Notes under the pieces: generated by a model
Databases searched by the model: none
Told to the model about the DNA's origin: nothing
What the model saw: the letters and a program-made list of their open reading frames with translations, nothing else
Program-made: the position numbers and the translations under genes
Part shown: positions 1-53,179 of the stretch, piece by piece
Numbering within the stretch: the stretch's first letter is position 1
How the letters are laid out: each line of letters begins with the position of its first letter
DNA from: Elusimicrobia bacterium RIFOXYD2_FULL_34_15
GTDB lineage: Bacteria; Elusimicrobiota; UBA8919
Direction: 5' to 3'
Length of the DNA: 53,179 bases
NCBI GenBank assembly: GCA_001800605.1
Contig: MGVS01000003.1
Location: forward strand, 4,920-58,098

Positions 1-2
1 AA

Positions 3-1397
3 GCTTCGGCGTATTCGAAAAGTGTAGTTGAGCTTGCTCCGCTATTTTTAGCAGAAAAAGAGGGTTATAATAAATACGCATATATACTTCTTATATTGAT
101 ATCTTTAGCAGGTTTTATTTTAACAAAAAAAATCAGAATTTCCAGATTATTAGTTTATATAGTTTTTCTTTACTTAAGCTGGCTCGCTGTAAGAAATACC
201 GCTAATTTTGCTTTCGTTGCATGTATAATAACTATTTTTAATGCCGAAAATATGAGAGATATAAGAATTGATCCAAATATTAGATTATTTAAGATTTTTA
301 AATATGGATATTTGATTTTTATTTTATTATTTGTTATTATAACTTCTTATAATATTGCATTAGATAAATATTATGTGTATGGCGGTGTTATTAAAAATTT
401 CGGAGTCGGGAAGGTTGATATTATGTTCCCAATAGGTGCAGATGAATTTATTAAAAATAATAATTTAAAAGGCAATATATTTAACGATGCTTTAATAGGC
501 GGATATTTTACATGGGATTGTTATCCGGAAAGAAAAGTATTTATGGATGGTAGGATGGAAGTTTTTGGCGAAAAATTTCTGGAAAAATATAAAAGTGTTT
601 ACGATAATCCTGAAGTTTTTTTTGATAAAGTAAAAGATGAATATAGTGTAGAATATGTACTTTTGCACCCACTATCGCCTCACTCTGAAAATTTGATTAA
701 ATATTTAAATAAAGATAAATTATGGAAGCTTGCATACCTTGACGAATCAGGCGTAGTTTTTATTAAAAATAATAATGAAGTAAAAAGCTCTATTAAAGAA
801 CCTGAAGTAAGTAGTTTTGATGTTTTGGAAAAAATACCCGCTTATTTATCATATGCAAATTTTTATTATTTTACAGAACAATATGAAAAGGCAAAAACTT
901 TATATTTAGCTATAATAAAATTAAATCCGGATTTTGTGGAATCTTACGTAAATCTTGGTTCGATATTTTTAATAGAAAAAAAATATAGAGAATCAAGAGA
1001 ATGTTTTGAAAGTGCACTAAAAAAATCAAATAGATATGCAGAACCTTATTTTGGCATATCAACTATATATTTAAATGAAGGCAAATACAATGAAGCATTG
1101 CAGAATTTGAATTATGCATTATCAATAAAACCGGTTTTCCCTGAAGCGCAATTTCAATTATGTTATATATATTTAAAATTAGAAAAGTATAATAATGTGA
1201 TATCGATTTGTAAAGAAATGATTAAAAAGCAGCCATTTAATGAAAAATTGTATAATCTGCTTGGAACTGCATATTACTCAAACAAAAATTATATAGATGC
1301 AGCCGAACAATATAGAAAAGCAATAATGATAAATCAAAAATATACTGAAGCAAAAAGAAATCTTGCTGTATGCCTTGATAAAATAAAAGAAAAATAG
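3..1397 (+). CDS. Membrane protein with C-terminal TPR repeats (5' partial)
   Basis: The reading frame is open to the left edge, so the true start is outside the window; about 464 residues are visible. The first 125 residues contain several hydrophobic segments (roughly 26-40, 66-80 and 104-120) typical of a polytopic inner-membrane protein. A soluble stretch follows with the signature GNIFNDALIGGYFTW and YPERKVFMDGR, which I associate with large membrane glycosyltransferase-like/TPR proteins of uncultured bacteria. From about residue 280 to the end there are at least three tetratricopeptide repeats, so the C-terminus probably binds partner proteins. It stands alone, 66 bases before the next gene. 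The exact substrate or role cannot be told; an O-glycosylation or polysaccharide-assembly role is only a guess. Confidence 0.75.
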   Translation, partial: ASAYSKSVVELAPLFLAEKEGYNKYAYILLILISLAGFILTKKIRISRLLVYIVFLYLSWLAVRNTANFAFVACIITIFNAENMRDIRIDPNIRLFKIFKYGYLIFILLFVIITSYNIALDKYYVYGGVIKNFGVGKVDIMFPIGADEFIKNNNLKGNIFNDALIGGYFTWDCYPERKVFMDGRMEVFGEKFLEKYKSVYDNPEVFFDKVKDEYSVEYVLLHPLSPHSENLIKYLNKDKLWKLAYLDESGVVFIKNNNEVKSSIKEPEVSSFDVLEKIPAYLSYANFYYFTEQYEKAKTLYLAIIKLNPDFVESYVNLGSIFLIEKKYRESRECFESALKKSNRYAEPYFGISTIYLNEGKYNEALQNLNYALSIKPVFPEAQFQLCYIYLKLEKYNNVISICKEMIKKQPFNEKLYNLLGTAYYSNKNYIDAAEQYRKAIMINQKYTEAKRNLAVCLDKIKEK

Positions 1398-1463
1398 TAT
1401 TATTAGAGCGTTGAATAAGTACTCACTGCTCTTATATAGTAATAACAAAAGGAGGAAGATAAT

Positions 1464-2378
1464 ATGAGAAAATATATTCACACTTGTTTGTTTCTAGTTT
1501 GGTGTCTTTTATTAGTGAGGCAGTCATATGCCGGTGTTACAGCAATTTTTGGTGATTTTATTCTTGAGAATTTACCCATTGGTGAAAGTTTGAATCTAAG
1601 AGCATTAAAAAGTGTACCGTTTATTATAGTTAATAAGGGGGATGTTCCGGTTGACGGAACAATAGAAGTGATGGTACCAACACAGAAAAAATTAAAGGAA
1701 GGTTATGAACCAATACCGGATCCTGAATGGATAAAGGTAGTGCCGAATAAAATGAGATTGGGACCCGGCGAGAGAGGCGTATCAGATGTAATTATTAATA
1801 TTCCTAACGATCCCAAGTTAATAGGTAAACATTATCAGGCACAGTTTCTTTGTACTGGTATAAATGTTGGTCCTCAAACCCAGGTAACGATAGCAACGGG
1901 TGCGGAAACCAGAATAAGATTTTCATTAGGAACTATGGGACCGAATGCACTTAGACAAGAAAAACAAAGAAAAATAATGTATTCATTGAATTTTGAATTT
2001 GACCCTTTGAATATAAAAGTGAAGGATCCGATAGAACTTGGGAGGAAAATAGATCTTAGGAAAGAAAAAGGTGTAAAACTGAGTTTGATAAATAAAGCTG
2101 ATGATGCCATAAAATTAACTTTACATTCAATACTTTATGATGAAAAAATGTATGGTTCATCAGAAGGCTACATTATAGGTGATCCAAGCTTTTTGGAAGT
2201 TACACCTAAAAAATTGAAATTAAATGGAGAAACCATAGAAAAAGTATATTTAACGCTTAAAATACCAAAAGAAGAGAAATATAAAGATAAAAAGTATATT
2301 TTTCTGATAAAAGCTGAAATCGGCAGTGGTGTTCCTATAGAATATTTTTCTAAATTATTTGTAACAACAGGCGAATAA
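1464..2378 (+). CDS. Secreted Ig-like domain protein of unknown function
   Basis: A 304-residue protein with an N-terminal signal peptide (basic start, hydrophobic core, SYAG cleavage region near residue 24). The rest is rich in beta-strand patterns. Two segments look like immunoglobulin-like domains: residues about 45-150, including a proline-rich PDPEWIKVVPNKMRLGPGE stretch, and residues about 190-300, including EVTPKKLKLNGETIEKVYL. Repeated 'P-x-K-x-x-L-x-x-G-E' strands recall the Ig-like modules of surface proteins or periplasmic chaperones. The start is supported by AAAGGAGG about ten bases upstream. A strong terminator follows, so it ends its own transcription unit. It precedes two small secreted proteins and might assist their assembly, but that is inference; I do not recognise the family. 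Confidence 0.7.
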   Translation: MRKYIHTCLFLVWCLLLVRQSYAGVTAIFGDFILENLPIGESLNLRALKSVPFIIVNKGDVPVDGTIEVMVPTQKKLKEGYEPIPDPEWIKVVPNKMRLGPGERGVSDVIINIPNDPKLIGKHYQAQFLCTGINVGPQTQVTIATGAETRIRFSLGTMGPNALRQEKQRKIMYSLNFEFDPLNIKVKDPIELGRKIDLRKEKGVKLSLINKADDAIKLTLHSILYDEKMYGSSEGYIIGDPSFLEVTPKKLKLNGETIEKVYLTLKIPKEEKYKDKKYIFLIKAEIGSGVPIEYFSKLFVTTGE

Positions 2379-2485
2379 GTTATTAAAAAGCATTTAGAAA
2401 AAGGTTATATATTTCAAAACTACATATTAATTTACTATTAAAAATTGCAGAAAAATAAGAACGTTTGTAAATTCAAGTTTATAAC

Positions 2486-2550
2486 AAAACTGACAAAAAG
2501 TTGAACCAAACTGTATGGTTTTATATTTATGTCAGTTTTTTTTATTTTTT
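2486..2550 (+). terminator. Intrinsic terminator with two-tier hairpin
   Basis: AAAACTGACA (2486-2495) pairs with TGTCAGTTTT (2530-2539); an inner AACC/GGTT pair (2504-2507 with 2517-2520) makes a second tier, and an almost pure T tract follows to 2550. It lies downstream of the Ig-like protein gene and upstream of a strong promoter. Confidence 0.72.
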
Positions 2551-2615
2551 CTACTATTTTTATTGACGATAGATTTATTGGTTTGTGATATTTGTCACAT
2601 TTATTAAAAAAGTAC

Positions 2616-2644
2616 TTGACAAAATGACTTTTTTTCATTATAAT
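2616..2644 (+). promoter_or_regulatory. Consensus sigma-70-type promoter
   Basis: TTGACA at 2616-2621 and TATAAT at 2639-2644, both matching consensus exactly, with a 17-base spacer. Transcription would start near 2651, giving a leader of about 72 bases before the ATG at 2723. With the strong Shine-Dalgarno sequence this predicts high expression of the downstream 176-residue protein. Confidence 0.8.
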
Positions 2645-2722
2645 TTTAATGAAAGTAAGAAGTCCACTTTAACTTCAAGTAATCAAATATGGAAAATTAA
2701 AAAGAAGAGGAGGTGAGAAAAA

Positions 2723-3253
2723 ATGAAAAAGATTTTAGGTTTACTGTTGATTTTAGCAGTAATGACAGGAGTAGGGTATGCAGCGACAAACCCGGATAAC
2801 ATTGTATTGACAGTTACCATTGGCAACATAGCATATGGTGTCAGTATATCATCTGCAAGTAATGACATTGGTACTGTGAATTTTAGTGCGCAACAAGCTT
2901 TCTATATTGGTACGCTGTCAAACGATGGCAATACCATGGAAGATTGGCAAGTCAGAGGTACTAATGCATCAGGACCCAGCGCAGGTTCATGGTCACTTGT
3001 TAGCACCATACCAGTTGGCAACGAGTACGCACTTATGTTAGGAACATCTGTAGCAGGTGCAGTCGCTCCAACATGGACAGATGCTGTTGATGCAAGTAGC
3101 GTTACCACAGCACAAGCTGACGCTAGTGCATGGGGCCAGAGGGCAGATGTTGCATATACCCGTGGATTGTGGTCAAGGATCACGATGCCGAGTTCTTCAT
3201 CGCAGAGTGGTCAATTTTCATTCACAGTCAGTATGTGGGGTACAGCTCCGTAA
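2723..3253 (+). CDS. Small secreted protein, paralog 1
   Basis: A 176-residue protein with a textbook signal peptide (MKKILGLLLILAVM, then GYAA cleavage near residue 20). The mature part is rich in Ser, Thr, Gly and Ala with alternating hydrophobic residues, suggesting a beta-sandwich domain; it has one conserved Trp-rich C-terminus (SMWGTAP). The start is fixed by AGGAGGTGAG seven bases upstream. A paralog of exactly the same length lies at 7442, with about 150 of 176 residues identical by my own count. The consensus promoter, excellent ribosome site and small secreted size suggest an abundant surface or extracellular subunit. I do not recognise the family; pilus-like or S-layer-like subunits are possibilities only. 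Confidence 0.8.
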   Translation: MKKILGLLLILAVMTGVGYAATNPDNIVLTVTIGNIAYGVSISSASNDIGTVNFSAQQAFYIGTLSNDGNTMEDWQVRGTNASGPSAGSWSLVSTIPVGNEYALMLGTSVAGAVAPTWTDAVDASSVTTAQADASAWGQRADVAYTRGLWSRITMPSSSSQSGQFSFTVSMWGTAP

Positions 3254-3360
3254 TAGAAGTGATACTTTGATTTAGTTTAGATGGAGTTCTTTGAAAGTAT
3301 CTAGAAAAAATCTAGATCAAAAAAACCGGTGAATTTGATCTGGGCATTAAAGAGGCAAGT

Positions 3361-3426
3361 ATAAGGTATGAATTTAAAAGTTAAAAATTTTAACTTATAA
3401 CTTAAAACCTATAACTTGAATCTTGA
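3361..3426 (+). repeat. Inverted heptamer array
   Basis: The left part contains AAAAGTTAAAA; the right part has heptamers AACTTAT, AACTTAA, AACCTAT, AACTTGA, which are complementary in character to the left arm. Period is seven bases. Confidence 0.6.
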
Positions 3427-3489
3427 AGAGTGTCCAGGTTGAAATCCATCAAAAGTGGTTTTGCCTAGTCCCGTGAAAAAACGGGACCT

Positions 3490-3542
3490 GGTTGAACAAC
3501 TAAAAAAATTCTTCCCCCGAAGAATAATCGTCCGGCTCAACC
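3490..3542 (-). repeat. Palindromic element, core in inverse orientation
   Basis: The core hairpin is TTCTTCCCCCGAAGAA (3509-3524), the reverse complement of the core in the other copies. Outer arms GGTTGA (3490-3495) and TCAACC (3537-3542) pair. The arm sequence differs from that of every other copy. Confidence 0.65.
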
Positions 3543-3627
3543 GGCGATGGAGGACTTCCGTGCCCGCTCTATTTATTTATAGCTTGGTTAAGGTTATTTC
3601 TTTAATCATTAATATATATGATTATTT

Positions 3628-3661
3628 TACCTCTGTTATGTTAACAGGGGTATTTTATTTT
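3628..3661 (+). terminator. Probable intrinsic terminator
   Basis: TACCTCTGTT (3628-3637) pairs with AACAGGGGTA (3643-3652) over about ten base pairs with one T-G pair and a short loop; a T-rich tail (TTTTATTTTAT) follows. It would stop transcripts from the small secreted protein gene before the palindrome cluster. Confidence 0.5.
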
Positions 3662-3692
3662 ATAAACTCTTTAGTTTTGTTATTAGTTATTG

Positions 3693-3756
3693 GGGCGGGT
3701 ATGGATGTCCTTCAATCATTCTTCGGGGGAAGATTATTGACGACTCATATCCGCCC
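3693..3756 (+). repeat. Palindromic element copy (core TTCTTCGGGGGAAGA)
   Basis: Outer arms GGGCGGGTAT and ATATCCGCCC pair, an inner CAATCA/TTATTG segment pairs imperfectly, and the central core is TTCTTCGGGGGAAGA. Total about 64 bases. Confidence 0.7.
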
Positions 3757-3765
3757 TTTAACTTC

Positions 3766-3814
3766 AGTACAGAGTATACAGAATACAGTAAACAGTTATA
3801 AATATATAAATTCA
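3766..3814 (+). repeat. Heptamer array, AGTATAC type
   Basis: Seven consecutive heptamers: AGTACAG, AGTATAC, AGAATAC, AGTAAAC, AGTTATA, AATATAT, AAATTCA. The same heptamer type is found inside hisF (31655-31703) and before lepB (32421-32510). Confidence 0.65.
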
Positions 3815-3818
3815 GATG

Positions 3819-3891
3819 TGGAAAGAGACGGGCGGGCACGGAAGTTTTCTTCGGGGGAAGATATTTCTGTTTGCCTGCCCATTTGTTTCCA
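3819..3891 (+). repeat. Palindromic element copy, identical to 4050-4122
   Basis: Nested arms TGGAAA/TTTCCA and GGGCGGGCA/TGCCTGCCC surround the core TTCTTCGGGGGAAGA. The 73-base unit is repeated exactly at 4050-4122, 231 bases downstream, indicating recent duplication. Confidence 0.75.
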
Positions 3892-3907
3892 TATGAATGA
3901 TAAGGCA

Positions 3908-3968
3908 GATTATAGGTTAGAAGTTAAAGGTTTAAAGTTATTGGTTATAAGTTATCAGTCATTAGTTA
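3908..3968 (+). repeat. Heptamer array, AAGTTAT type
   Basis: Consecutive heptamers TATAGGT, TAGAAGT, TAAAGGT, TTAAAGT, TATTGGT, TATAAGT, TATCAGT, CATTAGT keep a strict period of seven with a constant GT at positions six and seven. Confidence 0.65.
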
Positions 3969-3971
3969 ATG

Positions 3972-4038
3972 GGGCGGGTGCGGTAGTTCTCCAAAATATT
4001 CTTCGGGGGAAGATGCTTTGGAATACTGTCACTCGCCC
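3972..4038 (+). repeat. Palindromic element copy with its own arm sequence
   Basis: Outer arms GGGCGGGT and ACTCGCCC, a middle CCAAA/TTTGG pair and the shared core. The arms differ from those of neighbouring copies, but pairing is largely kept. Confidence 0.65.
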
Positions 4039-4049
4039 TGTTTTATCTG

Positions 4050-4122
4050 TGGAAAGAGACGGGCGGGCACGGAAGTTTTCTTCGGGGGAAGATATTTCTG
4101 TTTGCCTGCCCATTTGTTTCCA
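4050..4122 (+). repeat. Palindromic element copy, identical to 3819-3891
   Basis: Exact second copy of the 73-base element, again with TGGAAA/TTTCCA and GGGCGGGCA/TGCCTGCCC arms around the core. Confidence 0.75.
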
Positions 4123-4132
4123 CAAAGTTTCT

Positions 4133-4191
4133 GGGCTGGCATGGATGTCCTCAATTTCTTCGGGGGAAGATACGAGTGCTCCTGCCAGCCC
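4133..4191 (+). repeat. Palindromic element copy, identical to 7166-7224
   Basis: Arms GGGCTGGCA/TGCCAGCCC and core TTCTTCGGGGGAAGA. The same 59 bases occur at 7166-7224, before the second small secreted protein. Confidence 0.75.
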
Positions 4192-4224
4192 TGCAATAAG
4201 TGAAAGAGCAGGTTATAGGTTATT

Positions 4225-4317
4225 GGGGCGGGCATGGATGTCCTTCAAAATATTCTTCGGGGGAAGATATTTGTTGACTCCATCCCGCCTCCGCAAAAGC
4301 TTCGGCGGGCAGGCCCG
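4225..4317 (+). repeat. Palindromic element copy plus GC-rich secondary hairpin
   Basis: Arms GGCGGGCATG / CATCCCGCC with the shared core (to about 4289) are followed by a CCGCC/GGCGG hairpin with loop around AAAGCTT (to about 4317). The same composite occurs at 7274-7367. Confidence 0.7.
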
Positions 4318-4370
4318 CTATCTTAGTAATTCGGCGGAAAGGTCGATGAAAGATAGTTATTTAAAATAAT

Positions 4371-7061
4371 ATGAACAGAATCTTTAACCAGATATTAATT
4401 TCAATAAAAACCATAGAAAAATGGTTAAAGAGCGCTATGTCCCTGTTTATAATAGTCGCTTTCTATCTTATATCGGTTATTAATCCTTTGAATGCAACAA
4501 ATCCGGATCACATTGAATTAAGGTGTTATCTTAATATCGGACCACCGAGTTCTATACTTAATCTTAAAGCGGTTTCCGGAAGTGTTGAGGGTACTATAGA
4601 CGTAAGTTTCAGAGTGCCTGCAGAAGAGCCATCACCTAACTTCGGTGAACTTAGAATACTTTGGCCATATCATGTTAGATATTCCACAAATTCGCTTGCA
4701 GATTTGGCAAATAATACAACTTCATGGTGGAATCAGGCAACTGAATATCCGCAATTCTGGACAGAACAAGGAGATAGAGGTAATGACGGAGAAAATGGTC
4801 CGGGTGATGAATACATGTATGAACGTATAGAAACCGGTTTGTCATTTGATTCTGAATATTACGGAAGATATGTATATATGGCAATTAGGGCTGAGGATGA
4901 GGGTCGTTTATTATCTACTTCATTCAATATATCATCAGCTACTGTAAAATTCGATACTGTATCTCCAACTGCAATTTCTGATTTAACAGCACTGACGGGA
5001 ACTTACGAAGGAGAAGTTTTATTACAATGGACAGCGCCTGGTGATGATGGAATTACAGGTAGTTTAAACGGTTCATTTAATATAAAGTATGCTCAGCAGA
5101 TAATAACCAATTCAAACTATGATTTAATCGGTCAGACAATAACCGTAACAGCAGCTAATATCTCCCCGCTTTCTCAACAACAATTGCTGGTATCAGGATT
5201 GACACCTGGTGTAACTTACTGGTTTGCAATTAAAGCAAAAGATGATGTAAATAATATTTCAATTTGGAATTCTACTTCAGATGTTGCGACCGTTAATACA
5301 AAGGCATTCTGTAGAGCTGGATTTGATAATATTTCGCCTGCTGCGGTTACGCTGACGGTTGGTAATATCGGATTTAATGACGTAGAACTTAAATGGAATG
5401 CTCCGACTGAAGATGTTGGCAGACCTGCTAATCTTACAAACGGCATATATGATATAAGATTCTCTTCATTTGGTTCTATACCTTCTGCTGTTGCCTGGGA
5501 TTCAATACCTTCTTATAATAGACGTTCAATTTCGACCTCTACTATCGTAGGTTTGGCCGAGTCGTACATAGTTACAGGCCTTGCAGACAGCACAACATGG
5601 TGGTTCTGCATGCTGACAGGTGACGAGATACCTAACTGGTCCAACTATTCAAATTCACCAAACGCGTATACAATAGACCAGACACCGCCTGCTGTTATAT
5701 CTAATTTTGCTGCAAAACCAATTTATCAGCCGGTAGGCAGAGAAGTACAGCTTAATTGGACAAATCCTACTGATACTGACTACAAAGGTACATTAATTGT
5801 TTATTCGTATGATGCTCCAACTACATTTAAACCGGTAAGAGGTTATAATTACGCAGTTGGTGTTACAACCGGCGATGCCACCGTATTGCTAACGGGTTCA
5901 GCAACATATTATGTACACTCCAATTTGATACCTAATTTGAAATATTATTATACTGCATTCACATATGATGGCATACCTAATTATTCAGTTTCAGTTACCA
6001 CAAATGTGATTGCCCCGCCGTCTGCTGATCAGACACCGCCGAGAGAACCGAGAAATATAAGGATTTCGTATTCATCTGATAGAGACCAAATGACTATCAC
6101 ATGGGATGCAGTAACTAAATCAACAGATAATAATACTGCAAATGACCTTTCTTATTATACTTTATATAGATCCTCTACGATCGGCGGATCAGCAACAACA
6201 TGGAAACTACCGATTAATGTAACTTCTACCACAACCTACACGTACGGAAGAGAATACTATTATTGGTTGACTACACATGACACTTCTCTTAATTGTTCAA
6301 AACCATCAGCAAGGGTTGAATCATCAATAGATTCTTATATTTCATTCTTCGATTCCATAAGTCCAAAAACATGTATTTCAATGCCATTAAATATATGCAA
6401 TATTCTTTATAAAGAAACCAATTCATTTGGTGATGACATTTATTTTGATGTTGTTAATCTTACATCCGAAGAATCGGGAAAAGTAATTAAATCATTTACA
6501 TTCGTTCCTAAGAAAGTGAAAACAGAAGAAGTTGTAACCGGTTTACTATTCTCAAGGGCACTAGCAGACGTAAAGATATCATATGCAACAACTGACGGAG
6601 TTGTGCAAGCGCCTGCTTTAGCCGCATCTCAGGCAAAAGATAATTTAGCATTGTTCTGGTTTAACGGTGTTGAATGGGTGAAAATCGGCGGAGAAGTTGA
6701 CACTAATAATCAGACAGTATCTATAAAAACAAAGAAAGGCGGCAAATATCAAATAAGACAATCAGTAAGAGCTATTAAGTTTGCATTAACAAAAGTGTAT
6801 CCAAGGATATTCACACCTAACGGTGACGGATGGAACGATGTTACAAACTTCATATATGAAGGTAACGATAACGGAATTAACGGCAAGGTATTTGATATAA
6901 ACGGTGCCTTTGTGTCTGATATGACACGTGGTGATACTGAAGATTCACTCAAGTGGGATGGTAAAGATTCATCCGGCAAGACGGTATCTTCGGGAATCTA
7001 CATCTATCAGATAGAAGCTGACGGAAAAGTATTTAACGGTACTGTGGTGGTGGCGAAATGA
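4371..7061 (+). CDS. Secreted fibronectin type III repeat protein with FlgD-like C-terminal domain
   Basis: An 896-residue protein with an N-terminal membrane/signal segment (about residues 20-42) preceded by a basic, amphipathic extension. From residue 70 to 650 there are about five fibronectin type III-like domains, marked by W-x-A-P, GDDG and 'Y-x-F-x-x-K-A-x-D' strands. The C-terminus (about residues 810-896) begins VYPRIFTPNGDGWND and continues as a FlgD/CHU_C-type Ig fold ending GKVFNGTVVVAK. Such domains end many secreted proteins of type IX-like pathways. The same last 30 residues recur almost unchanged in the mini-protein at 11063. Its first residues (MNRIFNQIL) resemble those of the protein at 8020. 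No Shine-Dalgarno sequence precedes the ATG, so the start is uncertain. Probably exported to the surface, binding partner unknown. Confidence 0.82.
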   Translation: MNRIFNQILISIKTIEKWLKSAMSLFIIVAFYLISVINPLNATNPDHIELRCYLNIGPPSSILNLKAVSGSVEGTIDVSFRVPAEEPSPNFGELRILWPYHVRYSTNSLADLANNTTSWWNQATEYPQFWTEQGDRGNDGENGPGDEYMYERIETGLSFDSEYYGRYVYMAIRAEDEGRLLSTSFNISSATVKFDTVSPTAISDLTALTGTYEGEVLLQWTAPGDDGITGSLNGSFNIKYAQQIITNSNYDLIGQTITVTAANISPLSQQQLLVSGLTPGVTYWFAIKAKDDVNNISIWNSTSDVATVNTKAFCRAGFDNISPAAVTLTVGNIGFNDVELKWNAPTEDVGRPANLTNGIYDIRFSSFGSIPSAVAWDSIPSYNRRSISTSTIVGLAESYIVTGLADSTTWWFCMLTGDEIPNWSNYSNSPNAYTIDQTPPAVISNFAAKPIYQPVGREVQLNWTNPTDTDYKGTLIVYSYDAPTTFKPVRGYNYAVGVTTGDATVLLTGSATYYVHSNLIPNLKYYYTAFTYDGIPNYSVSVTTNVIAPPSADQTPPREPRNIRISYSSDRDQMTITWDAVTKSTDNNTANDLSYYTLYRSSTIGGSATTWKLPINVTSTTTYTYGREYYYWLTTHDTSLNCSKPSARVESSIDSYISFFDSISPKTCISMPLNICNILYKETNSFGDDIYFDVVNLTSEESGKVIKSFTFVPKKVKTEEVVTGLLFSRALADVKISYATTDGVVQAPALAASQAKDNLALFWFNGVEWVKIGGEVDTNNQTVSIKTKKGGKYQIRQSVRAIKFALTKVYPRIFTPNGDGWNDVTNFIYEGNDNGINGKVFDINGAFVSDMTRGDTEDSLKWDGKDSSGKTVSSGIYIYQIEADGKVFNGTVVVAK

Positions 7062-7112
7062 TGAATATATATAAACCATATTTAATAAATATCTATAATG
7101 CGGTTCTTAAAC

Positions 7113-7165
7113 CGGTAGTTAGATTTACCTGTTATCGGTTATCGGTTATTGATTATAAGTTATTT
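7113..7165 (+). repeat. Heptamer array, GGTTATC type
   Basis: Heptamers TGTTATC, GGTTATC, GGTTATT, GATTATA, AGTTATT lie directly before a palindromic element at 7166. Confidence 0.6.
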
Positions 7166-7224
7166 GGGCTGGCATGGATGTCCTCAATTTCTTCGGGGGA
7201 AGATACGAGTGCTCCTGCCAGCCC
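7166..7224 (+). repeat. Palindromic element copy, identical to 4133-4191
   Basis: Same 59 bases as the earlier copy: arms GGGCTGGCA/TGCCAGCCC around TTCTTCGGGGGAAGA. Confidence 0.75.
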
Positions 7225-7231
7225 CATAATA

Positions 7232-7274
7232 AACTGCAAGTTAAAAGTTATAAGTTATATGTTAAAAGTTATAG
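7232..7274 (+). repeat. Heptamer array, AAGTTAT type
   Basis: Heptamers AAGTTAA, AAGTTAT, AAGTTAT, ATGTTAA, AAGTTAT run up to the next palindrome at 7274. Confidence 0.65.
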
Positions 7275-7367
7275 GGGCGGGCATGGATGTCCTTCAATCA
7301 TTCTTCGGGGGAAGATCATTGTTGACACCGGCCCGCCTCCGCAAAAGCTTCGGCGGGCAGGCCCGCC
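7274..7367 (+). repeat. Palindromic element copy plus GC-rich secondary hairpin
   Basis: GGGGCGGGCATGG left arm, shared core TTCTTCGGGGGAAGA, right arm GGCCCGCC, then the CCGCC/GGCGG secondary hairpin seen also at 4289-4317. It ends about 70 bases before the next gene start. Confidence 0.7.
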
Positions 7368-7441
7368 ATGTATCAGAACGGTTCATGTCTCGCTTTGGAA
7401 TTGAATACAAAAAAAATAATAAAAGAGGGGGGGTGAGTAAA

Positions 7442-7972
7442 ATGAAAAAGATTTTAGGTCTATTGTTGATTTTAGCAGTAATGACAGGAATAGGTTATGC
7501 AGCGACAAATCCGGATAATATTGTATTGACAGTTACCATTGGCAACATAGCATATGGTGTCAGCATATCATCTGCTAGTAATTACTTCGGTACAGTAAAT
7601 CTTGGGGCATCTTCCAATTTTTACATTGGTACGCTATCCAATGATGGTAATACTATGGAGGATTGGCAAGTCCAGGGTACCAATGCATCTGGACCTAATT
7701 CGGGAACGTGGTCACTTGTTAGTACCATACCAGTTGGCAACGAGTATGCGCTTATGTTAGGAACTTCAGTAGCAGGTGCATCTATGCCGAATTGGACGGA
7801 TGGAGTAACTGCAAGCAGCGTTACTACTTCACAAGCTGCTGCTAATGCATGGGGCCAGAAAGCGGATGTTGGGTATACACGTGGATTGTGGTCAAGGATT
7901 ACAATGCCTACTACTTCATCTCAGAGCGGTGTATTTTCATTCACAGTCAGTATTTGGGGAACAGCTCCATAA
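7442..7972 (+). CDS. Small secreted protein, paralog 2
   Basis: A 176-residue protein, same length as the copy at 2723 and differing at about 26 positions by my count. The signal peptide and C-terminal third are nearly unchanged; differences cluster at residues 48-59 (DI to YF and nearby) and 113-137. I chose 7442 as the start, not the in-frame start at 7058, because the signal peptide MKKILGLLLILAVM begins there, AGAGGGGGGGTGAG lies just upstream, and the earlier codons translate palindromic repeats. Unlike paralog 1 it has no evident promoter directly upstream, so it may be read with the fibronectin gene before it. Function unknown; probably a surface subunit variant. Confidence 0.8.
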   Translation: MKKILGLLLILAVMTGIGYAATNPDNIVLTVTIGNIAYGVSISSASNYFGTVNLGASSNFYIGTLSNDGNTMEDWQVQGTNASGPNSGTWSLVSTIPVGNEYALMLGTSVAGASMPNWTDGVTASSVTTSQAAANAWGQKADVGYTRGLWSRITMPTTSSQSGVFSFTVSIWGTAP

Positions 7973-8019
7973 ATTGGAGTTAAAAAAGGCCGACAGAACA
8001 GCTGTAACGGTATAATAAA

Positions 8020-9603
8020 ATGAACAGAACTTTAAACCAGATATTAAAAACTTTAAAAACCATCAGAGAATGGACTGGTAATGTTCTGTCTCTAGCAATC
8101 CTTGTGGTATGTTTCTCAATTTTCAATGCAAATTATATTTATTCAGCATTTGATGAATTGAATGTCGGAGCGAGACCACAAGGAATGGCAGGAGCGTTTA
8201 CAGCTGTTTCGGATGATGTGAATGCTCTTTTCTACAATCCGGCAGGGATATCATTATTAAAGAAATCAGAATTCACATCAAATTATGGACGGCTCTTTAT
8301 GGGATTGGATGACGGTTCATCGCTTGGTTCGTCGTTTGTTGGTTTTGCGCATCCTACAGAAAAATACGGAGCAATGGGATTTGCATGGTACAATCTCTCA
8401 TTATCCGGTTTCTATGATGAAACTGTGTTATCGTTAGCATATTCTTATAATATCTTCAATAGATTATCAATGGGAGTTAGTGTAAAAGATCTTATGAGAA
8501 AATTTGGCAGTGATGATTATACAAAGACAGCTATTGACTCTAACGGCAACACCCGGGTTGACATAGAAGGAGTTTCGGGAGATCCTGTCTTTGAAAAGAG
8601 CAGCAGAACAAATTCAATAAGCGGCGACTTGGGATTACTTTACATGTATTCAAATACTTTGACTTTTGGATTTTCTGCAAAGAATGTTACATCGCCTGAT
8701 ATAGGGCTTGTAAATACGGAAAAATTGCCCATATCATATCGCTTAGGTGTTTCCTATAATAAAACAAATTATCTATTATCATTGGAAGCATTTAATAAGA
8801 ATAGTGATTTAAATATTTTAACTGGTGCAGAAAAATGGTTTACCGACAAGAATATTGGAATAAGAGGCGGATTATTAATCGGCAGCCGTAGATTAGGAAC
8901 TATAACAGTTGGTTCAAGTATGAAGTTTGATAATTTATCTTTTGATTATGCATTTGTTTGGCCTTTAACAGGAATAAAAGATACTTACGGTACACACAAA
9001 ATTTCACTTAATATAAAATTTGGAAAAGGTAGTATCTCTGATAAAGCAAAAAGAGATGAGATAAATAGGCTTCAACAGATGGAAGAACAGCGGAAAGCAA
9101 TCGTTGCAGCAGAAAAATTACAGAAAGAAGCTGACATAATTAAAAGAGAAACAGCCGCAAGATTAGCAGAAGCAAAAAGAAGAGAACTGGAAATGGAAAA
9201 TATTCAGAAGGCATCAGCCGTCCAGGAAGCAGAATTAGTAAAAACGATGAAGAAAAGCGAGACAGAAAAAGAGTTTAAAGATTTAATGTTAAATTATCAG
9301 AAGAGGGTTTCTGACGGTGCGGAGATTCCGGAAAGATTAACACTGCTTGACAAAATCATAAAAAAATATGATAATAACGGTATTAATATTTCTGATGCCA
9401 AAAAAGAAAGGGATTCTGTTATCAAAATACAGCAGACATACAGGAAAGATTTTAATTATTCTTTTAGTTATTACATGAAATTAAAATCAAGAGGCGCAAA
9501 GAAAGAAGAGAAGAGAGCAATAATCTCAAAAATAATAGAAAAATATAAAGGGAAAGGAATAGATATTTCAGAAGCCGAAAAAGAATTTGAGGAAGTAAAA
9601 TGA
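8020..9603 (+). CDS. PorV/PorQ-like outer-membrane barrel protein with C-terminal coiled coil
   Basis: A 527-residue protein. After an N-terminal hydrophobic segment (about residues 25-45) comes a PorV/PorQ-type beta-barrel domain (about 45-330) with the hallmark GMAGAFTAVSDDVNA and FYNPAGIS. Proteins of this kind sit in the outer membrane and in several phyla work with type IX secretion or gliding machinery. Residues 340-527 are highly charged and predicted coiled coil (long runs of E, K, R, Q), an unusual addition that could reach the periplasm and contact other parts. The histidine kinase gene overlaps its stop by four bases (ATGA), so the two are translationally coupled. The N-terminal MNRTLNQIL resembles the fibronectin protein at 4371. 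Confidence 0.82.
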   Translation: MNRTLNQILKTLKTIREWTGNVLSLAILVVCFSIFNANYIYSAFDELNVGARPQGMAGAFTAVSDDVNALFYNPAGISLLKKSEFTSNYGRLFMGLDDGSSLGSSFVGFAHPTEKYGAMGFAWYNLSLSGFYDETVLSLAYSYNIFNRLSMGVSVKDLMRKFGSDDYTKTAIDSNGNTRVDIEGVSGDPVFEKSSRTNSISGDLGLLYMYSNTLTFGFSAKNVTSPDIGLVNTEKLPISYRLGVSYNKTNYLLSLEAFNKNSDLNILTGAEKWFTDKNIGIRGGLLIGSRRLGTITVGSSMKFDNLSFDYAFVWPLTGIKDTYGTHKISLNIKFGKGSISDKAKRDEINRLQQMEEQRKAIVAAEKLQKEADIIKRETAARLAEAKRRELEMENIQKASAVQEAELVKTMKKSETEKEFKDLMLNYQKRVSDGAEIPERLTLLDKIIKKYDNNGINISDAKKERDSVIKIQQTYRKDFNYSFSYYMKLKSRGAKKEEKRAIISKIIEKYKGKGIDISEAEKEFEEVK

Positions 9604-11066
9604 CAATTAAAAACCGGTTAATAATTTCATTTGCTTTAATGATTGCGATAGTTGTTTTTATCGCTTCTATACTATTTTTTCAAGGTAAAATACAAAGGGA
9701 TTACCTTATGGATTCTGTGCAGAACTATTCTCTAATGGCCGGTATAAGAGAAATACAATATTATCTCGAAAAATCAGGTTCTGCTTGTGATTTTTATCTT
9801 GTATTGGGAGATTCTTCTGAAAAAAGCAAATTTAATGAATTTTCAGGTTTATTGCAAGAGAAAATTAACGATTATTCCTTGCAGCTTAATAATTTTAAAA
9901 TCAGTAAAGCAGAATATATCGAATTTTCTGAAATTGCAGATGCGTGTAATATATTGATTTCGAGATGGCAGAATGCAATAAATATGTATTCGGAAGGTAA
10001 AAGGGAACGTGCTATCAGCATGATAGAAAATAATGTTCTATCATATTATGATAAAATTAAAGAGAGAATAAAAAGCGAATATGAAAAAAAAATTAATGCA
10101 TATCAGATTGCGGAAAAAGAATCTTTAAGGATGGAAAAAATTAATTTTATAATATCAGTTGGTTTATCTGTACTAGCTATTATTTTAGCAATGATGCTCT
10201 CCGTGTTTTTATTTAGAACTATAACAAGACCTTTGACAAAGCTTAAAGAAGGAGCTGAAAAGATTGGCAACGGCAGTTTTTCACAGAGAATAGAGATTTC
10301 CGGCCACAATGAATTAACGGTGCTTGCAGAAGCATTTAATAAGATGGCTGAAAATCTAAAGAGATCGGAGACACAGTTGATTCAGATGGATAGAATGGCT
10401 TCCCTTGGCCAGCTTGCCGGCGGTATTGCACATGAACTTAATAATCCTTTAACCGGCGTTTTAGGCCAGACAGAGATGCTTCTTGAAAAACTTCCGCCTC
10501 AGGATCCAATTAGAGAAACACTTGAAAAAATCGGGAAAGCAGCAGAAAGATGCAGAAAGATTACTAAGGGATTGTTGGATTTTTCAAGGCAGAAAGATTA
10601 TACTTTTGAGTATATTGATGTTCCTAAATTATTGGACAATTCTTTGGATATATGTTCGTCAGATTTAATTGCATCTAAAATAAACGTTGTAAAAAAATAC
10701 GGAAAAGAAGTTCCAAAAGCATATATTTCACAACCTCATATCCAGCAGGTATTTTTAAATATAATTACAAATGCAATCCATGCTATGAAACACGGTGGAA
10801 CGCTTACGATTGTTACAGATGTTGTAATAAATAATTATGTTACGGTAGCTTTTAAGGATACTGGAGACGGAATATCAAAAGTAAATCTTGAAAAAATGTT
10901 CACTCCATTTTTTACAACTAAAGAACCTGGTAAAGGGACCGGTTTGGGGTTGGTTATTTCGTACGGAATTATTCAGAAACATAACGGTAAAATACTGGTA
11001 TCAAGCGATGGCGATAAAAAAGGCGCTACATTTACTTTAAGATTGCCTGCTGGGGGGATAAAATGA
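9600..11066 (+). CDS. Membrane sensor histidine kinase (HAMP, HisKA, HATPase)
   Basis: A 488-residue kinase. Membrane segments lie at about residues 7-27 and 178-202 and enclose a helical periplasmic sensor region of about 150 residues (four-helix-bundle-like). A HAMP linker follows (about 203-255), then a dimerisation/phosphoacceptor domain with [13 protein letters not shown], phosphoacceptor His278, and an ATPase domain with N-box [11 protein letters not shown]1 box DTGDGIS and GTGLGL. No receiver is fused and no response regulator gene is next to it. The tight overlap with the PorV-like gene before and the FlgD-like mini-gene after suggests it senses the envelope or the surface apparatus. 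Its natural partner could be the NtrC-like protein at 35647, but that is speculative. Confidence 0.9.
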
Positions 11067-11449
11067 AATATTTATCTTTTAATGTTTTTAAACATATATT
11101 TAAACTATTAACTTCAATCTTAATATGTCTAACGTTTTTGAATTTTTTATTTGCTGAAGGGTTTAAAATTGCGGAAGTAAAACCAAAAATAATAACACCT
11201 GCATCCAGTTCGGGAATAAATGATTATTTGATAATAAGTTATGATAATCCGAACGATTCTAATGTAAGCGGAAAGATTATTACATTAAACGGATATTTTG
11301 TTGCTGATATGCTAAATAATGATTTATCAGCAAAAATAACATGGAACGGGAAGGATGACAGTGGTAAAGTGGTTTCTTCCGGGATTTATATTTATCAGAT
11401 TGATGTTGAAGGTAAAGTTTTTAATGGGACGGTAGTAGTGGCTAAATAG
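11063..11449 (+). CDS. Mini-protein: membrane/signal segment plus FlgD-like C-terminal domain
   Basis: A 128-residue protein with a hydrophobic signal segment (about residues 10-32) followed almost only by a FlgD/CHU_C-like Ig domain. Its end, SGIYIYQIDVEGKVFNGTVVVAK-like (split here as SGIYIYQI and GKVFNGTVVVAK), is nearly identical to the last 30 residues of the 896-residue fibronectin protein. The start overlaps the kinase stop by four bases. It may be a free-standing copy of a sorting/anchoring domain, or a remnant of a larger secreted protein. The near identity implies recent copying or strong selection on this tail. Confidence 0.75.
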   Translation: MKYLSFNVFKHIFKLLTSILICLTFLNFLFAEGFKIAEVKPKIITPASSSGINDYLIISYDNPNDSNVSGKIITLNGYFVADMLNNDLSAKITWNGKDDSGKVVSSGIYIYQIDVEGKVFNGTVVVAK

Positions 11450-11454
11450 ATAAA

Positions 11455-11507
11455 GTAACGGGTAACGGGTAATGAGTAACGAGTAGGCGCACGACTTAAG
11501 TCGTGCG
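11455..11507 (+). repeat. Heptamer array followed by perfect 20-base palindrome
   Basis: Heptamers GTAACGG, GTAACGG, GTAATGA, GTAACGA (11455-11482) are followed by a perfect palindrome at 11488-11507 centred on CGACTTAAGTCG. No T tract follows, so it is not a standard terminator. Confidence 0.65.
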
Positions 11508-11562
11508 ATTGCGGGATAGTGGGATGGTGCGTTGACGGGATTGTGCGTTTGTGGATGGTTAT

Positions 11563-13407
11563 ATGAAAAATATAAAACTATTGTTATTACTTATAACTTT
11601 TAGTCTTTTACCTGCGGCGTTGTTTTCTGCATTTGATGATATTGCTCCCGGTGTAAGACCTGCGGCTATGGGTGGGGCATTTACGGCTCTTTCAGATGAT
11701 GCTAATGCAATATACTATAATCCGGCGGGTCTTTATCGTCTTCAAAATAATGAATTGATAGCATCGTACGGGAAACTTTATTGGGGGCTTACTGATGGTT
11801 CAAATATATCCAATTCGGATATATTGTATGTAAATCCATTTGGTAAATTTGGTACGGTAGGACTGGGAATATATTCACTTGCTCTTACCGGTTTATATAC
11901 AGAAAAAATAATTTTATTTTCGTATGGAATGAGAATTATACCTAAAGTAGGTGTTGGAATAACAATGAAATCGCTTTCTCATGTTTATGGTTCAGATGAA
12001 TATACTGAAAATGCTATTGACGATACGGGTAATGCTTCAGGACAACCGGACGAAGTGTTTTCAGCCGGTAAAAGCAAGTCTAAACTTTCATCGGATATCG
12101 GAATATTTTATAGGCCGGAATCAAGATATAATTTGGGTGTTGTAGTCCAAAATATAAATTCACCTGATGTAGGATTAGTGGAATCTGATAAAGTTGAAAA
12201 AACAGTAAGGGCAGGTTTTTCATATTCACCTAGGACTTCAAATTTATCTCTTGAAGTTATATCTAAAGCAAATGATACCGATTTTATTGCAGGTTTTGAG
12301 AGATTTTTCATGAAAAAAGTTTTTGCGTTAAGAGGTGCAATGGCTTTTGGCAGTAAAGAATTAAGAAAATTATCATTAGGATTTGGTGTAAGTAAAAGTA
12401 TATATAAAATTGATTATTCATTTATTTACCCGCTTGCCGGAATTAATAATACTTACGGTACACATAAATTAGCATTTTCTATTTCATTCGGGCCTGTTCC
12501 TAATATAGAGCAATTAACTATGGAGTTTCTGCCAGAACAGGAAGAATTGACAGGTGAAGGAGTTGCTATCACCGCAAAAACTGTAACTGAAGATGATAAA
12601 AGAGCTTCTGATCTATTAGTAAAAGTATCACAGGATTTATACAGAAAAGGATTCTATCAAAAAGCGCTAGAAAATATTGTTAAAGCAATTGAATATAATC
12701 CAAAGAATCAGGGAGCTCAATTATTAAAAAAGAAAATGACTTCAGTAGCGTCCATGTTTCCTGAACTGACCGATAATGAAAAAATATCAAAAATAATCAG
12801 AAAAGGTTTGACTGCATATTTTGATAATAGTCCTGTTCTTGCGGTAAATGCGATCAGGTATTCTACGGAACTTGCTCCAGAGAACAATTCATTAACACAA
12901 TTGTTCGAATTGATAACCAAGGAATTTCCGGGTTATGCAGGGCAGGAAGAATCTATATCCGGCTTGACGTTGGTAAGCAGGAAACTGCAACAGGCACTTG
13001 AGAATATTTACAGCGGAAAATATGTTCAAGCGATTACAGAATGTAAAACCGTTTTGGAGTTGGAAGAAGATAATATTGTCGCGCTTATGCGGCTTGGTTC
13101 TGCATACTGGGCAATGGGTGATTTTGATAAAGCTAAATCAGTATGGCGGGATGCATTAAGATACGACCCGAACAATGTTCAAATAAGAGAGTTTCTTAAA
13201 GGAGAAACCACGGTTCCAAAAGTCGAAAAACTTGGAGAAAAGCCATTAGTTAGAAAATATGCTGTTCAACGAGGCGATACTCCTCAGAAAATATCAGAAA
13301 AATTTTATGGTAATAAAACCAGTTGGTCCAAAATCTACGAAGCAAATAAAGATATATTACCAAATAGATGGACAATATCGTATGGTCAAGAGTTGAATAT
13401 ACCGTAA
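11563..13407 (+). CDS. PorV/PorQ-like protein fused to TPR repeats and a LysM domain
   Basis: A 614-residue protein. The signal peptide (MKNIKLLLLLITF, cleavage after FSA) sets the start at the ATG 11563; an upstream in-frame GTG at 11551 lies in low-complexity DNA. Residues about 25-330 form a PorV/PorQ-type barrel with AMGGAFTALSDD and YYNPAGLY, clearly related to the protein at 8020. Residues about 345-550 carry TPR repeats (for example GFYQKALENIVKAIEYNP and GDFDKAKSVWRDALRYDP). Residues about 560-614 form a LysM domain (YAVQRGDTPQKISEKFYGN). Thus one chain spans outer membrane, protein interaction module and peptidoglycan binding. It directly precedes the motor genes, which suggests it links the motor to the envelope. 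Confidence 0.85.
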   Translation: MKNIKLLLLLITFSLLPAALFSAFDDIAPGVRPAAMGGAFTALSDDANAIYYNPAGLYRLQNNELIASYGKLYWGLTDGSNISNSDILYVNPFGKFGTVGLGIYSLALTGLYTEKIILFSYGMRIIPKVGVGITMKSLSHVYGSDEYTENAIDDTGNASGQPDEVFSAGKSKSKLSSDIGIFYRPESRYNLGVVVQNINSPDVGLVESDKVEKTVRAGFSYSPRTSNLSLEVISKANDTDFIAGFERFFMKKVFALRGAMAFGSKELRKLSLGFGVSKSIYKIDYSFIYPLAGINNTYGTHKLAFSISFGPVPNIEQLTMEFLPEQEELTGEGVAITAKTVTEDDKRASDLLVKVSQDLYRKGFYQKALENIVKAIEYNPKNQGAQLLKKKMTSVASMFPELTDNEKISKIIRKGLTAYFDNSPVLAVNAIRYSTELAPENNSLTQLFELITKEFPGYAGQEESISGLTLVSRKLQQALENIYSGKYVQAITECKTVLELEEDNIVALMRLGSAYWAMGDFDKAKSVWRDALRYDPNNVQIREFLKGETTVPKVEKLGEKPLVRKYAVQRGDTPQKISEKFYGNKTSWSKIYEANKDILPNRWTISYGQELNIP

Positions 13408-13421
13408 AAAAAATGTATAAT

Positions 13422-13449
13422 GTGATTGTTGAGAAAACTCAACAATCAC
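13422..13449 (+). terminator. Strong stem-loop after the PorV-TPR-LysM gene
   Basis: GTGATTGTTGAG (13422-13433) pairs perfectly with CTCAACAATCAC (13438-13449) around an AAAA loop, 14 bases after the stop codon. No T tract follows, so it may act as an RNA-stabilising or Rho-assisted end rather than a classical terminator. Confidence 0.45.
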
Positions 13450-13707
13450 TGATTAAAACGATTAAAAACAAGATTACACAGATTTAAACAAAGGTGTCAT
13501 GCTGAACGGAGTGCCTGCCCGCCTACGGTTAAGTGGCGGGAAGCATCTGTAGTTAGGTATTTTAAGGCGAGATTCTTTAGAATGACCCCGATAAGTCTGG
13601 GGCAGGCAGCAAAAAAGGTGTTTTTTAATGAAACATTTTAAAAAAATAATTATAGGTGTTTTATTTATTTTTAATCCCGATAAATCGGGACAAGTTTTTT
13701 CATTTTT

Positions 13708-13755
13708 TCCGCCACTAAGACTTTGGCGGACCCGCCTGCGATTTAGTGGCGGGAA
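13708..13755 (+). repeat. CCGCCACTAA-type double palindrome
   Basis: TTCCGCCACTAA pairs with TTAGTGGCGGGAA, and an inner TTGGCGGA/CCCGCC pair adds a second stem. The same architecture recurs at 15431-15478, 30245-30294 (inside hisH) and 39513-39558. Confidence 0.7.
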
Positions 13756-13810
13756 TTTTTCCCCGTTTAGAAAACTAACCAATATGATTTATGATACTAT
13801 TGGACATGTA

Positions 13811-15397
13811 ATGAATAAAGTATATAGTCGTTATGGAATTATCATTGTTATGTGTTTTCTAACGGGGTTTAATTGTCTCTGTGCTATCGATAATATTGAT
13901 CGTGAAAAGCTAACTCTTGAAACCAATATAGAAAAAAGGGTTACTGATGCTTTGGCAAAACTAGTGAATCCCCAAGATTTTATTGTAATGGTGAATATTG
14001 AACCGATAATCGAAGAAGCCAATAGGACAAATACAACTCCTCAGATAGAACAGTTGCAAGCCCCGACTATAAAAAAGAAAGATTATATTTTACCAGGAAT
14101 ACCTGCAAAAAAAGGTTTGGGTGATGAAGAAAAAACGTCTCAATCTCCCGTACAGGTTGTTGTATCGCCTAATGAGAGTAATATAGAGGTGATGAAAAAC
14201 TTTATCAAAAAAATAACTGTTACGGTAAAATTTGACAAAAATGTTCCGGATAATATTATTAACGAAGCAAAAACAATTGTTTCGGGATTGGTTAATTTTA
14301 ACGTAGAACGGGGAGACATTTTGGCTGTTGAAAAAACAGAGTTTTATAAAAAACAAATTCCCTGGTATCAAATATTTACAAATTTTCCGTCATTAATATG
14401 GTTTTTAGGTATTGTATTATTTGCGTTTTTCCTGTTTGGCCCGCTAAATGTATTTTTCCAGCACCTGCTTAGAACACTTAATGTAAAATCCGCACAAACT
14501 TCAGATAACAATCAAGCAATGGCTCAACCCCAGATAAATGTACATACCAGTGGTGGAGGTGGTGGGCCTGTTACTATGTCACTTGAAGAAGGTAGATCAA
14601 AAAAACCGACACTTTTTTCTTTTATTAATGACGGTAATCTCTGGAATCTTGCATATTTATTAAAAACTGAATCACCCGATAGAACAGCTCTTGTTTTAAG
14701 CTATATGAGAAATGATTGGGCGTCTTTTGTATTATCACAGTTGCCTATAGATCTTCAATCAAAGGTAGCTGTTGAACTTGCCAGTGTAAAACAACTTGAG
14801 CCCGATGATGTCGAGATAATGGAATTAGAGTTGAAGAAAAAAATAGATTATTTAATCGGCGGTTCTGCTCAGATAATAAAAATATGTGAAAGCTCAGATA
14901 AAAAAACTTGTGAAAACATAATTTCTTCTTTATCTGTATCAAATCCCGAACTTGCGGAACAGGTTAGAACCCAGCTTCTGAATATAGATGATTTATATTT
15001 TGTTGATTCATCCGGGTTAAGAATCCTTTTCAGAGAAATACCTCTTCCGTCTTGGGCGATAGGATTACGAGTGGCTAAGGATGTAACTCGCGAAAAAATA
15101 TTAAAAACGCTTCCTACGGGTGCTGCTGAGATGTTAAAACAAGAAATTGAGCTGAATCAGAATGTTTCACAAGCTATGATAGACGAAGAAGAAAAAAGAA
15201 TAATCACAATAATGCGTAAATTAAGAAACGAGGGTAGGATTATTATTGCAAAAGGTGAAAAGGTAGAAGAAACTTCAGAGAATACAGTTAAAACAGAAGA
15301 AAAAGAAGAAACTGTTTCTGGCAACGAAACAAATGAATCACGCGAGGAACGTTTAGCAAGAATAAAAGATAGATTAAAAAAAGAAAGAGGAGGCTAA
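13811..15397 (+). CDS. FliF(C-terminal half)-FliG fusion: flagellar-type rotor protein
   Basis: From the chosen start the protein has 528 residues. A signal/membrane segment (about 8-24) is followed by a periplasmic region resembling the C-terminal part of FliF: NIEKRVTDALAKLVNP near residue 40 and ITVTVKFDKNVPD with VERGDILAV near 140-175. A transmembrane helix lies at about 191-213. After a linker, residues 273-500 match FliG middle and C-terminal domains: ESPDRTALVLSYM stands for the usual EHPQ motif, and TREKILKTLPTGAAEML aligns with the torque-helix region (LREK...). The tail is charged. FliF and FliG are normally two proteins; FliG binds the end of FliF. MotA and two MotB-like genes follow at once. 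The frame extends back to 13628 and also has an ATG at 13784, but upstream codons are repeat-derived. Confidence 0.78.
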   Translation: MNKVYSRYGIIIVMCFLTGFNCLCAIDNIDREKLTLETNIEKRVTDALAKLVNPQDFIVMVNIEPIIEEANRTNTTPQIEQLQAPTIKKKDYILPGIPAKKGLGDEEKTSQSPVQVVVSPNESNIEVMKNFIKKITVTVKFDKNVPDNIINEAKTIVSGLVNFNVERGDILAVEKTEFYKKQIPWYQIFTNFPSLIWFLGIVLFAFFLFGPLNVFFQHLLRTLNVKSAQTSDNNQAMAQPQINVHTSGGGGGPVTMSLEEGRSKKPTLFSFINDGNLWNLAYLLKTESPDRTALVLSYMRNDWASFVLSQLPIDLQSKVAVELASVKQLEPDDVEIMELELKKKIDYLIGGSAQIIKICESSDKKTCENIISSLSVSNPELAEQVRTQLLNIDDLYFVDSSGLRILFREIPLPSWAIGLRVAKDVTREKILKTLPTGAAEMLKQEIELNQNVSQAMIDEEEKRIITIMRKLRNEGRIIIAKGEKVEETSENTVKTEEKEETVSGNETNESREERLARIKDRLKKERGG

Positions 15398-15399
15398 TA

Positions 15400-15545
15400 A
15401 GGCAAGTTAAAATAGAGACAAGTTAAAAGTTTCCGCCATTGAGTCGTAGGCGGATCCGCCAAAGTATTAGTGGCGGAAAAAATTGACGGATTTTATAAAT
15501 TCAGTTAATAAAATATTACCAAAACTTTTAATTTTAACTTGACTT
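15400..15545 (+). repeat. Inverted heptamer array enclosing a CCGCC palindrome
   Basis: The left arm (GGCAAGTTAAAATAG, AAGTTAAAAGT) is complementary to the right arm (ACTTTTAATTTTAACTTG, 15525-15542). Between them lies the palindrome TTCCGCCATT...TAGTGGCGGAA (15431-15478). The whole could fold into one long hairpin just before motA. Confidence 0.65.
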
Positions 15546-15552
15546 TTTTTTT

Positions 15553-16314
15553 ATGGATATTTTAACTATACTTGGTTTAGGAATTGGATTTGGCGCTGTT
15601 TATATAGTCATGCAACAGGGCGGAATATTAAGTTTACTTTTTGATAAATATGCAGCAATTCTTGTTTTTGGAGGAACACTTGGTGCTACAATGATTTCTG
15701 TTCCTTTCACACAAATGAAAACTGCGTTAAGGGCGTCTTTTTTCACAATATTTCCTGCATCATTAAGACAAAAACCGGAATTGATAATAAATACATTGAT
15801 TGGTCTTTGTGAAAAGTCAAAACGTTCAGGTATAGATTCCTTGCAGGAAGATGTAGTAAGAATTGAAGACAGATTTTTAAAAGAAGGGATACAACTACTA
15901 ATTGACGGTTTATCGCCTGATTTAATAAGAGAAAATCTTGAGACTGAAATTATTTTCATACGTAAAAGACATATGGCTAATGCATCTGTTTTTAGGACAA
16001 TGGGAACATATGCCCCAATATTCGGACTACTGGGAACCCTAATTGGTGTTGTTCAGGTATTAAAAAATCTTGCCGATCCAAAGACAATGGGCGCCTCAAT
16101 GGCTATTGCAGTGACAACGACATTTTATGGTATTTTTTCCACAAACTTTATCTTCCTTCCGTTAGGTTCAAAATTAAATGCACTTTCCGATGCTGAAATT
16201 CTCACGAAAGAAGTAATGATTGAAGGTATTTTGTCCATACAAGCCGGCGATATACCGTTAATTCTAAGAAGAAAATTAGAAGCATATCTCGCATACAGAA
16301 TGCGTAAAAAATAA
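15553..16314 (+). CDS. motA: Stator protein MotA
   Basis: A 253-residue MotA/TolQ/ExbB-family protein of typical MotA length. Four membrane segments are visible: about 2-20, 33-52, 150-172 and 185-205, with a large cytoplasmic loop between the second and third. The conserved TYAPIFGLLGTLIGVV contains the proline that in MotA lines the ion path, and FGGTLGATMISVPF matches the second helix. MotA forms a pentamer around two MotB chains and drives the rotor with ion flow. Here the rotor partner would be the FliG part encoded directly upstream. The start ATG has no Shine-Dalgarno sequence and follows a T-rich run. Confidence 0.9.
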   Translation: MDILTILGLGIGFGAVYIVMQQGGILSLLFDKYAAILVFGGTLGATMISVPFTQMKTALRASFFTIFPASLRQKPELIINTLIGLCEKSKRSGIDSLQEDVVRIEDRFLKEGIQLLIDGLSPDLIRENLETEIIFIRKRHMANASVFRTMGTYAPIFGLLGTLIGVVQVLKNLADPKTMGASMAIAVTTTFYGIFSTNFIFLPLGSKLNALSDAEILTKEVMIEGILSIQAGDIPLILRRKLEAYLAYRMRKK

Positions 16315-16330
16315 ATAAATCAGGGAGAAA

Positions 16331-16418
16331 GTGAGATGGGTAAATAGGTGGAAAGGAAAAACAAAAAGTTTTAAATCCTTATCTCTCTACCTCTCTACCT
16401 TTTTACCTTTCTATCCTG
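16331..16418 (+). repeat. Inverted heptamer array before motB
   Basis: The left arm (GTGAGATGGGTAAATAGGTG, 16331-16350 and on) mirrors the right arm (CTCTACCTTTTTACCTTTC near 16394-16413). Arms keep an approximate seven-base period and can pair as GGTAAA with TTTACC. Confidence 0.6.
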
Positions 16419-16431
16419 TAAGTTGTTCATT

Positions 16432-17091
16432 ATGGGTAAAAAAAAAAATCGTAGAATACTATATAACACTGAACAACGTGCTGATTCTCCTATATGGCTT
16501 ACAATATATGCTGATTTAATGACTAATCTGATGCTATTCTTCTTGATGCTTTGGGGATTAACTAAGGTATCTTTTGAAGCATATACGGAAGCTACAAATT
16601 CCTTAAATAAAACAATTACTCAACAAGAAAGAAAATATGAAACAAAAAAGGTAATACCAGATGATAAATCAGGCGGTTATATCGGATATGAAGCGGTGTC
16701 AAAGACCAATACGGATGTACAAGGTATTAAACTTGTATTGGATTCTCCGATTTTATTTGATTTAGGTTCTTCAAAACTTAATGATGAAGCAAAAAGTCAG
16801 CTTGATGATATCATTGCATATCTTTATGACGTTGATTATAGGGCTGTAATAGAAGGTTATACAGATGACACACCTATAGGAAAAAACTTGGGGTTTACTT
16901 CGAACTGGGAACTATCACTTGATAGAGCAAGAAATGTGGTAAAATATTTTGAGGAGCAGGGAATAGATCCAAAACGGCTTGTAATTGCAGGTTACGGTGA
17001 ATTTCATCCTATCTTTCCAAATGATACCGAAGAACATAAAAAACAAAATAGAAGGATTGAAATAAACATTATTTACAAAGAAAGTATCTGA
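16432..17091 (+). CDS. motB: Stator protein MotB with OmpA domain
   Basis: A 219-residue protein from the ATG at 16432 (an in-frame TTG lies nine bases earlier). A basic N-terminus is followed by one membrane helix containing IYADLMTNLMLFFLML; Asp28 sits where MotB carries the proton-accepting Asp. After a plug/linker region, residues about 100-215 form an OmpA-type peptidoglycan-binding domain with GYTDDTP, LSLDRARNV and QNRRIEI. MotB anchors the stator to the wall and opens the ion channel when bound. This copy looks fully functional. A second MotB-like gene follows after a repeat-rich gap. Confidence 0.88.
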   Translation: MGKKKNRRILYNTEQRADSPIWLTIYADLMTNLMLFFLMLWGLTKVSFEAYTEATNSLNKTITQQERKYETKKVIPDDKSGGYIGYEAVSKTNTDVQGIKLVLDSPILFDLGSSKLNDEAKSQLDDIIAYLYDVDYRAVIEGYTDDTPIGKNLGFTSNWELSLDRARNVVKYFEEQGIDPKRLVIAGYGEFHPIFPNDTEEHKKQNRRIEINIIYKESI

Positions 17092-17147
17092 AGCTTTCTT
17101 AGGTATTATACTATGTCTCGATGTTATTGCCTACCTACTCCGCCGGC

Positions 17148-17286
17148 TAGCGGATTAGTAGCGGGAAGCAATCTCTTAATTACGGGATTGCCACGAGCCA
17201 ATAAATTGGCTCTCGCAATGACAGCTATGCTATTATCTGAGTAATCATCTCTTGTAATAAATATCCGCCACTGATTCTATGGCGGA
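17148..17286 (+). repeat. Palindromic intergenic repeats between the two motB genes
   Basis: The stretch contains an imperfect GC-rich palindrome (CTCCGCCGGCTAGCGGA...), a stretch running from GGGAAGCAATCTC to CTCGCAATGACA that resembles widespread bacterial intergenic repeats, and a TCCGCC/GGCGGA hairpin at 17264-17286. No gene is evident. Confidence 0.55.
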
Positions 17287-17311
17287 TAAACAATCGAGGA
17301 TTGTTTAAAAT

Positions 17312-18091
17312 ATGGCTAAAGGTAAATTTTTTTCATTCGGAAGACGATTTGGCGAATCATCAAGGATGGACCCAAATTTATGGGTTGTTTCTTACGGAAA
17401 TACCATGACATTGCTTATGATTTTCTTTCTTATACTTTATTCTAATAGTTATAATTTGAAGCAAAAAAGCATTGAAGCCCAGAAGACTGAAGATCAGTTA
17501 TTGGTAAAAAAACTTGAAAAATTCGGCAGTTCAGCAATAACAGGCGATAAAATCAAAGTAACATTTTCTCAGGACATAATATTCCAGAGCGCAAGTCCAA
17601 CTTTATCAAAAGATTTTGATAATATACTAATTGAGGTTTCTGATTATTTGAAAAAAAGTTCTGGAACAGTAATAATATCAGGACATGCAGATGCTACACC
17701 CTTAAAAGGCGGTAAATATAAGGATAATTGGTTTTTATCCGCAGAGAGGGGTTGGAACGTAGCCCAGGAACTGATAAAAAATGGAATTGATCCCAATAGA
17801 TTACAAATTAGAGGCTATGGAGAGTTTAATCCCGTAGCGGATAATAGCACTGAAGAAGGACGCGGTAAAAATAGAAGAATAGAAATGACTATAATGAAAG
17901 TGCAAACAGAAGAACCAAAGAGATATATATATTACAAAGCGTCCGGTCTTGAAAATATTAATGAGTTGGCTAAAAAATATTTAGGTGATGAAAAGTTTTC
18001 AGAAGTAATCAAAGGGCTGAATCCCGGTAAAATTGATGCAGATGGCAAAATTCTAAAAGATGCTGAAATCTTAATTCCATATAACCCTTAA
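17312..18091 (+). CDS. Second MotB-like protein lacking the channel Asp, with C-terminal LysM-like tail
   Basis: A 259-residue MotB homolog. The single membrane helix reads VVSYGNTMTLLMIFFLIL; Asn30 (codon AAT at 17399) replaces the proton-carrying Asp of MotB. Residues about 85-200 are an OmpA-type peptidoglycan-binding domain with SGHADATP, LSAERGWNV and KNRRIEM. The last 60 residues (ASGLENINELAKKYLGD to ILIPYNP) look like a LysM-type wall-binding module, absent from the first MotB. Because MotB works as a dimer, this chain could pair with the Asp-bearing copy to give a stator with one active and one silent subunit, or act as a structural anchor. This is inference from the missing residue. 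Confidence 0.85.
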   Translation: MAKGKFFSFGRRFGESSRMDPNLWVVSYGNTMTLLMIFFLILYSNSYNLKQKSIEAQKTEDQLLVKKLEKFGSSAITGDKIKVTFSQDIIFQSASPTLSKDFDNILIEVSDYLKKSSGTVIISGHADATPLKGGKYKDNWFLSAERGWNVAQELIKNGIDPNRLQIRGYGEFNPVADNSTEEGRGKNRRIEMTIMKVQTEEPKRYIYYKASGLENINELAKKYLGDEKFSEVIKGLNPGKIDADGKILKDAEILIPYNP

Positions 18092-18093
18092 AA

Positions 18094-18178
18094 GGCAAGT
18101 TAAAAGTATAAATTAAAAGTTTAAATGAAAGACTTAATTTTGACTTGAACTTATTATAATTTTTAACTTTTACTTGCA
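18094..18178 (+). repeat. Inverted heptamer array before polA
   Basis: GGCAAGTTAAAAGTATAAAT on the left is mirrored by AATTTTTAACTTTTACTTGC (18159-18178) on the right; they can pair over most of their length. The polA ATG follows seven bases later. Confidence 0.65.
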
Positions 18179-18184
18179 TCTATT

Positions 18185-20833
18185 ATGATACTCTACCTTA
18201 TCGACGGAAATTCATACATACACAGGGCTTATCACGCAATAAAAAATCTTACAACATCAAAAGGTGAATCCGTTAACGCTGTATACGGTTTCACTAAGAT
18301 GTTGTTAAAAATAATCGAGCAATACAAGCCCGATTACATTGCTGTTTGTTTTGATTATCCTGCACCAACCTTCAGACATAAAGAATTTCCGGACTATAAA
18401 GCAAACAGAAAAAAAACTGATGAAGAATTGAAAAACCAGTTTCCAATGACAAAAGAAATTATTTCCGCATTAAATATTAAAATTTTCGAAAAAGAGGGTT
18501 ACGAAGCAGACGATTTAATAGCCACAATTGCTGAAAGAGCATCGGAACAGGGGATTGATACGATAATAGTAACAAGTGATAAAGACATTTTTCAAATTGT
18601 CAATGATAAGATAAGGATTTTAAATGAACCAAAGGATTCTATCTATGATAAAGAAAGCGTAAAAGAGAAAATTGGGGTATTTCCTGATAGAATAATTGAC
18701 TATCTTGCTTTAGCAGGCGATGCTTCTGATAATATACCCGGAATTTCAGGTATAGGTGAGAAAACCGCTGTTAAGCTAATAGATCAATACGGTAAAATAG
18801 AAGATATAATAAAAAATTATTCTTTAATCGGAGGGAGAATAGGTTTGATGATCAACGAACAATCAAAGTCAGCAATATTATCTAAGAGATTAGCAACTCT
18901 AATAAAAGATGTACCAATAGATATCGAATTTGATCAGTTAAAATCTGCAAGTCCTAATAATGAGAGGCTTTTGAATATTTTGCAAAAGATGGAGTTTTAT
19001 TCATTGATTAAAATGCTTATTAAAGAAGAAGATAATGATATTAAAACAACAAATTACAGTATTATATCTGACGAAACACAACTTATTAATTTTGCTGAAA
19101 ATCTTAAATCAGAAAAAGAGTTTTCATTTTATTTTGCCATGGGCAAGGATAATTTACCAATAGGTCTATCAATTTCATCTGAAAAAGATGAAGGGACGTA
19201 TTTCCCGATTGGACACCAAACACTAATTTATGGAAATCAATTAACTTTTGATATAGTGAAAAAATATTTTAAGCCATTATTTGAAGATAAGAACATCCTG
19301 AAAATTACCCACAATTTGAAATTTCAAATTAATTTTATTGAAGATTGTGGAATAAATTCATACCTTGATACGTTCGACGTAGAGATAGCTTCTTATCTTA
19401 TAAATCCGTCTTTAAAAAATACTTCTTTAGAAAATATTATAATTGAACATCTACAAATAAAGAAAACTATATTTCCGGGTGATGCTGAAAGCATAGATAT
19501 CGAAAATGCAAAAAAAATATTTTGTGAAATATCGGATTTTATATTAAGATGTAAAAAAGTACTTGCATCAAAACTTATTGATAAAAAATTACAGATTTTA
19601 TTTAAGGATATCGAAATGCCTCTGATATTTGTATTATATGTTATGGAAAAAACAGGGATTCTGATAGATAAAGAATATTTTCTTAAACTATCCGAAGAAT
19701 TCTCTAAAGAAATGAAAATATATGAAGAAAAAATATTCAAAATAGTAGGTGAAGAATTTAATATAAATTCTCCTAAACAGCTTTCTTATATTCTTTTTGA
19801 AAAATTGAAATTAAAGCCGGTCAAAAAGACAAAAACAGGTTTTTCCACAAATGAAGATGTTATGTCTGTATTGGCTCAAACACACGAGTTACCTAAAATA
19901 GTTCTTGATTACCGCGAAATAGCAAAACTTAAATCAACTTTTGTTGATGCACTGTTAAGCAAAGTAAATCCAAAGACAAAAAGGCTTCATACTTCTTTTA
20001 ATCAAACCGGTACGGCAACAGGGCGTCTTTCTTCATCAGAACCAAATTTACAAAACATTCCGACTAAAACTTATTTAGGAAAAAAAATAAGAAGAGGATT
20101 TGTTCCTGAAAAAAATTATGTTCTTGTTGCTTTTGATTACTCTCAGATAGATCTACGGGTTTTAGCACATATTACAAAAGACAAGATAATGTGTGAATCT
20201 TTCATGAAAGGCGAAGATATTCACACTATAACTGCTTCAGAAGTTTTCGGCGTAAAAAAGGAAGAAGTGACCAAGGAAATGAGAAACAGGGCAAAAGGTA
20301 TAAATTTCGGTATTGTTTACGGACAGCAATCGTGGGGATTATCGCAACAGCTTGGCATATCTCCTGATGAAGCTCAGAAGTATATTAATAGTTACTTTGA
20401 AAAATATAGCGGTGTAAAGACTTGGATTGCAGAAACAATTAAAAAGGCAAAAAGAGACGGGTATATATCAACACTTTTGGGCAGGATAAGATATTTACCT
20501 GAGATAAACAGTTCAAATCAGCAGATGCGTTCATTTGCAGAAAGGACCGCTATAAACACTCAGATACAAGGTACTTCTGCAGATATAATCAAAGTAGCTA
20601 TGATAAAAATATATGAAAAAATCAAAACACAAAATTTATTGTCAAAATGCAGGATGTTATTACAGGTGCACGATGAACTATTATTTGAGATTATGGCTAC
20701 TGAAACCGAAAATTTAATACCTATAATAAAATCAGAAATGGAAAATGCTGTTAAGCTTGATATACCTGTTCTAGTCAGTACAAAAATGGGGAATAACTGG
20801 GCAGACCTTAAAGAGGTAACGGGTAACGGGTAA
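18185..20833 (+). CDS. polA: DNA polymerase I
   Basis: An 882-residue family A polymerase. Residues 1-290 form the 5' nuclease (LIDGNSYIHRAYHAI, CFDYPAPTFRHKEF, YEADDLIATIAE, VTSDKDIFQIV). The middle 3'-5' exonuclease fold is present but all catalytic acids seem lost: the D-x-E motif is FSFYFAMG and the second motif is THNLKFQ, so proofreading is probably absent. The polymerase domain (about 470-880) has motif A DYSQIDLR, motif B RNRAKGINFGIVYG and motif C VHDELLF. In motif A the usually invariant Glu after Ile is Asp656. It repairs DNA and processes Okazaki fragments. The last residues (VTGNG) and the stop are encoded by the heptamer array that follows. No Shine-Dalgarno sequence precedes the ATG. 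Confidence 0.96.
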   Translation: MILYLIDGNSYIHRAYHAIKNLTTSKGESVNAVYGFTKMLLKIIEQYKPDYIAVCFDYPAPTFRHKEFPDYKANRKKTDEELKNQFPMTKEIISALNIKIFEKEGYEADDLIATIAERASEQGIDTIIVTSDKDIFQIVNDKIRILNEPKDSIYDKESVKEKIGVFPDRIIDYLALAGDASDNIPGISGIGEKTAVKLIDQYGKIEDIIKNYSLIGGRIGLMINEQSKSAILSKRLATLIKDVPIDIEFDQLKSASPNNERLLNILQKMEFYSLIKMLIKEEDNDIKTTNYSIISDETQLINFAENLKSEKEFSFYFAMGKDNLPIGLSISSEKDEGTYFPIGHQTLIYGNQLTFDIVKKYFKPLFEDKNILKITHNLKFQINFIEDCGINSYLDTFDVEIASYLINPSLKNTSLENIIIEHLQIKKTIFPGDAESIDIENAKKIFCEISDFILRCKKVLASKLIDKKLQILFKDIEMPLIFVLYVMEKTGILIDKEYFLKLSEEFSKEMKIYEEKIFKIVGEEFNINSPKQLSYILFEKLKLKPVKKTKTGFSTNEDVMSVLAQTHELPKIVLDYREIAKLKSTFVDALLSKVNPKTKRLHTSFNQTGTATGRLSSSEPNLQNIPTKTYLGKKIRRGFVPEKNYVLVAFDYSQIDLRVLAHITKDKIMCESFMKGEDIHTITASEVFGVKKEEVTKEMRNRAKGINFGIVYGQQSWGLSQQLGISPDEAQKYINSYFEKYSGVKTWIAETIKKAKRDGYISTLLGRIRYLPEINSSNQQMRSFAERTAINTQIQGTSADIIKVAMIKIYEKIKTQNLLSKCRMLLQVHDELLFEIMATETENLIPIIKSEMENAVKLDIPVLVSTKMGNNWADLKEVTGNG

Positions 20834-20871
20834 TGGGTAATGGGTAACGAGTAATGGGTAACAGGTAAAAG
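20816..20871 (+). repeat. Eight-unit heptamer array overlapping the end of polA
   Basis: Eight consecutive heptamers: GTAACGG twice, GTAATGG twice, GTAACGA, GTAATGG, GTAACAG, GTAAAAG. The first two and a half units are translated as the polA C-terminus and give its TAA stop. Confidence 0.75.
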
Positions 20872-20927
20872 TATTAAAAACTTAAAGAAAGAATTTTAAT
20901 CTGTGTAATCGCTTTTAAAAATCTGCC

Positions 20928-20963
20928 CGTCCTCCGCAGTAGCAGACTACTGCTACGGAGGAT
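20928..20963 (+). repeat. GC-rich hairpin before coaE
   Basis: CCTCCGCAGTAGCAG pairs with CTGCTACGGAGG around a short ACTA-type loop, giving a stem of about 12 pairs. It sits 27 bases before the coaE start; no T tract follows. Confidence 0.5.
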
Positions 20964-20989
20964 GGATGTAATCAAATTTTGGAGAAATT

Positions 20990-21553
20990 ATGAGAATCAT
21001 TGGACTTACAGGTGGAATTGCATCAGGGAAGTCGCTTGTGCTTAATGAATTTCAAAGAGTGGGAATAAGTATAATTTCTGCAGATGCAATTGCAAGAGAA
21101 ATTTTTTATAAAAAAGATGTATTAATTGAAGTTAAAAAAATATTTGGTACAGTAGATAGAAATAGAATTGCAAATATAATTTTTTCAAATTCAAAGAAAA
21201 AAAAGTTGCTTGAAAAAATAATTCATCCAAAGGTTGTTTTTGAATTAAGAAAACAGATAGACAAATTAAGGAAAAGAAAATTGAAGATTGTTATTGTAGA
21301 TATTCCGCTGCTGTATGAAGTAGGTCTTGAATATTTGTTCAATAAAATTATTGTGGTTAATTGTAGTAAAGAACAACAAATCGAGCGATTGATAAAGCGG
21401 GATAAAATTTCAATAAAAGAAGCTTTAAAAAAAATAAAATCTCAGATTACTCTCTCAAATAAAATAAATAAAGCTGATTATGTCATTGATAATAAAGATA
21501 CTAAATCAAAAATAAAAAAAGAAGTAAAGAAAATACTTGACAAAATATTGTAA
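20990..21553 (+). CDS. coaE: Dephospho-CoA kinase
   Basis: A 187-residue kinase that phosphorylates the ribose 3'-OH of dephospho-CoA, the last step of coenzyme A synthesis. The P-loop GLTGGIASGKS is at residues 4-14, the CoA-binding SADAIAREI at about 30-38 and the VDIPLLYE motif near residue 100; the lid region IKRDKIS is at about 135. Length is near the family norm. TTGGAGAAATT precedes the ATG, giving a usable ribosome site. The upstream 150 bases are repeats and a CCTCCG...CGGAGG hairpin (around 20928-20963). Confidence 0.93.
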   Translation: MRIIGLTGGIASGKSLVLNEFQRVGISIISADAIAREIFYKKDVLIEVKKIFGTVDRNRIANIIFSNSKKKKLLEKIIHPKVVFELRKQIDKLRKRKLKIVIVDIPLLYEVGLEYLFNKIIVVNCSKEQQIERLIKRDKISIKEALKKIKSQITLSNKINKADYVIDNKDTKSKIKKEVKKILDKIL

Positions 21554-21817
21554 ATTCTATAAAATATTGTTAGTATTTAAATCACGTCTAAATTCACTCC
21601 GTACGAAAATGTAGATACATAATACTAATAAAATATAAGTTAAATTTACAAGAATTTTATTACAACATTTTCTAACGCGATAAACCTATCAATATGAAAA
21701 TCCAGAAAACGCTTTTAGTGAAATTAAAAATCTAATAATTTTTTAATTGATGTTTTTTTTATCATGCATACCGTATATTAAAACATTTAAAATAAATATA
21801 TTGTATTTGGAGGAGAA

Positions 21818-23089
21818 ATGGAACAAACAAACAAAACAGATATCTCTGCTTTATCAAAAATGAGCATGTCAGATCTTACAGTTATGGCAAAAGGTTTGAA
21901 GATTGAAGAAATTGCAGGACTTAAAAAGCAGGAGTTAGTATTTAAAATCCTTCAAGCACAAATTACTTCAAATGGGTTAATGTTTGATGAAGGAGTATTA
22001 GAGGTTTTGCCTGATGGTTTTGGTTTCTTACGATCACCAAACTCAAATTATTTGCCGGGTCCGGAAGATATTTACATTTCACCTTCCCAAATTAAAAAAT
22101 TTGCTTTGCGAAAAGGGGATACCGTTTCCGGAGAAGTAAGACCCCCAAAAGAAAACGAAAGATTTTTAGCTTTACTTAAAGTTCAGGCAGTCAATGGTGA
22201 AGATCCTGAAAAAATAAGAGAACGGGTTCTATTTGATAATTTAACACCTCTTTATCCTCAGAAAAAGATTAATCTTGAAATAAAAAAGGACGAACTTACA
22301 ACGCGTATAATGGATTTGCTAACTCCAATTGGTATGGGTCAACGCGGATTGATTGTATCACCTCCCCGTGCAGGAAAAACAATGATTTTACAGAAAATTG
22401 CAAATGCGATATCCACCAATCATCCTGAAATTCATATGATTGTTCTTTTAATTGATGAAAGACCGGAAGAGGTAACGGATATGCAACGTTCGGTTAAAGC
22501 GGAAGTGATTTCCTCTACATTCGACGAATCACCTGAGAGGCACATTCAGGTGTCGGAAATGGTTTTGGAAAAAGCAAAACGATTAGTGGAACATAAAAAA
22601 GATGTAGTCATCCTACTTGATTCTATTACAAGATTAGCCCGTGCATATAATACAACTCAGCCATCATCCGGAAGAGTTCTTTCCGGCGGATTGGATTCAA
22701 ATGCACTTCAGCGTCCTAAAAGATTTTTTGGCGCTGCCAGGAATATTGAAGAAGGCGGTTCGCTTACAATAATCGCAACAGCGCTTGTCGATACTGGAAG
22801 TAAAATGGATGATGTTATTTTTGAAGAATTTAAAGGTACCGGTAATATGGAAATACATCTTGATAGAAAACTTGCTGATAGGAGAATATTCCCTGCAATA
22901 GATATTAATAGGTCCGGAACAAGAAAAGAGGAGTTGCTGCTTGAACCGGAAGTATTAAATAAAATATGGATTTTAAGAAAAGTTTTAACGCCAATGTCAC
23001 CGACAGAATCGATGGAACTTTTAACTGAAAAGATGTCAGCAACTAAATCTAATAAAGATTTTCTAAAATCTATGGAGATATCGCAATAG
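21818..23089 (+). CDS. rho: Transcription termination factor Rho
   Basis: A 423-residue hexameric RNA-dependent ATPase that ends transcripts. Residues 1-50 carry the RhoN helix-loop motif; residues about 55-125 are the primary RNA-binding OB fold ([25 protein letters not shown]). The motor domain has Walker [12 protein letters not shown], Walker [17 protein letters not shown], the Q-loop/R-loop region and [20 protein letters not shown]. The start is set by TTGGAGGAG six bases upstream. The 264 bases before it contain no gene and no clear promoter. Presence of Rho matters here since many intergenic hairpins lack a T tract. Confidence 0.97.
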
Positions 23090-23093
23090 TGTA

Positions 23094-23190
23094 GCGGATA
23101 GTTATAGCGTTTTTGCGTTATAGAGTTTTAGCGTTAAAGGATTTAAAGTTTTTAACTCTATAACTCTACAAACCCTAAAACTCTATAAAC
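23094..23190 (+). repeat. Inverted heptamer array after rho
   Basis: The left arm repeats GCGTTAT/GCGTTTT/TTATAGAG; the right arm repeats CTCTATA, ACTCTAC, AACCCTA, AACTCTA. TATAGAGTTTTAG (near 23120) is closely complementary to CTAAAACTCTATA (near 23175). Confidence 0.65.
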
Positions 23191-23206
23191 TTTTTTAGAA
23201 AAAAAA

Positions 23207-24091
23207 ATGGATATTTTTAATAAGATTATACTTGGTATTTTTATTTTTTTAATTGCAATTGTATTTAAACTTACAGCTTTAACTAGCAGACCTGATTATG
23301 ATGGTTTATTGCTTACTAATACAAAAGATAGAACATCAAATTATGAATTTATAAAAAATTTGAATGAATTTGTAATTGTAAATCACACCGTTAAAAAGGG
23401 AGAAAATATAAATAAAATAGCTCAAAAATACGGGATAGATGTGTCTACTATTAGGGGAATAAATAACCTCGATGTAACTTATCTTAAACCCGAACAAAAA
23501 ATATGGGTTATAAATAAAAAAGGACATATACATACTGTGAAAAACGGCGAAAAACTGGAAACTATTTCAAGAAAATATAATGTTAATACTGAGACAATTA
23601 TTATTGCCAATGATTTTGACGAAGATGATGAATTAACGGTAGGTGATAAAATATTTATTCCCGGGATTAAAATTCATTTTGCGGATTTCTTATTACCGCT
23701 AACCAGATATCGTATAACAAGCAGGTTTGGTTCAAGAATGCATCCAATTTTAAGAGAAAGAAGATTTCATGAGGGACTTGATTTGGGAAGATGTTATAGG
23801 GAATCCGTAAGAGCATCAAGTAACGGAAAAGTTATTTTTGCGGGAAGAAAAGGTGGATATGGGAAGATGATAATGATTTCTCATAAAAACGGATTTACTA
23901 CAAGATATGGGCATCTAAGTTTATTCTTTGTCAAAATAAATCAATATGTAAAAGCTGGTCAGATCATAGGAAGAGTTGGTTCTACGGGACTTTCAACCGG
24001 ACCGCATTTGCACTTTGAAGTAAGAAAGTACGGTAGAGCGGTAAATCCGCTTAAATATATTGGTAAACAAATTTTCTTATCCAATAGTTGA
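23207..24091 (+). CDS. Cell-wall peptidase: two LysM domains and M23 metallopeptidase
   Basis: A 294-residue protein with an N-terminal membrane anchor (about residues 5-25). Two LysM domains bind peptidoglycan: about 53-103 (VKKGENINKIAQKYGI) and 106-150 (VKNGEKLETISRKYNV). Residues about 160-290 form an M23 (lysostaphin/NlpD-like) domain with zinc and catalytic motifs HEGLDLG and PHLHFEVR, all key residues present, so it is probably an active endopeptidase rather than an activator only. It is placed between rho and rpmE. The stop overlaps the -35 box of the rpmE promoter. Confidence 0.9.
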   Translation: MDIFNKIILGIFIFLIAIVFKLTALTSRPDYDGLLLTNTKDRTSNYEFIKNLNEFVIVNHTVKKGENINKIAQKYGIDVSTIRGINNLDVTYLKPEQKIWVINKKGHIHTVKNGEKLETISRKYNVNTETIIIANDFDEDDELTVGDKIFIPGIKIHFADFLLPLTRYRITSRFGSRMHPILRERRFHEGLDLGRCYRESVRASSNGKVIFAGRKGGYGKMIMISHKNGFTTRYGHLSLFFVKINQYVKAGQIIGRVGSTGLSTGPHLHFEVRKYGRAVNPLKYIGKQIFLSNS

Positions 24092-24115
24092 CTTTTAAAA
24101 AATATTTAATATAAT
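24088..24115 (+). promoter_or_regulatory. Sigma-70-type promoter for rpmE
   Basis: TTGACT (24088-24093) and TATAAT (24110-24115) with a 16-base spacer. The -35 box overlaps the stop codon of the M23 peptidase. The rpmE start is 36 bases after the -10 box. Confidence 0.65.
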
Positions 24116-24150
24116 TGTTATAAGATATTTTATTAAAGTGAGGTATAAAA

Positions 24151-24516
24151 ATGAGAGAAGGAATTCATCCTAATTATGTCGAATGTAAAGTGAGCTGTGC
24201 GTGTGGGAATAGTTTTGTTACAATGTCAACAAAACCGGAAATAAAGCTGGATATTTGCTCAAAGTGTCATCCATATTTCACTGGAAAGCAAAAACTGATA
24301 GATACTGCCGGTCGTGTTGATAAGTTTATTTCAAAATATTCAAAAACAGGCGGAAAGGCGGTTCTGAGAAAACCAAAAGAAGTAGTAATGAAAATAAAAC
24401 CGTTAAAGAAAGTAAAAAAGGCTGTTCCGAAAATTATACCCGGTAAAGATACAAGAAGAAAAGGGGAAGGAAGAAAAGTAGAAGCAAAAAAAGAATCAAA
24501 ACCAACTGAAAAATAG
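24151..24516 (+). CDS. rpmE: Ribosomal protein bL31 with long basic C-terminal extension
   Basis: A 121-residue protein. Residues 1-68 match bL31 ([31 protein letters not shown]). Four Cys (16, 18, and the C-SKC pair near 36-39) form the zinc site, so this is the zinc-binding form. The remaining 50 residues are rich in Lys and Arg and have no match in the usual 65-75-residue protein; such tails occur in some lineages and probably reach into rRNA. GTGAGG lies nine bases before the ATG. It has its own promoter and a good terminator, so it is a single-gene unit. Confidence 0.93.
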
Positions 24517-24538
24517 TAAATTTAAATAATATTAATAT

Positions 24539-24577
24539 AAGGCAAAGTTTTCTTACAAAGATTTCTTTGCCTTTTTT
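24539..24577 (+). terminator. Intrinsic terminator after rpmE
   Basis: GGCAAAG (24541-24547) pairs with CTTTGCC (24565-24571) and is followed by TTTTTT. This is the clearest terminator in the housekeeping block. Confidence 0.8.
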
Positions 24578-24652
24578 ATACGCGGAGGTCGCCCGCCTAA
24601 ATGAAAAAGTCGGGACAAGTAACTCTAATGGTTTATCTTGAGTTAATCTGTG

Positions 24653-24675
24653 TCCGCCACTGAATCTTCGGCGGA
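24653..24675 (+). repeat. Short TCCGCC/GGCGGA palindrome
   Basis: TCCGCCACTGAATC...GGCGGA is a half-size member of the CCGCCACT family; a very similar hairpin lies at 17264-17286. It is followed by a TGTGTAATCAAATTTTGG leader shared with the coaE upstream region. Confidence 0.55.
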
Positions 24676-24724
24676 TAAATAATCGGCTTTAAAAAACTGT
24701 GTAATCAAATTTTGGAAAAATTTT

Positions 24725-25771
24725 ATGGTTAAAGAAAAGCTTAAAGATATAAAAAAAGAATATCAAGAGATAGAAAATTCACTATCTAATCCCGCAATAG
24801 TTTCTGACACTCAACGTTTGAGAGATTTGACAAAGCGCAGAAAGGAAATCTTTCCAATTATTGAAAAATTTAATAATTATGAGAAAGTTGAACAAGAGAT
24901 TTTACATATTAATGAAATAATTAAAACAGATGATTTAGAAATGGTTGAGCTTGCAAAATCTGAACTAAATGATTTGAAAGAAAAGAGAAATAAATTGGAA
25001 AGTGATTTAGAAGAATTATTAAAAGTCAAAGATCCACTCGACAAAAAAGATGTTATAATTGAAATTCGTGCTGCTGCCGGCGGTGATGAATCAGCGCTAT
25101 TTGTAGCTGAACTCCACAGAATGTACGACCGTTATGCTCAACAAAAGGGTTTAAAAACAGAAATTTTGGAAGTTAGTCCCACGGGTATAGGCGGAATTAA
25201 AGAAATTGTTTTTACGGTTGAAGGAGAAAATGCATATAGTTTTTTTAAGTATGAAAGCGGTACTCATAGAGTTCAGCGGGTTCCAAAAACAGAAGCTTCA
25301 GGCAGAATACATACTTCTACAATAACCGTAGCTGTATTAGTAGAGCCTGACGATGTAGAATTTAAAATAAATCCAAATGATTTAAAAATAGATACCTATC
25401 GCGCAGGCGGCCATGGAGGACAATATCTTCAAAAAACAGATTCAGCAGTAAGAATTACCCATATTCCTACCAACGTTGTCGTTGCATGCCAGGATGAAAG
25501 GTCTCAATTAAAAAACAAACTTAAAGCTATGAAAATATTAAAAGCCAGGATTTATGATATGATTAAACAACAGCAGCAGCAAAAAATCGCTCAGGACAGA
25601 AAAAAACAAGTGGGTACCGGCGATAGAAGCGAAAAAATAAGGACTTATAATTTTCCACAGGATAGAATAACAGATCATCGCATCAATGAAAATTTTCACA
25701 ATATTCAAAATATATTTGACGGTAATTTAGACGATATAGTAAATGCTTTTAAAAAATTAGATTTATTATGA
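24725..25771 (+). CDS. prfA: Peptide chain release factor 1
   Basis: A 348-residue release factor. The catalytic GGQ motif is in RAGGHGGQYLQKTDSA; the stop-codon recognition tripeptide region reads RVPKTEASGRIHTS, with a P-x-T pattern that marks RF1 (UAA/UAG) rather than RF2. The N-terminal coiled coil and the PCRF region (AAGGDESALF) are present. Gene order prfA-prmC-murA after rpmE is common in bacteria. The prmC start overlaps its stop by four bases, fitting the fact that PrmC methylates the Gln of the GGQ motif. Confidence 0.96.
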   Translation: MVKEKLKDIKKEYQEIENSLSNPAIVSDTQRLRDLTKRRKEIFPIIEKFNNYEKVEQEILHINEIIKTDDLEMVELAKSELNDLKEKRNKLESDLEELLKVKDPLDKKDVIIEIRAAAGGDESALFVAELHRMYDRYAQQKGLKTEILEVSPTGIGGIKEIVFTVEGENAYSFFKYESGTHRVQRVPKTEASGRIHTSTITVAVLVEPDDVEFKINPNDLKIDTYRAGGHGGQYLQKTDSAVRITHIPTNVVVACQDERSQLKNKLKAMKILKARIYDMIKQQQQQKIAQDRKKQVGTGDRSEKIRTYNFPQDRITDHRINENFHNIQNIFDGNLDDIVNAFKKLDLL

Positions 25772-26610
25772 ACTCATTTGAACTTTTAAATTGGGGCAAA
25801 TCAACCCTTGGTAGCAAATACGGTTTTGATACAAAGGTGATTTTGGCGCATTGTCTTAATATAAAGATTAATGATGTTTATATTTATTCTGGAGAAATTA
25901 AACCACAAAAAAGTAAATTGTACAAAAAATTAATCAATGCCAGAAAGCAATTTATACCGACTGAATATTTAACCGGTGATACGGAATTTATGGGTTTAAA
26001 ATATTTTGTCAATAAAAATGTTTTAATACCAAGGCAAGAAACGGAAATATTAGTTCAGGAAGCTATAAAACTTGTAAAAAATAACAAAAAATCAATTAAT
26101 ATTCTTGATATAGGAACAGGCTCAGGAAATATTGGTATTTCAATTGCAAAGTACTTAAAAAATGTAAATATTATAGCGATTGATATTTCTGAAGAAGCTA
26201 TTAAGGTTGCAATAAAAAATGCAAAAATAAATAGAATTCAAAGCAAAATAAAATTTATCAAAAGTGACCTATTTAATTTCACTGCAAACTACAAAAATGC
26301 AAAATTTGACCTAATAATTTCAAATCCGCCATATATTAAAACAAATGAAATAAATAGATTACAAAAGGAAATTTTAAATGAGCCTAGAATTGCATTAGAC
26401 GGCGGAAAAGACGGTTTAAAATTTTATAATAGTATTATTCCGGAAAGTAGAAGATATCTTAATAAAAATGGATATTTAATGCTTGAAATTGGGTATCATC
26501 ATTCAAAGCAAATAAAAAAAACAATGGAAGCTAACGGTTATAAAAATATCAATATTTTAAAGGATTATTTAAGGCAAGAAAGAGTAGCTTATGGACAAAA
26601 TCATAATTAA
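25768..26610 (+). CDS. prmC: Release factor glutamine methyltransferase
   Basis: A 280-residue SAM-dependent methyltransferase that modifies the GGQ glutamine of release factors. The SAM-binding motif I is ILDIGTGSGNIGISIA and the catalytic NPPY is in ISNPPYIKTNE. The N-terminal helical domain is shorter than average but recognisable (EYLTGDTEFMGLKYFV and VLIPRQETE). It overlaps prfA by four bases and murA by 20 bases, so the three genes form one unit. Confidence 0.95.
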   Translation: MNSFELLNWGKSTLGSKYGFDTKVILAHCLNIKINDVYIYSGEIKPQKSKLYKKLINARKQFIPTEYLTGDTEFMGLKYFVNKNVLIPRQETEILVQEAIKLVKNNKKSINILDIGTGSGNIGISIAKYLKNVNIIAIDISEEAIKVAIKNAKINRIQSKIKFIKSDLFNFTANYKNAKFDLIISNPPYIKTNEINRLQKEILNEPRIALDGGKDGLKFYNSIIPESRRYLNKNGYLMLEIGYHHSKQIKKTMEANGYKNINILKDYLRQERVAYGQNHN

Positions 26611-27865
26611 TGGCGGTAAAAAGCTTAAAGGTGAAGTAAAAATAAGTGGCTCAAAAAATGCTGCTTTACCTATACTAATTGCTACATTACTAACAGATGA
26701 TAAATGTACAATAAAAAATGTTCCGGATCTTGAAGATATTAATACTGTTATAGCCCTACTTAGGCATCTTGGAAAAAAAATACACAGAAAGGAAGATATC
26801 ATTACAGTTTCTGCTGATAAAAATATTAGATCAGATGCTCCGTATGAATTGGTATGTAAAATGCGGGCATCAGTTCTTGTAGCAGGTCCGCTTCTGGCAA
26901 GATTTAAAAAAGCTGATATATCACTCCCCGGCGGATGTGCTATTGGATTAAGACCAATTAATATACATCTGGATGGATTCAAAAGACTTGGTGCAAAATA
27001 TAAGATTAATAAAGGTGATGTTTTTTTAAAAGCTTCAAAATTAAAAGCCTCTAAAATTATACTTGATTTTCCTTCTGTGGGTGCTACGGAGAATTTATTA
27101 ATGACATCAACTCTTGTAGAAGGGGAAACTATAATTGAAAATGCTGCAATCGAACCTGAAATAGCAGACTTAGTAAATTTTTTAATTAATTGCGGAGCAA
27201 AAATTTCGGGAATCGGAACAAGTAAATTAAAAGTATTTGGCGTTAAGAAGTTAAAAGGTTGTACTTATACTGTAATGTCAGATAGAATAGAAACAGGTAC
27301 ATACATTATTTCTTCAGCAATAACAAATGGCGATATAAAAATAATTGGCTCTATAATGGAACATAATGAGTCATTAATTGAAAAAATTAGAGTAGCTGGT
27401 GCAAAAGTAAGTAGGAAAAATGGTTCTTTAAAAATTAAAGGATCAGGAAAAATTAAAAGTATTGATGTCGAAACGCAGGTTTTCCCGGGTTTTCCTACAG
27501 ATTTACAACCATTATGGATGACTTTAATGACTGTATCGAGAGGTGAATCGGTTATAACTGAAACCGTCTTTGAAAATAGATTACGAACAGTCGCTGAATT
27601 GATAAGAATGGGAGCGGATATAAAAATAAAAGGCAGTTCTGCGTTTGTAAAAGGAGTTAAAAATTTAACCGGAACAAAAGTTGTAGCATCGGATTTGAGA
27701 TCAGCAGCTGCATTAATATTAGCAGGTCTAGCAGCTAAAGGTAAAACAGAAATAACCGGACTTGAGCATTTATATCGCGGATACGAAAATATCGTAGGTA
27801 AACTTAAAAATTTAGGTGCGGATATTAAACTGATAAAAAAGCAACGCGTAATGAGTAACGGGTAA
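26591..27865 (+). CDS. murA: UDP-N-acetylglucosamine 1-carboxyvinyltransferase
   Basis: A 424-residue enzyme that adds enolpyruvate to UDP-GlcNAc, the first committed step of peptidoglycan synthesis. The start motif KIIINGGKKLKGEVKISGSK and the loop SLPGGCAIGLRPINIH are typical; the catalytic Cys in GGCAIG is present (fosfomycin targets this Cys in the family). Repeated inside-out alpha/beta motifs cover the rest. It overlaps prmC by 20 bases. The last residues RVMSNG are encoded by GTAATGA/GTAACGG heptamers, beyond the usual end of the protein. Confidence 0.96.
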   Translation: MDKIIINGGKKLKGEVKISGSKNAALPILIATLLTDDKCTIKNVPDLEDINTVIALLRHLGKKIHRKEDIITVSADKNIRSDAPYELVCKMRASVLVAGPLLARFKKADISLPGGCAIGLRPINIHLDGFKRLGAKYKINKGDVFLKASKLKASKIILDFPSVGATENLLMTSTLVEGETIIENAAIEPEIADLVNFLINCGAKISGIGTSKLKVFGVKKLKGCTYTVMSDRIETGTYIISSAITNGDIKIIGSIMEHNESLIEKIRVAGAKVSRKNGSLKIKGSGKIKSIDVETQVFPGFPTDLQPLWMTLMTVSRGESVITETVFENRLRTVAELIRMGADIKIKGSSAFVKGVKNLTGTKVVASDLRSAAALILAGLAAKGKTEITGLEHLYRGYENIVGKLKNLGADIKLIKKQRVMSNG

Positions 27866-27915
27866 TGCTTGCCCGCCGAAGACCTAGTGGCGGGGGTAAC
27901 GAGTAACGTGTAATT
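27843..27915 (+). repeat. Heptamer array interrupted by a CCCGCC palindrome
   Basis: GCAACGC, GTAATGA, GTAACGG, GTAATGC, then a CCCGCC/GGCGGG hairpin (27872-27895), then GTAACGA, GTAACGT, GTAATTA. The heptamers keep the same direction on both sides, so the palindrome looks inserted into the array. The left part is the murA 3' end. Confidence 0.7.
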
Positions 27916-27968
27916 AGAAGAAGATAAAATCAATCTGATTTTAAAATCTGTTTAATCAAGAATTTGTA

Positions 27969-27996
27969 TTGATAAATGCCTAAAATTTTATATAAT
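27969..27996 (+). promoter_or_regulatory. Sigma-70-like promoter at hisD
   Basis: TTGATA (27969-27974) and TATAAT (27991-27996) with a 16-base spacer. The expected transcription start coincides with the hisD ATG at 28003, so the message would be leaderless; no Shine-Dalgarno sequence is seen. Confidence 0.5.
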
Positions 27997-28002
27997 TAAT
28001 TT

Positions 28003-29166
28003 ATGAACAAAATAGTAAGTAATATAATAGAAAAAGTTAAAACAAATGGTGATTCTGCCATTACTTTTTTTACAGAAAAATATGATGGATTAAAACTACT
28101 GCCAAAAAATTTTAAAGTATCAGATAATGAAATTCTATCGGCTTTTAAGAGTGTTGATAAAAATTTCTTAAATTCCATTATTTTAGCTAAAGAAAATATT
28201 GAAGTTTTTCAAAATAAAATCTTTCCTAAATCTACAATAATTAAGAAAAGTGGAATTGTTTTAAAACACATTTTTAAACCTTTAGATTCGGTTGGAATTT
28301 ATATTCCCGGTGGAAGGTTTTCGTATCCATCGACAATCTTAATGACTGCTATTCCTGCAAAGATTGCAGGTGTTAAGAAAATTATTATTACCACTCCTTT
28401 TAAAAATTTAAGTAATGAGGTTTTAGCGACTGCAAAAATATGCGGTGTGAATGAGATATACCGTATCGGCGGAGCACAGGCAATAGCATCATTGGCTTAT
28501 GGAACGGAGACTATTCCTAAAGTCGATAAAATAGTAGGACCGGGTAATGCATACGTTACAGAAGCAAAGAAACAGGTTTATGGTGATGTTGGTATTGATA
28601 TGTTAGCTGGTCCAAGCGAAATTCTTATAATAGCAGATGAATCAGTAAAAATGCAGTTTATAACTGAAGATTTGAAAGCGCAGTGTGAACATGATAAAAA
28701 TTCAAAAGCCGTGTTAATATCTATGTCTAAAAGATTAACTAAAACAATTAAAAAAAATATTTCTTTATTCAAAAAACAAATAAAAATAATAAATGTAGAT
28801 AGTATTGTTCAGGCAATCAAGATTGCTAATCAGATTGCTCCGGAACATCTCGAAATAATGACCAAAAATCCTCAATATATAGCAGATAAAGTTAAAAATG
28901 CCGGAGCAGTATTTATAGGAAATTATTCACCGGTTGCACTTGGTGATTATTTTGCAGGACCAAGCCATGTTCTTCCAACTGGCAGAAATGCAAGGTTTTC
29001 TTCGGGATTATCCGTATATGATTTTCTTAAATCTTCATCTTATATTCATTATAAAAAATCAGCATTAAAAAAATCTGCTAGCTCAATAATTAAATTAGCT
29101 AATACCGAAGGATTGTCTAAACATGCCGAATCTATTAAAGTCAGGGTTAATGACAGTAACGGGTAA
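28003..29166 (+). CDS. hisD: Histidinol dehydrogenase
   Basis: A 387-residue enzyme that oxidises L-histidinol to histidine in the last two steps. It is some 40 residues shorter than typical at the N-terminus; an in-frame stop (27997-27999) shows this is real. The active-site signature is intact: GPGNAYVTEAKKQV, GPSEILIIAD, the zinc/catalytic residues in QCEHD, APEHLEI and GPSHVLPT. It heads the his genes, with a probable promoter immediately before it. The C-terminal tail NDSNG and the stop come from a GTAACGG heptamer. Confidence 0.96.
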   Translation: MNKIVSNIIEKVKTNGDSAITFFTEKYDGLKLLPKNFKVSDNEILSAFKSVDKNFLNSIILAKENIEVFQNKIFPKSTIIKKSGIVLKHIFKPLDSVGIYIPGGRFSYPSTILMTAIPAKIAGVKKIIITTPFKNLSNEVLATAKICGVNEIYRIGGAQAIASLAYGTETIPKVDKIVGPGNAYVTEAKKQVYGDVGIDMLAGPSEILIIADESVKMQFITEDLKAQCEHDKNSKAVLISMSKRLTKTIKKNISLFKKQIKIINVDSIVQAIKIANQIAPEHLEIMTKNPQYIADKVKNAGAVFIGNYSPVALGDYFAGPSHVLPTGRNARFSSGLSVYDFLKSSSYIHYKKSALKKSASSIIKLANTEGLSKHAESIKVRVNDSNG

Positions 29167-29180
29167 TAGGTAATAAATAA
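29156..29180 (+). repeat. Short heptamer array at the hisD end
   Basis: GTAACGG, GTAATAG, GTAATAA; the first unit provides the last hisD codons and its stop. Confidence 0.6.
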
Positions 29181-29225
29181 AAAAGAAGTTTTAGTATATA
29201 AATATAAAACTACAATTTTTAATTT

Positions 29226-29268
29226 TGCCTGCCTGACTATATCAGGTAGGCAGGCATTTTTAATTTTT
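29226..29268 (+). terminator. Intrinsic terminator or attenuator between hisD and hisB
   Basis: TGCCTGCCT (29226-29234) pairs with AGGCAGGCA (29248-29256), followed by TTTTTAATTTTTAA. An alternative inner pair CCTGA/TCAGG exists. Position only 23 bases before the hisB start makes attenuation of the his genes possible. Confidence 0.55.
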
Positions 29269-29281
29269 AATTGTTTTGTTT

Positions 29282-29286
29282 GGAGG
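29282..29286 (+). promoter_or_regulatory. Shine-Dalgarno sequence deciding the hisB start
   Basis: GGAGG lies four to five bases before GTG 29291. An in-frame TTG at 29276 would put this site inside the coding region, so GTG is preferred. Confidence 0.7.
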
Positions 29287-29290
29287 ACAC

Positions 29291-29869
29291 GTGAGAAAAG
29301 CGGATATCAAAAGAAAAACTGCAGAAACAGATATAAAACTTTCTTTAAATCTTGATGGTAGCGGAAGATATAAAATAAAAACAACAATACCTTTTATTGA
29401 TCATATGTTATCACTTTTTTCTAAACATTCTTTGATAAATTTAGAAATTAGTGCAAAGGGTGACACCGAAGTTGATTATCATCATCTTGTCGAAGATTTA
29501 GGAATAGTTTTAGGCGAAGCAATTAAAAAATCGCTTGGTAAAAAAATAGGAATATCAAGATACGGAAATTTTTTACTTCCAATGGATGAGGCTTTGAGTT
29601 ATGTGGCAATTGATTTATCCGGAAGACCGTATCTTTCATTTGATGTTAAGTTTAATAATTCTGTTGATTTTGACTATACTTTACTTGAAGAATTTTTCAG
29701 AGCAGTAGCTAATGCCAGCGGTATGAATCTTCATATTAAGAATCATACCGGTAAAAATAACCATCATATAGCTGAATCAATTTTTAAAGGGTTCGCAAAA
29801 GCAGTAAAAAATGCAGTAGAAATAGATAAAAAAGTTAAAGGGATTCCCTCAACAAAGAAAAAACTATGA
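29291..29869 (+). CDS. hisB: Imidazoleglycerol-phosphate dehydratase
   Basis: A 192-residue enzyme (from the GTG start) that dehydrates IGP to imidazole acetol phosphate. The N-terminus RKADIKRKTAETDI is typical of the family; metal-binding motifs DYHHLVEDLGI and NNHHIAESIFKGFA are complete. It is the monofunctional form without the histidinol-phosphatase domain of enterobacteria. The hisH start overlaps its stop by four bases. Confidence 0.95.
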   Translation: MRKADIKRKTAETDIKLSLNLDGSGRYKIKTTIPFIDHMLSLFSKHSLINLEISAKGDTEVDYHHLVEDLGIVLGEAIKKSLGKKIGISRYGNFLLPMDEALSYVAIDLSGRPYLSFDVKFNNSVDFDYTLLEEFFRAVANASGMNLHIKNHTGKNNHHIAESIFKGFAKAVKNAVEIDKKVKGIPSTKKKL

Positions 29870-30516
29870 TTACTATTGTTGATTATGGAATGGGCAATTT
29901 AAGAAGCGTTCAAAAAGCATTTGAATATATTGGTAAAAAAGCAGTTGTTACTTCAAATAAAAAAAGCATATTAAATTCATCGCTTATTGTAGTTCCGGGC
30001 GTCGGTTCTTTTGATGCAGCGATGAACAATCTTAAAAAATTAAAACTTGTAGAAGTTATTAAAAAAGTAATTTCTGAAGGTAAGCCTTATTTAGGTCTTT
30101 GTCTTGGTTTACAGATATTGTTTGAATGCAGCGAAGAAGGTAATTCCAGGGGATTAGAAATGCTAAGGGGTAAAGTAGAAAAGTTCAATTTTAGAAATAA
30201 TTTAAAAATTCCGCATATGGGATGGAACAATATTAAGTTAAAAGTTCCCGCCACTAAACCGTTGGCGGGTCCGCCGAAGTCTCAGTGGCGGAAAATTTTT
30301 AATGGTATTGAAGACAACTCGTATTTTTATTTTGTGCACTCTTATTGCGTTAAACCCAAAGATAAAAGAATAATTTCTACAACTACTGATTATGGCATAA
30401 ATTTTGCTTCGTCAATATTTTATAAAAATATATTTGCAACGCAATTCCATCCCGAAAAAAGTCAGAAAAATGGATTGAGGTTATTAAAAAATTATGTTAA
30501 TTATACCGGCAATTGA
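29866..30516 (+). CDS. hisH: Imidazole glycerol phosphate synthase, glutaminase subunit, with palindrome insertion
   Basis: A 216-residue class I glutaminase that feeds ammonia to HisF. The oxyanion/nucleophile motif is YLGLCLGLQILFE (Cys in the GLCLG turn) and the His-Glu pair is in TQFHPEKSQ. Between PHMGWNNIKL and FNGIEDNSYFYFVHSY the family normally has only a few residues; here about 16 extra residues (VPATKPLAGPPKSQWRK) are encoded by a CCGCCACTAA-type palindrome at 30245-30294 that is otherwise intergenic. The frame is kept and the catalytic triad is untouched, so the enzyme may be active. It overlaps hisA by 23 bases. Confidence 0.93.
   Translation: MITIVDYGMGNLRSVQKAFEYIGKKAVVTSNKKSILNSSLIVVPGVGSFDAAMNNLKKLKLVEVIKKVISEGKPYLGLCLGLQILFECSEEGNSRGLEMLRGKVEKFNFRNNLKIPHMGWNNIKLKVPATKPLAGPPKSQWRKIFNGIEDNSYFYFVHSYCVKPKDKRIISTTTDYGINFASSIFYKNIFATQFHPEKSQKNGLRLLKNYVNYTGN
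30245..30294 (+). repeat. CCGCCACTAA-type palindrome inside hisH
   Basis: TTCCCGCCACTAAACC on the left pairs with CTCAGTGGCGGAA on the right, and TTGGCGGG/TCCGCC forms the inner stem, the same design as the intergenic copies at 13708, 15431 and 39513. Confidence 0.75.
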
Positions 30517-31219
30517 TATTCGCGGCGGTAACTGTGTAATGTTGACCCAGGGCAAACTTGAAGCGGAAACAGTTTATTCGAAAGATCCTGCTTTTATCGC
30601 AAAAATGTTTCAAGCTAAAGGAGCAAAACGCATTCATATAGTTGATTTAGACGGTGCATTTTCCGGATCTCCGCAAAATATCGCTGTAATAGAAAAAATA
30701 AGGCAGGCTGTTACTGTTGAGATTGAGTTTGGTGGTGGAGTAAGAAAAATTGAAACTATTGAAAAAATGTTAAATATCGGCATAGATAAAATAATTATCG
30801 GTACCGTAGCGGTATTTAATCCTGATGTCGTAAAAGAAGCGGTTAAAAAATTTAAAGATAAAATTATTATTGCAATTGATGTTTTTGACGATAAAATTGC
30901 AATTGGCGGCTGGAAAGAGGTAACACAATATAATGCTTTGGAATTTGCAAAAAATATGAAAGAAATTGGTATTACAGAAATCATCACTACAGATGTAATG
31001 CGTGACGGTATGATGGAAGGTCCAAATATAGAAGGAATTAAAAGGATTTGCAAGAGTGGTGTATCCGTTATTGCATCAGGGGGTGTTTCTAGATTAGAAG
31101 ATGTAGAGAAAATAGCATCATTAGAAAAGTTAGGTGTTTCAGGAATGATAATCGGAAAGGCACTATATAATGATTCAATTAAACTTGAAGATGCAATAAA
31201 AATATGCCTGCCCCGTTAG
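30494..31219 (+). CDS. hisA: Phosphoribosylformimino-5-aminoimidazole carboxamide ribotide isomerase
   Basis: A 241-residue TIM barrel that opens the ProFAR ring by an Amadori rearrangement. The catalytic Asp is in IPAIDIRGG, the second in [14 protein letters not shown], and phosphate sites are GGGVRK and ASGGVS. Length is normal. It overlaps hisH by 23 bases and precedes hisF by 10 bases. Confidence 0.96.
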
Positions 31220-31229
31220 AAATATTAAT

Positions 31230-32066
31230 ATGAAAAAAAAGTCTAAATATTTAACTGGGCTAACAAAAAGAATAATACCGTGTTTGGATGTTGATAAAGG
31301 CAGGGTAGTAAAAGGTACTAAATTTATAAACCTGCGTGATGCAGGGGATCCTGTAGCGGTTGCAAAGAGGTATGATACTGAAGGTGCTGATGAAATCGTT
31401 TTTTTGGATATAACTGCATCTCACGAAAAAAGAAAAACAATATTCGAAGTAGTAGAAAAGACTGCTGAAAATGTTTTTATGCCTCTTACTGTTGGAGGTG
31501 GAATAAGAACTTTGGACGATATTAGAAATATGTTAAAAGCCGGAGCAGATAAAGTATCTATCAATACTTCAGCAGTAGAAAATCCAAATTTTGTTAAAAT
31601 TGCGGCAGAAAAGTATGGTACACAATGTATAGTGGTGGCTATAGATGCCAAGAGAGTACAGTACACAGGATACAGTATACAGGATACAGTACACAATAAA
31701 CAGATAAAATATAAACCAAGATGGGAAGTCTATACGTATGGAGGCCGAAGGGCTACAAAAATCGACGCGATTGAGTGGGCAAAAAAAATTGAAAAATATG
31801 GTGCTGGAGAAATTCTTTTAACAAGCATGGATAAGGACGGAACTAAAGACGGATATGATATTGGTTTAACTTCTGCAATATCATCCGCGGTAAATATTCC
31901 GGTAATAGCATCCGGCGGTGCAGGCGAAATGGAGCATTTTTATGATGCGTTTGAAAAAGGCGGGGCAGATGCTGCGCTAGCTGCATCTCTTTTCCACTTC
32001 AAAGAATTAAAAATTAAAGATTTGAAAGAATATCTTATTAGAAAAGGGGTAAAGATTAGATGTTAA
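31230..32066 (+). CDS. hisF: Imidazole glycerol phosphate synthase, cyclase subunit, with heptamer-array insertion
   Basis: A 278-residue TIM barrel, some 20-25 residues longer than usual. It makes IGP and AICAR using ammonia from HisH. Catalytic Asp residues are in [15 protein letters not shown] and [14 protein letters not shown]; phosphate sites GGGIRT and [11 protein letters not shown] are intact. The extra length lies after VVAIDAKRV, where the family goes almost directly to the W/F-EV(Y/F)T strand: residues [14 protein letters not shown] are encoded by seven heptamers (31655-31703). The insertion is in a loop after strand five near the HisH face or opposite edge, so folding may be tolerated. 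The hisI start overlaps its end by seven bases. Confidence 0.95.
31655..31703 (+). repeat. Seven-unit heptamer array inside hisF
   Basis: AGTACAG, TACACAG, GATACAG, TATACAG, GATACAG, TACACAA, TAAACAG: seven contiguous units, 49 bases. The same unit type forms the intergenic arrays at 3766-3814 and 32421-32510. Confidence 0.8.
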
Positions 32067-32422
32067 AATTAAAATTCGATAAAAACGGTTTAATACCGGC
32101 AATAATTCAAGATGAAAAAACTAAAAAAATACTTATGCTTGCGTATATGAATAATGAGTCATTTAAAAAAACACTCAAAACTAAAAAAACCTGGTTTTAT
32201 TCACGCAGCAGAAAAAAACTATGGATGAAAGGTGAAAAATCAGGAAATATTCAAAAAGTAAGTAAAATATTTGTAGATTGCGATTTAGATACTCTTTTAA
32301 TTTTAGTTGAACCAAGAGGTCCTGCATGTCACGAAGGTTATAATTCTTGTTTTTATAGGACAGAAAAATGTAAAATTACTGAAAAAAGAATTTTTGACCC
32401 TAAGAAAGTATATAGCAGATAG
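32060..32422 (+). CDS. hisI: Phosphoribosyl-AMP cyclohydrolase
   Basis: A 120-residue enzyme that opens the adenine ring of PR-AMP. The motifs [29 protein letters not shown], the metal-binding DCDLDTLL and the Cys-containing [13 protein letters not shown] are all present. It lacks a fused HisE pyrophosphohydrolase, so hisE must lie elsewhere, as must hisG and hisC. It is the last his gene here. Confidence 0.95.
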
Positions 32423-32510
32423 TATACAGGATACAGCACACAGTATACAGCTATAGTTTTAGACTTATTCTTTACTTTAACTGTATTCCGTATCCTGTGT
32501 ACTGTGTACC
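32421..32510 (+). repeat. Inverted heptamer array before lepB
   Basis: Left arm AGTATAC, AGGATAC, AGCACAC, AGTATAC, AG (32421-32450); right arm CTGTATTCCGTATCCTGTGT and ACTGTGTACC (32481-32510), its reverse complement in pattern. An A/T-rich spacer of about 30 bases separates them. Confidence 0.75.
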
Positions 32511-32520
32511 GTTTTTTAAT

Positions 32521-33024
32521 ATGCGTATTTTTAAACTTGTATTATTAGCAGCTATAATAACAATATTTGTAAGAACTTTTGTGTTTGAAGGTATTTATAT
32601 AGCATCAGATTCAATGTTACCTACACTGCAAGTTGATGATCATTTCTTTGTAGATAAAATTACTTATAAATTTCGATCGCCGAAAAAAGGCGAAATAGTT
32701 GTATTAAAATCACCGGTAACCGAAGAAAAGGATTTAGTTAAAAGAATTATCGCAGTTGGTGGCGATGTTGTTACAATAGATAATAAAGATGTTTATGTAA
32801 ATGATAAAAAATTAATCGAGTCATATGTAAGACATTCAAGACCTGATGAGATTTTAAAAGGTGATAAAATAGCCGATTTAAAAGTGCCTGAAAATGATTT
32901 CTTTGTTTTGGGGGATAACCGCGATGAATCAAATGATTCCAGGGACTGGATTGATAAAAAAACCGAACGACATATTTATTTTGTACATAGAAATTATATA
33001 AAAGGAAAAATAATTAGGTTTTAA
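32521..33024 (+). CDS. lepB: Signal peptidase I
   Basis: A 167-residue type I signal peptidase (from the ATG 32521; an in-frame GTG at 32497 lies in the heptamer array). One membrane helix (about residues 5-22) is followed by the catalytic Ser31 in SDSMLPTL and the general base Lys74 in VKRIIAVGGD. Box D GDNRDESNDSRDW is complete. It is a short form, like those of Gram-positives and cyanobacteria, without the second membrane helix of E. coli. It processes the many secreted proteins seen here. Confidence 0.93.
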   Translation: MRIFKLVLLAAIITIFVRTFVFEGIYIASDSMLPTLQVDDHFFVDKITYKFRSPKKGEIVVLKSPVTEEKDLVKRIIAVGGDVVTIDNKDVYVNDKKLIESYVRHSRPDEILKGDKIADLKVPENDFFVLGDNRDESNDSRDWIDKKTERHIYFVHRNYIKGKIIRF

Positions 33025-33026
33025 CT

Positions 33027-34493
33027 ATGTATCACCCGACAGAAAAAGAATTTAATAAATTAATAAAAAACAATTATATTGTGCAATTATGGAAAGAGAT
33101 TTCCGTCGGCAGTGAAACGCCAGTTTCGGCTTATTTAAAACTGGGAGTTAATAGTCCGTCTTGTTTACTTGAAAGTATTGAAGGAGAACAGAAATTTGCA
33201 AGGTATTCATTTCTGATATTAGATCCGTCCGTTGTTTTCTATAGTAAAAATGATTTAATTACTATACAGCGCAAAAATAGTAAAAAACATTTTAAAGCGA
33301 ATGATCCTCTGAATTATCTAAAAAAACTTTTTAGTGATGATAAACTCAAACATGATAAAATGCTTCCCCGACTTTCAGGCGGCGCTATCGGTTATATAGC
33401 ATATGATTATATACATAAAATTGAAAAAATTTCCAATTTAAAAAAACCTGGTTTATCTTTACCCGAATTATATTTCATGTTCCCTAAAATAGTGCTTTCT
33501 TTCGATCATTTAAAGCAAAAAGTGAAAATAATTCGTATTGTTAATCCAAAAGAGAAAATAAATTACAGAAATGCTTGTAATGATATAGAAAAAATTGTTA
33601 ATAAACTTTCCGCGCCAATTTTAATTAATACTATTCGTTCAAAGTCCGGTATTATTAAATCAAATACCACAAAACAGCAATTTATAAATGCTGTTAAAAA
33701 AGCAAAAAAATATATAGTAGACGGTGATATAATACAGACTGTATTGTCACAGCAGCTGCAAACCGAATTTGAAGGGGAACCCTTTGAAATTTACCGTGCA
33801 TTAAGAATATTGAATCCTTCCCCGTACATGTATTATTTTAACCTTGGGGATTTAAAAATAATAGGGGCATCACCTGAAATATTAGTTCGCTTGGAAAATA
33901 ATACCGCAAATTTAAGACCAATTGCCGGAACTCGGCCAAGAGGGAAAGACGATGAGGAAGATAAAAAATTACAGAAAGAGTTGTTAAATGATCAAAAGGA
34001 AAAAGCGGAACATCTTATGCTTGTTGATTTAGGCAGAAATGATCTCGGAAGGGTTTGCGAATTTGACAGCATAAAAATTTCAAAGTTTATGTCTATAGAA
34101 AAATATTCTCATGTAATGCATATGGTTTCTGATATTATAGGTAAAATAAAGAATGACACTGATGCTTTTGAATTATTTAAAGCCACGTTTCCGGCCGGAA
34201 CGGTTGCGGGTGCACCTAAAATTAGAGCTATGGAGATACTAGAAGAGATTGAGTCTACTAAAAGAGGTTTGTATGCCGGTGCTGTAGGTTACTTTGATTA
34301 TAATGGTAATATGGATTTTGCAATAAATATTAGGACAATAATAATGAAAGGGAAAAAAGCTTATATTCAGGCAGGTGCAGGAATAGTAGCAGATTCCGTC
34401 CCTGAAAAAGAATACGAGGAGACATTAAATAAAGCAAGAGGCCTGCTTAAAGCAATAGAGATGGCAGCAAATAAAATAGTGTCAGGCTGGTAG
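33027..34493 (+). CDS. trpE: Anthranilate synthase component I
   Basis: A 488-residue chorismate-using enzyme. The N-terminal tryptophan-binding motif SCLLESIEGEQKFARYSF favours TrpE over PabB. The catalytic region has PIAGTRPRGKD, LVDLGRNDLGRV, FPAGTVAGAPKIRAME and IQAGAGIVADSVPEKEY. It makes anthranilate from chorismate with an amidotransferase partner (TrpG) that is not in this window. It follows lepB by two bases, so the two may share a transcript; no leader peptide or attenuator is visible. Confidence 0.93.
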   Translation: MYHPTEKEFNKLIKNNYIVQLWKEISVGSETPVSAYLKLGVNSPSCLLESIEGEQKFARYSFLILDPSVVFYSKNDLITIQRKNSKKHFKANDPLNYLKKLFSDDKLKHDKMLPRLSGGAIGYIAYDYIHKIEKISNLKKPGLSLPELYFMFPKIVLSFDHLKQKVKIIRIVNPKEKINYRNACNDIEKIVNKLSAPILINTIRSKSGIIKSNTTKQQFINAVKKAKKYIVDGDIIQTVLSQQLQTEFEGEPFEIYRALRILNPSPYMYYFNLGDLKIIGASPEILVRLENNTANLRPIAGTRPRGKDDEEDKKLQKELLNDQKEKAEHLMLVDLGRNDLGRVCEFDSIKISKFMSIEKYSHVMHMVSDIIGKIKNDTDAFELFKATFPAGTVAGAPKIRAMEILEEIESTKRGLYAGAVGYFDYNGNMDFAINIRTIIMKGKKAYIQAGAGIVADSVPEKEYEETLNKARGLLKAIEMAANKIVSGW

Positions 34494-34502
34494 CTTTAAA
34501 GT

Positions 34503-34550
34503 CGAGTAATGGGTAACGAGTAACGGGTAAATAGGAATAAAGGTAAAAGA
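34503..34550 (+). repeat. Heptamer array after trpE
   Basis: CGAGTAA, TGGGTAA, CGAGTAA, CGGGTAA, then degenerating to ATAGGAATAAAGGTAAAAG. Confidence 0.6.
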
Positions 34551-34612
34551 TTAGGTTTCTATGACTTAATCTGTGTAATCGTTTTTAGAAATTTGTGTAA
34601 TCAATTTAAATT

Positions 34613-35650
34613 ATGAAACAGCAATTAAACTTATCTACTTCACTTAAAACCACTGTTAGCCAAATATTAGGAACACGATTAGCAAATATAATAAGACTTT
34701 CCGAAAAGGAATTTAATCAACTAATTAAACAATTAGAATCCGATCCATTATTTGAGAAACTAAAAAATGATAAAATAGTAAGATATAAGAGATTCCCTAA
34801 TACAGGTTTTTCTAATGCTTTTTTAGAACTTAACGAAAATTTATCTATGGATCATTCCGTTATAGATATTGGTTCTATTCTTGAAAAGAAAGAAGAAGTT
34901 ATAAAACAAATAAAGCAATTAGGAATGGAGGATTTTAAAAAGTATTTTTTGTATAATGATGATAATTTATCTTATAGTGAAATAGCAAAAAATACAGGAA
35001 TATCTGTAGAAGAAGTAAAAAAGATAATAGATTTATTAAACGAGATATCAATTCAGGCTGAATTTCACCACCCATTACCTCTTGACATTTCGTCTCAAAT
35101 AAAATACAATAAAATAGCATCAATAGATAAAGATGTTAAAGGCCATTTTGTTATAAATCTGTTTTCGCCAAATTTGGTTAGAGGCAGATATGAGTTAGAT
35201 TACGAAAAATTAAAACAAATAAACAATCGAAAAACGCAGGCTTTAGTAAATAAACTAGAGCTTATTAATGCACGGAAAACCATAATTTATCAAATATTAG
35301 AGAAGTTAATTTCATATCAAAAAGATTTTTTAAACACCGGAAATTTGGATAATCGCAGATTGTTGACACAGAAAGATTTATCAAAAGAAATAAATGTTGA
35401 TCCAAGTATAGTGTCTCGAATCGTTAAAAACAGAAGCGTTGTAATACCGGCCGGCAGGGAGATTTCTTTACAGGAATTTTTCTCAAACAAAAAAGATATA
35501 AAAAAACTATTGACGAGAAAAATAATAGAAAAAAATAAGAAGAAGTTAAGTGCTGAAAAGATTAAACAAATAATAAAAAAAGAATACAGGGTAAATATCT
35601 CACGAAGAAGCATCGCTTATTATCTTGATGAACTTAAATTGAAAAAATGA
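34613..35650 (+). CDS. rpoN: Short, divergent RNA polymerase sigma-54 factor
   Basis: A 345-residue protein, about 100 residues shorter than typical sigma-54. Region I is recognisable but not Gln-rich (NLSTSLKTTVSQILGTRLAN instead of the usual L-x-x-Q-Q series). The core-binding region has paired helix-turn-helix-like segments (YSEIAKNTGISVEEVKKII). The C-terminal DNA-binding domain has LTQKDLSKEINVDPSIVSRIV and ends with the RpoN box region ISRRSIAYYLDELKL (usual ARRTVAKYREEL). It recognises -24/-12 promoters and needs an AAA+ activator, which is encoded directly downstream with a four-base overlap. The alternative, a degenerate paralog, is less likely given the intact RpoN box. Confidence 0.85.
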   Translation: MKQQLNLSTSLKTTVSQILGTRLANIIRLSEKEFNQLIKQLESDPLFEKLKNDKIVRYKRFPNTGFSNAFLELNENLSMDHSVIDIGSILEKKEEVIKQIKQLGMEDFKKYFLYNDDNLSYSEIAKNTGISVEEVKKIIDLLNEISIQAEFHHPLPLDISSQIKYNKIASIDKDVKGHFVINLFSPNLVRGRYELDYEKLKQINNRKTQALVNKLELINARKTIIYQILEKLISYQKDFLNTGNLDNRRLLTQKDLSKEINVDPSIVSRIVKNRSVVIPAGREISLQEFFSNKKDIKKLLTRKIIEKNKKKLSAEKIKQIIKKEYRVNISRRSIAYYLDELKLKK

Positions 35651-37041
35651 GCAAAATTCTAATTTTAGATAAAGATCTGGAAATTTCTAAAACATTAAAT
35701 AACTTTTTTATAAAAGAAGGTTTTGAAGTTTGTACAGCAAATACCGGAAAAGAAGGAATTCAAAAAGTAAAGGAAGAAAATCCGGATATAATTTTACTTG
35801 AACTTAACCTGCCTGATATGGACGGTATATCGTTAATAAAAGAACACTTGCCTATGATAGAAAATAAATCAATTATCGTTTTAACTGAATATAACAATGT
35901 TGATCTGGCGGTGCAAGCTATGAAACTGGGTGTTTTTGATTATATAATAAAACCTCCGGAAGAAAAAAAATTGCTTTTAGCTGTAAAAAATGCTTTAGAA
36001 ACAAAGCTGCTTCGCCAAAAAGTAAAAGATCTGAGTGATCAATTTTATGTTGCTTGTAAGGCTTATTTTTTCCTTGGAAATGACCCTAGTATTAAAAGAA
36101 TTATTGAAATGGCGAAAAAAGTTGCAACAACTGATGTGACTGTTCTCATAGAAGGTGAAAGCGGTGTCGGTAAAGAACAGATAGCAAGATTAATTCATTC
36201 TCATAGTTTAAGAAAGGACAGGCCTTTTATTGCGATCGATTGCGGTACTTTTCCTGATAGTTTAATCGAAAGTGAGTTTTTTGGATATGAAAAAGGTGCT
36301 TTTACCGGTGCTGACAAAAGAAAACCTGGCCAATTTGAGATTGCTGAAGGCGGAACAGTATTTCTAAATGAAATCTCTAATCTGCCTTTATCAGCACAAG
36401 CTAAATTATTAAGGGTATTACAAGAAAGAGAAATTCAGCATCTTGGAGGAACGAAAACCATAAAAATAGATGTAAGAATACTTGCAGATAGTAATGTTTC
36501 TCTTGAAAAAAAGGTGTTAAATAAAGAATTCAGAGAAGATCTTTATCACCGCTTGAACGAATTCAAGATTGTAGTCCCGCCTTTAAGAGAAAGAGGAGAA
36601 GATATTTTTCTTCTATCTGATTATTTTTTAGATGAAGCTAATAAGGGATTTTATAAACAAGTAAAAGGTTTTTCTGATGAAGTAAAACAATTATTCCTTA
36701 CTTATCATTGGCCGGGAAATGTTAGAGAACTTAAAAGCACTGTCAAAAGAGCTGTTCTCCTTGCAGATGATATAATTTTATCTGAACATTTACCGCCTGC
36801 AATTCAACTTTTGCAAAATATGATTAATACAACAAAAACAACCGATATTAAAAGTGAGGAAAAAGAAGAGATTATCTACAGACATGGTTTTAAAAAAAAA
36901 GGACTTTTAATGGAATCTGAGAGAAGAGTAATTATAGATTTATTGAAAAAATTTAATAATAATCGTTCAAAAGCTGCAAAAGAGTTAGGTATCACTCGCA
37001 GAGCATTATATTACAAACTAAAAAAATTAGAGTTAAATTAA
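35647..37041 (+). CDS. NtrC-family sigma-54 activator with altered receiver and Walker B
   Basis: A 464-residue protein: receiver (1-120), AAA+ domain (about 140-375), Fis-type DNA-binding domain (about 420-464, KAAKELGITRRALYYKLK). The AAA+ domain has Walker A GESGVGKE, the sigma-54-contact loop GAFTGA, and the arginine-finger region REDLYHRLNEF. Two departures are clear. The receiver phosphorylation site is Glu52 (PDIILLELNLPDMDG), where Asp is usual, though Asp8/Asp10, the Thr and the Lys are kept. The Walker B reads GGTVFLNEI with Asn241 in place of Asp. Glu52 could mimic phosphorylation and make the activator independent of a kinase. It overlaps rpoN by four bases and precedes the sugar-binding gene by 18 bases. 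Confidence 0.92.
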   Translation: MSKILILDKDLEISKTLNNFFIKEGFEVCTANTGKEGIQKVKEENPDIILLELNLPDMDGISLIKEHLPMIENKSIIVLTEYNNVDLAVQAMKLGVFDYIIKPPEEKKLLLAVKNALETKLLRQKVKDLSDQFYVACKAYFFLGNDPSIKRIIEMAKKVATTDVTVLIEGESGVGKEQIARLIHSHSLRKDRPFIAIDCGTFPDSLIESEFFGYEKGAFTGADKRKPGQFEIAEGGTVFLNEISNLPLSAQAKLLRVLQEREIQHLGGTKTIKIDVRILADSNVSLEKKVLNKEFREDLYHRLNEFKIVVPPLRERGEDIFLLSDYFLDEANKGFYKQVKGFSDEVKQLFLTYHWPGNVRELKSTVKRAVLLADDIILSEHLPPAIQLLQNMINTTKTTDIKSEEKEEIIYRHGFKKKGLLMESERRVIIDLLKKFNNNRSKAAKELGITRRALYYKLKKLELN

Positions 37042-37059
37042 TTTAAAGGAGGATTTAAA

Positions 37060-38331
37060 ATGGTTAAAAAGTTGTTGCTTATGGTTTTTTGTTTATTAAT
37101 TGTTGTTGGTTGTGGCAAAAAAGAATCGGATCAGGGTAAGGTTACAATTAGGTTTTCAAACGCTGAAACTGTAGTCGATCAAATTAAGATTATGAAAGAA
37201 ATTACAGCAGAATTTGAAAAAGAAAATCCGGATATTAAAGTAAAGCTTGAATGGGGAGTTAGACCGGAAAAAATACTTACCGAATTAGCAGCCGGAACAG
37301 CGCCTGATGTTTTCATGTGGTGGATGGGGCTTGATGACTTAAAAGAACGAAATGCTTTATATCCAATGGGTGATTTTGTAAAAAAATATAATATTGATTT
37401 AAGTAAATATTTTCAATGTATTGTTAAACAATATACTTATGATGGGCAGTTATATGCGTTTCCATTACAGCTAAAAACTCTCTGTCTTGTATATAATAAA
37501 GATATGTTTGATAAGAATAAAATTGCTTATCCAAACGAAAAATGGACTTGGGATGATTATCTAGATGCCGCAACAAAACTAACAGCAACTAAAGCAGAGG
37601 GCGGAGTTAGAAAACAATTTGGAACACTATTACCACCCGGAGATCAGTGGATAATGCTTAACGGCGGTAATATTATTGACGTAAAAAACAAAAAATGTGT
37701 TATTGACAGCCCGCAAGGCAAAGAAGCATTGGAATTTTTAATGAAGTTAAATATTGCAGCATGTCCTTCTCAGGCAGAATTAGCAGCATTCACAGGCAGG
37801 GGTGGTTCTGAACCGTTTTTATCCGGAATGGTCGCAATGGTACCGGCGCCGACATGGATGCTTTCTTCACTTGCATATATCAAGAATTTTGAATGGGCAG
37901 TTGCACCAATACCAAAACCACCAAAAAGAAAAATTACTTATATGTTTGATGATGCCGGCTTAGTATTAGCCAAAAATTCGAAACATCCTGAAGAAGCATT
38001 CAGGTTTATCAGTTTTTATTGCGGGAAAAAGGGTATGGAAATATTTGCAAAAGGCAGGAACGGAATACCTGTTTACAAAGAAATAGCATATTCAACTTTT
38101 GTTACACCGCCGCCGGATGGTTTACAATATTATCTGGAAGCCGCAGAAAAAGCAACTGTACCATTAAATCCAAGAATTAAAAACTATAGTGAAATGAGAA
38201 GTTTTTATTCAAGAAATTGGACTTTAGCACTATTAGGTAAATTAGACTTAAATACTGCTTTAAAAAATATTAAAGATGGTATGAATGAGAAATTAAAGGA
38301 TATTGAAGCATCATCTTCAAAAAAGAAGTAG
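37060..38331 (+). CDS. Carbohydrate ABC transporter substrate-binding lipoprotein
   Basis: A 423-residue family 1 extracellular solute-binding protein. The lipobox IVVGCGKK puts the lipid-bearing Cys at about residue 19. The body shows VTIRFSNAETVVDQ, APDVFMWWMG, GQLYAFPLQLKTLCLVYNKDMF and WTWDDYLDAATKL, typical of sugar-binding proteins. No permease or ATPase gene follows, so either the transporter is encoded elsewhere or this protein serves another function. AAAGGAGG precedes the ATG. Placement right after the sigma-54 pair suggests co-transcription with them. Confidence 0.9.
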   Translation: MVKKLLLMVFCLLIVVGCGKKESDQGKVTIRFSNAETVVDQIKIMKEITAEFEKENPDIKVKLEWGVRPEKILTELAAGTAPDVFMWWMGLDDLKERNALYPMGDFVKKYNIDLSKYFQCIVKQYTYDGQLYAFPLQLKTLCLVYNKDMFDKNKIAYPNEKWTWDDYLDAATKLTATKAEGGVRKQFGTLLPPGDQWIMLNGGNIIDVKNKKCVIDSPQGKEALEFLMKLNIAACPSQAELAAFTGRGGSEPFLSGMVAMVPAPTWMLSSLAYIKNFEWAVAPIPKPPKRKITYMFDDAGLVLAKNSKHPEEAFRFISFYCGKKGMEIFAKGRNGIPVYKEIAYSTFVTPPPDGLQYYLEAAEKATVPLNPRIKNYSEMRSFYSRNWTLALLGKLDLNTALKNIKDGMNEKLKDIEASSSKKK

Positions 38332-38348
38332 ATTTTAAAAAAAAATAG

Positions 38349-38406
38349 ACCCCGTTAGGAATTAAATGCTACTAAATGGCAATATTTTCTAACGGGGACT
38401 TCTATT
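38349..38406 (+). terminator. Stem-loop after the sugar-binding gene
   Basis: CCCCGTTAG (38350-38358) pairs with CTAACGGGG (38389-38397); a weak T-rich tail (ACTTCTATTT) follows. The loop is 30 bases. It could be a terminator or an mRNA-stabilising hairpin that raises expression of the binding protein relative to downstream genes. Confidence 0.5.
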
Positions 38407-38427
38407 TATTAAAAGGATGGTAGAAAA

Positions 38428-39477
38428 ATGTTTGAAAAAGGAAAAGCAATAGTTTTTGAACGTCCGGGAAATGCGGTAGTAAAAAACATTAGGTTAGCGC
38501 CTGTAGATGATGAAACCGTAGTGGTTAAAACAAAATATAGCGCTATAAGCTGCGGTACCGAATTAACTGTGTATGATGCGTTATCATATCAGACTGAGGT
38601 TTGGTATCCTACAATACCGGGTTATGAAGAAGTAGGCGAAGTTGTTCATGTAGGCAAAAAAGCTCCTTTAACATTTAGCGGAGAAAAATTAAAAGTCGGC
38701 GACAGAGTAATGGCAAATGAAGTAAGGTTTTATCCTGATTATTGCGCATCTTGGGGCGGTCAAACTCAATATGCAATCAAAAATTCAAAAACATTAGGCG
38801 GAAGACAAGACCTATGTGTAAAAATCCCTGACAATGTATCTTATAAAGAGTCTGTGATCGCATATCTTGCAGCAGTTGCCAAAAAGGGTATAGATAAAGT
38901 CGGAATAAAACCAGGAGACAATGTTTTAATTATTGGTGCAGGAGCAGTCGGTTTATCTTCTATACAGTTGGCAAAAATGGAAGGTGCGGGAAAAGTAATT
39001 TCAATGGATATTCATAAAACACGTCTTCTTAGAGCAAAAAAATTTGCTGACCATATTATTGATTCTTCAAAAGTTGATTATATTGATCAAATAAAAGAAT
39101 TAACAGATGGTAAAATGGCTGATGTTGTTATTGAATGTTCAGGCGATGCAGAATCCGCAAGACAGGTTTACAAATATGTCCGTGACGGCGGATGGGAAGT
39201 TGATGATGATGGATGCAGAATTCATTTTCAGGGTTACTATATCTGGGCAATACCGATAGATCCTTATCAGAGATGGTTCACGAAAAATATGAGAATTTCA
39301 ATGAGCTGTCAGTTTAAACCCGGTGATAAAGATGCTATTTTAAAACTAATAAGTGAAAAGAAATTTGATGCAAAATCATTGTTTAGCGATGAATATTCAA
39401 TTGATGATGCTCCAAAAGCATATAAGGATTTAAAAAAGAATAGATGGGATATATTGAAAATATTATTAAAATGGTGA
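38428..39477 (+). CDS. Medium-chain zinc-type dehydrogenase (sugar/polyol)
   Basis: A 349-residue MDR-family oxidoreductase. The catalytic domain has YSAISCGTELTVYD, with the likely zinc Cys, and GYEEVGEVVHVG. The NAD(P) fold has VLIIGAGAVGLSSIQLAKM and IISMDIHKTR-like spacing. The structural-zinc loop of four Cys is missing. Substrates of such enzymes include sugars, polyols and uronates. ACTAAAAGGATGG precedes the start. With the following isomerases and Gfo/Idh/MocA enzymes it probably acts in carbohydrate catabolism; exact substrate unknown. Confidence 0.85.
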   Translation: MFEKGKAIVFERPGNAVVKNIRLAPVDDETVVVKTKYSAISCGTELTVYDALSYQTEVWYPTIPGYEEVGEVVHVGKKAPLTFSGEKLKVGDRVMANEVRFYPDYCASWGGQTQYAIKNSKTLGGRQDLCVKIPDNVSYKESVIAYLAAVAKKGIDKVGIKPGDNVLIIGAGAVGLSSIQLAKMEGAGKVISMDIHKTRLLRAKKFADHIIDSSKVDYIDQIKELTDGKMADVVIECSGDAESARQVYKYVRDGGWEVDDDGCRIHFQGYYIWAIPIDPYQRWFTKNMRISMSCQFKPGDKDAILKLISEKKFDAKSLFSDEYSIDDAPKAYKDLKKNRWDILKILLKW

Positions 39478-39480
39478 AAT

Positions 39481-39603
39481 ATAGGTAAAAGGGTAAAAAG
39501 GGAGAAGGGTAGCCCGCCACTGAATCATCGGCGGGTCCGCCAAAGACTTAGTGGCGGAAAAGAAAAAACGATTGTTTTTATTTCTTTACCTTTCTACCTT
39601 TGT
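39481..39603 (+). repeat. Inverted heptamer array enclosing a CCGCCACT palindrome
   Basis: Left arm AGGTAAA, AGGGTAA, AAAGGGA, GAAGGGT; right arm TTTCTTTACCTTTCTACC (39583-39600). Between them lies CCCGCCACTGAATC...TTAGTGGCGG (39513-39558). Same composite design as 15400-15545. Confidence 0.7.
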
Positions 39604-39623
39604 AAATTTTTGGAGGTTAAAAT

Positions 39624-40454
39624 ATGGGTTGTTGCTGTTGTAAATCAAATAGTAAAATTATTGCTGCTGCATGGGGTTTTAGGAAGCTTAGCGTTGAAGA
39701 TTATTTTAAAAGCGTTAGCAAGCTCGGAATTTACGGTTTAGAGTTGCATATAGATGCGAAAGAAACTAAAAATTCATTAGACAGCACAAATCCTGAAGAA
39801 GAAGCAAAAAAAGCAAAAGAATTATCGACTAAATATTGTGTATCAATATCCTCAATTGCTATAGGTAACGATTTCACACTTGAAAATGATAGTGATATTG
39901 CGAAACAAATAGAAAATGTAAAAAGAGCTATAGATTTGGCTGATATGCTAAATACTAGAATAATTAGAATATTTGCCGGTTTTATTGAAAAGTCAAAAAT
40001 TACTGAATCAACATATAAGAAAGTATGGGATTCATTTAACATTGTCGGTAAATATGCAGAGAACAAAAATGTAACACTTTGTATTGAAAACCATGGTGGC
40101 ATTACTGCTAACGGTGACGATTGTCTAAAAGTTTTAAAGGGAATAAAAAGTAAAGCAGTAGCAATAAACTTTGATCCTGCAAATTTTTATTTTTACGGCG
40201 AGGATCCTTTAAAAGGACTAAGAAAAGTAGCAAAATATGTAAAGTATGCGCACTGGAAAGATGTAAAAAAAGTTAACGGAAAACTTGAATATTGCGCTTT
40301 TGGTGAAGGAGTTATTGATTGGCCGCCAATAATAAAAGAACTTTCAAAAAACGGTTATAGCGGTTATTATTCAATTGAATATGAGACTTTTGAAGATGTT
40401 GAACGCGGAACTTTATCAAGTCTAAATAAATTAAAAGAATTAGGAATTAAATAG
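39624..40454 (+). CDS. Sugar phosphate isomerase/epimerase-like TIM barrel
   Basis: A 276-residue AP-endonuclease-2-type TIM barrel. Metal-binding residues are seen in IENHGG, NFDPANFYF, YAHWKDV and SIEYE, the usual Glu-Asp-His-Glu set. Family members isomerise or epimerise keto sugars, and some act on 3-keto sugars or inosose. The protein begins MGCCCCKSNSK: four successive Cys directly after the start, unusual and absent from its relatives here. GGAGG eight bases upstream supports this start. Confidence 0.88.
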   Translation: MGCCCCKSNSKIIAAAWGFRKLSVEDYFKSVSKLGIYGLELHIDAKETKNSLDSTNPEEEAKKAKELSTKYCVSISSIAIGNDFTLENDSDIAKQIENVKRAIDLADMLNTRIIRIFAGFIEKSKITESTYKKVWDSFNIVGKYAENKNVTLCIENHGGITANGDDCLKVLKGIKSKAVAINFDPANFYFYGEDPLKGLRKVAKYVKYAHWKDVKKVNGKLEYCAFGEGVIDWPPIIKELSKNGYSGYYSIEYETFEDVERGTLSSLNKLKELGIK

Positions 40455-40459
40455 AAAAT

Positions 40460-40487
40460 AAGTAATGGGCAACGGGTAACGAGTAGT
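40460..40487 (+). repeat. Heptamer array
   Basis: AAGTAAT, GGGCAAC, GGGTAAC, GAGTAGT directly before the ribosome site of the next gene. Confidence 0.6.
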
Positions 40488-40503
40488 GGGGGAAGGGAAA
40501 AAT

Positions 40504-41607
40504 ATGGAAAAGAAATATTTGCCGTCAGTATTAACTAATTATCCGATTTTTGGTTTGGGTTACCGTTCCTATTGGAAACTCGGTAACATAGTTCAGGCAG
40601 AAGTGGCAAAGGAATATAGTCTTAATGTAATGCTTGCACAGCAATCTGCGAGGGAAATAGAAAGAACCAAAAGATCATTTAAAGAAGTTATTGAATCGGC
40701 AAGTGAAAGTGCGAAAACAGTTGGATTGACAAGGCCTTGGGGAGCAGATGGAGACCATTTAAGAAACGAAAAAGAAGTAGCAATTGCTGCTGAATCAGGT
40801 TGTACGCATTTCACTTATGATTTATCAGATGCTTTAAGTAAAAACAAAGAAGATTTAGTAAACAAAATTAAACTTTTTTATGATTTAACCTGTCAGTTAA
40901 AAGGCAAAGGGAATTTTTCAAGTGAAATTTCGTTGGATGAAACGTTAAGTATAACCGATTTAAAATATATATCTGATTTAATGGATGAACTGAAAAATAA
41001 AAAAATTGAAATAACTGAAATAGCACCGCATTTCCCGGGATATTTTGAGAAAGCAATTGATTATTACCTAAAATATGAAAATGGAAAAAGAAAAAAAGAC
41101 TTAAAAGATTTTACGGAATATTTAAAAGAAATTTCAAAATTAAGCAGAAAATACGGGTTTAAAATCAGTGTTCATTCTGGCAGTGATAAATTTTCAATCT
41201 ATCCTATAGTATCAAAAATACTAAAAAAAGATTTTCATTTGAAAACTGCTGGGACATGGTATTTAGAAGAATTAAAAATAGTTGCAAAGTATGATTTAAA
41301 TCTTTTCAATGAAATTTATAAAATATCGTTTGAAAATTATAATATTTCAAAAGCAACTTATCATATCTCATGTAATCCGGAAAATATACCGGACATTCAA
41401 AAACTTGATTCACAAAAAATAGTCTCGTTACTGGAGAGTAACGAAGGTAATGACGATTTTAGACAGTTATTGCATGTTACTTATGGGGATATTTTAACAT
41501 CTGCTGATTTATCTAAAAAAATGGAATCAGTTCTAAAAACTAATATAAATGATTATAATAAGGTCTTAAAAACACACATAGTAAGACATATAAAAGATTT
41601 TATGTAA
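40504..41607 (+). CDS. Tagaturonate epimerase (UxaE)-like protein
   Basis: A 367-residue protein from the ATG at 40504, preceded by GGGGGAAGGG; an in-frame GTG at 40486 lies in the heptamer array. PIFGLGYRSYWKLGN, RPWGADGDHLRNEKEV, SEISLDETLSITD, KISVHSGSDKFSIYP and RQLLHVTYGDIL recall the UxaE family, which epimerises tagaturonate to fructuronate in galacturonate breakdown. It is shorter than the members I know. If right, it ties this cluster to uronates, in keeping with the beta-helix protein downstream. The family call is from memory of motifs and moderate in certainty. Confidence 0.55.
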   Translation: MEKKYLPSVLTNYPIFGLGYRSYWKLGNIVQAEVAKEYSLNVMLAQQSAREIERTKRSFKEVIESASESAKTVGLTRPWGADGDHLRNEKEVAIAAESGCTHFTYDLSDALSKNKEDLVNKIKLFYDLTCQLKGKGNFSSEISLDETLSITDLKYISDLMDELKNKKIEITEIAPHFPGYFEKAIDYYLKYENGKRKKDLKDFTEYLKEISKLSRKYGFKISVHSGSDKFSIYPIVSKILKKDFHLKTAGTWYLEELKIVAKYDLNLFNEIYKISFENYNISKATYHISCNPENIPDIQKLDSQKIVSLLESNEGNDDFRQLLHVTYGDILTSADLSKKMESVLKTNINDYNKVLKTHIVRHIKDFM

Positions 41608-41611
41608 AGAA

Positions 41612-41710
41612 AATTACGAGGATTTTTAACTACTGATTACGGGGATTAAATCTTTAAAATCTTTTTTTCTAATCACTGTAATCCTATCTTCTAATCATCG
41701 TAATCATTCT
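41612..41710 (+). repeat. Inverted heptamer array, GATTAC type
   Basis: Left arm ATTACGA, GGATTTT, TAACTAC, TGATTAC, GGGGATT; right arm AATCACT, GTAATCC, TATCTTC, TAATCAT, CGTAATC (41671-41705). The arms are complementary in kind (GATTAC against GTAATC). Confidence 0.7.
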
Positions 41711-41714
41711 TTAT

Positions 41715-41719
41715 GGAGA
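41715..41719 (+). promoter_or_regulatory. Ribosome site deciding the 41725 start
   Basis: GGAGA lies six bases before ATG 41725. Using the earlier ATG (41713) would place it in the coding region and add MEKK to a family that starts at the MRLGISS strand. Confidence 0.6.
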
Positions 41720-41724
41720 AAAAA

Positions 41725-42504
41725 ATGCGTTTAGGTATCAGTTCTTGGTCATACCACAGGACAATTGAAACGGGGAAACTTGACCAGATTGGCTGGATTG
41801 AAAAAAGTGCAAAAGAACTAAAATTGGATGGAGTGGAAATATTGGATATTCACTTTCCACAAACGGACGAAAAATACCTTAGAAATTTAAAAAAACTTTG
41901 TACGGATTTACGTTTAGATATATATATATTAAGTGCAACTTCTAATTTTGGCAAAGCTACAGATGAAGAGAGGAGAGAAGAACTTAAAAAGTTAAAAAAT
42001 TGGATTGATGTCGGATATTACTTGGGAGTACCTATAGTCAGATATTTTGCAGGCGTACCCACCCCTGACAGAGATGTTTCAGAATCATGGTCTGAATTAA
42101 TTAAACTTACTAAAGAAGCTGTTGATTATTCTTCAAGCAAAGGCATTGTATTGGCTTTAGAAAACCATCATGGTTTTATTAAGACTTCTGAAGATGTTTT
42201 TAAATTAACTCAAGGTATTAGTTCTGACTGGTTTAAACTCTGTTTAGATTTGGGTAATTATAAAGATTTATATGTTTCAATAGAAAAAACTATAGATTTA
42301 TCGGCCATAGTTCATGCAAAAATGTATGGTGCAGACGGAAATGGTATTGAACGTAAATTAGATTATAATAAAATATTCGATATTTTAAAAAATAGTAATT
42401 ATAACGGCTGGCTCAGTATTGAATACGAGGGTGAGGCAGAGGAAGGAACTACTATCCCGGAATGTGTCAAATATTTAAGAAAAATGATTCAAAAATATGA
42501 ATAG
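41725..42504 (+). CDS. Sugar phosphate isomerase/epimerase-like TIM barrel
   Basis: A 259-residue AP-endonuclease-2-type barrel starting MRLGISSWSYHR. Metal ligands are in LALENHHGF, KLCLDLGNY, VHAKMYGAD and WLSIEYEGEAEEGT. It overlaps the next gene (Gfo/Idh/MocA) by eight bases, so the two act as a pair: an oxidoreductase and an isomerase/epimerase working on the same sugar is a common arrangement. Substrate not evident. Confidence 0.88.
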   Translation: MRLGISSWSYHRTIETGKLDQIGWIEKSAKELKLDGVEILDIHFPQTDEKYLRNLKKLCTDLRLDIYILSATSNFGKATDEERREELKKLKNWIDVGYYLGVPIVRYFAGVPTPDRDVSESWSELIKLTKEAVDYSSSKGIVLALENHHGFIKTSEDVFKLTQGISSDWFKLCLDLGNYKDLYVSIEKTIDLSAIVHAKMYGADGNGIERKLDYNKIFDILKNSNYNGWLSIEYEGEAEEGTTIPECVKYLRKMIQKYE

Positions 42505-43657
42505 AATCAAGGTAGGGATAATCGGCACAGGATTTATTGGACCGATACATATTGAAGCTTTACGTCGGTTAGGTTATGTTGAAGTAAACGCATTAGTTGC
42601 AGGTAATAACTTATCACTCGCCAGAAAAAAAACTAAACAACTAAACATACCTAAAGTGTACAATGATTATAGAAGACTTTTAGAAGATAAAGAAATTGAA
42701 GTTGTTCATAATTGCACACCTAATTATTTACATTTTCAAATCAATAAAGACATTCTTGAAAGTGGCAAACACATCGTTTCAGAAAAACCATTAACAGTAA
42801 ATTCGGAAGATTCTGAGAAATTAGTTGAATTAGCTAAAAAAATAAAATTAATAAATGCAGTAAATTATAATTACAGATTCTATCCGTTAGTACAACAGAT
42901 AAAACAAATGATTTCTAACGGTGAACTTGGAAACATTTATTCAGTACATGGTTCATATTTACAGGATTGGCTTCTTTATGATACGGATTATAACTGGCGG
43001 ATTGATTCAAAACTTGGCGGAAATACCCGTGCAATATCGGATATCGGTTCACATTGGTGTGATTTAGTTCAATATGTAACAGGTTTGAAAATAGAAAAAG
43101 TGTTTGGCGATTTAAGTACAGTCCATAAAACAAGAAAACGATTTAAACAAAATATTGAAACTTTTTCTAATAATAAATCTAAATTAAATAATTTTGAAAA
43201 TATAAAAATTTCAACGGAAGATTATGCGTCGGTCTTATTAAATTTCAATAACGGTGCAAAAGGTGTGTTTACAGTTTCTCAGGTTAGTGCAGGCAGAAAA
43301 AACAGATTATATTTTGAAATTGACGGTACTAAAAAATCTGTGTGCTGGGATCAGGAAAATCCGGAGAAATTATGGATAGGACATCGGGATAAACCAAACG
43401 AAATATTATCTAGAGATCCTTCTTTGGTATCGAAAAAAGTTAAAAATTATGTCAACTATCCGGGCGGGCATCCTGAAGGTTATCTTGATGCTTTATATAA
43501 TTTTATGAAAAGTTTTTATAGTGATGTTAAAAATAATAATTTAAATAATAAAAATCCTGATTATGCTACTTTTTTAGATGGTCATAATGAAGTTTTATTA
43601 TGCGAATCAATATTAGAAAGTTATAAAAAACAAAGATGGATAGAAATAATAAAATAG
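42497..43657 (+). CDS. Gfo/Idh/MocA-family oxidoreductase 1
   Basis: A 386-residue NAD(P)-dependent oxidoreductase. The Rossmann motif is VGIIGTGFIGPIHIEAL, the NAD-binding VVHNCTPNYLHFQ follows, and the catalytic Lys is in IVSEKPLTVNSE. The C-terminal half has SDIGSHWCDLVQYVTG with the conserved active-site His. Relatives oxidise or reduce sugars, inositols and glycosides. It overlaps the isomerase before it by eight bases. Confidence 0.92.
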   Translation: MNRIKVGIIGTGFIGPIHIEALRRLGYVEVNALVAGNNLSLARKKTKQLNIPKVYNDYRRLLEDKEIEVVHNCTPNYLHFQINKDILESGKHIVSEKPLTVNSEDSEKLVELAKKIKLINAVNYNYRFYPLVQQIKQMISNGELGNIYSVHGSYLQDWLLYDTDYNWRIDSKLGGNTRAISDIGSHWCDLVQYVTGLKIEKVFGDLSTVHKTRKRFKQNIETFSNNKSKLNNFENIKISTEDYASVLLNFNNGAKGVFTVSQVSAGRKNRLYFEIDGTKKSVCWDQENPEKLWIGHRDKPNEILSRDPSLVSKKVKNYVNYPGGHPEGYLDALYNFMKSFYSDVKNNNLNNKNPDYATFLDGHNEVLLCESILESYKKQRWIEIIK

Positions 43658-43686
43658 TAATGGGTAACGAGTAACGGGTACGAGGT
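43657..43686 (+). repeat. Heptamer array
   Basis: GTAATGG, GTAACGA, GTAACGG, GTACGAG start immediately at the stop of the preceding gene. Confidence 0.6.
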
Positions 43687-43694
43687 ATATAATT

Positions 43695-44588
43695 ATGAAA
43701 TTAGGATTTGCAACCGTATGTCTTGATTTAAATTTGGAAAATATCGTAAATTGGTCCAAAAAAGAAGGTTTTGAAGTTTTAGAAGTGGCTTGTTGGCCGG
43801 CTAAAAATCAAAGGGATTTTGCTCGATCGCATATTGATGTGGAGAATTTCGATGAGAAAAAAGCAAACGAAGTAATTAATCTGTTTTCAGAAAATAATAT
43901 TGAAATCTCTTCTTTAGCTTATTACGACAATATGCTCGATCCAAATTTAAAAGAAAGGGAATATAAACAGAATCATTTAAAAAAAGTTATAGATGCCGCA
44001 AAGTTAGTAAAATGTGATTTAGTGGGGACTTTTATCGGGCGTGACCCGAACAAAACAATAAAAGAAAATTTTATTGAATGTAAAAAATCTTTTAAACCGA
44101 TAGTTGATTATGCTGAAGAAAAAGGTATTCGTATAATGATAGAAAATTGTCCTATGGAGGGCTGGCAGATAGAAGGACTACCAGGAACAATATCTTATTC
44201 ACCTGAATTATGGGATGAGATGTTTAGTATAATTCCGAATAAGAATTTTGGTTTAAATTTCGATCCATCACATTTATACTGGCTACAGGTTGATTATTGG
44301 AAAGCAACTAATAGGTTTAGTAAGTATATTTTCCATGTTCATGCAAAAGATACAGAAATATTAAAAGATAAATTGGATAATGTTAGCATATATGGAAAAG
44401 GTTGGTGGCAATATAGGATTCCGGGATTAGGTGGGATTAATTGGTTGGTGTTTATTAAAATATTACAAGGAGCTGGGTACAATGGTGCAATAAGCATAGA
44501 ACACGAAGACCCGATTTGGAGTGGTAGTGAAGAAAAAATAAAAGAGGGTTTGAAAATAGGTTTTAAAAATTTAAAAAATATTATTTAA
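43695..44588 (+). CDS. Sugar phosphate isomerase/epimerase-like TIM barrel
   Basis: A 297-residue barrel. Metal-binding motifs are in MIENCPMEGWQ, LNFDPSHLYWL, FHVHAKDTEI and GAISIEHEDP. The insert YGKGWWQYRIPGLGGINW is typical of a subgroup close to inosose isomerase/3-keto-sugar enzymes. It is followed after 11 bases by the second Gfo/Idh/MocA gene. Substrate unknown. Confidence 0.9.
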   Translation: MKLGFATVCLDLNLENIVNWSKKEGFEVLEVACWPAKNQRDFARSHIDVENFDEKKANEVINLFSENNIEISSLAYYDNMLDPNLKEREYKQNHLKKVIDAAKLVKCDLVGTFIGRDPNKTIKENFIECKKSFKPIVDYAEEKGIRIMIENCPMEGWQIEGLPGTISYSPELWDEMFSIIPNKNFGLNFDPSHLYWLQVDYWKATNRFSKYIFHVHAKDTEILKDKLDNVSIYGKGWWQYRIPGLGGINWLVFIKILQGAGYNGAISIEHEDPIWSGSEEKIKEGLKIGFKNLKNII

Positions 44589-44599
44589 AGGAGAATTAC

Positions 44600-45649
44600 A
44601 TGTCTAAGCAGGTAAATATAGGGGTAATTGGTGCAGGTTGGCCGGCGTGGCAGCACATAAAAGGTTATCAGAAACTTGAAAATGTAAAAGTATTGGCATT
44701 ATGCGATATCAATAAAGAAATATTAAGTAAAACTGCTAAAGAATATAATATTCCAAAAACATTCACGAAATGTGAAGATATGTTAAAATTAAAAGAAATA
44801 GATGCTATTAGTGTTTGTACGCCAAATTTTTTGCATGTTCCTCAGGTAATAGCTTCTTTAAATGCCGGTAAACACGTAATATGCGAAAAACCGCTAAGTG
44901 TAAGCGCTGAAGAGGCGTGCAAAATTATTGGACCATTGAAAAAAAGCAAAAAGAAATTTATGATCGCACAAGTAAAAAGATTTGCAAATGAATCCAAATA
45001 TTTAAAAAAACTTATTAATAATAACGAATTAGGAAATATATATTATTCAAAAATTAAATATTTAAGAAGAGCAGGCATTCCCGGGATAGGAAGCTGGTTC
45101 ACAACAAAAAAATATTCGGGAGGCGGCTCATTAATCGACTGTGGAGTTCATGTATTAGATTTAACATGGTGGCTTATGGGATGTCCTAAACCGGTAGAAA
45201 TATTCGGCTCAACTTATGCAAAATTTGGACCGAAAGGTTTAAGGGATTCTAATTGGAGCGTTTCAAAAGATAGAACAAAAATATTCGATGTGGAAGATTT
45301 ATCTACAGGAATCATAAAATTTGAGAATGGAGCTTCGTTATTTATAGAGACAAGCTGGGCAATGAACATAAAAGAAGATAGCCAGGTTTCATGTTTATTA
45401 TACGGAACTGATGGCGGAGCAGAATTATCTCCGTTAAAGTTACTTAAATATATTGATGATTGTCCAAACTGTATTGAACCTAAAATTCCTGAAAATAATA
45501 TTTTTGATGAAGAAATTAAACATTTTGTAGATTGCATTGTCAATGATAAAAAACCGACGGTTACATTGGAACACGGAATTAGAATTATGAAAATGATGGA
45601 TGGGATATATAAATCAGCAAAAACAGGAAAGTCAGTAACTGTAAAGTAA
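44600..45649 (+). CDS. Gfo/Idh/MocA-family oxidoreductase 2
   Basis: A 349-residue oxidoreductase with IGVIGAGWPAWQHIKGY, AISVCTPNFLHVPQ and VICEKPLSVSAEEA (catalytic Lys), then GGGSLIDCGVHVLDLTWW with the active-site His. AAAGGAG precedes the ATG. It forms a unit with the TIM-barrel gene before it. About 30% or so of residues look shared with the neighbouring Gfo paralogs by eye, so substrates may differ. Confidence 0.92.
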   Translation: MSKQVNIGVIGAGWPAWQHIKGYQKLENVKVLALCDINKEILSKTAKEYNIPKTFTKCEDMLKLKEIDAISVCTPNFLHVPQVIASLNAGKHVICEKPLSVSAEEACKIIGPLKKSKKKFMIAQVKRFANESKYLKKLINNNELGNIYYSKIKYLRRAGIPGIGSWFTTKKYSGGGSLIDCGVHVLDLTWWLMGCPKPVEIFGSTYAKFGPKGLRDSNWSVSKDRTKIFDVEDLSTGIIKFENGASLFIETSWAMNIKEDSQVSCLLYGTDGGAELSPLKLLKYIDDCPNCIEPKIPENNIFDEEIKHFVDCIVNDKKPTVTLEHGIRIMKMMDGIYKSAKTGKSVTVK

Positions 45650-45718
45650 ATAACGAGTAATCCTTCGACTGTCGCTCAGGATAGGCTGGGTAATGGGTAA
45701 CGAGTAATAGGTGGATAA
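45648..45718 (+). repeat. Heptamer array with an inserted TCCTTCGACTG element
   Basis: ACGAGTA, then TCCTTCGACTGTCGCTCAGG (an intergenic repeat of a type common in bacteria, with TCCT/AGGA ends), then GGGTAAT, GGGTAAC, GAGTAAT, AGGTGGA. Confidence 0.6.
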
Positions 45719-45759
45719 GAATCACAATAATTTCTTTAAAGTAATCTGTGTAATCATAT

Positions 45760-46800
45760 ATGTCAAAAAAAATTGGAATTGCGGTAGTTGGATGTGGAAT
45801 AATATCACCTTGGCACATTAAGAGTATCTTATTAAACAAAGATGCTGCATTAGTAGCAGTTTGTGATAATAATGAACTAAAAGCAAGAGAAGTGGCAATA
45901 AAATATGGCGTTGATTGGTATACAGATTATAGAAAATTATTAAAACGGGAAGACTTGGACGCTGTTTGTTTATCTTCTCCAAGTTCTTTACACGCAGAAC
46001 AGACCGTTTTAGCTGCAAAAGCAGGTATACATGTTTTAACCGAAAAACCAATTGCGGTTACGCTAAAAGATGCAGATAAAATGATAAACGCTTGCAAAAA
46101 AGCAAAAGTCAAGTTAGGTGTTATATTTCAACGCAGAACCGACCCGAAATGCATTGCAATAAAAAGAGCATTGGAAAATAATGAATTAGGCAAATTAGTT
46201 CTTGGTGATGTTTATATAAAATATTATCGCGGTCAGGATTATTATGATAGTGCGGGTTGGCGCGGTACATGGAAATTTGACGGCGGCGGTTGTTTAATGA
46301 ATCCGGGAATTCATTTGGTGGATTTAATGCTTTGGTTTATGGGTCCTGTTGATACTATCTTTGGTTATGCAAAACATATATTAAGAAAAATTGAGGTTGA
46401 CGATACGGCAATAGCGGTAGTAAAATTTAAAAATGGCGCAATGGGAGTTATCGAAGGTGCAACATCGATCTATCCTCCAAATGTTCCTCATCGTTTTGAA
46501 ATTCATGGTGAAAAAGGAACAATAATGTGGGAAGGTGAAGATATTGTCAGATGGGATATAAAAGATAGAAATGGATCTATAAAAAGTAAATTAAGTGAAA
46601 TAAAAAAAATAAATTCTTTTTCGATAATATCAAAATCAGATGTTGGTATGGAAGGGCATAGAAGACAGATTTTTGATTTTGTAGATGCAATAAAAAATGA
46701 TAGAGACCCTATGGTAACAGGTGAAGAAGCCAGAAAGTCAATAGAATTAGTACTTAGTTTATATAAGTCAAATAAAACACATAAACTAGTGAAAATGTGA
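45760..46800 (+). CDS. Gfo/Idh/MocA-family oxidoreductase 3
   Basis: A 346-residue oxidoreductase: IAVVGCGIISPWHIKSI, AVCLSSPSSLHAEQ, HVLTEKPIAVTLKDA with the catalytic Lys, and GGGCLMNPGIHLVDLMLWF. The RRTDPKCIAIK and YRGQDYYDSAGWRGTW segments place it near the subgroup that includes glycoside- and UDP-sugar-acting enzymes. It ends the carbohydrate block and precedes the giant surface protein by 190 bases. Confidence 0.92.
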   Translation: MSKKIGIAVVGCGIISPWHIKSILLNKDAALVAVCDNNELKAREVAIKYGVDWYTDYRKLLKREDLDAVCLSSPSSLHAEQTVLAAKAGIHVLTEKPIAVTLKDADKMINACKKAKVKLGVIFQRRTDPKCIAIKRALENNELGKLVLGDVYIKYYRGQDYYDSAGWRGTWKFDGGGCLMNPGIHLVDLMLWFMGPVDTIFGYAKHILRKIEVDDTAIAVVKFKNGAMGVIEGATSIYPPNVPHRFEIHGEKGTIMWEGEDIVRWDIKDRNGSIKSKLSEIKKINSFSIISKSDVGMEGHRRQIFDFVDAIKNDRDPMVTGEEARKSIELVLSLYKSNKTHKLVKM

Positions 46801-46811
46801 TAGTAAAAAAG

Positions 46812-46838
46812 TTTCCGCCGCTAAGTCATTGGCGGAAA
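46812..46838 (+). repeat. TTTCCGCC/GGCGGAAA hairpin
   Basis: An eight-pair stem (46812-46819 with 46831-46838) of the CCGCC family 11 bases after a stop codon, followed by A/T-rich DNA but no real T tract. Confidence 0.55.
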
Positions 46839-46955
46839 AATTAAAAATAACACCCGCCTTATTAAAAACTTCGACCCGTTAAGTGAAATATATTGCACAC
46901 ACCGTTAAAAATTGATAATTATAATATAAATATCGTTAAGAAAATATGAAAAATT

Positions 46956-46971
46956 TGGCAATTATATTGTA
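46956..46971 (+). promoter_or_regulatory. Sigma-54 type -24/-12 promoter
   Basis: TGGCAA, five bases, TTGTA: compared with TGGCAC-N5-TTGCA the match has only two changes, and the GG and the G of the -12 element are exactly 12 bases apart. Transcription would start near 46982, just before the giant gene's ribosome site and ATG. A sigma-54 factor and its activator are encoded in this window. Confidence 0.5.
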
Positions 46972-46990
46972 TGATAAATAGTGAGAGATC

Positions 46991-49900
46991 ATGATGAAAA
47001 ATATTTTTAAAAAAATATTTTATTCAAATTGTTTATTTTTACTATTATCAAGTAATTTTTTATTATCACAAACCATTCCTGATATACCACCTTCATTTTC
47101 ACCGAACGGATACCTTTCTATAACAAGTTATGGGGCATCAACTACTAATTCTGACAATACAACCCAGATACAAAACTGTATAAATGCTGCAAAAACTCAG
47201 AATAAGGATGTATATATTCCTGCCGGGACATTTAAACGTAGAACACTTACATTAGATGGTGTTATGATGTACGGTGACGGGGATACATCTATATTAAGCA
47301 CGACTGTCACCGGTGACAGGCATGTAATTTTAAGAGGAAACGGTTCGAAATTATACAGATTAAAAATAATTTCAAATGCGACATCGCGAAGTCAGGCAGA
47401 TGCTGATGACAGCGTAAATATATACGATGGAACAAATTGTGTAATATACGGTGTTACTATGGAAAAAGCGGGTGCGGCATCCATACTCACCCGGCGTAGT
47501 TCTAATTGTATAATCGCTCATTGCAAGACATTTGATTCATATGCCGATTCAATTCATATAACCGAGAACTGTTATGATTTTTGGATTCATCATAACGAAG
47601 TTTACCGATGCGGAGATGACGGTGTTGCGGTGGTTTCTTACGGGGGAGACGGATTGCCGGTCGTAACAAATATTGTTGCATATAATAATAAAATATATGA
47701 CAATTTATGGGGAAGAGGTATGTCCGTGGTCGGCGGAAAAAATATTATTTATCATGACAATGAAGTTTATAGAACTTTAGAATGGGCACCAATTATAGTT
47801 ACCGGTGAATCAAGTTATGATACATATCCTTGTGAAAATATTGTAATTCGTAATAATAAAACTATAGAAGGCGGCGGAAATCATGCCGCTATATTGGTTC
47901 ACACTTCCGGAGAGAGAGGACCTTCGAAAAATATTCGTATAGAAAATAATTACATTCTTAATCCAAAACGTGATGGTATACGATCGGAATATGATAATGA
48001 ATCAGTAATCATAGCAGGAAATATAATAGAAAATGTTACAACTAATGGCATTGAAATATATCAAGGTAGTCCAAAAGTAACTATAGTAGGAAATACTATA
48101 CGAAAACCACAGGAATACGGAATTATAACTATTCAAAATAGTTCTCAATTATTAATAGATAAAAATATTTTTTATGATATAAGTGTATCGGCGAGTGCAC
48201 ATGATGTAATAGGTGTTAGTGGTGCTACTCCGACACGATTGCAGGTAACGAACAACAGCCACGGTCAGCCGGGCGGGTATGGAGGGGATAGATTCATAGA
48301 TGTGCCGTCAGCAAGCAATGTGAGAGTATCAGGCAACGTATCGCCGTGGAGCGTGAATGTTCCTGCAAACAGCGGTAACCAGCCGCCGGTAGCAAACAAC
48401 TTTACATTAGCGGTATTAAAGTCAGACAGGTCGGTAATAAAGATAGCGACAACAACTTTTTTGGCAAATACATCAGACACTGAAGGTAATTCCAGAACAT
48501 TTGTAACGGTACATAATGCAAATATTGGAAAGGTATATTTAGATTTAGTAAACGCAGAAGTAACATTTGAGCCGACCGGGATAAGCAGTGGTTCATTTAT
48601 GTATACGGTGAGCGACGGATACAATATTGCGACAGCGACATGCACATTGACGGCAATTCCTACAACTATTTATTATGTTGATCCAGGTGGAAGTGACATT
48701 ACTGGGAGCGGTAGTTCATCGAGTCCCTGGAAGACGCTCGCATTTGCAGTGAGCAATGTGCCTGTAGGACAGGGTTGTACTGTACATTTAAATGCCGGAA
48801 CATTTACTGAGACACAGACATCTGTAGTCCCCGTAGGAGTCAATATAGAAGGTGCGGGAATTACAAGTACTATATTAAGAGGTAGTTTTAGCGGAAATAT
48901 AATGAGGCTGGTATCTTCTAATGTTAACGGTAACCAGACAATAAGCGGATTAACTATTGACGGGATGAGCAAAACATTGCGTTTAGGCATATTAGTTCAA
49001 GGAAGACATTATGTAACAATACATGATGTAAATTTTCAAAATATTTATAGATTAGCGATAGAAGTTACTAATGGCGTCACTTGGTATGGCGATTCTAATC
49101 CACCTCAATTTTATTTACAAGGTATAAAATTATACAACTTAAACATTCTTAACTGCGGTGCAATAGATAATGGAACTATGTTTTCGGATATATGGATATC
49201 ACACTTAGACGGTGCAGAGGTTCATGATATAGTGATAAATGAAAATGCAACTACAGGAATTACCGGAACCGGCGGTAATGGCTGGTATAAAAATACAAAA
49301 ATTTATAATTGTAATATAACGGTGCCTGTTAATGACCAATGGCATCAGATAGCGGTTGAACTTTGGAATATAATGGATAATAACGAAATGTATAATGTCA
49401 ATACAAATTCCTGGTTTTCTTTTGTCGGCGGTAATAAAGGTGCTGCAAGTTACAGTTTGAAGATGCATGACTGTAGTTTGATAAGCGGCGCAACAACATT
49501 ATCGTATGCCGTTGAGATGCAATCAGATGATTTAGTGGTTTCAAACAATTACTTTACGGGTTATGGTTACTGTTTAAAGGACGGCGGCGGGGCGACCAAT
49601 TGGCAAAATCATCAAATAAATAATAATGTATTTTATGACAATAGAAATACTTCAATATATTTAGGAGACAGTAAAACCGGAACCATGAGTAATATTAAAA
49701 TATTTAACAACATATTTCATGAGACAAATAAAAACGGTTGGGATATAATAAATATATTATTTGGCGGAACTGCCACATATGATAACCTGAAAATTGAAAA
49801 CAATATATTTATATGTGATATTAGTACCGTTACTTATATTAAATCTTTTTACACTACCGGAGTTGTTACAAACGGTGTTTATAAAAATAATCTTTTATAT

Positions 49901-52900
49901 AAAACTGTTGCTGGTAGTACCGGAAGTTTTACGACATCAGGGAATATTAATGACACAAATCCGCTCTTACAAGCAACTGGCGCTAAACCTGACCCATATT
50001 ACAGGTTGCAAGCAGGCAGTCCTTGTATAGATAAAGGAATAGTAATACCGGGTATAACAGATGGATATTTAGGTGCCGCACCGGATATAGGAAGATACGA
50101 ATCGAGCGGCGGCATTTTGGATACAATTGCGCCTTCAGCAATAAACAATTTAAGTGTATCGAGTGTATCTTCTTGCACAGTAGTATTAAACTGGACATCT
50201 ATGGGTGATGACGGAACAACAGGAACAGCAACAAGTTATGATATAAGGTATGCGACATACAGTATAAACACAGTAAATTGGGATATCGTAACACAGTTCA
50301 TAGGAGAACCTAGTCCGAAGACATCAGGGAACAGCGAAACGTTTACAGTAACTAATTTATCAGCGAACACGACATATTATTTTGGAATTAAGGCAGGTGA
50401 CGAAGTAATAAACTGGGGTAATTTAAGCAACATCACAAGCACAAAAACGGCAGTAGCGATATTACCTGATACAACATCGCCTGGTAACATAAACAATTTA
50501 ACAACGAGCAATCCGACAACAACGAGCATAGTATTAAACTGGACCAGTGTAGGTGACGACGGCACAACAGGAACAGCGGCAACATATGACATAAGACATC
50601 AGACTTACACAATAACGGCTGGCACCTGGGGTAGTGCGACACAGTGTAACGGTGAACCGATACCACAAACATCCGGCACAAACGAAAGTTTTACCGCAAC
50701 CGGATTAATTAGTGACACAACATATTATTTTGGTATCAAGGCAGCTGACGAAATTCCGAACACTTCCGGACTTTCTAACATAGCAAGCGGCAAGACACAA
50801 GCAGTAGTTCTGGTTGACTCAACCGCACCTGCTACGGTAAACACATTATCAGCCGGCAACAAAACCACAAACAGCATAACATTAAACTGGGTCAGTGTTG
50901 GTGATGATGGAACAGCCGGCACTGCGACAACATATGATATCAGGTACCAGACTTATACAATAACCAGCGGTAACTTTACAAATACAACGCAATGCACAGG
51001 TGAACCAACTCCGAATATATCAGGAACAAACGAAACTTTTATAGTAAGTAATCTAACAAGTGACACGACATATTATTTTGCGATGAAGGCAGGCGACGAA
51101 GTACCCAATTGGTCTGTGATAAGCAATGTTATAACATCAAAAACAGTTGGTACAGTAACGGGCACATCGCCTATATCCGAGTGGCAATTTGAAGAAGGCA
51201 TCGGAGCAACAACGGCAGACACATCCGGGAACAGCAACATAGGAACGCTTTACAATAGTCCGCAATGGGTAGCAGGTGCTGTTGGCAGTTACGGATTACA
51301 ATTTGACGGACTAAATACTTATGTAAGCATAACAGACAATTCTACATTAGACATAACAACTGCAATAACGCTTGAGGCCTGGGTAAAGACGGATGTAATA
51401 ACTACCGATGGTGGTCCTACCAGGCGAGTAATAGACAAGGGCGTATATGTATTAGGCGCAAGTGACCAAGCGTATTTTAAAACACTGATAAACGGAATAT
51501 CACAAAGTGTAAACAAGTCCTGGAGCAGTTCTGACATTAGCCTGTGGCATCACATAGTAGGAACTTATGATTCCATCGGTGGTACAAACAACTTAAGATT
51601 ATATCAGGATGGCGTATTAGTAGCACAGGCAACTGTAACAGGTAATATCGACACGAACAACAACGCACTAACCATAGGACGGCAAGGCTCAACCACCGGC
51701 CGTTTTGACGGAACTATAGATGAAATGAGGATTTACAACAGAGCATTAACAGCAAATGAAGTTTTATTGCACTATCAGGGAACTATACCGGAGCAAGACA
51801 CAACATCTCCAAACGCGATAAACAATCTTGCAACAAGCAATCCCACAACAACGACACTAACATTAAACTGGACTGCAGTAGGCGATGACGGTTTAACCGG
51901 CACTGCAACAAGTTACGACATAAGGTATGCGACATACAACATAACCACAAGCAACTTTAGCGGTGCACAGGCTCTGCCAGCTGGCGGACCAACACCGAAG
52001 GTAAGTGGTAGTAATGAAACTTACACATTAAGCAATCTGACATCTGACACAACATACTACATTGCAATAAAGGTATTGGATGAAAGAGGCAACATAAGTG
52101 CAGTTTCCAATATATCAAGTGGTAAAACGCAAGCAGTTGTAATAGCTGACTCAACACCGCCAAGTGCAGTAGACACACTTGCGTCTAACAATCCAACATA
52201 CACATCAATAACACTTCAATGGACAGCAGTTGGTGATGACGGCGCAACCGGTACTGCGACACTTTATGACATAAGGTATCTATTAAACACGCAAATAACT
52301 GCCAGCAATTTTGCAACTGCGATACCTGTTAGCGGTGAACCGACACCAAGCATAAGAGGCACACAAGAAAGCTACACAATAAACAATCTAAGCAACGGCA
52401 CCACATATTATTTTGCAATGAAGGTAGGCGATGAGATCCCGAACTGGTCAGATTTGTCTAATATAATATCTGCAAGAACGATAGGCATAATAAATGACAC
52501 AATAGCGCCGAATCAAATAACGACGTTAAGTGCAGTAACAATAACATCAACGACAATAGTATTAAACTGGATAGCGCCCGGTGATGACAACGAAATCGGC
52601 ACTGCAACAACTTATGACATAAGGTACACGACCCAAACAACAGGGATAACGGCAAACAGCTGGGCTAGTGCGATGGAAGTAACCGGAGAACCTATACTGC
52701 AGGTATCAGGTTGCACGGAAACCTTTACGCTAACAGGATTAACAGAAAACACGATATACTACATAGCGATAAAGGCGGTTGATGATGCAGAAAACAATTC
52801 AGAATTATCGTATATATTAACACAAAGGACCAATCCAATCCCGCAATCTGGGATACCAAACTCTGTAAGTCTTTTAGCTGCGACGCAACTTAACAACAAT

Positions 52901-53179
52901 AGCATCCAATTAAACTGGCAAATATCCACATCCAGTGATGTAGCCAGTTACCGGATATACATAGCAACCGGCGATATTGCAATGGACTACACATCACCAA
53001 GTTATGTAGTAGTAAGTACACAAACACAGATAGCGATAACCGGATTAACAGCAAATCAGGACTACAAGTTTGTGGTAAGAGCTGTAAATGGTAATGGGAA
53101 TGAAGACACCAACACAGCAATAATATCTGAGGTAGCGGTAGTAAACGTATCCGATTCCGCAATTAAGCTGACTGCACCC
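46991..53179 (+). CDS. Giant secreted protein: two beta-helices, fibronectin III repeats, LamG (3' partial)
   Basis: The frame is open from the ATG 46991 to the right edge (2063 codons read, no stop). A signal peptide occupies about residues 1-27. Residues about 37-414 are a right-handed beta-helix of pectate-lyase type (repeated N-x-I/V-x-x-N-x-I turns; GAST and IPAGTFKR near the start). Residues about 467-557 look Ig-like. A second beta-helix (about 559-1040) begins YYVDPGGSDITGSGS and contains the DUF1565-type SSPWKTLAFAV. Fibronectin III-like domains of about 115 residues follow at 1045, 1160 and 1276 (each with GDDG-TGTA-YDIRY), a LamG domain at about 1394-1597 (WQFEEGIGATTAD, IDEMRIYNRAL), then four more from 1603. 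It is probably a cell-surface or secreted polysaccharide lyase or glycan-binding protein. Codon choice shifts after about 48240. Confidence 0.88.
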   Translation, partial: MMKNIFKKIFYSNCLFLLLSSNFLLSQTIPDIPPSFSPNGYLSITSYGASTTNSDNTTQIQNCINAAKTQNKDVYIPAGTFKRRTLTLDGVMMYGDGDTSILSTTVTGDRHVILRGNGSKLYRLKIISNATSRSQADADDSVNIYDGTNCVIYGVTMEKAGAASILTRRSSNCIIAHCKTFDSYADSIHITENCYDFWIHHNEVYRCGDDGVAVVSYGGDGLPVVTNIVAYNNKIYDNLWGRGMSVVGGKNIIYHDNEVYRTLEWAPIIVTGESSYDTYPCENIVIRNNKTIEGGGNHAAILVHTSGERGPSKNIRIENNYILNPKRDGIRSEYDNESVIIAGNIIENVTTNGIEIYQGSPKVTIVGNTIRKPQEYGIITIQNSSQLLIDKNIFYDISVSASAHDVIGVSGATPTRLQVTNNSHGQPGGYGGDRFIDVPSASNVRVSGNVSPWSVNVPANSGNQPPVANNFTLAVLKSDRSVIKIATTTFLANTSDTEGNSRTFVTVHNANIGKVYLDLVNAEVTFEPTGISSGSFMYTVSDGYNIATATCTLTAIPTTIYYVDPGGSDITGSGSSSSPWKTLAFAVSNVPVGQGCTVHLNAGTFTETQTSVVPVGVNIEGAGITSTILRGSFSGNIMRLVSSNVNGNQTISGLTIDGMSKTLRLGILVQGRHYVTIHDVNFQNIYRLAIEVTNGVTWYGDSNPPQFYLQGIKLYNLNILNCGAIDNGTMFSDIWISHLDGAEVHDIVINENATTGITGTGGNGWYKNTKIYNCNITVPVNDQWHQIAVELWNIMDNNEMYNVNTNSWFSFVGGNKGAASYSLKMHDCSLISGATTLSYAVEMQSDDLVVSNNYFTGYGYCLKDGGGATNWQNHQINNNVFYDNRNTSIYLGDSKTGTMSNIKIFNNIFHETNKNGWDIINILFGGTATYDNLKIENNIFICDISTVTYIKSFYTTGVVTNGVYKNNLLYKTVAGSTGSFTTSGNINDTNPLLQATGAKPDPYYRLQAGSPCIDKGIVIPGITDGYLGAAPDIGRYESSGGILDTIAPSAINNLSVSSVSSCTVVLNWTSMGDDGTTGTATSYDIRYATYSINTVNWDIVTQFIGEPSPKTSGNSETFTVTNLSANTTYYFGIKAGDEVINWGNLSNITSTKTAVAILPDTTSPGNINNLTTSNPTTTSIVLNWTSVGDDGTTGTAATYDIRHQTYTITAGTWGSATQCNGEPIPQTSGTNESFTATGLISDTTYYFGIKAADEIPNTSGLSNIASGKTQAVVLVDSTAPATVNTLSAGNKTTNSITLNWVSVGDDGTAGTATTYDIRYQTYTITSGNFTNTTQCTGEPTPNISGTNETFIVSNLTSDTTYYFAMKAGDEVPNWSVISNVITSKTVGTVTGTSPISEWQFEEGIGATTADTSGNSNIGTLYNSPQWVAGAVGSYGLQFDGLNTYVSITDNSTLDITTAITLEAWVKTDVITTDGGPTRRVIDKGVYVLGASDQAYFKTLINGISQSVNKSWSSSDISLWHHIVGTYDSIGGTNNLRLYQDGVLVAQATVTGNIDTNNNALTIGRQGSTTGRFDGTIDEMRIYNRALTANEVLLHYQGTIPEQDTTSPNAINNLATSNPTTTTLTLNWTAVGDDGLTGTATSYDIRYATYNITTSNFSGAQALPAGGPTPKVSGSNETYTLSNLTSDTTYYIAIKVLDERGNISAVSNISSGKTQAVVIADSTPPSAVDTLASNNPTYTSITLQWTAVGDDGATGTATLYDIRYLLNTQITASNFATAIPVSGEPTPSIRGTQESYTINNLSNGTTYYFAMKVGDEIPNWSDLSNIISARTIGIINDTIAPNQITTLSAVTITSTTIVLNWIAPGDDNEIGTATTYDIRYTTQTTGITANSWASAMEVTGEPILQVSGCTETFTLTGLTENTIYYIAIKAVDDAENNSELSYILTQRTNPIPQSGIPNSVSLLAATQLNNNSIQLNWQISTSSDVASYRIYIATGDIAMDYTSPSYVVVSTQTQIAITGLTANQDYKFVVRAVNGNGNEDTNTAIISEVAVVNVSDSAIKLTAP

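Follow-up and report, generated by a model that had tools for sequence, protein, structure and literature searches.

The window, as we call the whole stretch of 53,179 nucleotides analysed here, belongs to a genome of Elusimicrobiota that is 97% complete and assembled in 119 contigs. It carries genes for a rotor protein, MotA, MotB1 and MotB2, with genes for envelope proteins upstream (Table 1). The sequence-only reading had taken the former for a FliF-FliG fusion, MotA, MotB and a second MotB, and this held in Pfam, PDB profile and fold searches.

Table 1. Features of the motor locus (positions in the window)
Feature	Position	Strand	Support
Second PorV/FadL-like outer-membrane protein, same module	8020..9603	+	Weak Pfam matches to TraF_2/Toluene_X
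Membrane histidine kinase (4HB sensor, HAMP, HisKA)	9600..11066	+	Conserved in module A
Small secreted protein, FlgD/CHU_C-type C-terminal domain	11063..11449	+	CHU_C 7.7e-5, FlgD_ig 0.003
PorV-like outer-membrane barrel with TPR and LysM, directly upstream of rotor	11551..13407	+	AF2 pLDDT 80, Foldseek
Rotor, FliF(RBM3-collar)-TM-FliG(M)-FliG(C) fusion, 528 aa	13811..15397	+	Pfam, NCBIfam, AF2 model, Foldseek, PDB profile search
Periplasmic RBM3-like ring-building domain	13901..14344	+	AF2 topology, FliF S-ring matches (Foldseek), YscJ_FliF_C E 0.0015
Disordered collar insert inside RBM3-like domain	about 14018-14191	+	Contains conserved LPGIP
TM segment and juxtamembrane helix, FliF TM2 equivalent	14387..14497	+	Hydrophobic helix, AF2 residues 193-229
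FliG middle domain	14648..14848	+	PF14841 1.6e-13
FliG C-terminal torque domain	14927..15247	+	PF01706 1.8e-23
Stator A subunit MotA	15553..16314	+	PF01618 (MotA_ExbB) 2.4e-27
Stator B subunit MotB1, OmpA peptidoglycan-binding domain	16423..17091	+	OmpA and MotB_plug (Pfam)
Second MotB, MotB2, OmpA domain	17312..18091	+	OmpA and MotB_plug (Pfam)

The rotor is a single chain joining the RBM3-collar of FliF to the middle and C-terminal domains of FliG, as Pfam, PDB profiles and fold search agree. Its open reading frame opens at 13628, but comparison with relatives favours a start near 13811. The chain runs from a signal or TM segment through the FliF RBM3-collar domain, a TM segment and the FliG middle domain to the FliG C-terminal domain, with one or two TM helices. 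Both FliG matches lie over the Pfam cut-off and the YscJ_FliF_C match under it; support for the FliF half is thus weak from Pfam, but firm from structure. The AF2 model shows a periplasmic domain folded in the order alpha-beta-beta-alpha-beta, as in RBM3, with the collar insert before TM2. Foldseek searches with this model returned FliF S-ring/RBM3-collar structures (8z5v, 6sd1 and 8z4d, with a probability of 1.00 and target-based TM scores reaching 0.61) as well as the FliG entries 4fhr and 1lkv, and a profile built from the periplasmic part of the fusions matched residues 237-282 of E. coli FliF with 14.8 bits. The proposed division into a FliF half and a FliG half also held, except that the FliF part is RBM3/collar only, without RBM1 and RBM2, and that FliG lacks its N-domain. 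The fold matches FliF rings, and the ring itself is not shown.

With regard to the envelope genes, the top Foldseek matches of the protein at 11551 are PorV structures of the type 9 translocon (6h3i_F and 8gl6_F), and a PorV-TPR-LysM gene adjoining the fusion is conserved in relatives as well. Of the two PorV/PorQ-type neighbours claimed from the sequence, this one is firm by fold and the one at 8020 rests on the weak Pfam matches only; the latter gene is kept in module A of two relatives (L076 and L078). The claimed FlgD-like domain and sensor kinase held by Pfam-type matches, and the kinase is present in module A at L071, L076 and L078. The envelope role that had been suggested from these neighbours is strengthened, since the 11551 protein folds as PorV with TPR and LysM.

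Residues of the rotor and the stator

In the middle domain of the rotor the FliM-binding motif EHPQ is replaced by ESPD. Alongside these FliM-binding residues the charges of R281 and R297 are lost, in all fusion copies aligned, and torque transfer would therefore differ from that in E. coli. K264 is kept as K or R in every aligned copy (R in the window), the acidic residue at 289 (E289) is kept, also in the window copy, in all but two, and position 288 is E or Q.

MotA beside the fusion is of the flagellar type, scoring up to 174 bits against solved flagellar MotA/PomA, and the equivalents of the channel prolines P173 and P222 are conserved in all MotA copies aligned. The proton-binding Asp (Asp32) is kept in MotB1 of the window and in every aligned MotB1 copy of modules A and B; in MotB2 of the window this position is Asn. 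MotB1 and MotA of the window thus satisfy the criteria for a MotAB stator (MotB Asp32, MotA Pro173/Pro222 and an OmpA anchor). A separate gene of the MotA/TolQ/ExbB family was seen on contig 12 of the same genome.

These features bear on the possibility that the locus encodes an envelope-energising machine like Tol-Pal/ExbBD, in which MotAB and the ring would pull or turn the TPR/LysM proteins for maintenance, uptake or wall remodelling. The LysM, TPR and OmpA peptidoglycan-binding domains around the motor and the histidine kinase in module A speak for it. Against it, Tol/Exb systems require neither a FliG rotor nor a FliF ring, MotA is flagellar-type, and the genome has the separate family member on contig 12. 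We regard this explanation as unlikely.

Flagellar and type 9 components in the genome and the phylum

Searches of the genome gave no matches for the export gate FlhA (found in control genomes), the YscJ_FliF N-domain (RBM1/RBM2) or FliM/FliN (PF01052), indicating that the motor in the window is not a flagellum. Flagellin, rod and hook genes were not seen in the loci read, and from the missing export gate we infer that they are in practice absent genome-wide. A complete flagellar set elsewhere, with the fusion as its only FliF/FliG, would have refuted the sequence-only reading and was not found by these searches. That reading described one locus; the genome has three, one in the window and two more on contigs 86 and 31, and outer-membrane partners accompany all of them.

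Across 295 genomes of the phylum the fusion occurs in 121, representing 60 of 90 genera (about two thirds). All 121 have MotA; three genomes have MotA without the fusion and 171 have neither. FlhA was found in only three of the 295. The gene order, which had been proposed as a check, is conserved phylum-wide in three modules with recurrent outer-membrane partners and giant surface proteins, the partners in module B being a different barrel and a TPR protein. In a tree of FliG, B copies and most C copies group across families, B and C having split before the families. Since the tree has several long branches and places both of its flagellar sequences within the C copies, we did not root the fusion FliG deeply against that of flagella, and we take no position on which of the two arrangements came first. 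The phylum is little studied and mostly uncultured; its isolates have been described as non-motile and the phylum as lacking flagella (PMC11257099). An enrichment with free-living Elusimicrobiota has been obtained from a co-culture with amoebae (PMC9476967). No gliding has been reported for Elusimicrobiota.

An ordinary flagellar FliF/FliG whose companion genes were missed is conceivable given the 119 contigs. It is all but excluded by the absence of FlhA, FliF-N and FliM/N here, by the lack of FlhA in all other fusion genomes of family f1, by a one-contig genome of 3.8 Mb (G292) that has the fusion and MotA without FlhA, and by the flagellated G031, in which FliF and FliG are separate in the normal layout. 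The locus might also be the decaying leftover of a flagellum that the lineage has lost, and one could cite for this that the phylum is mostly without flagella and that FlhA persists in three genomes. This explanation is very unlikely and already contradicted: the fusion is retained in two thirds of the genera with strict co-occurrence of MotA, catalytic residues are conserved, outer-membrane partners recur, and the B and C copies separate before the families.

A third alternative is that the motor powers secretion through a SprA-type (type 9-like) translocon, replacing GldL/GldM, rather than movement. Supporting it are the PorV-like partner at 11551 (the PorV-type shuttle is present by this fold match only), the CHU_C/FlgD-type C-terminal domains on neighbours, and a SprA-like open reading frame of 1733 aa in the genome (L104, 7305-12506; three collinear matches, all sub-threshold). 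The genome gave no GldM match, but no control genome passed the cut-off; the PorU-type C25 protease gave none either, nor did its controls. Against it, SprA-like genes occur in 253 of the 295 genomes, including about 136 of the 174 without the fusion, so that SprA is independent of the motor and, as its specific partner, was rejected as the sole explanation. Moreover, no fusion locus read adjoins SprA, and three motor modules per genome exceed the need of one translocon. Secretion remains possible, ranked below surface movement.

A probable flagellum-free motor and its relation to known systems

From sequence, structure models and homology it is very likely that the locus encodes a rotary motor without a flagellum, as had been proposed, although rotation itself is inferred. 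A FliF ring has about 33-35 copies; by homology, about 30 copies of the fusion would assemble into an inner-membrane ring (ring formation is not shown), and MotA pentamers, fixed by MotB, would pass ions and, acting on the C-domain of FliG, drive its rotation. With FliF and FliG fused, the FliG N-domain and FliF tail would not be needed, and no switching via a CheY-type C-ring is expected because FliM and FliN are absent. Judging from the conserved neighbours, the periplasmic collar may pass torque to the PorV-like barrel with its periplasmic TPR and LysM (contact is not shown), and in module B to the other barrel and TPR protein. The most likely effect would be to move giant surface proteins along the cell, analogous to GldLM/SprB with a different engine.

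We lean, by a modest margin, towards this explanation in full: a rotor made in one piece and working without export, which MotAB turns and whose torque reaches outer-membrane complexes of the PorV type, probably to move giant surface proteins. The more specific claim of gliding-like movement of surface adhesins or giant surface proteins falls just short of being the better bet; movement is not shown, and the gliding or secretion originally suggested remains inference. A bolder reading, for and against which we find the case balanced, is that of a new class of trans-envelope machine, a FliG-MotAB engine without export apparatus powering surface movement throughout a phylum regarded as non-motile, where a cell would have as many as three such engines side by side, coupled to outer-membrane complexes that differ from one to the next.

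The motor shares with that of the flagellum the RBM3/collar fold, FliG M and C, the MotA/MotB proton Asp and channel prolines, and the OmpA anchor. It differs in having FliF and FliG as one chain without RBM1/RBM2 and FliG-N, in the loss of EHPQ and R281/R297, in its tie to PorV-type barrels, and in a genome without FliM/FliN or export gate. GldLM of Bacteroidota type 9 secretion and gliding (PMC8986121) is likewise an ion-driven inner-membrane motor with PorV-type partners and giant surface proteins, but has no FliG rotor, whereas the engine here is MotAB with FliF-FliG. Agl-Glt of Myxococcus is likewise a stator-type motor that drives no flagellum and has partners with TPR and in the outer membrane (PMC9120999); AglRS, however, falls in the clade of generic ion transporters, Tol/Exb (PMC12505986), and lacks FliG and a FliF ring, in contrast to the flagellar-type MotA here. 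FliF and FliG have been joined in one chain in the Vibrio S-ring (8z4d, PMC11481574), but those engineered fusions are full-length laboratory constructs, while the Elusimicrobiota fusion is natural and truncated as described. The sporulation protein SpoIIIAG forms, as the fusion is inferred to do, an RBM3-type ring without flagellar export gate, and unlike this motor has no FliG or MotAB.

To our knowledge, no flagellar motor exists outside an export-dependent flagellum, and the literature searched, including that for FliG/MotA with Elusimicrobiota, held no earlier description of such a motor. With rotation still inferred, the finding indicates that the rotor-stator engine is separable from type III export and that a natural minimal rotor can be one protein; both points are relevant to the evolutionary assembly or dismantling of the flagellum. 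The engine may drive something besides swimming, a question made testable by a case conserved phylum-wide with a defined parts list. For the Elusimicrobiota, it contradicts the picture of a phylum without flagellar machinery (PMC11257099).

The FliF-FliG fusion protein

The sequence-only reading had placed a FliF-FliG fusion, a MotA and two MotB genes in a row, and all four proved to lie where it put them (see the table of coordinates). Its assignment of the C-terminal half of the fusion to FliG also held (Pfam profiles FliG_C, 1.8e-23, and FliG_M, 1.6e-13), whereas that of the N-terminal half to FliF held for the RBM3/collar part. Since the sequence match of the latter half was weak (YscJ_FliF_C, E 0.0015, under Pfam's cut-off), it was examined by structure. 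The AF2 model, made with an input alignment of 23 phylum sequences (mean pLDDT 69, folded domains mostly 75-89), predicts a periplasmic alpha-beta-beta-alpha-beta domain in which a long disordered insert separates the first two strands, followed by TM helices and then the helical FliG domains. When this model was compared with the PDB by Foldseek, FliG M/C structures ranked first, followed by FliF S-ring/RBM3-collar entries with probability 1.00 (8z5v, TM 0.61 by target; 6sd1 and 8z4d, 0.55-0.58). Moreover, a profile built from the fusions' periplasmic domain matched E. coli FliF residues 237-282. Together, profile, model and Foldseek show that the chain consists of RBM3/collar, TM, FliG_M and FliG_C. 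RBM1/RBM2 and the FliG N-domain are missing; in flagella, RBM1/RBM2 accommodate the export gate, and the FliG N-domain binds the FliF tail. Their absence is consistent with a fused, export-free rotor.

Coordinates of the features discussed
Feature	Stretch	Position	Strand
PorV/TPR/LysM gene	window	11551-13407	+
FliF-FliG fusion (528 aa)	window	13811-15397	+
MotA	window	15553-16314	+
MotB1	window	16423-17091	+
MotB2	window	17312-18091	+
Small secreted-protein gene, two copies	window	2693-3198; 7412-7917	
GC-rich repeats	window	3678-4288; 7165-7337	
Spurious-looking ORFs	window	3455-4369; start of 7058-7972	
Giant ORF upstream of rotor C	contig 31 (L111, L014, L005)	2-28279	
SprA-like gene	contig 52 (L104)	7305-12506	
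Fourth MotAB pair	contig 70 (L013)	6981-8411	

Fusion loci and flagellar genes

A FliG_C search of the genome (2.47 Mb, 119 contigs, 97% complete) returned three genes, all of them fusions. Module A, in the window, reads PorV-like barrel, histidine kinase, CHU_C protein, PorV/TPR/LysM, fusion, MotA, MotB1, MotB2. Module B (contig 86) reads 640-aa predicted barrel, fusion, MotA, MotB1, MotB2, TPR protein and a giant ORF that runs off the end of the stretch read. Module C (contig 31) comprises another giant ORF, a 1867-aa surface protein with a FlgD-like end, PorV/TPR, a fusion bearing an additional C-terminal TPR domain, and a 1196-aa coiled-coil-like protein. The giant ORF of module C has at least 9,425 codons, runs off the contig at its start and contains a small scaffold gap close to its other end. 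No MotAB adjoins the fusion of module C. The fourth MotAB pair adjoins a pyruvate phosphate dikinase gene, and its type of MotA/MotB lies downstream of the fusion in seven C loci (L058, L065, L066, L068, L073, L079, L081), which ties this stator to rotor C.

No match to FlhA, the FliF/YscJ N-domain or FliM/FliN was found in this genome, and control genomes did match; the earlier claim that flagellum genes are lacking is thus upheld genome-wide for these markers, and on their absence rests our conclusion that the motor is not part of a flagellum. Across the phylum, FlhA occurred in only 3 of 295 genomes, namely G031 (L089/L090), G215 (L086/L087) and G246 (L091). These run counter to a 2024 Endomicrobia paper, which described all phylum genomes as without flagellar machinery and all isolates as non-motile (PMC11257099). 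In the G031 flagellar cluster, FliF (518 aa) and FliG (355 aa) are encoded separately in the ordinary way and rod/filament-like genes are present; the weak match of this genome in the fusion survey (2e-18) is likely its ordinary FliG. In G215, MotAB and chemotaxis-like genes accompany FlhA, and the fusion genes are on a different contig. G292, a single contig of 3.8 Mb, has fusion and MotA without FlhA; assembly gaps are therefore not the cause of the FlhA absence.

Distribution and conserved residues

The fusion was matched in 121/295 genomes and 60/90 genera, and the named relatives are Elusimicrobiota. Fusions were also seen in MAGs titled Clostridia, 'bacterium' or Sumerlaeota (L067, L068, L074, L080), one of which falls within an Elusimicrobia clade in the tree. 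These are likely mislabelled Elusimicrobiota, but this is not proven and genuine spread beyond the phylum is not excluded. Gene order in relatives, which the sequence-only reading had suggested checking, is conserved in three recurring modules: A in the window's family, B (barrel-fusion-MotA-MotB-MotB-TPR) in several families, and C (surface protein-PorV/TPR-fusion-long proteins) most widely, with PorV/TPR immediately upstream of the fusion in nearly all C loci having sufficient flank. Adjacency disregarded, MotA (E<=1e-25) was present in all 121 fusion-match genomes, without exception on the fusion side; 3 genomes had MotA alone and 171 neither. Shared ancestry exaggerates the Fisher p of 1e-80, since two families with small genomes supply most of the negatives.

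The equivalents of MotA Pro173 and Pro222 are kept in every aligned copy, and the MotB1 ion-binding Asp in every aligned copy of modules A and B. At this position MotB2 of the window carries Asn, and Ser (L076_2) or Gly (L066_1) stands there in a few other MotBs from loci with two MotB genes; inferring from sequence, such loss may reflect a mixed MotB dimer with a single live site. In FliG, all fusions have K or R at the K264 position and, with two exceptions, an acidic residue at position 289, and E or Q occupies position 288; R281 is absent (G or S instead), as is R297 from all fusions, and the flagellar FliG of G031 retains R281. Flagellar motors pair MotA R90 with FliG D289 and MotA E98 with FliG R281 (PMC7564593). 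Most copies here have K or R at the R90 equivalent, and most copies of modules A and B have Gln in place of E98, indicating that one electrostatic pair is largely retained and the other lost on both partners. All fusions carry a degenerate form of the FliM-binding EHPQ motif (E retained, H gone), as expected in the absence of FliM.

Outer-membrane partners and possible role

The proposed PorV-type neighbour with TPR and LysM was borne out by predicted fold: in its model (mean pLDDT 80), a beta barrel is followed by TPR helices and these by LysM. Its top PDB matches were the type 9 translocon PorV, including a complex with bound RemA C-terminal domain, and FadL ranked lower. The neighbouring secreted proteins have C-terminal ends of CHU_C/FlgD type. 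A small secreted-protein gene is duplicated in the window (80-85% identical), accompanied by GC-rich repeats that give rise to spurious-looking ORFs. The genome also encodes a SprA-like protein of 1733 aa, which TIGR04189 matches at three collinear places, all below threshold.

A stator survey lists Agl, Exb, Tol and Zor as non-flagellar MotAB relatives and names FliG only as flagellar rotor (PMC12505986), and a 2025 survey left rotor proteins without a filament unexplained (PMC12199754). We found no earlier account of a fusion-MotAB system in the literature searched, which excluded subscription journals and bioRxiv.

The motor might be a simple type 9 secretion engine. Against this, SprA-like genes are common in genomes without the motor (253/295 overall, roughly 136/174 of those lacking it), and a profile search found no GldM in the window's genome, although no control genome passed the cut-off either. 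For these reasons we favour surface-protein movement over secretion, a reading by analogy that we hold with slightly more doubt than confidence. In Flavobacterium, GldLM drives secretion and also moves SprB, a giant adhesin, along a helical path (PMC8986121); reasoning from this analogy, the fusion-MotAB motor may move giant surface proteins held by PorV.
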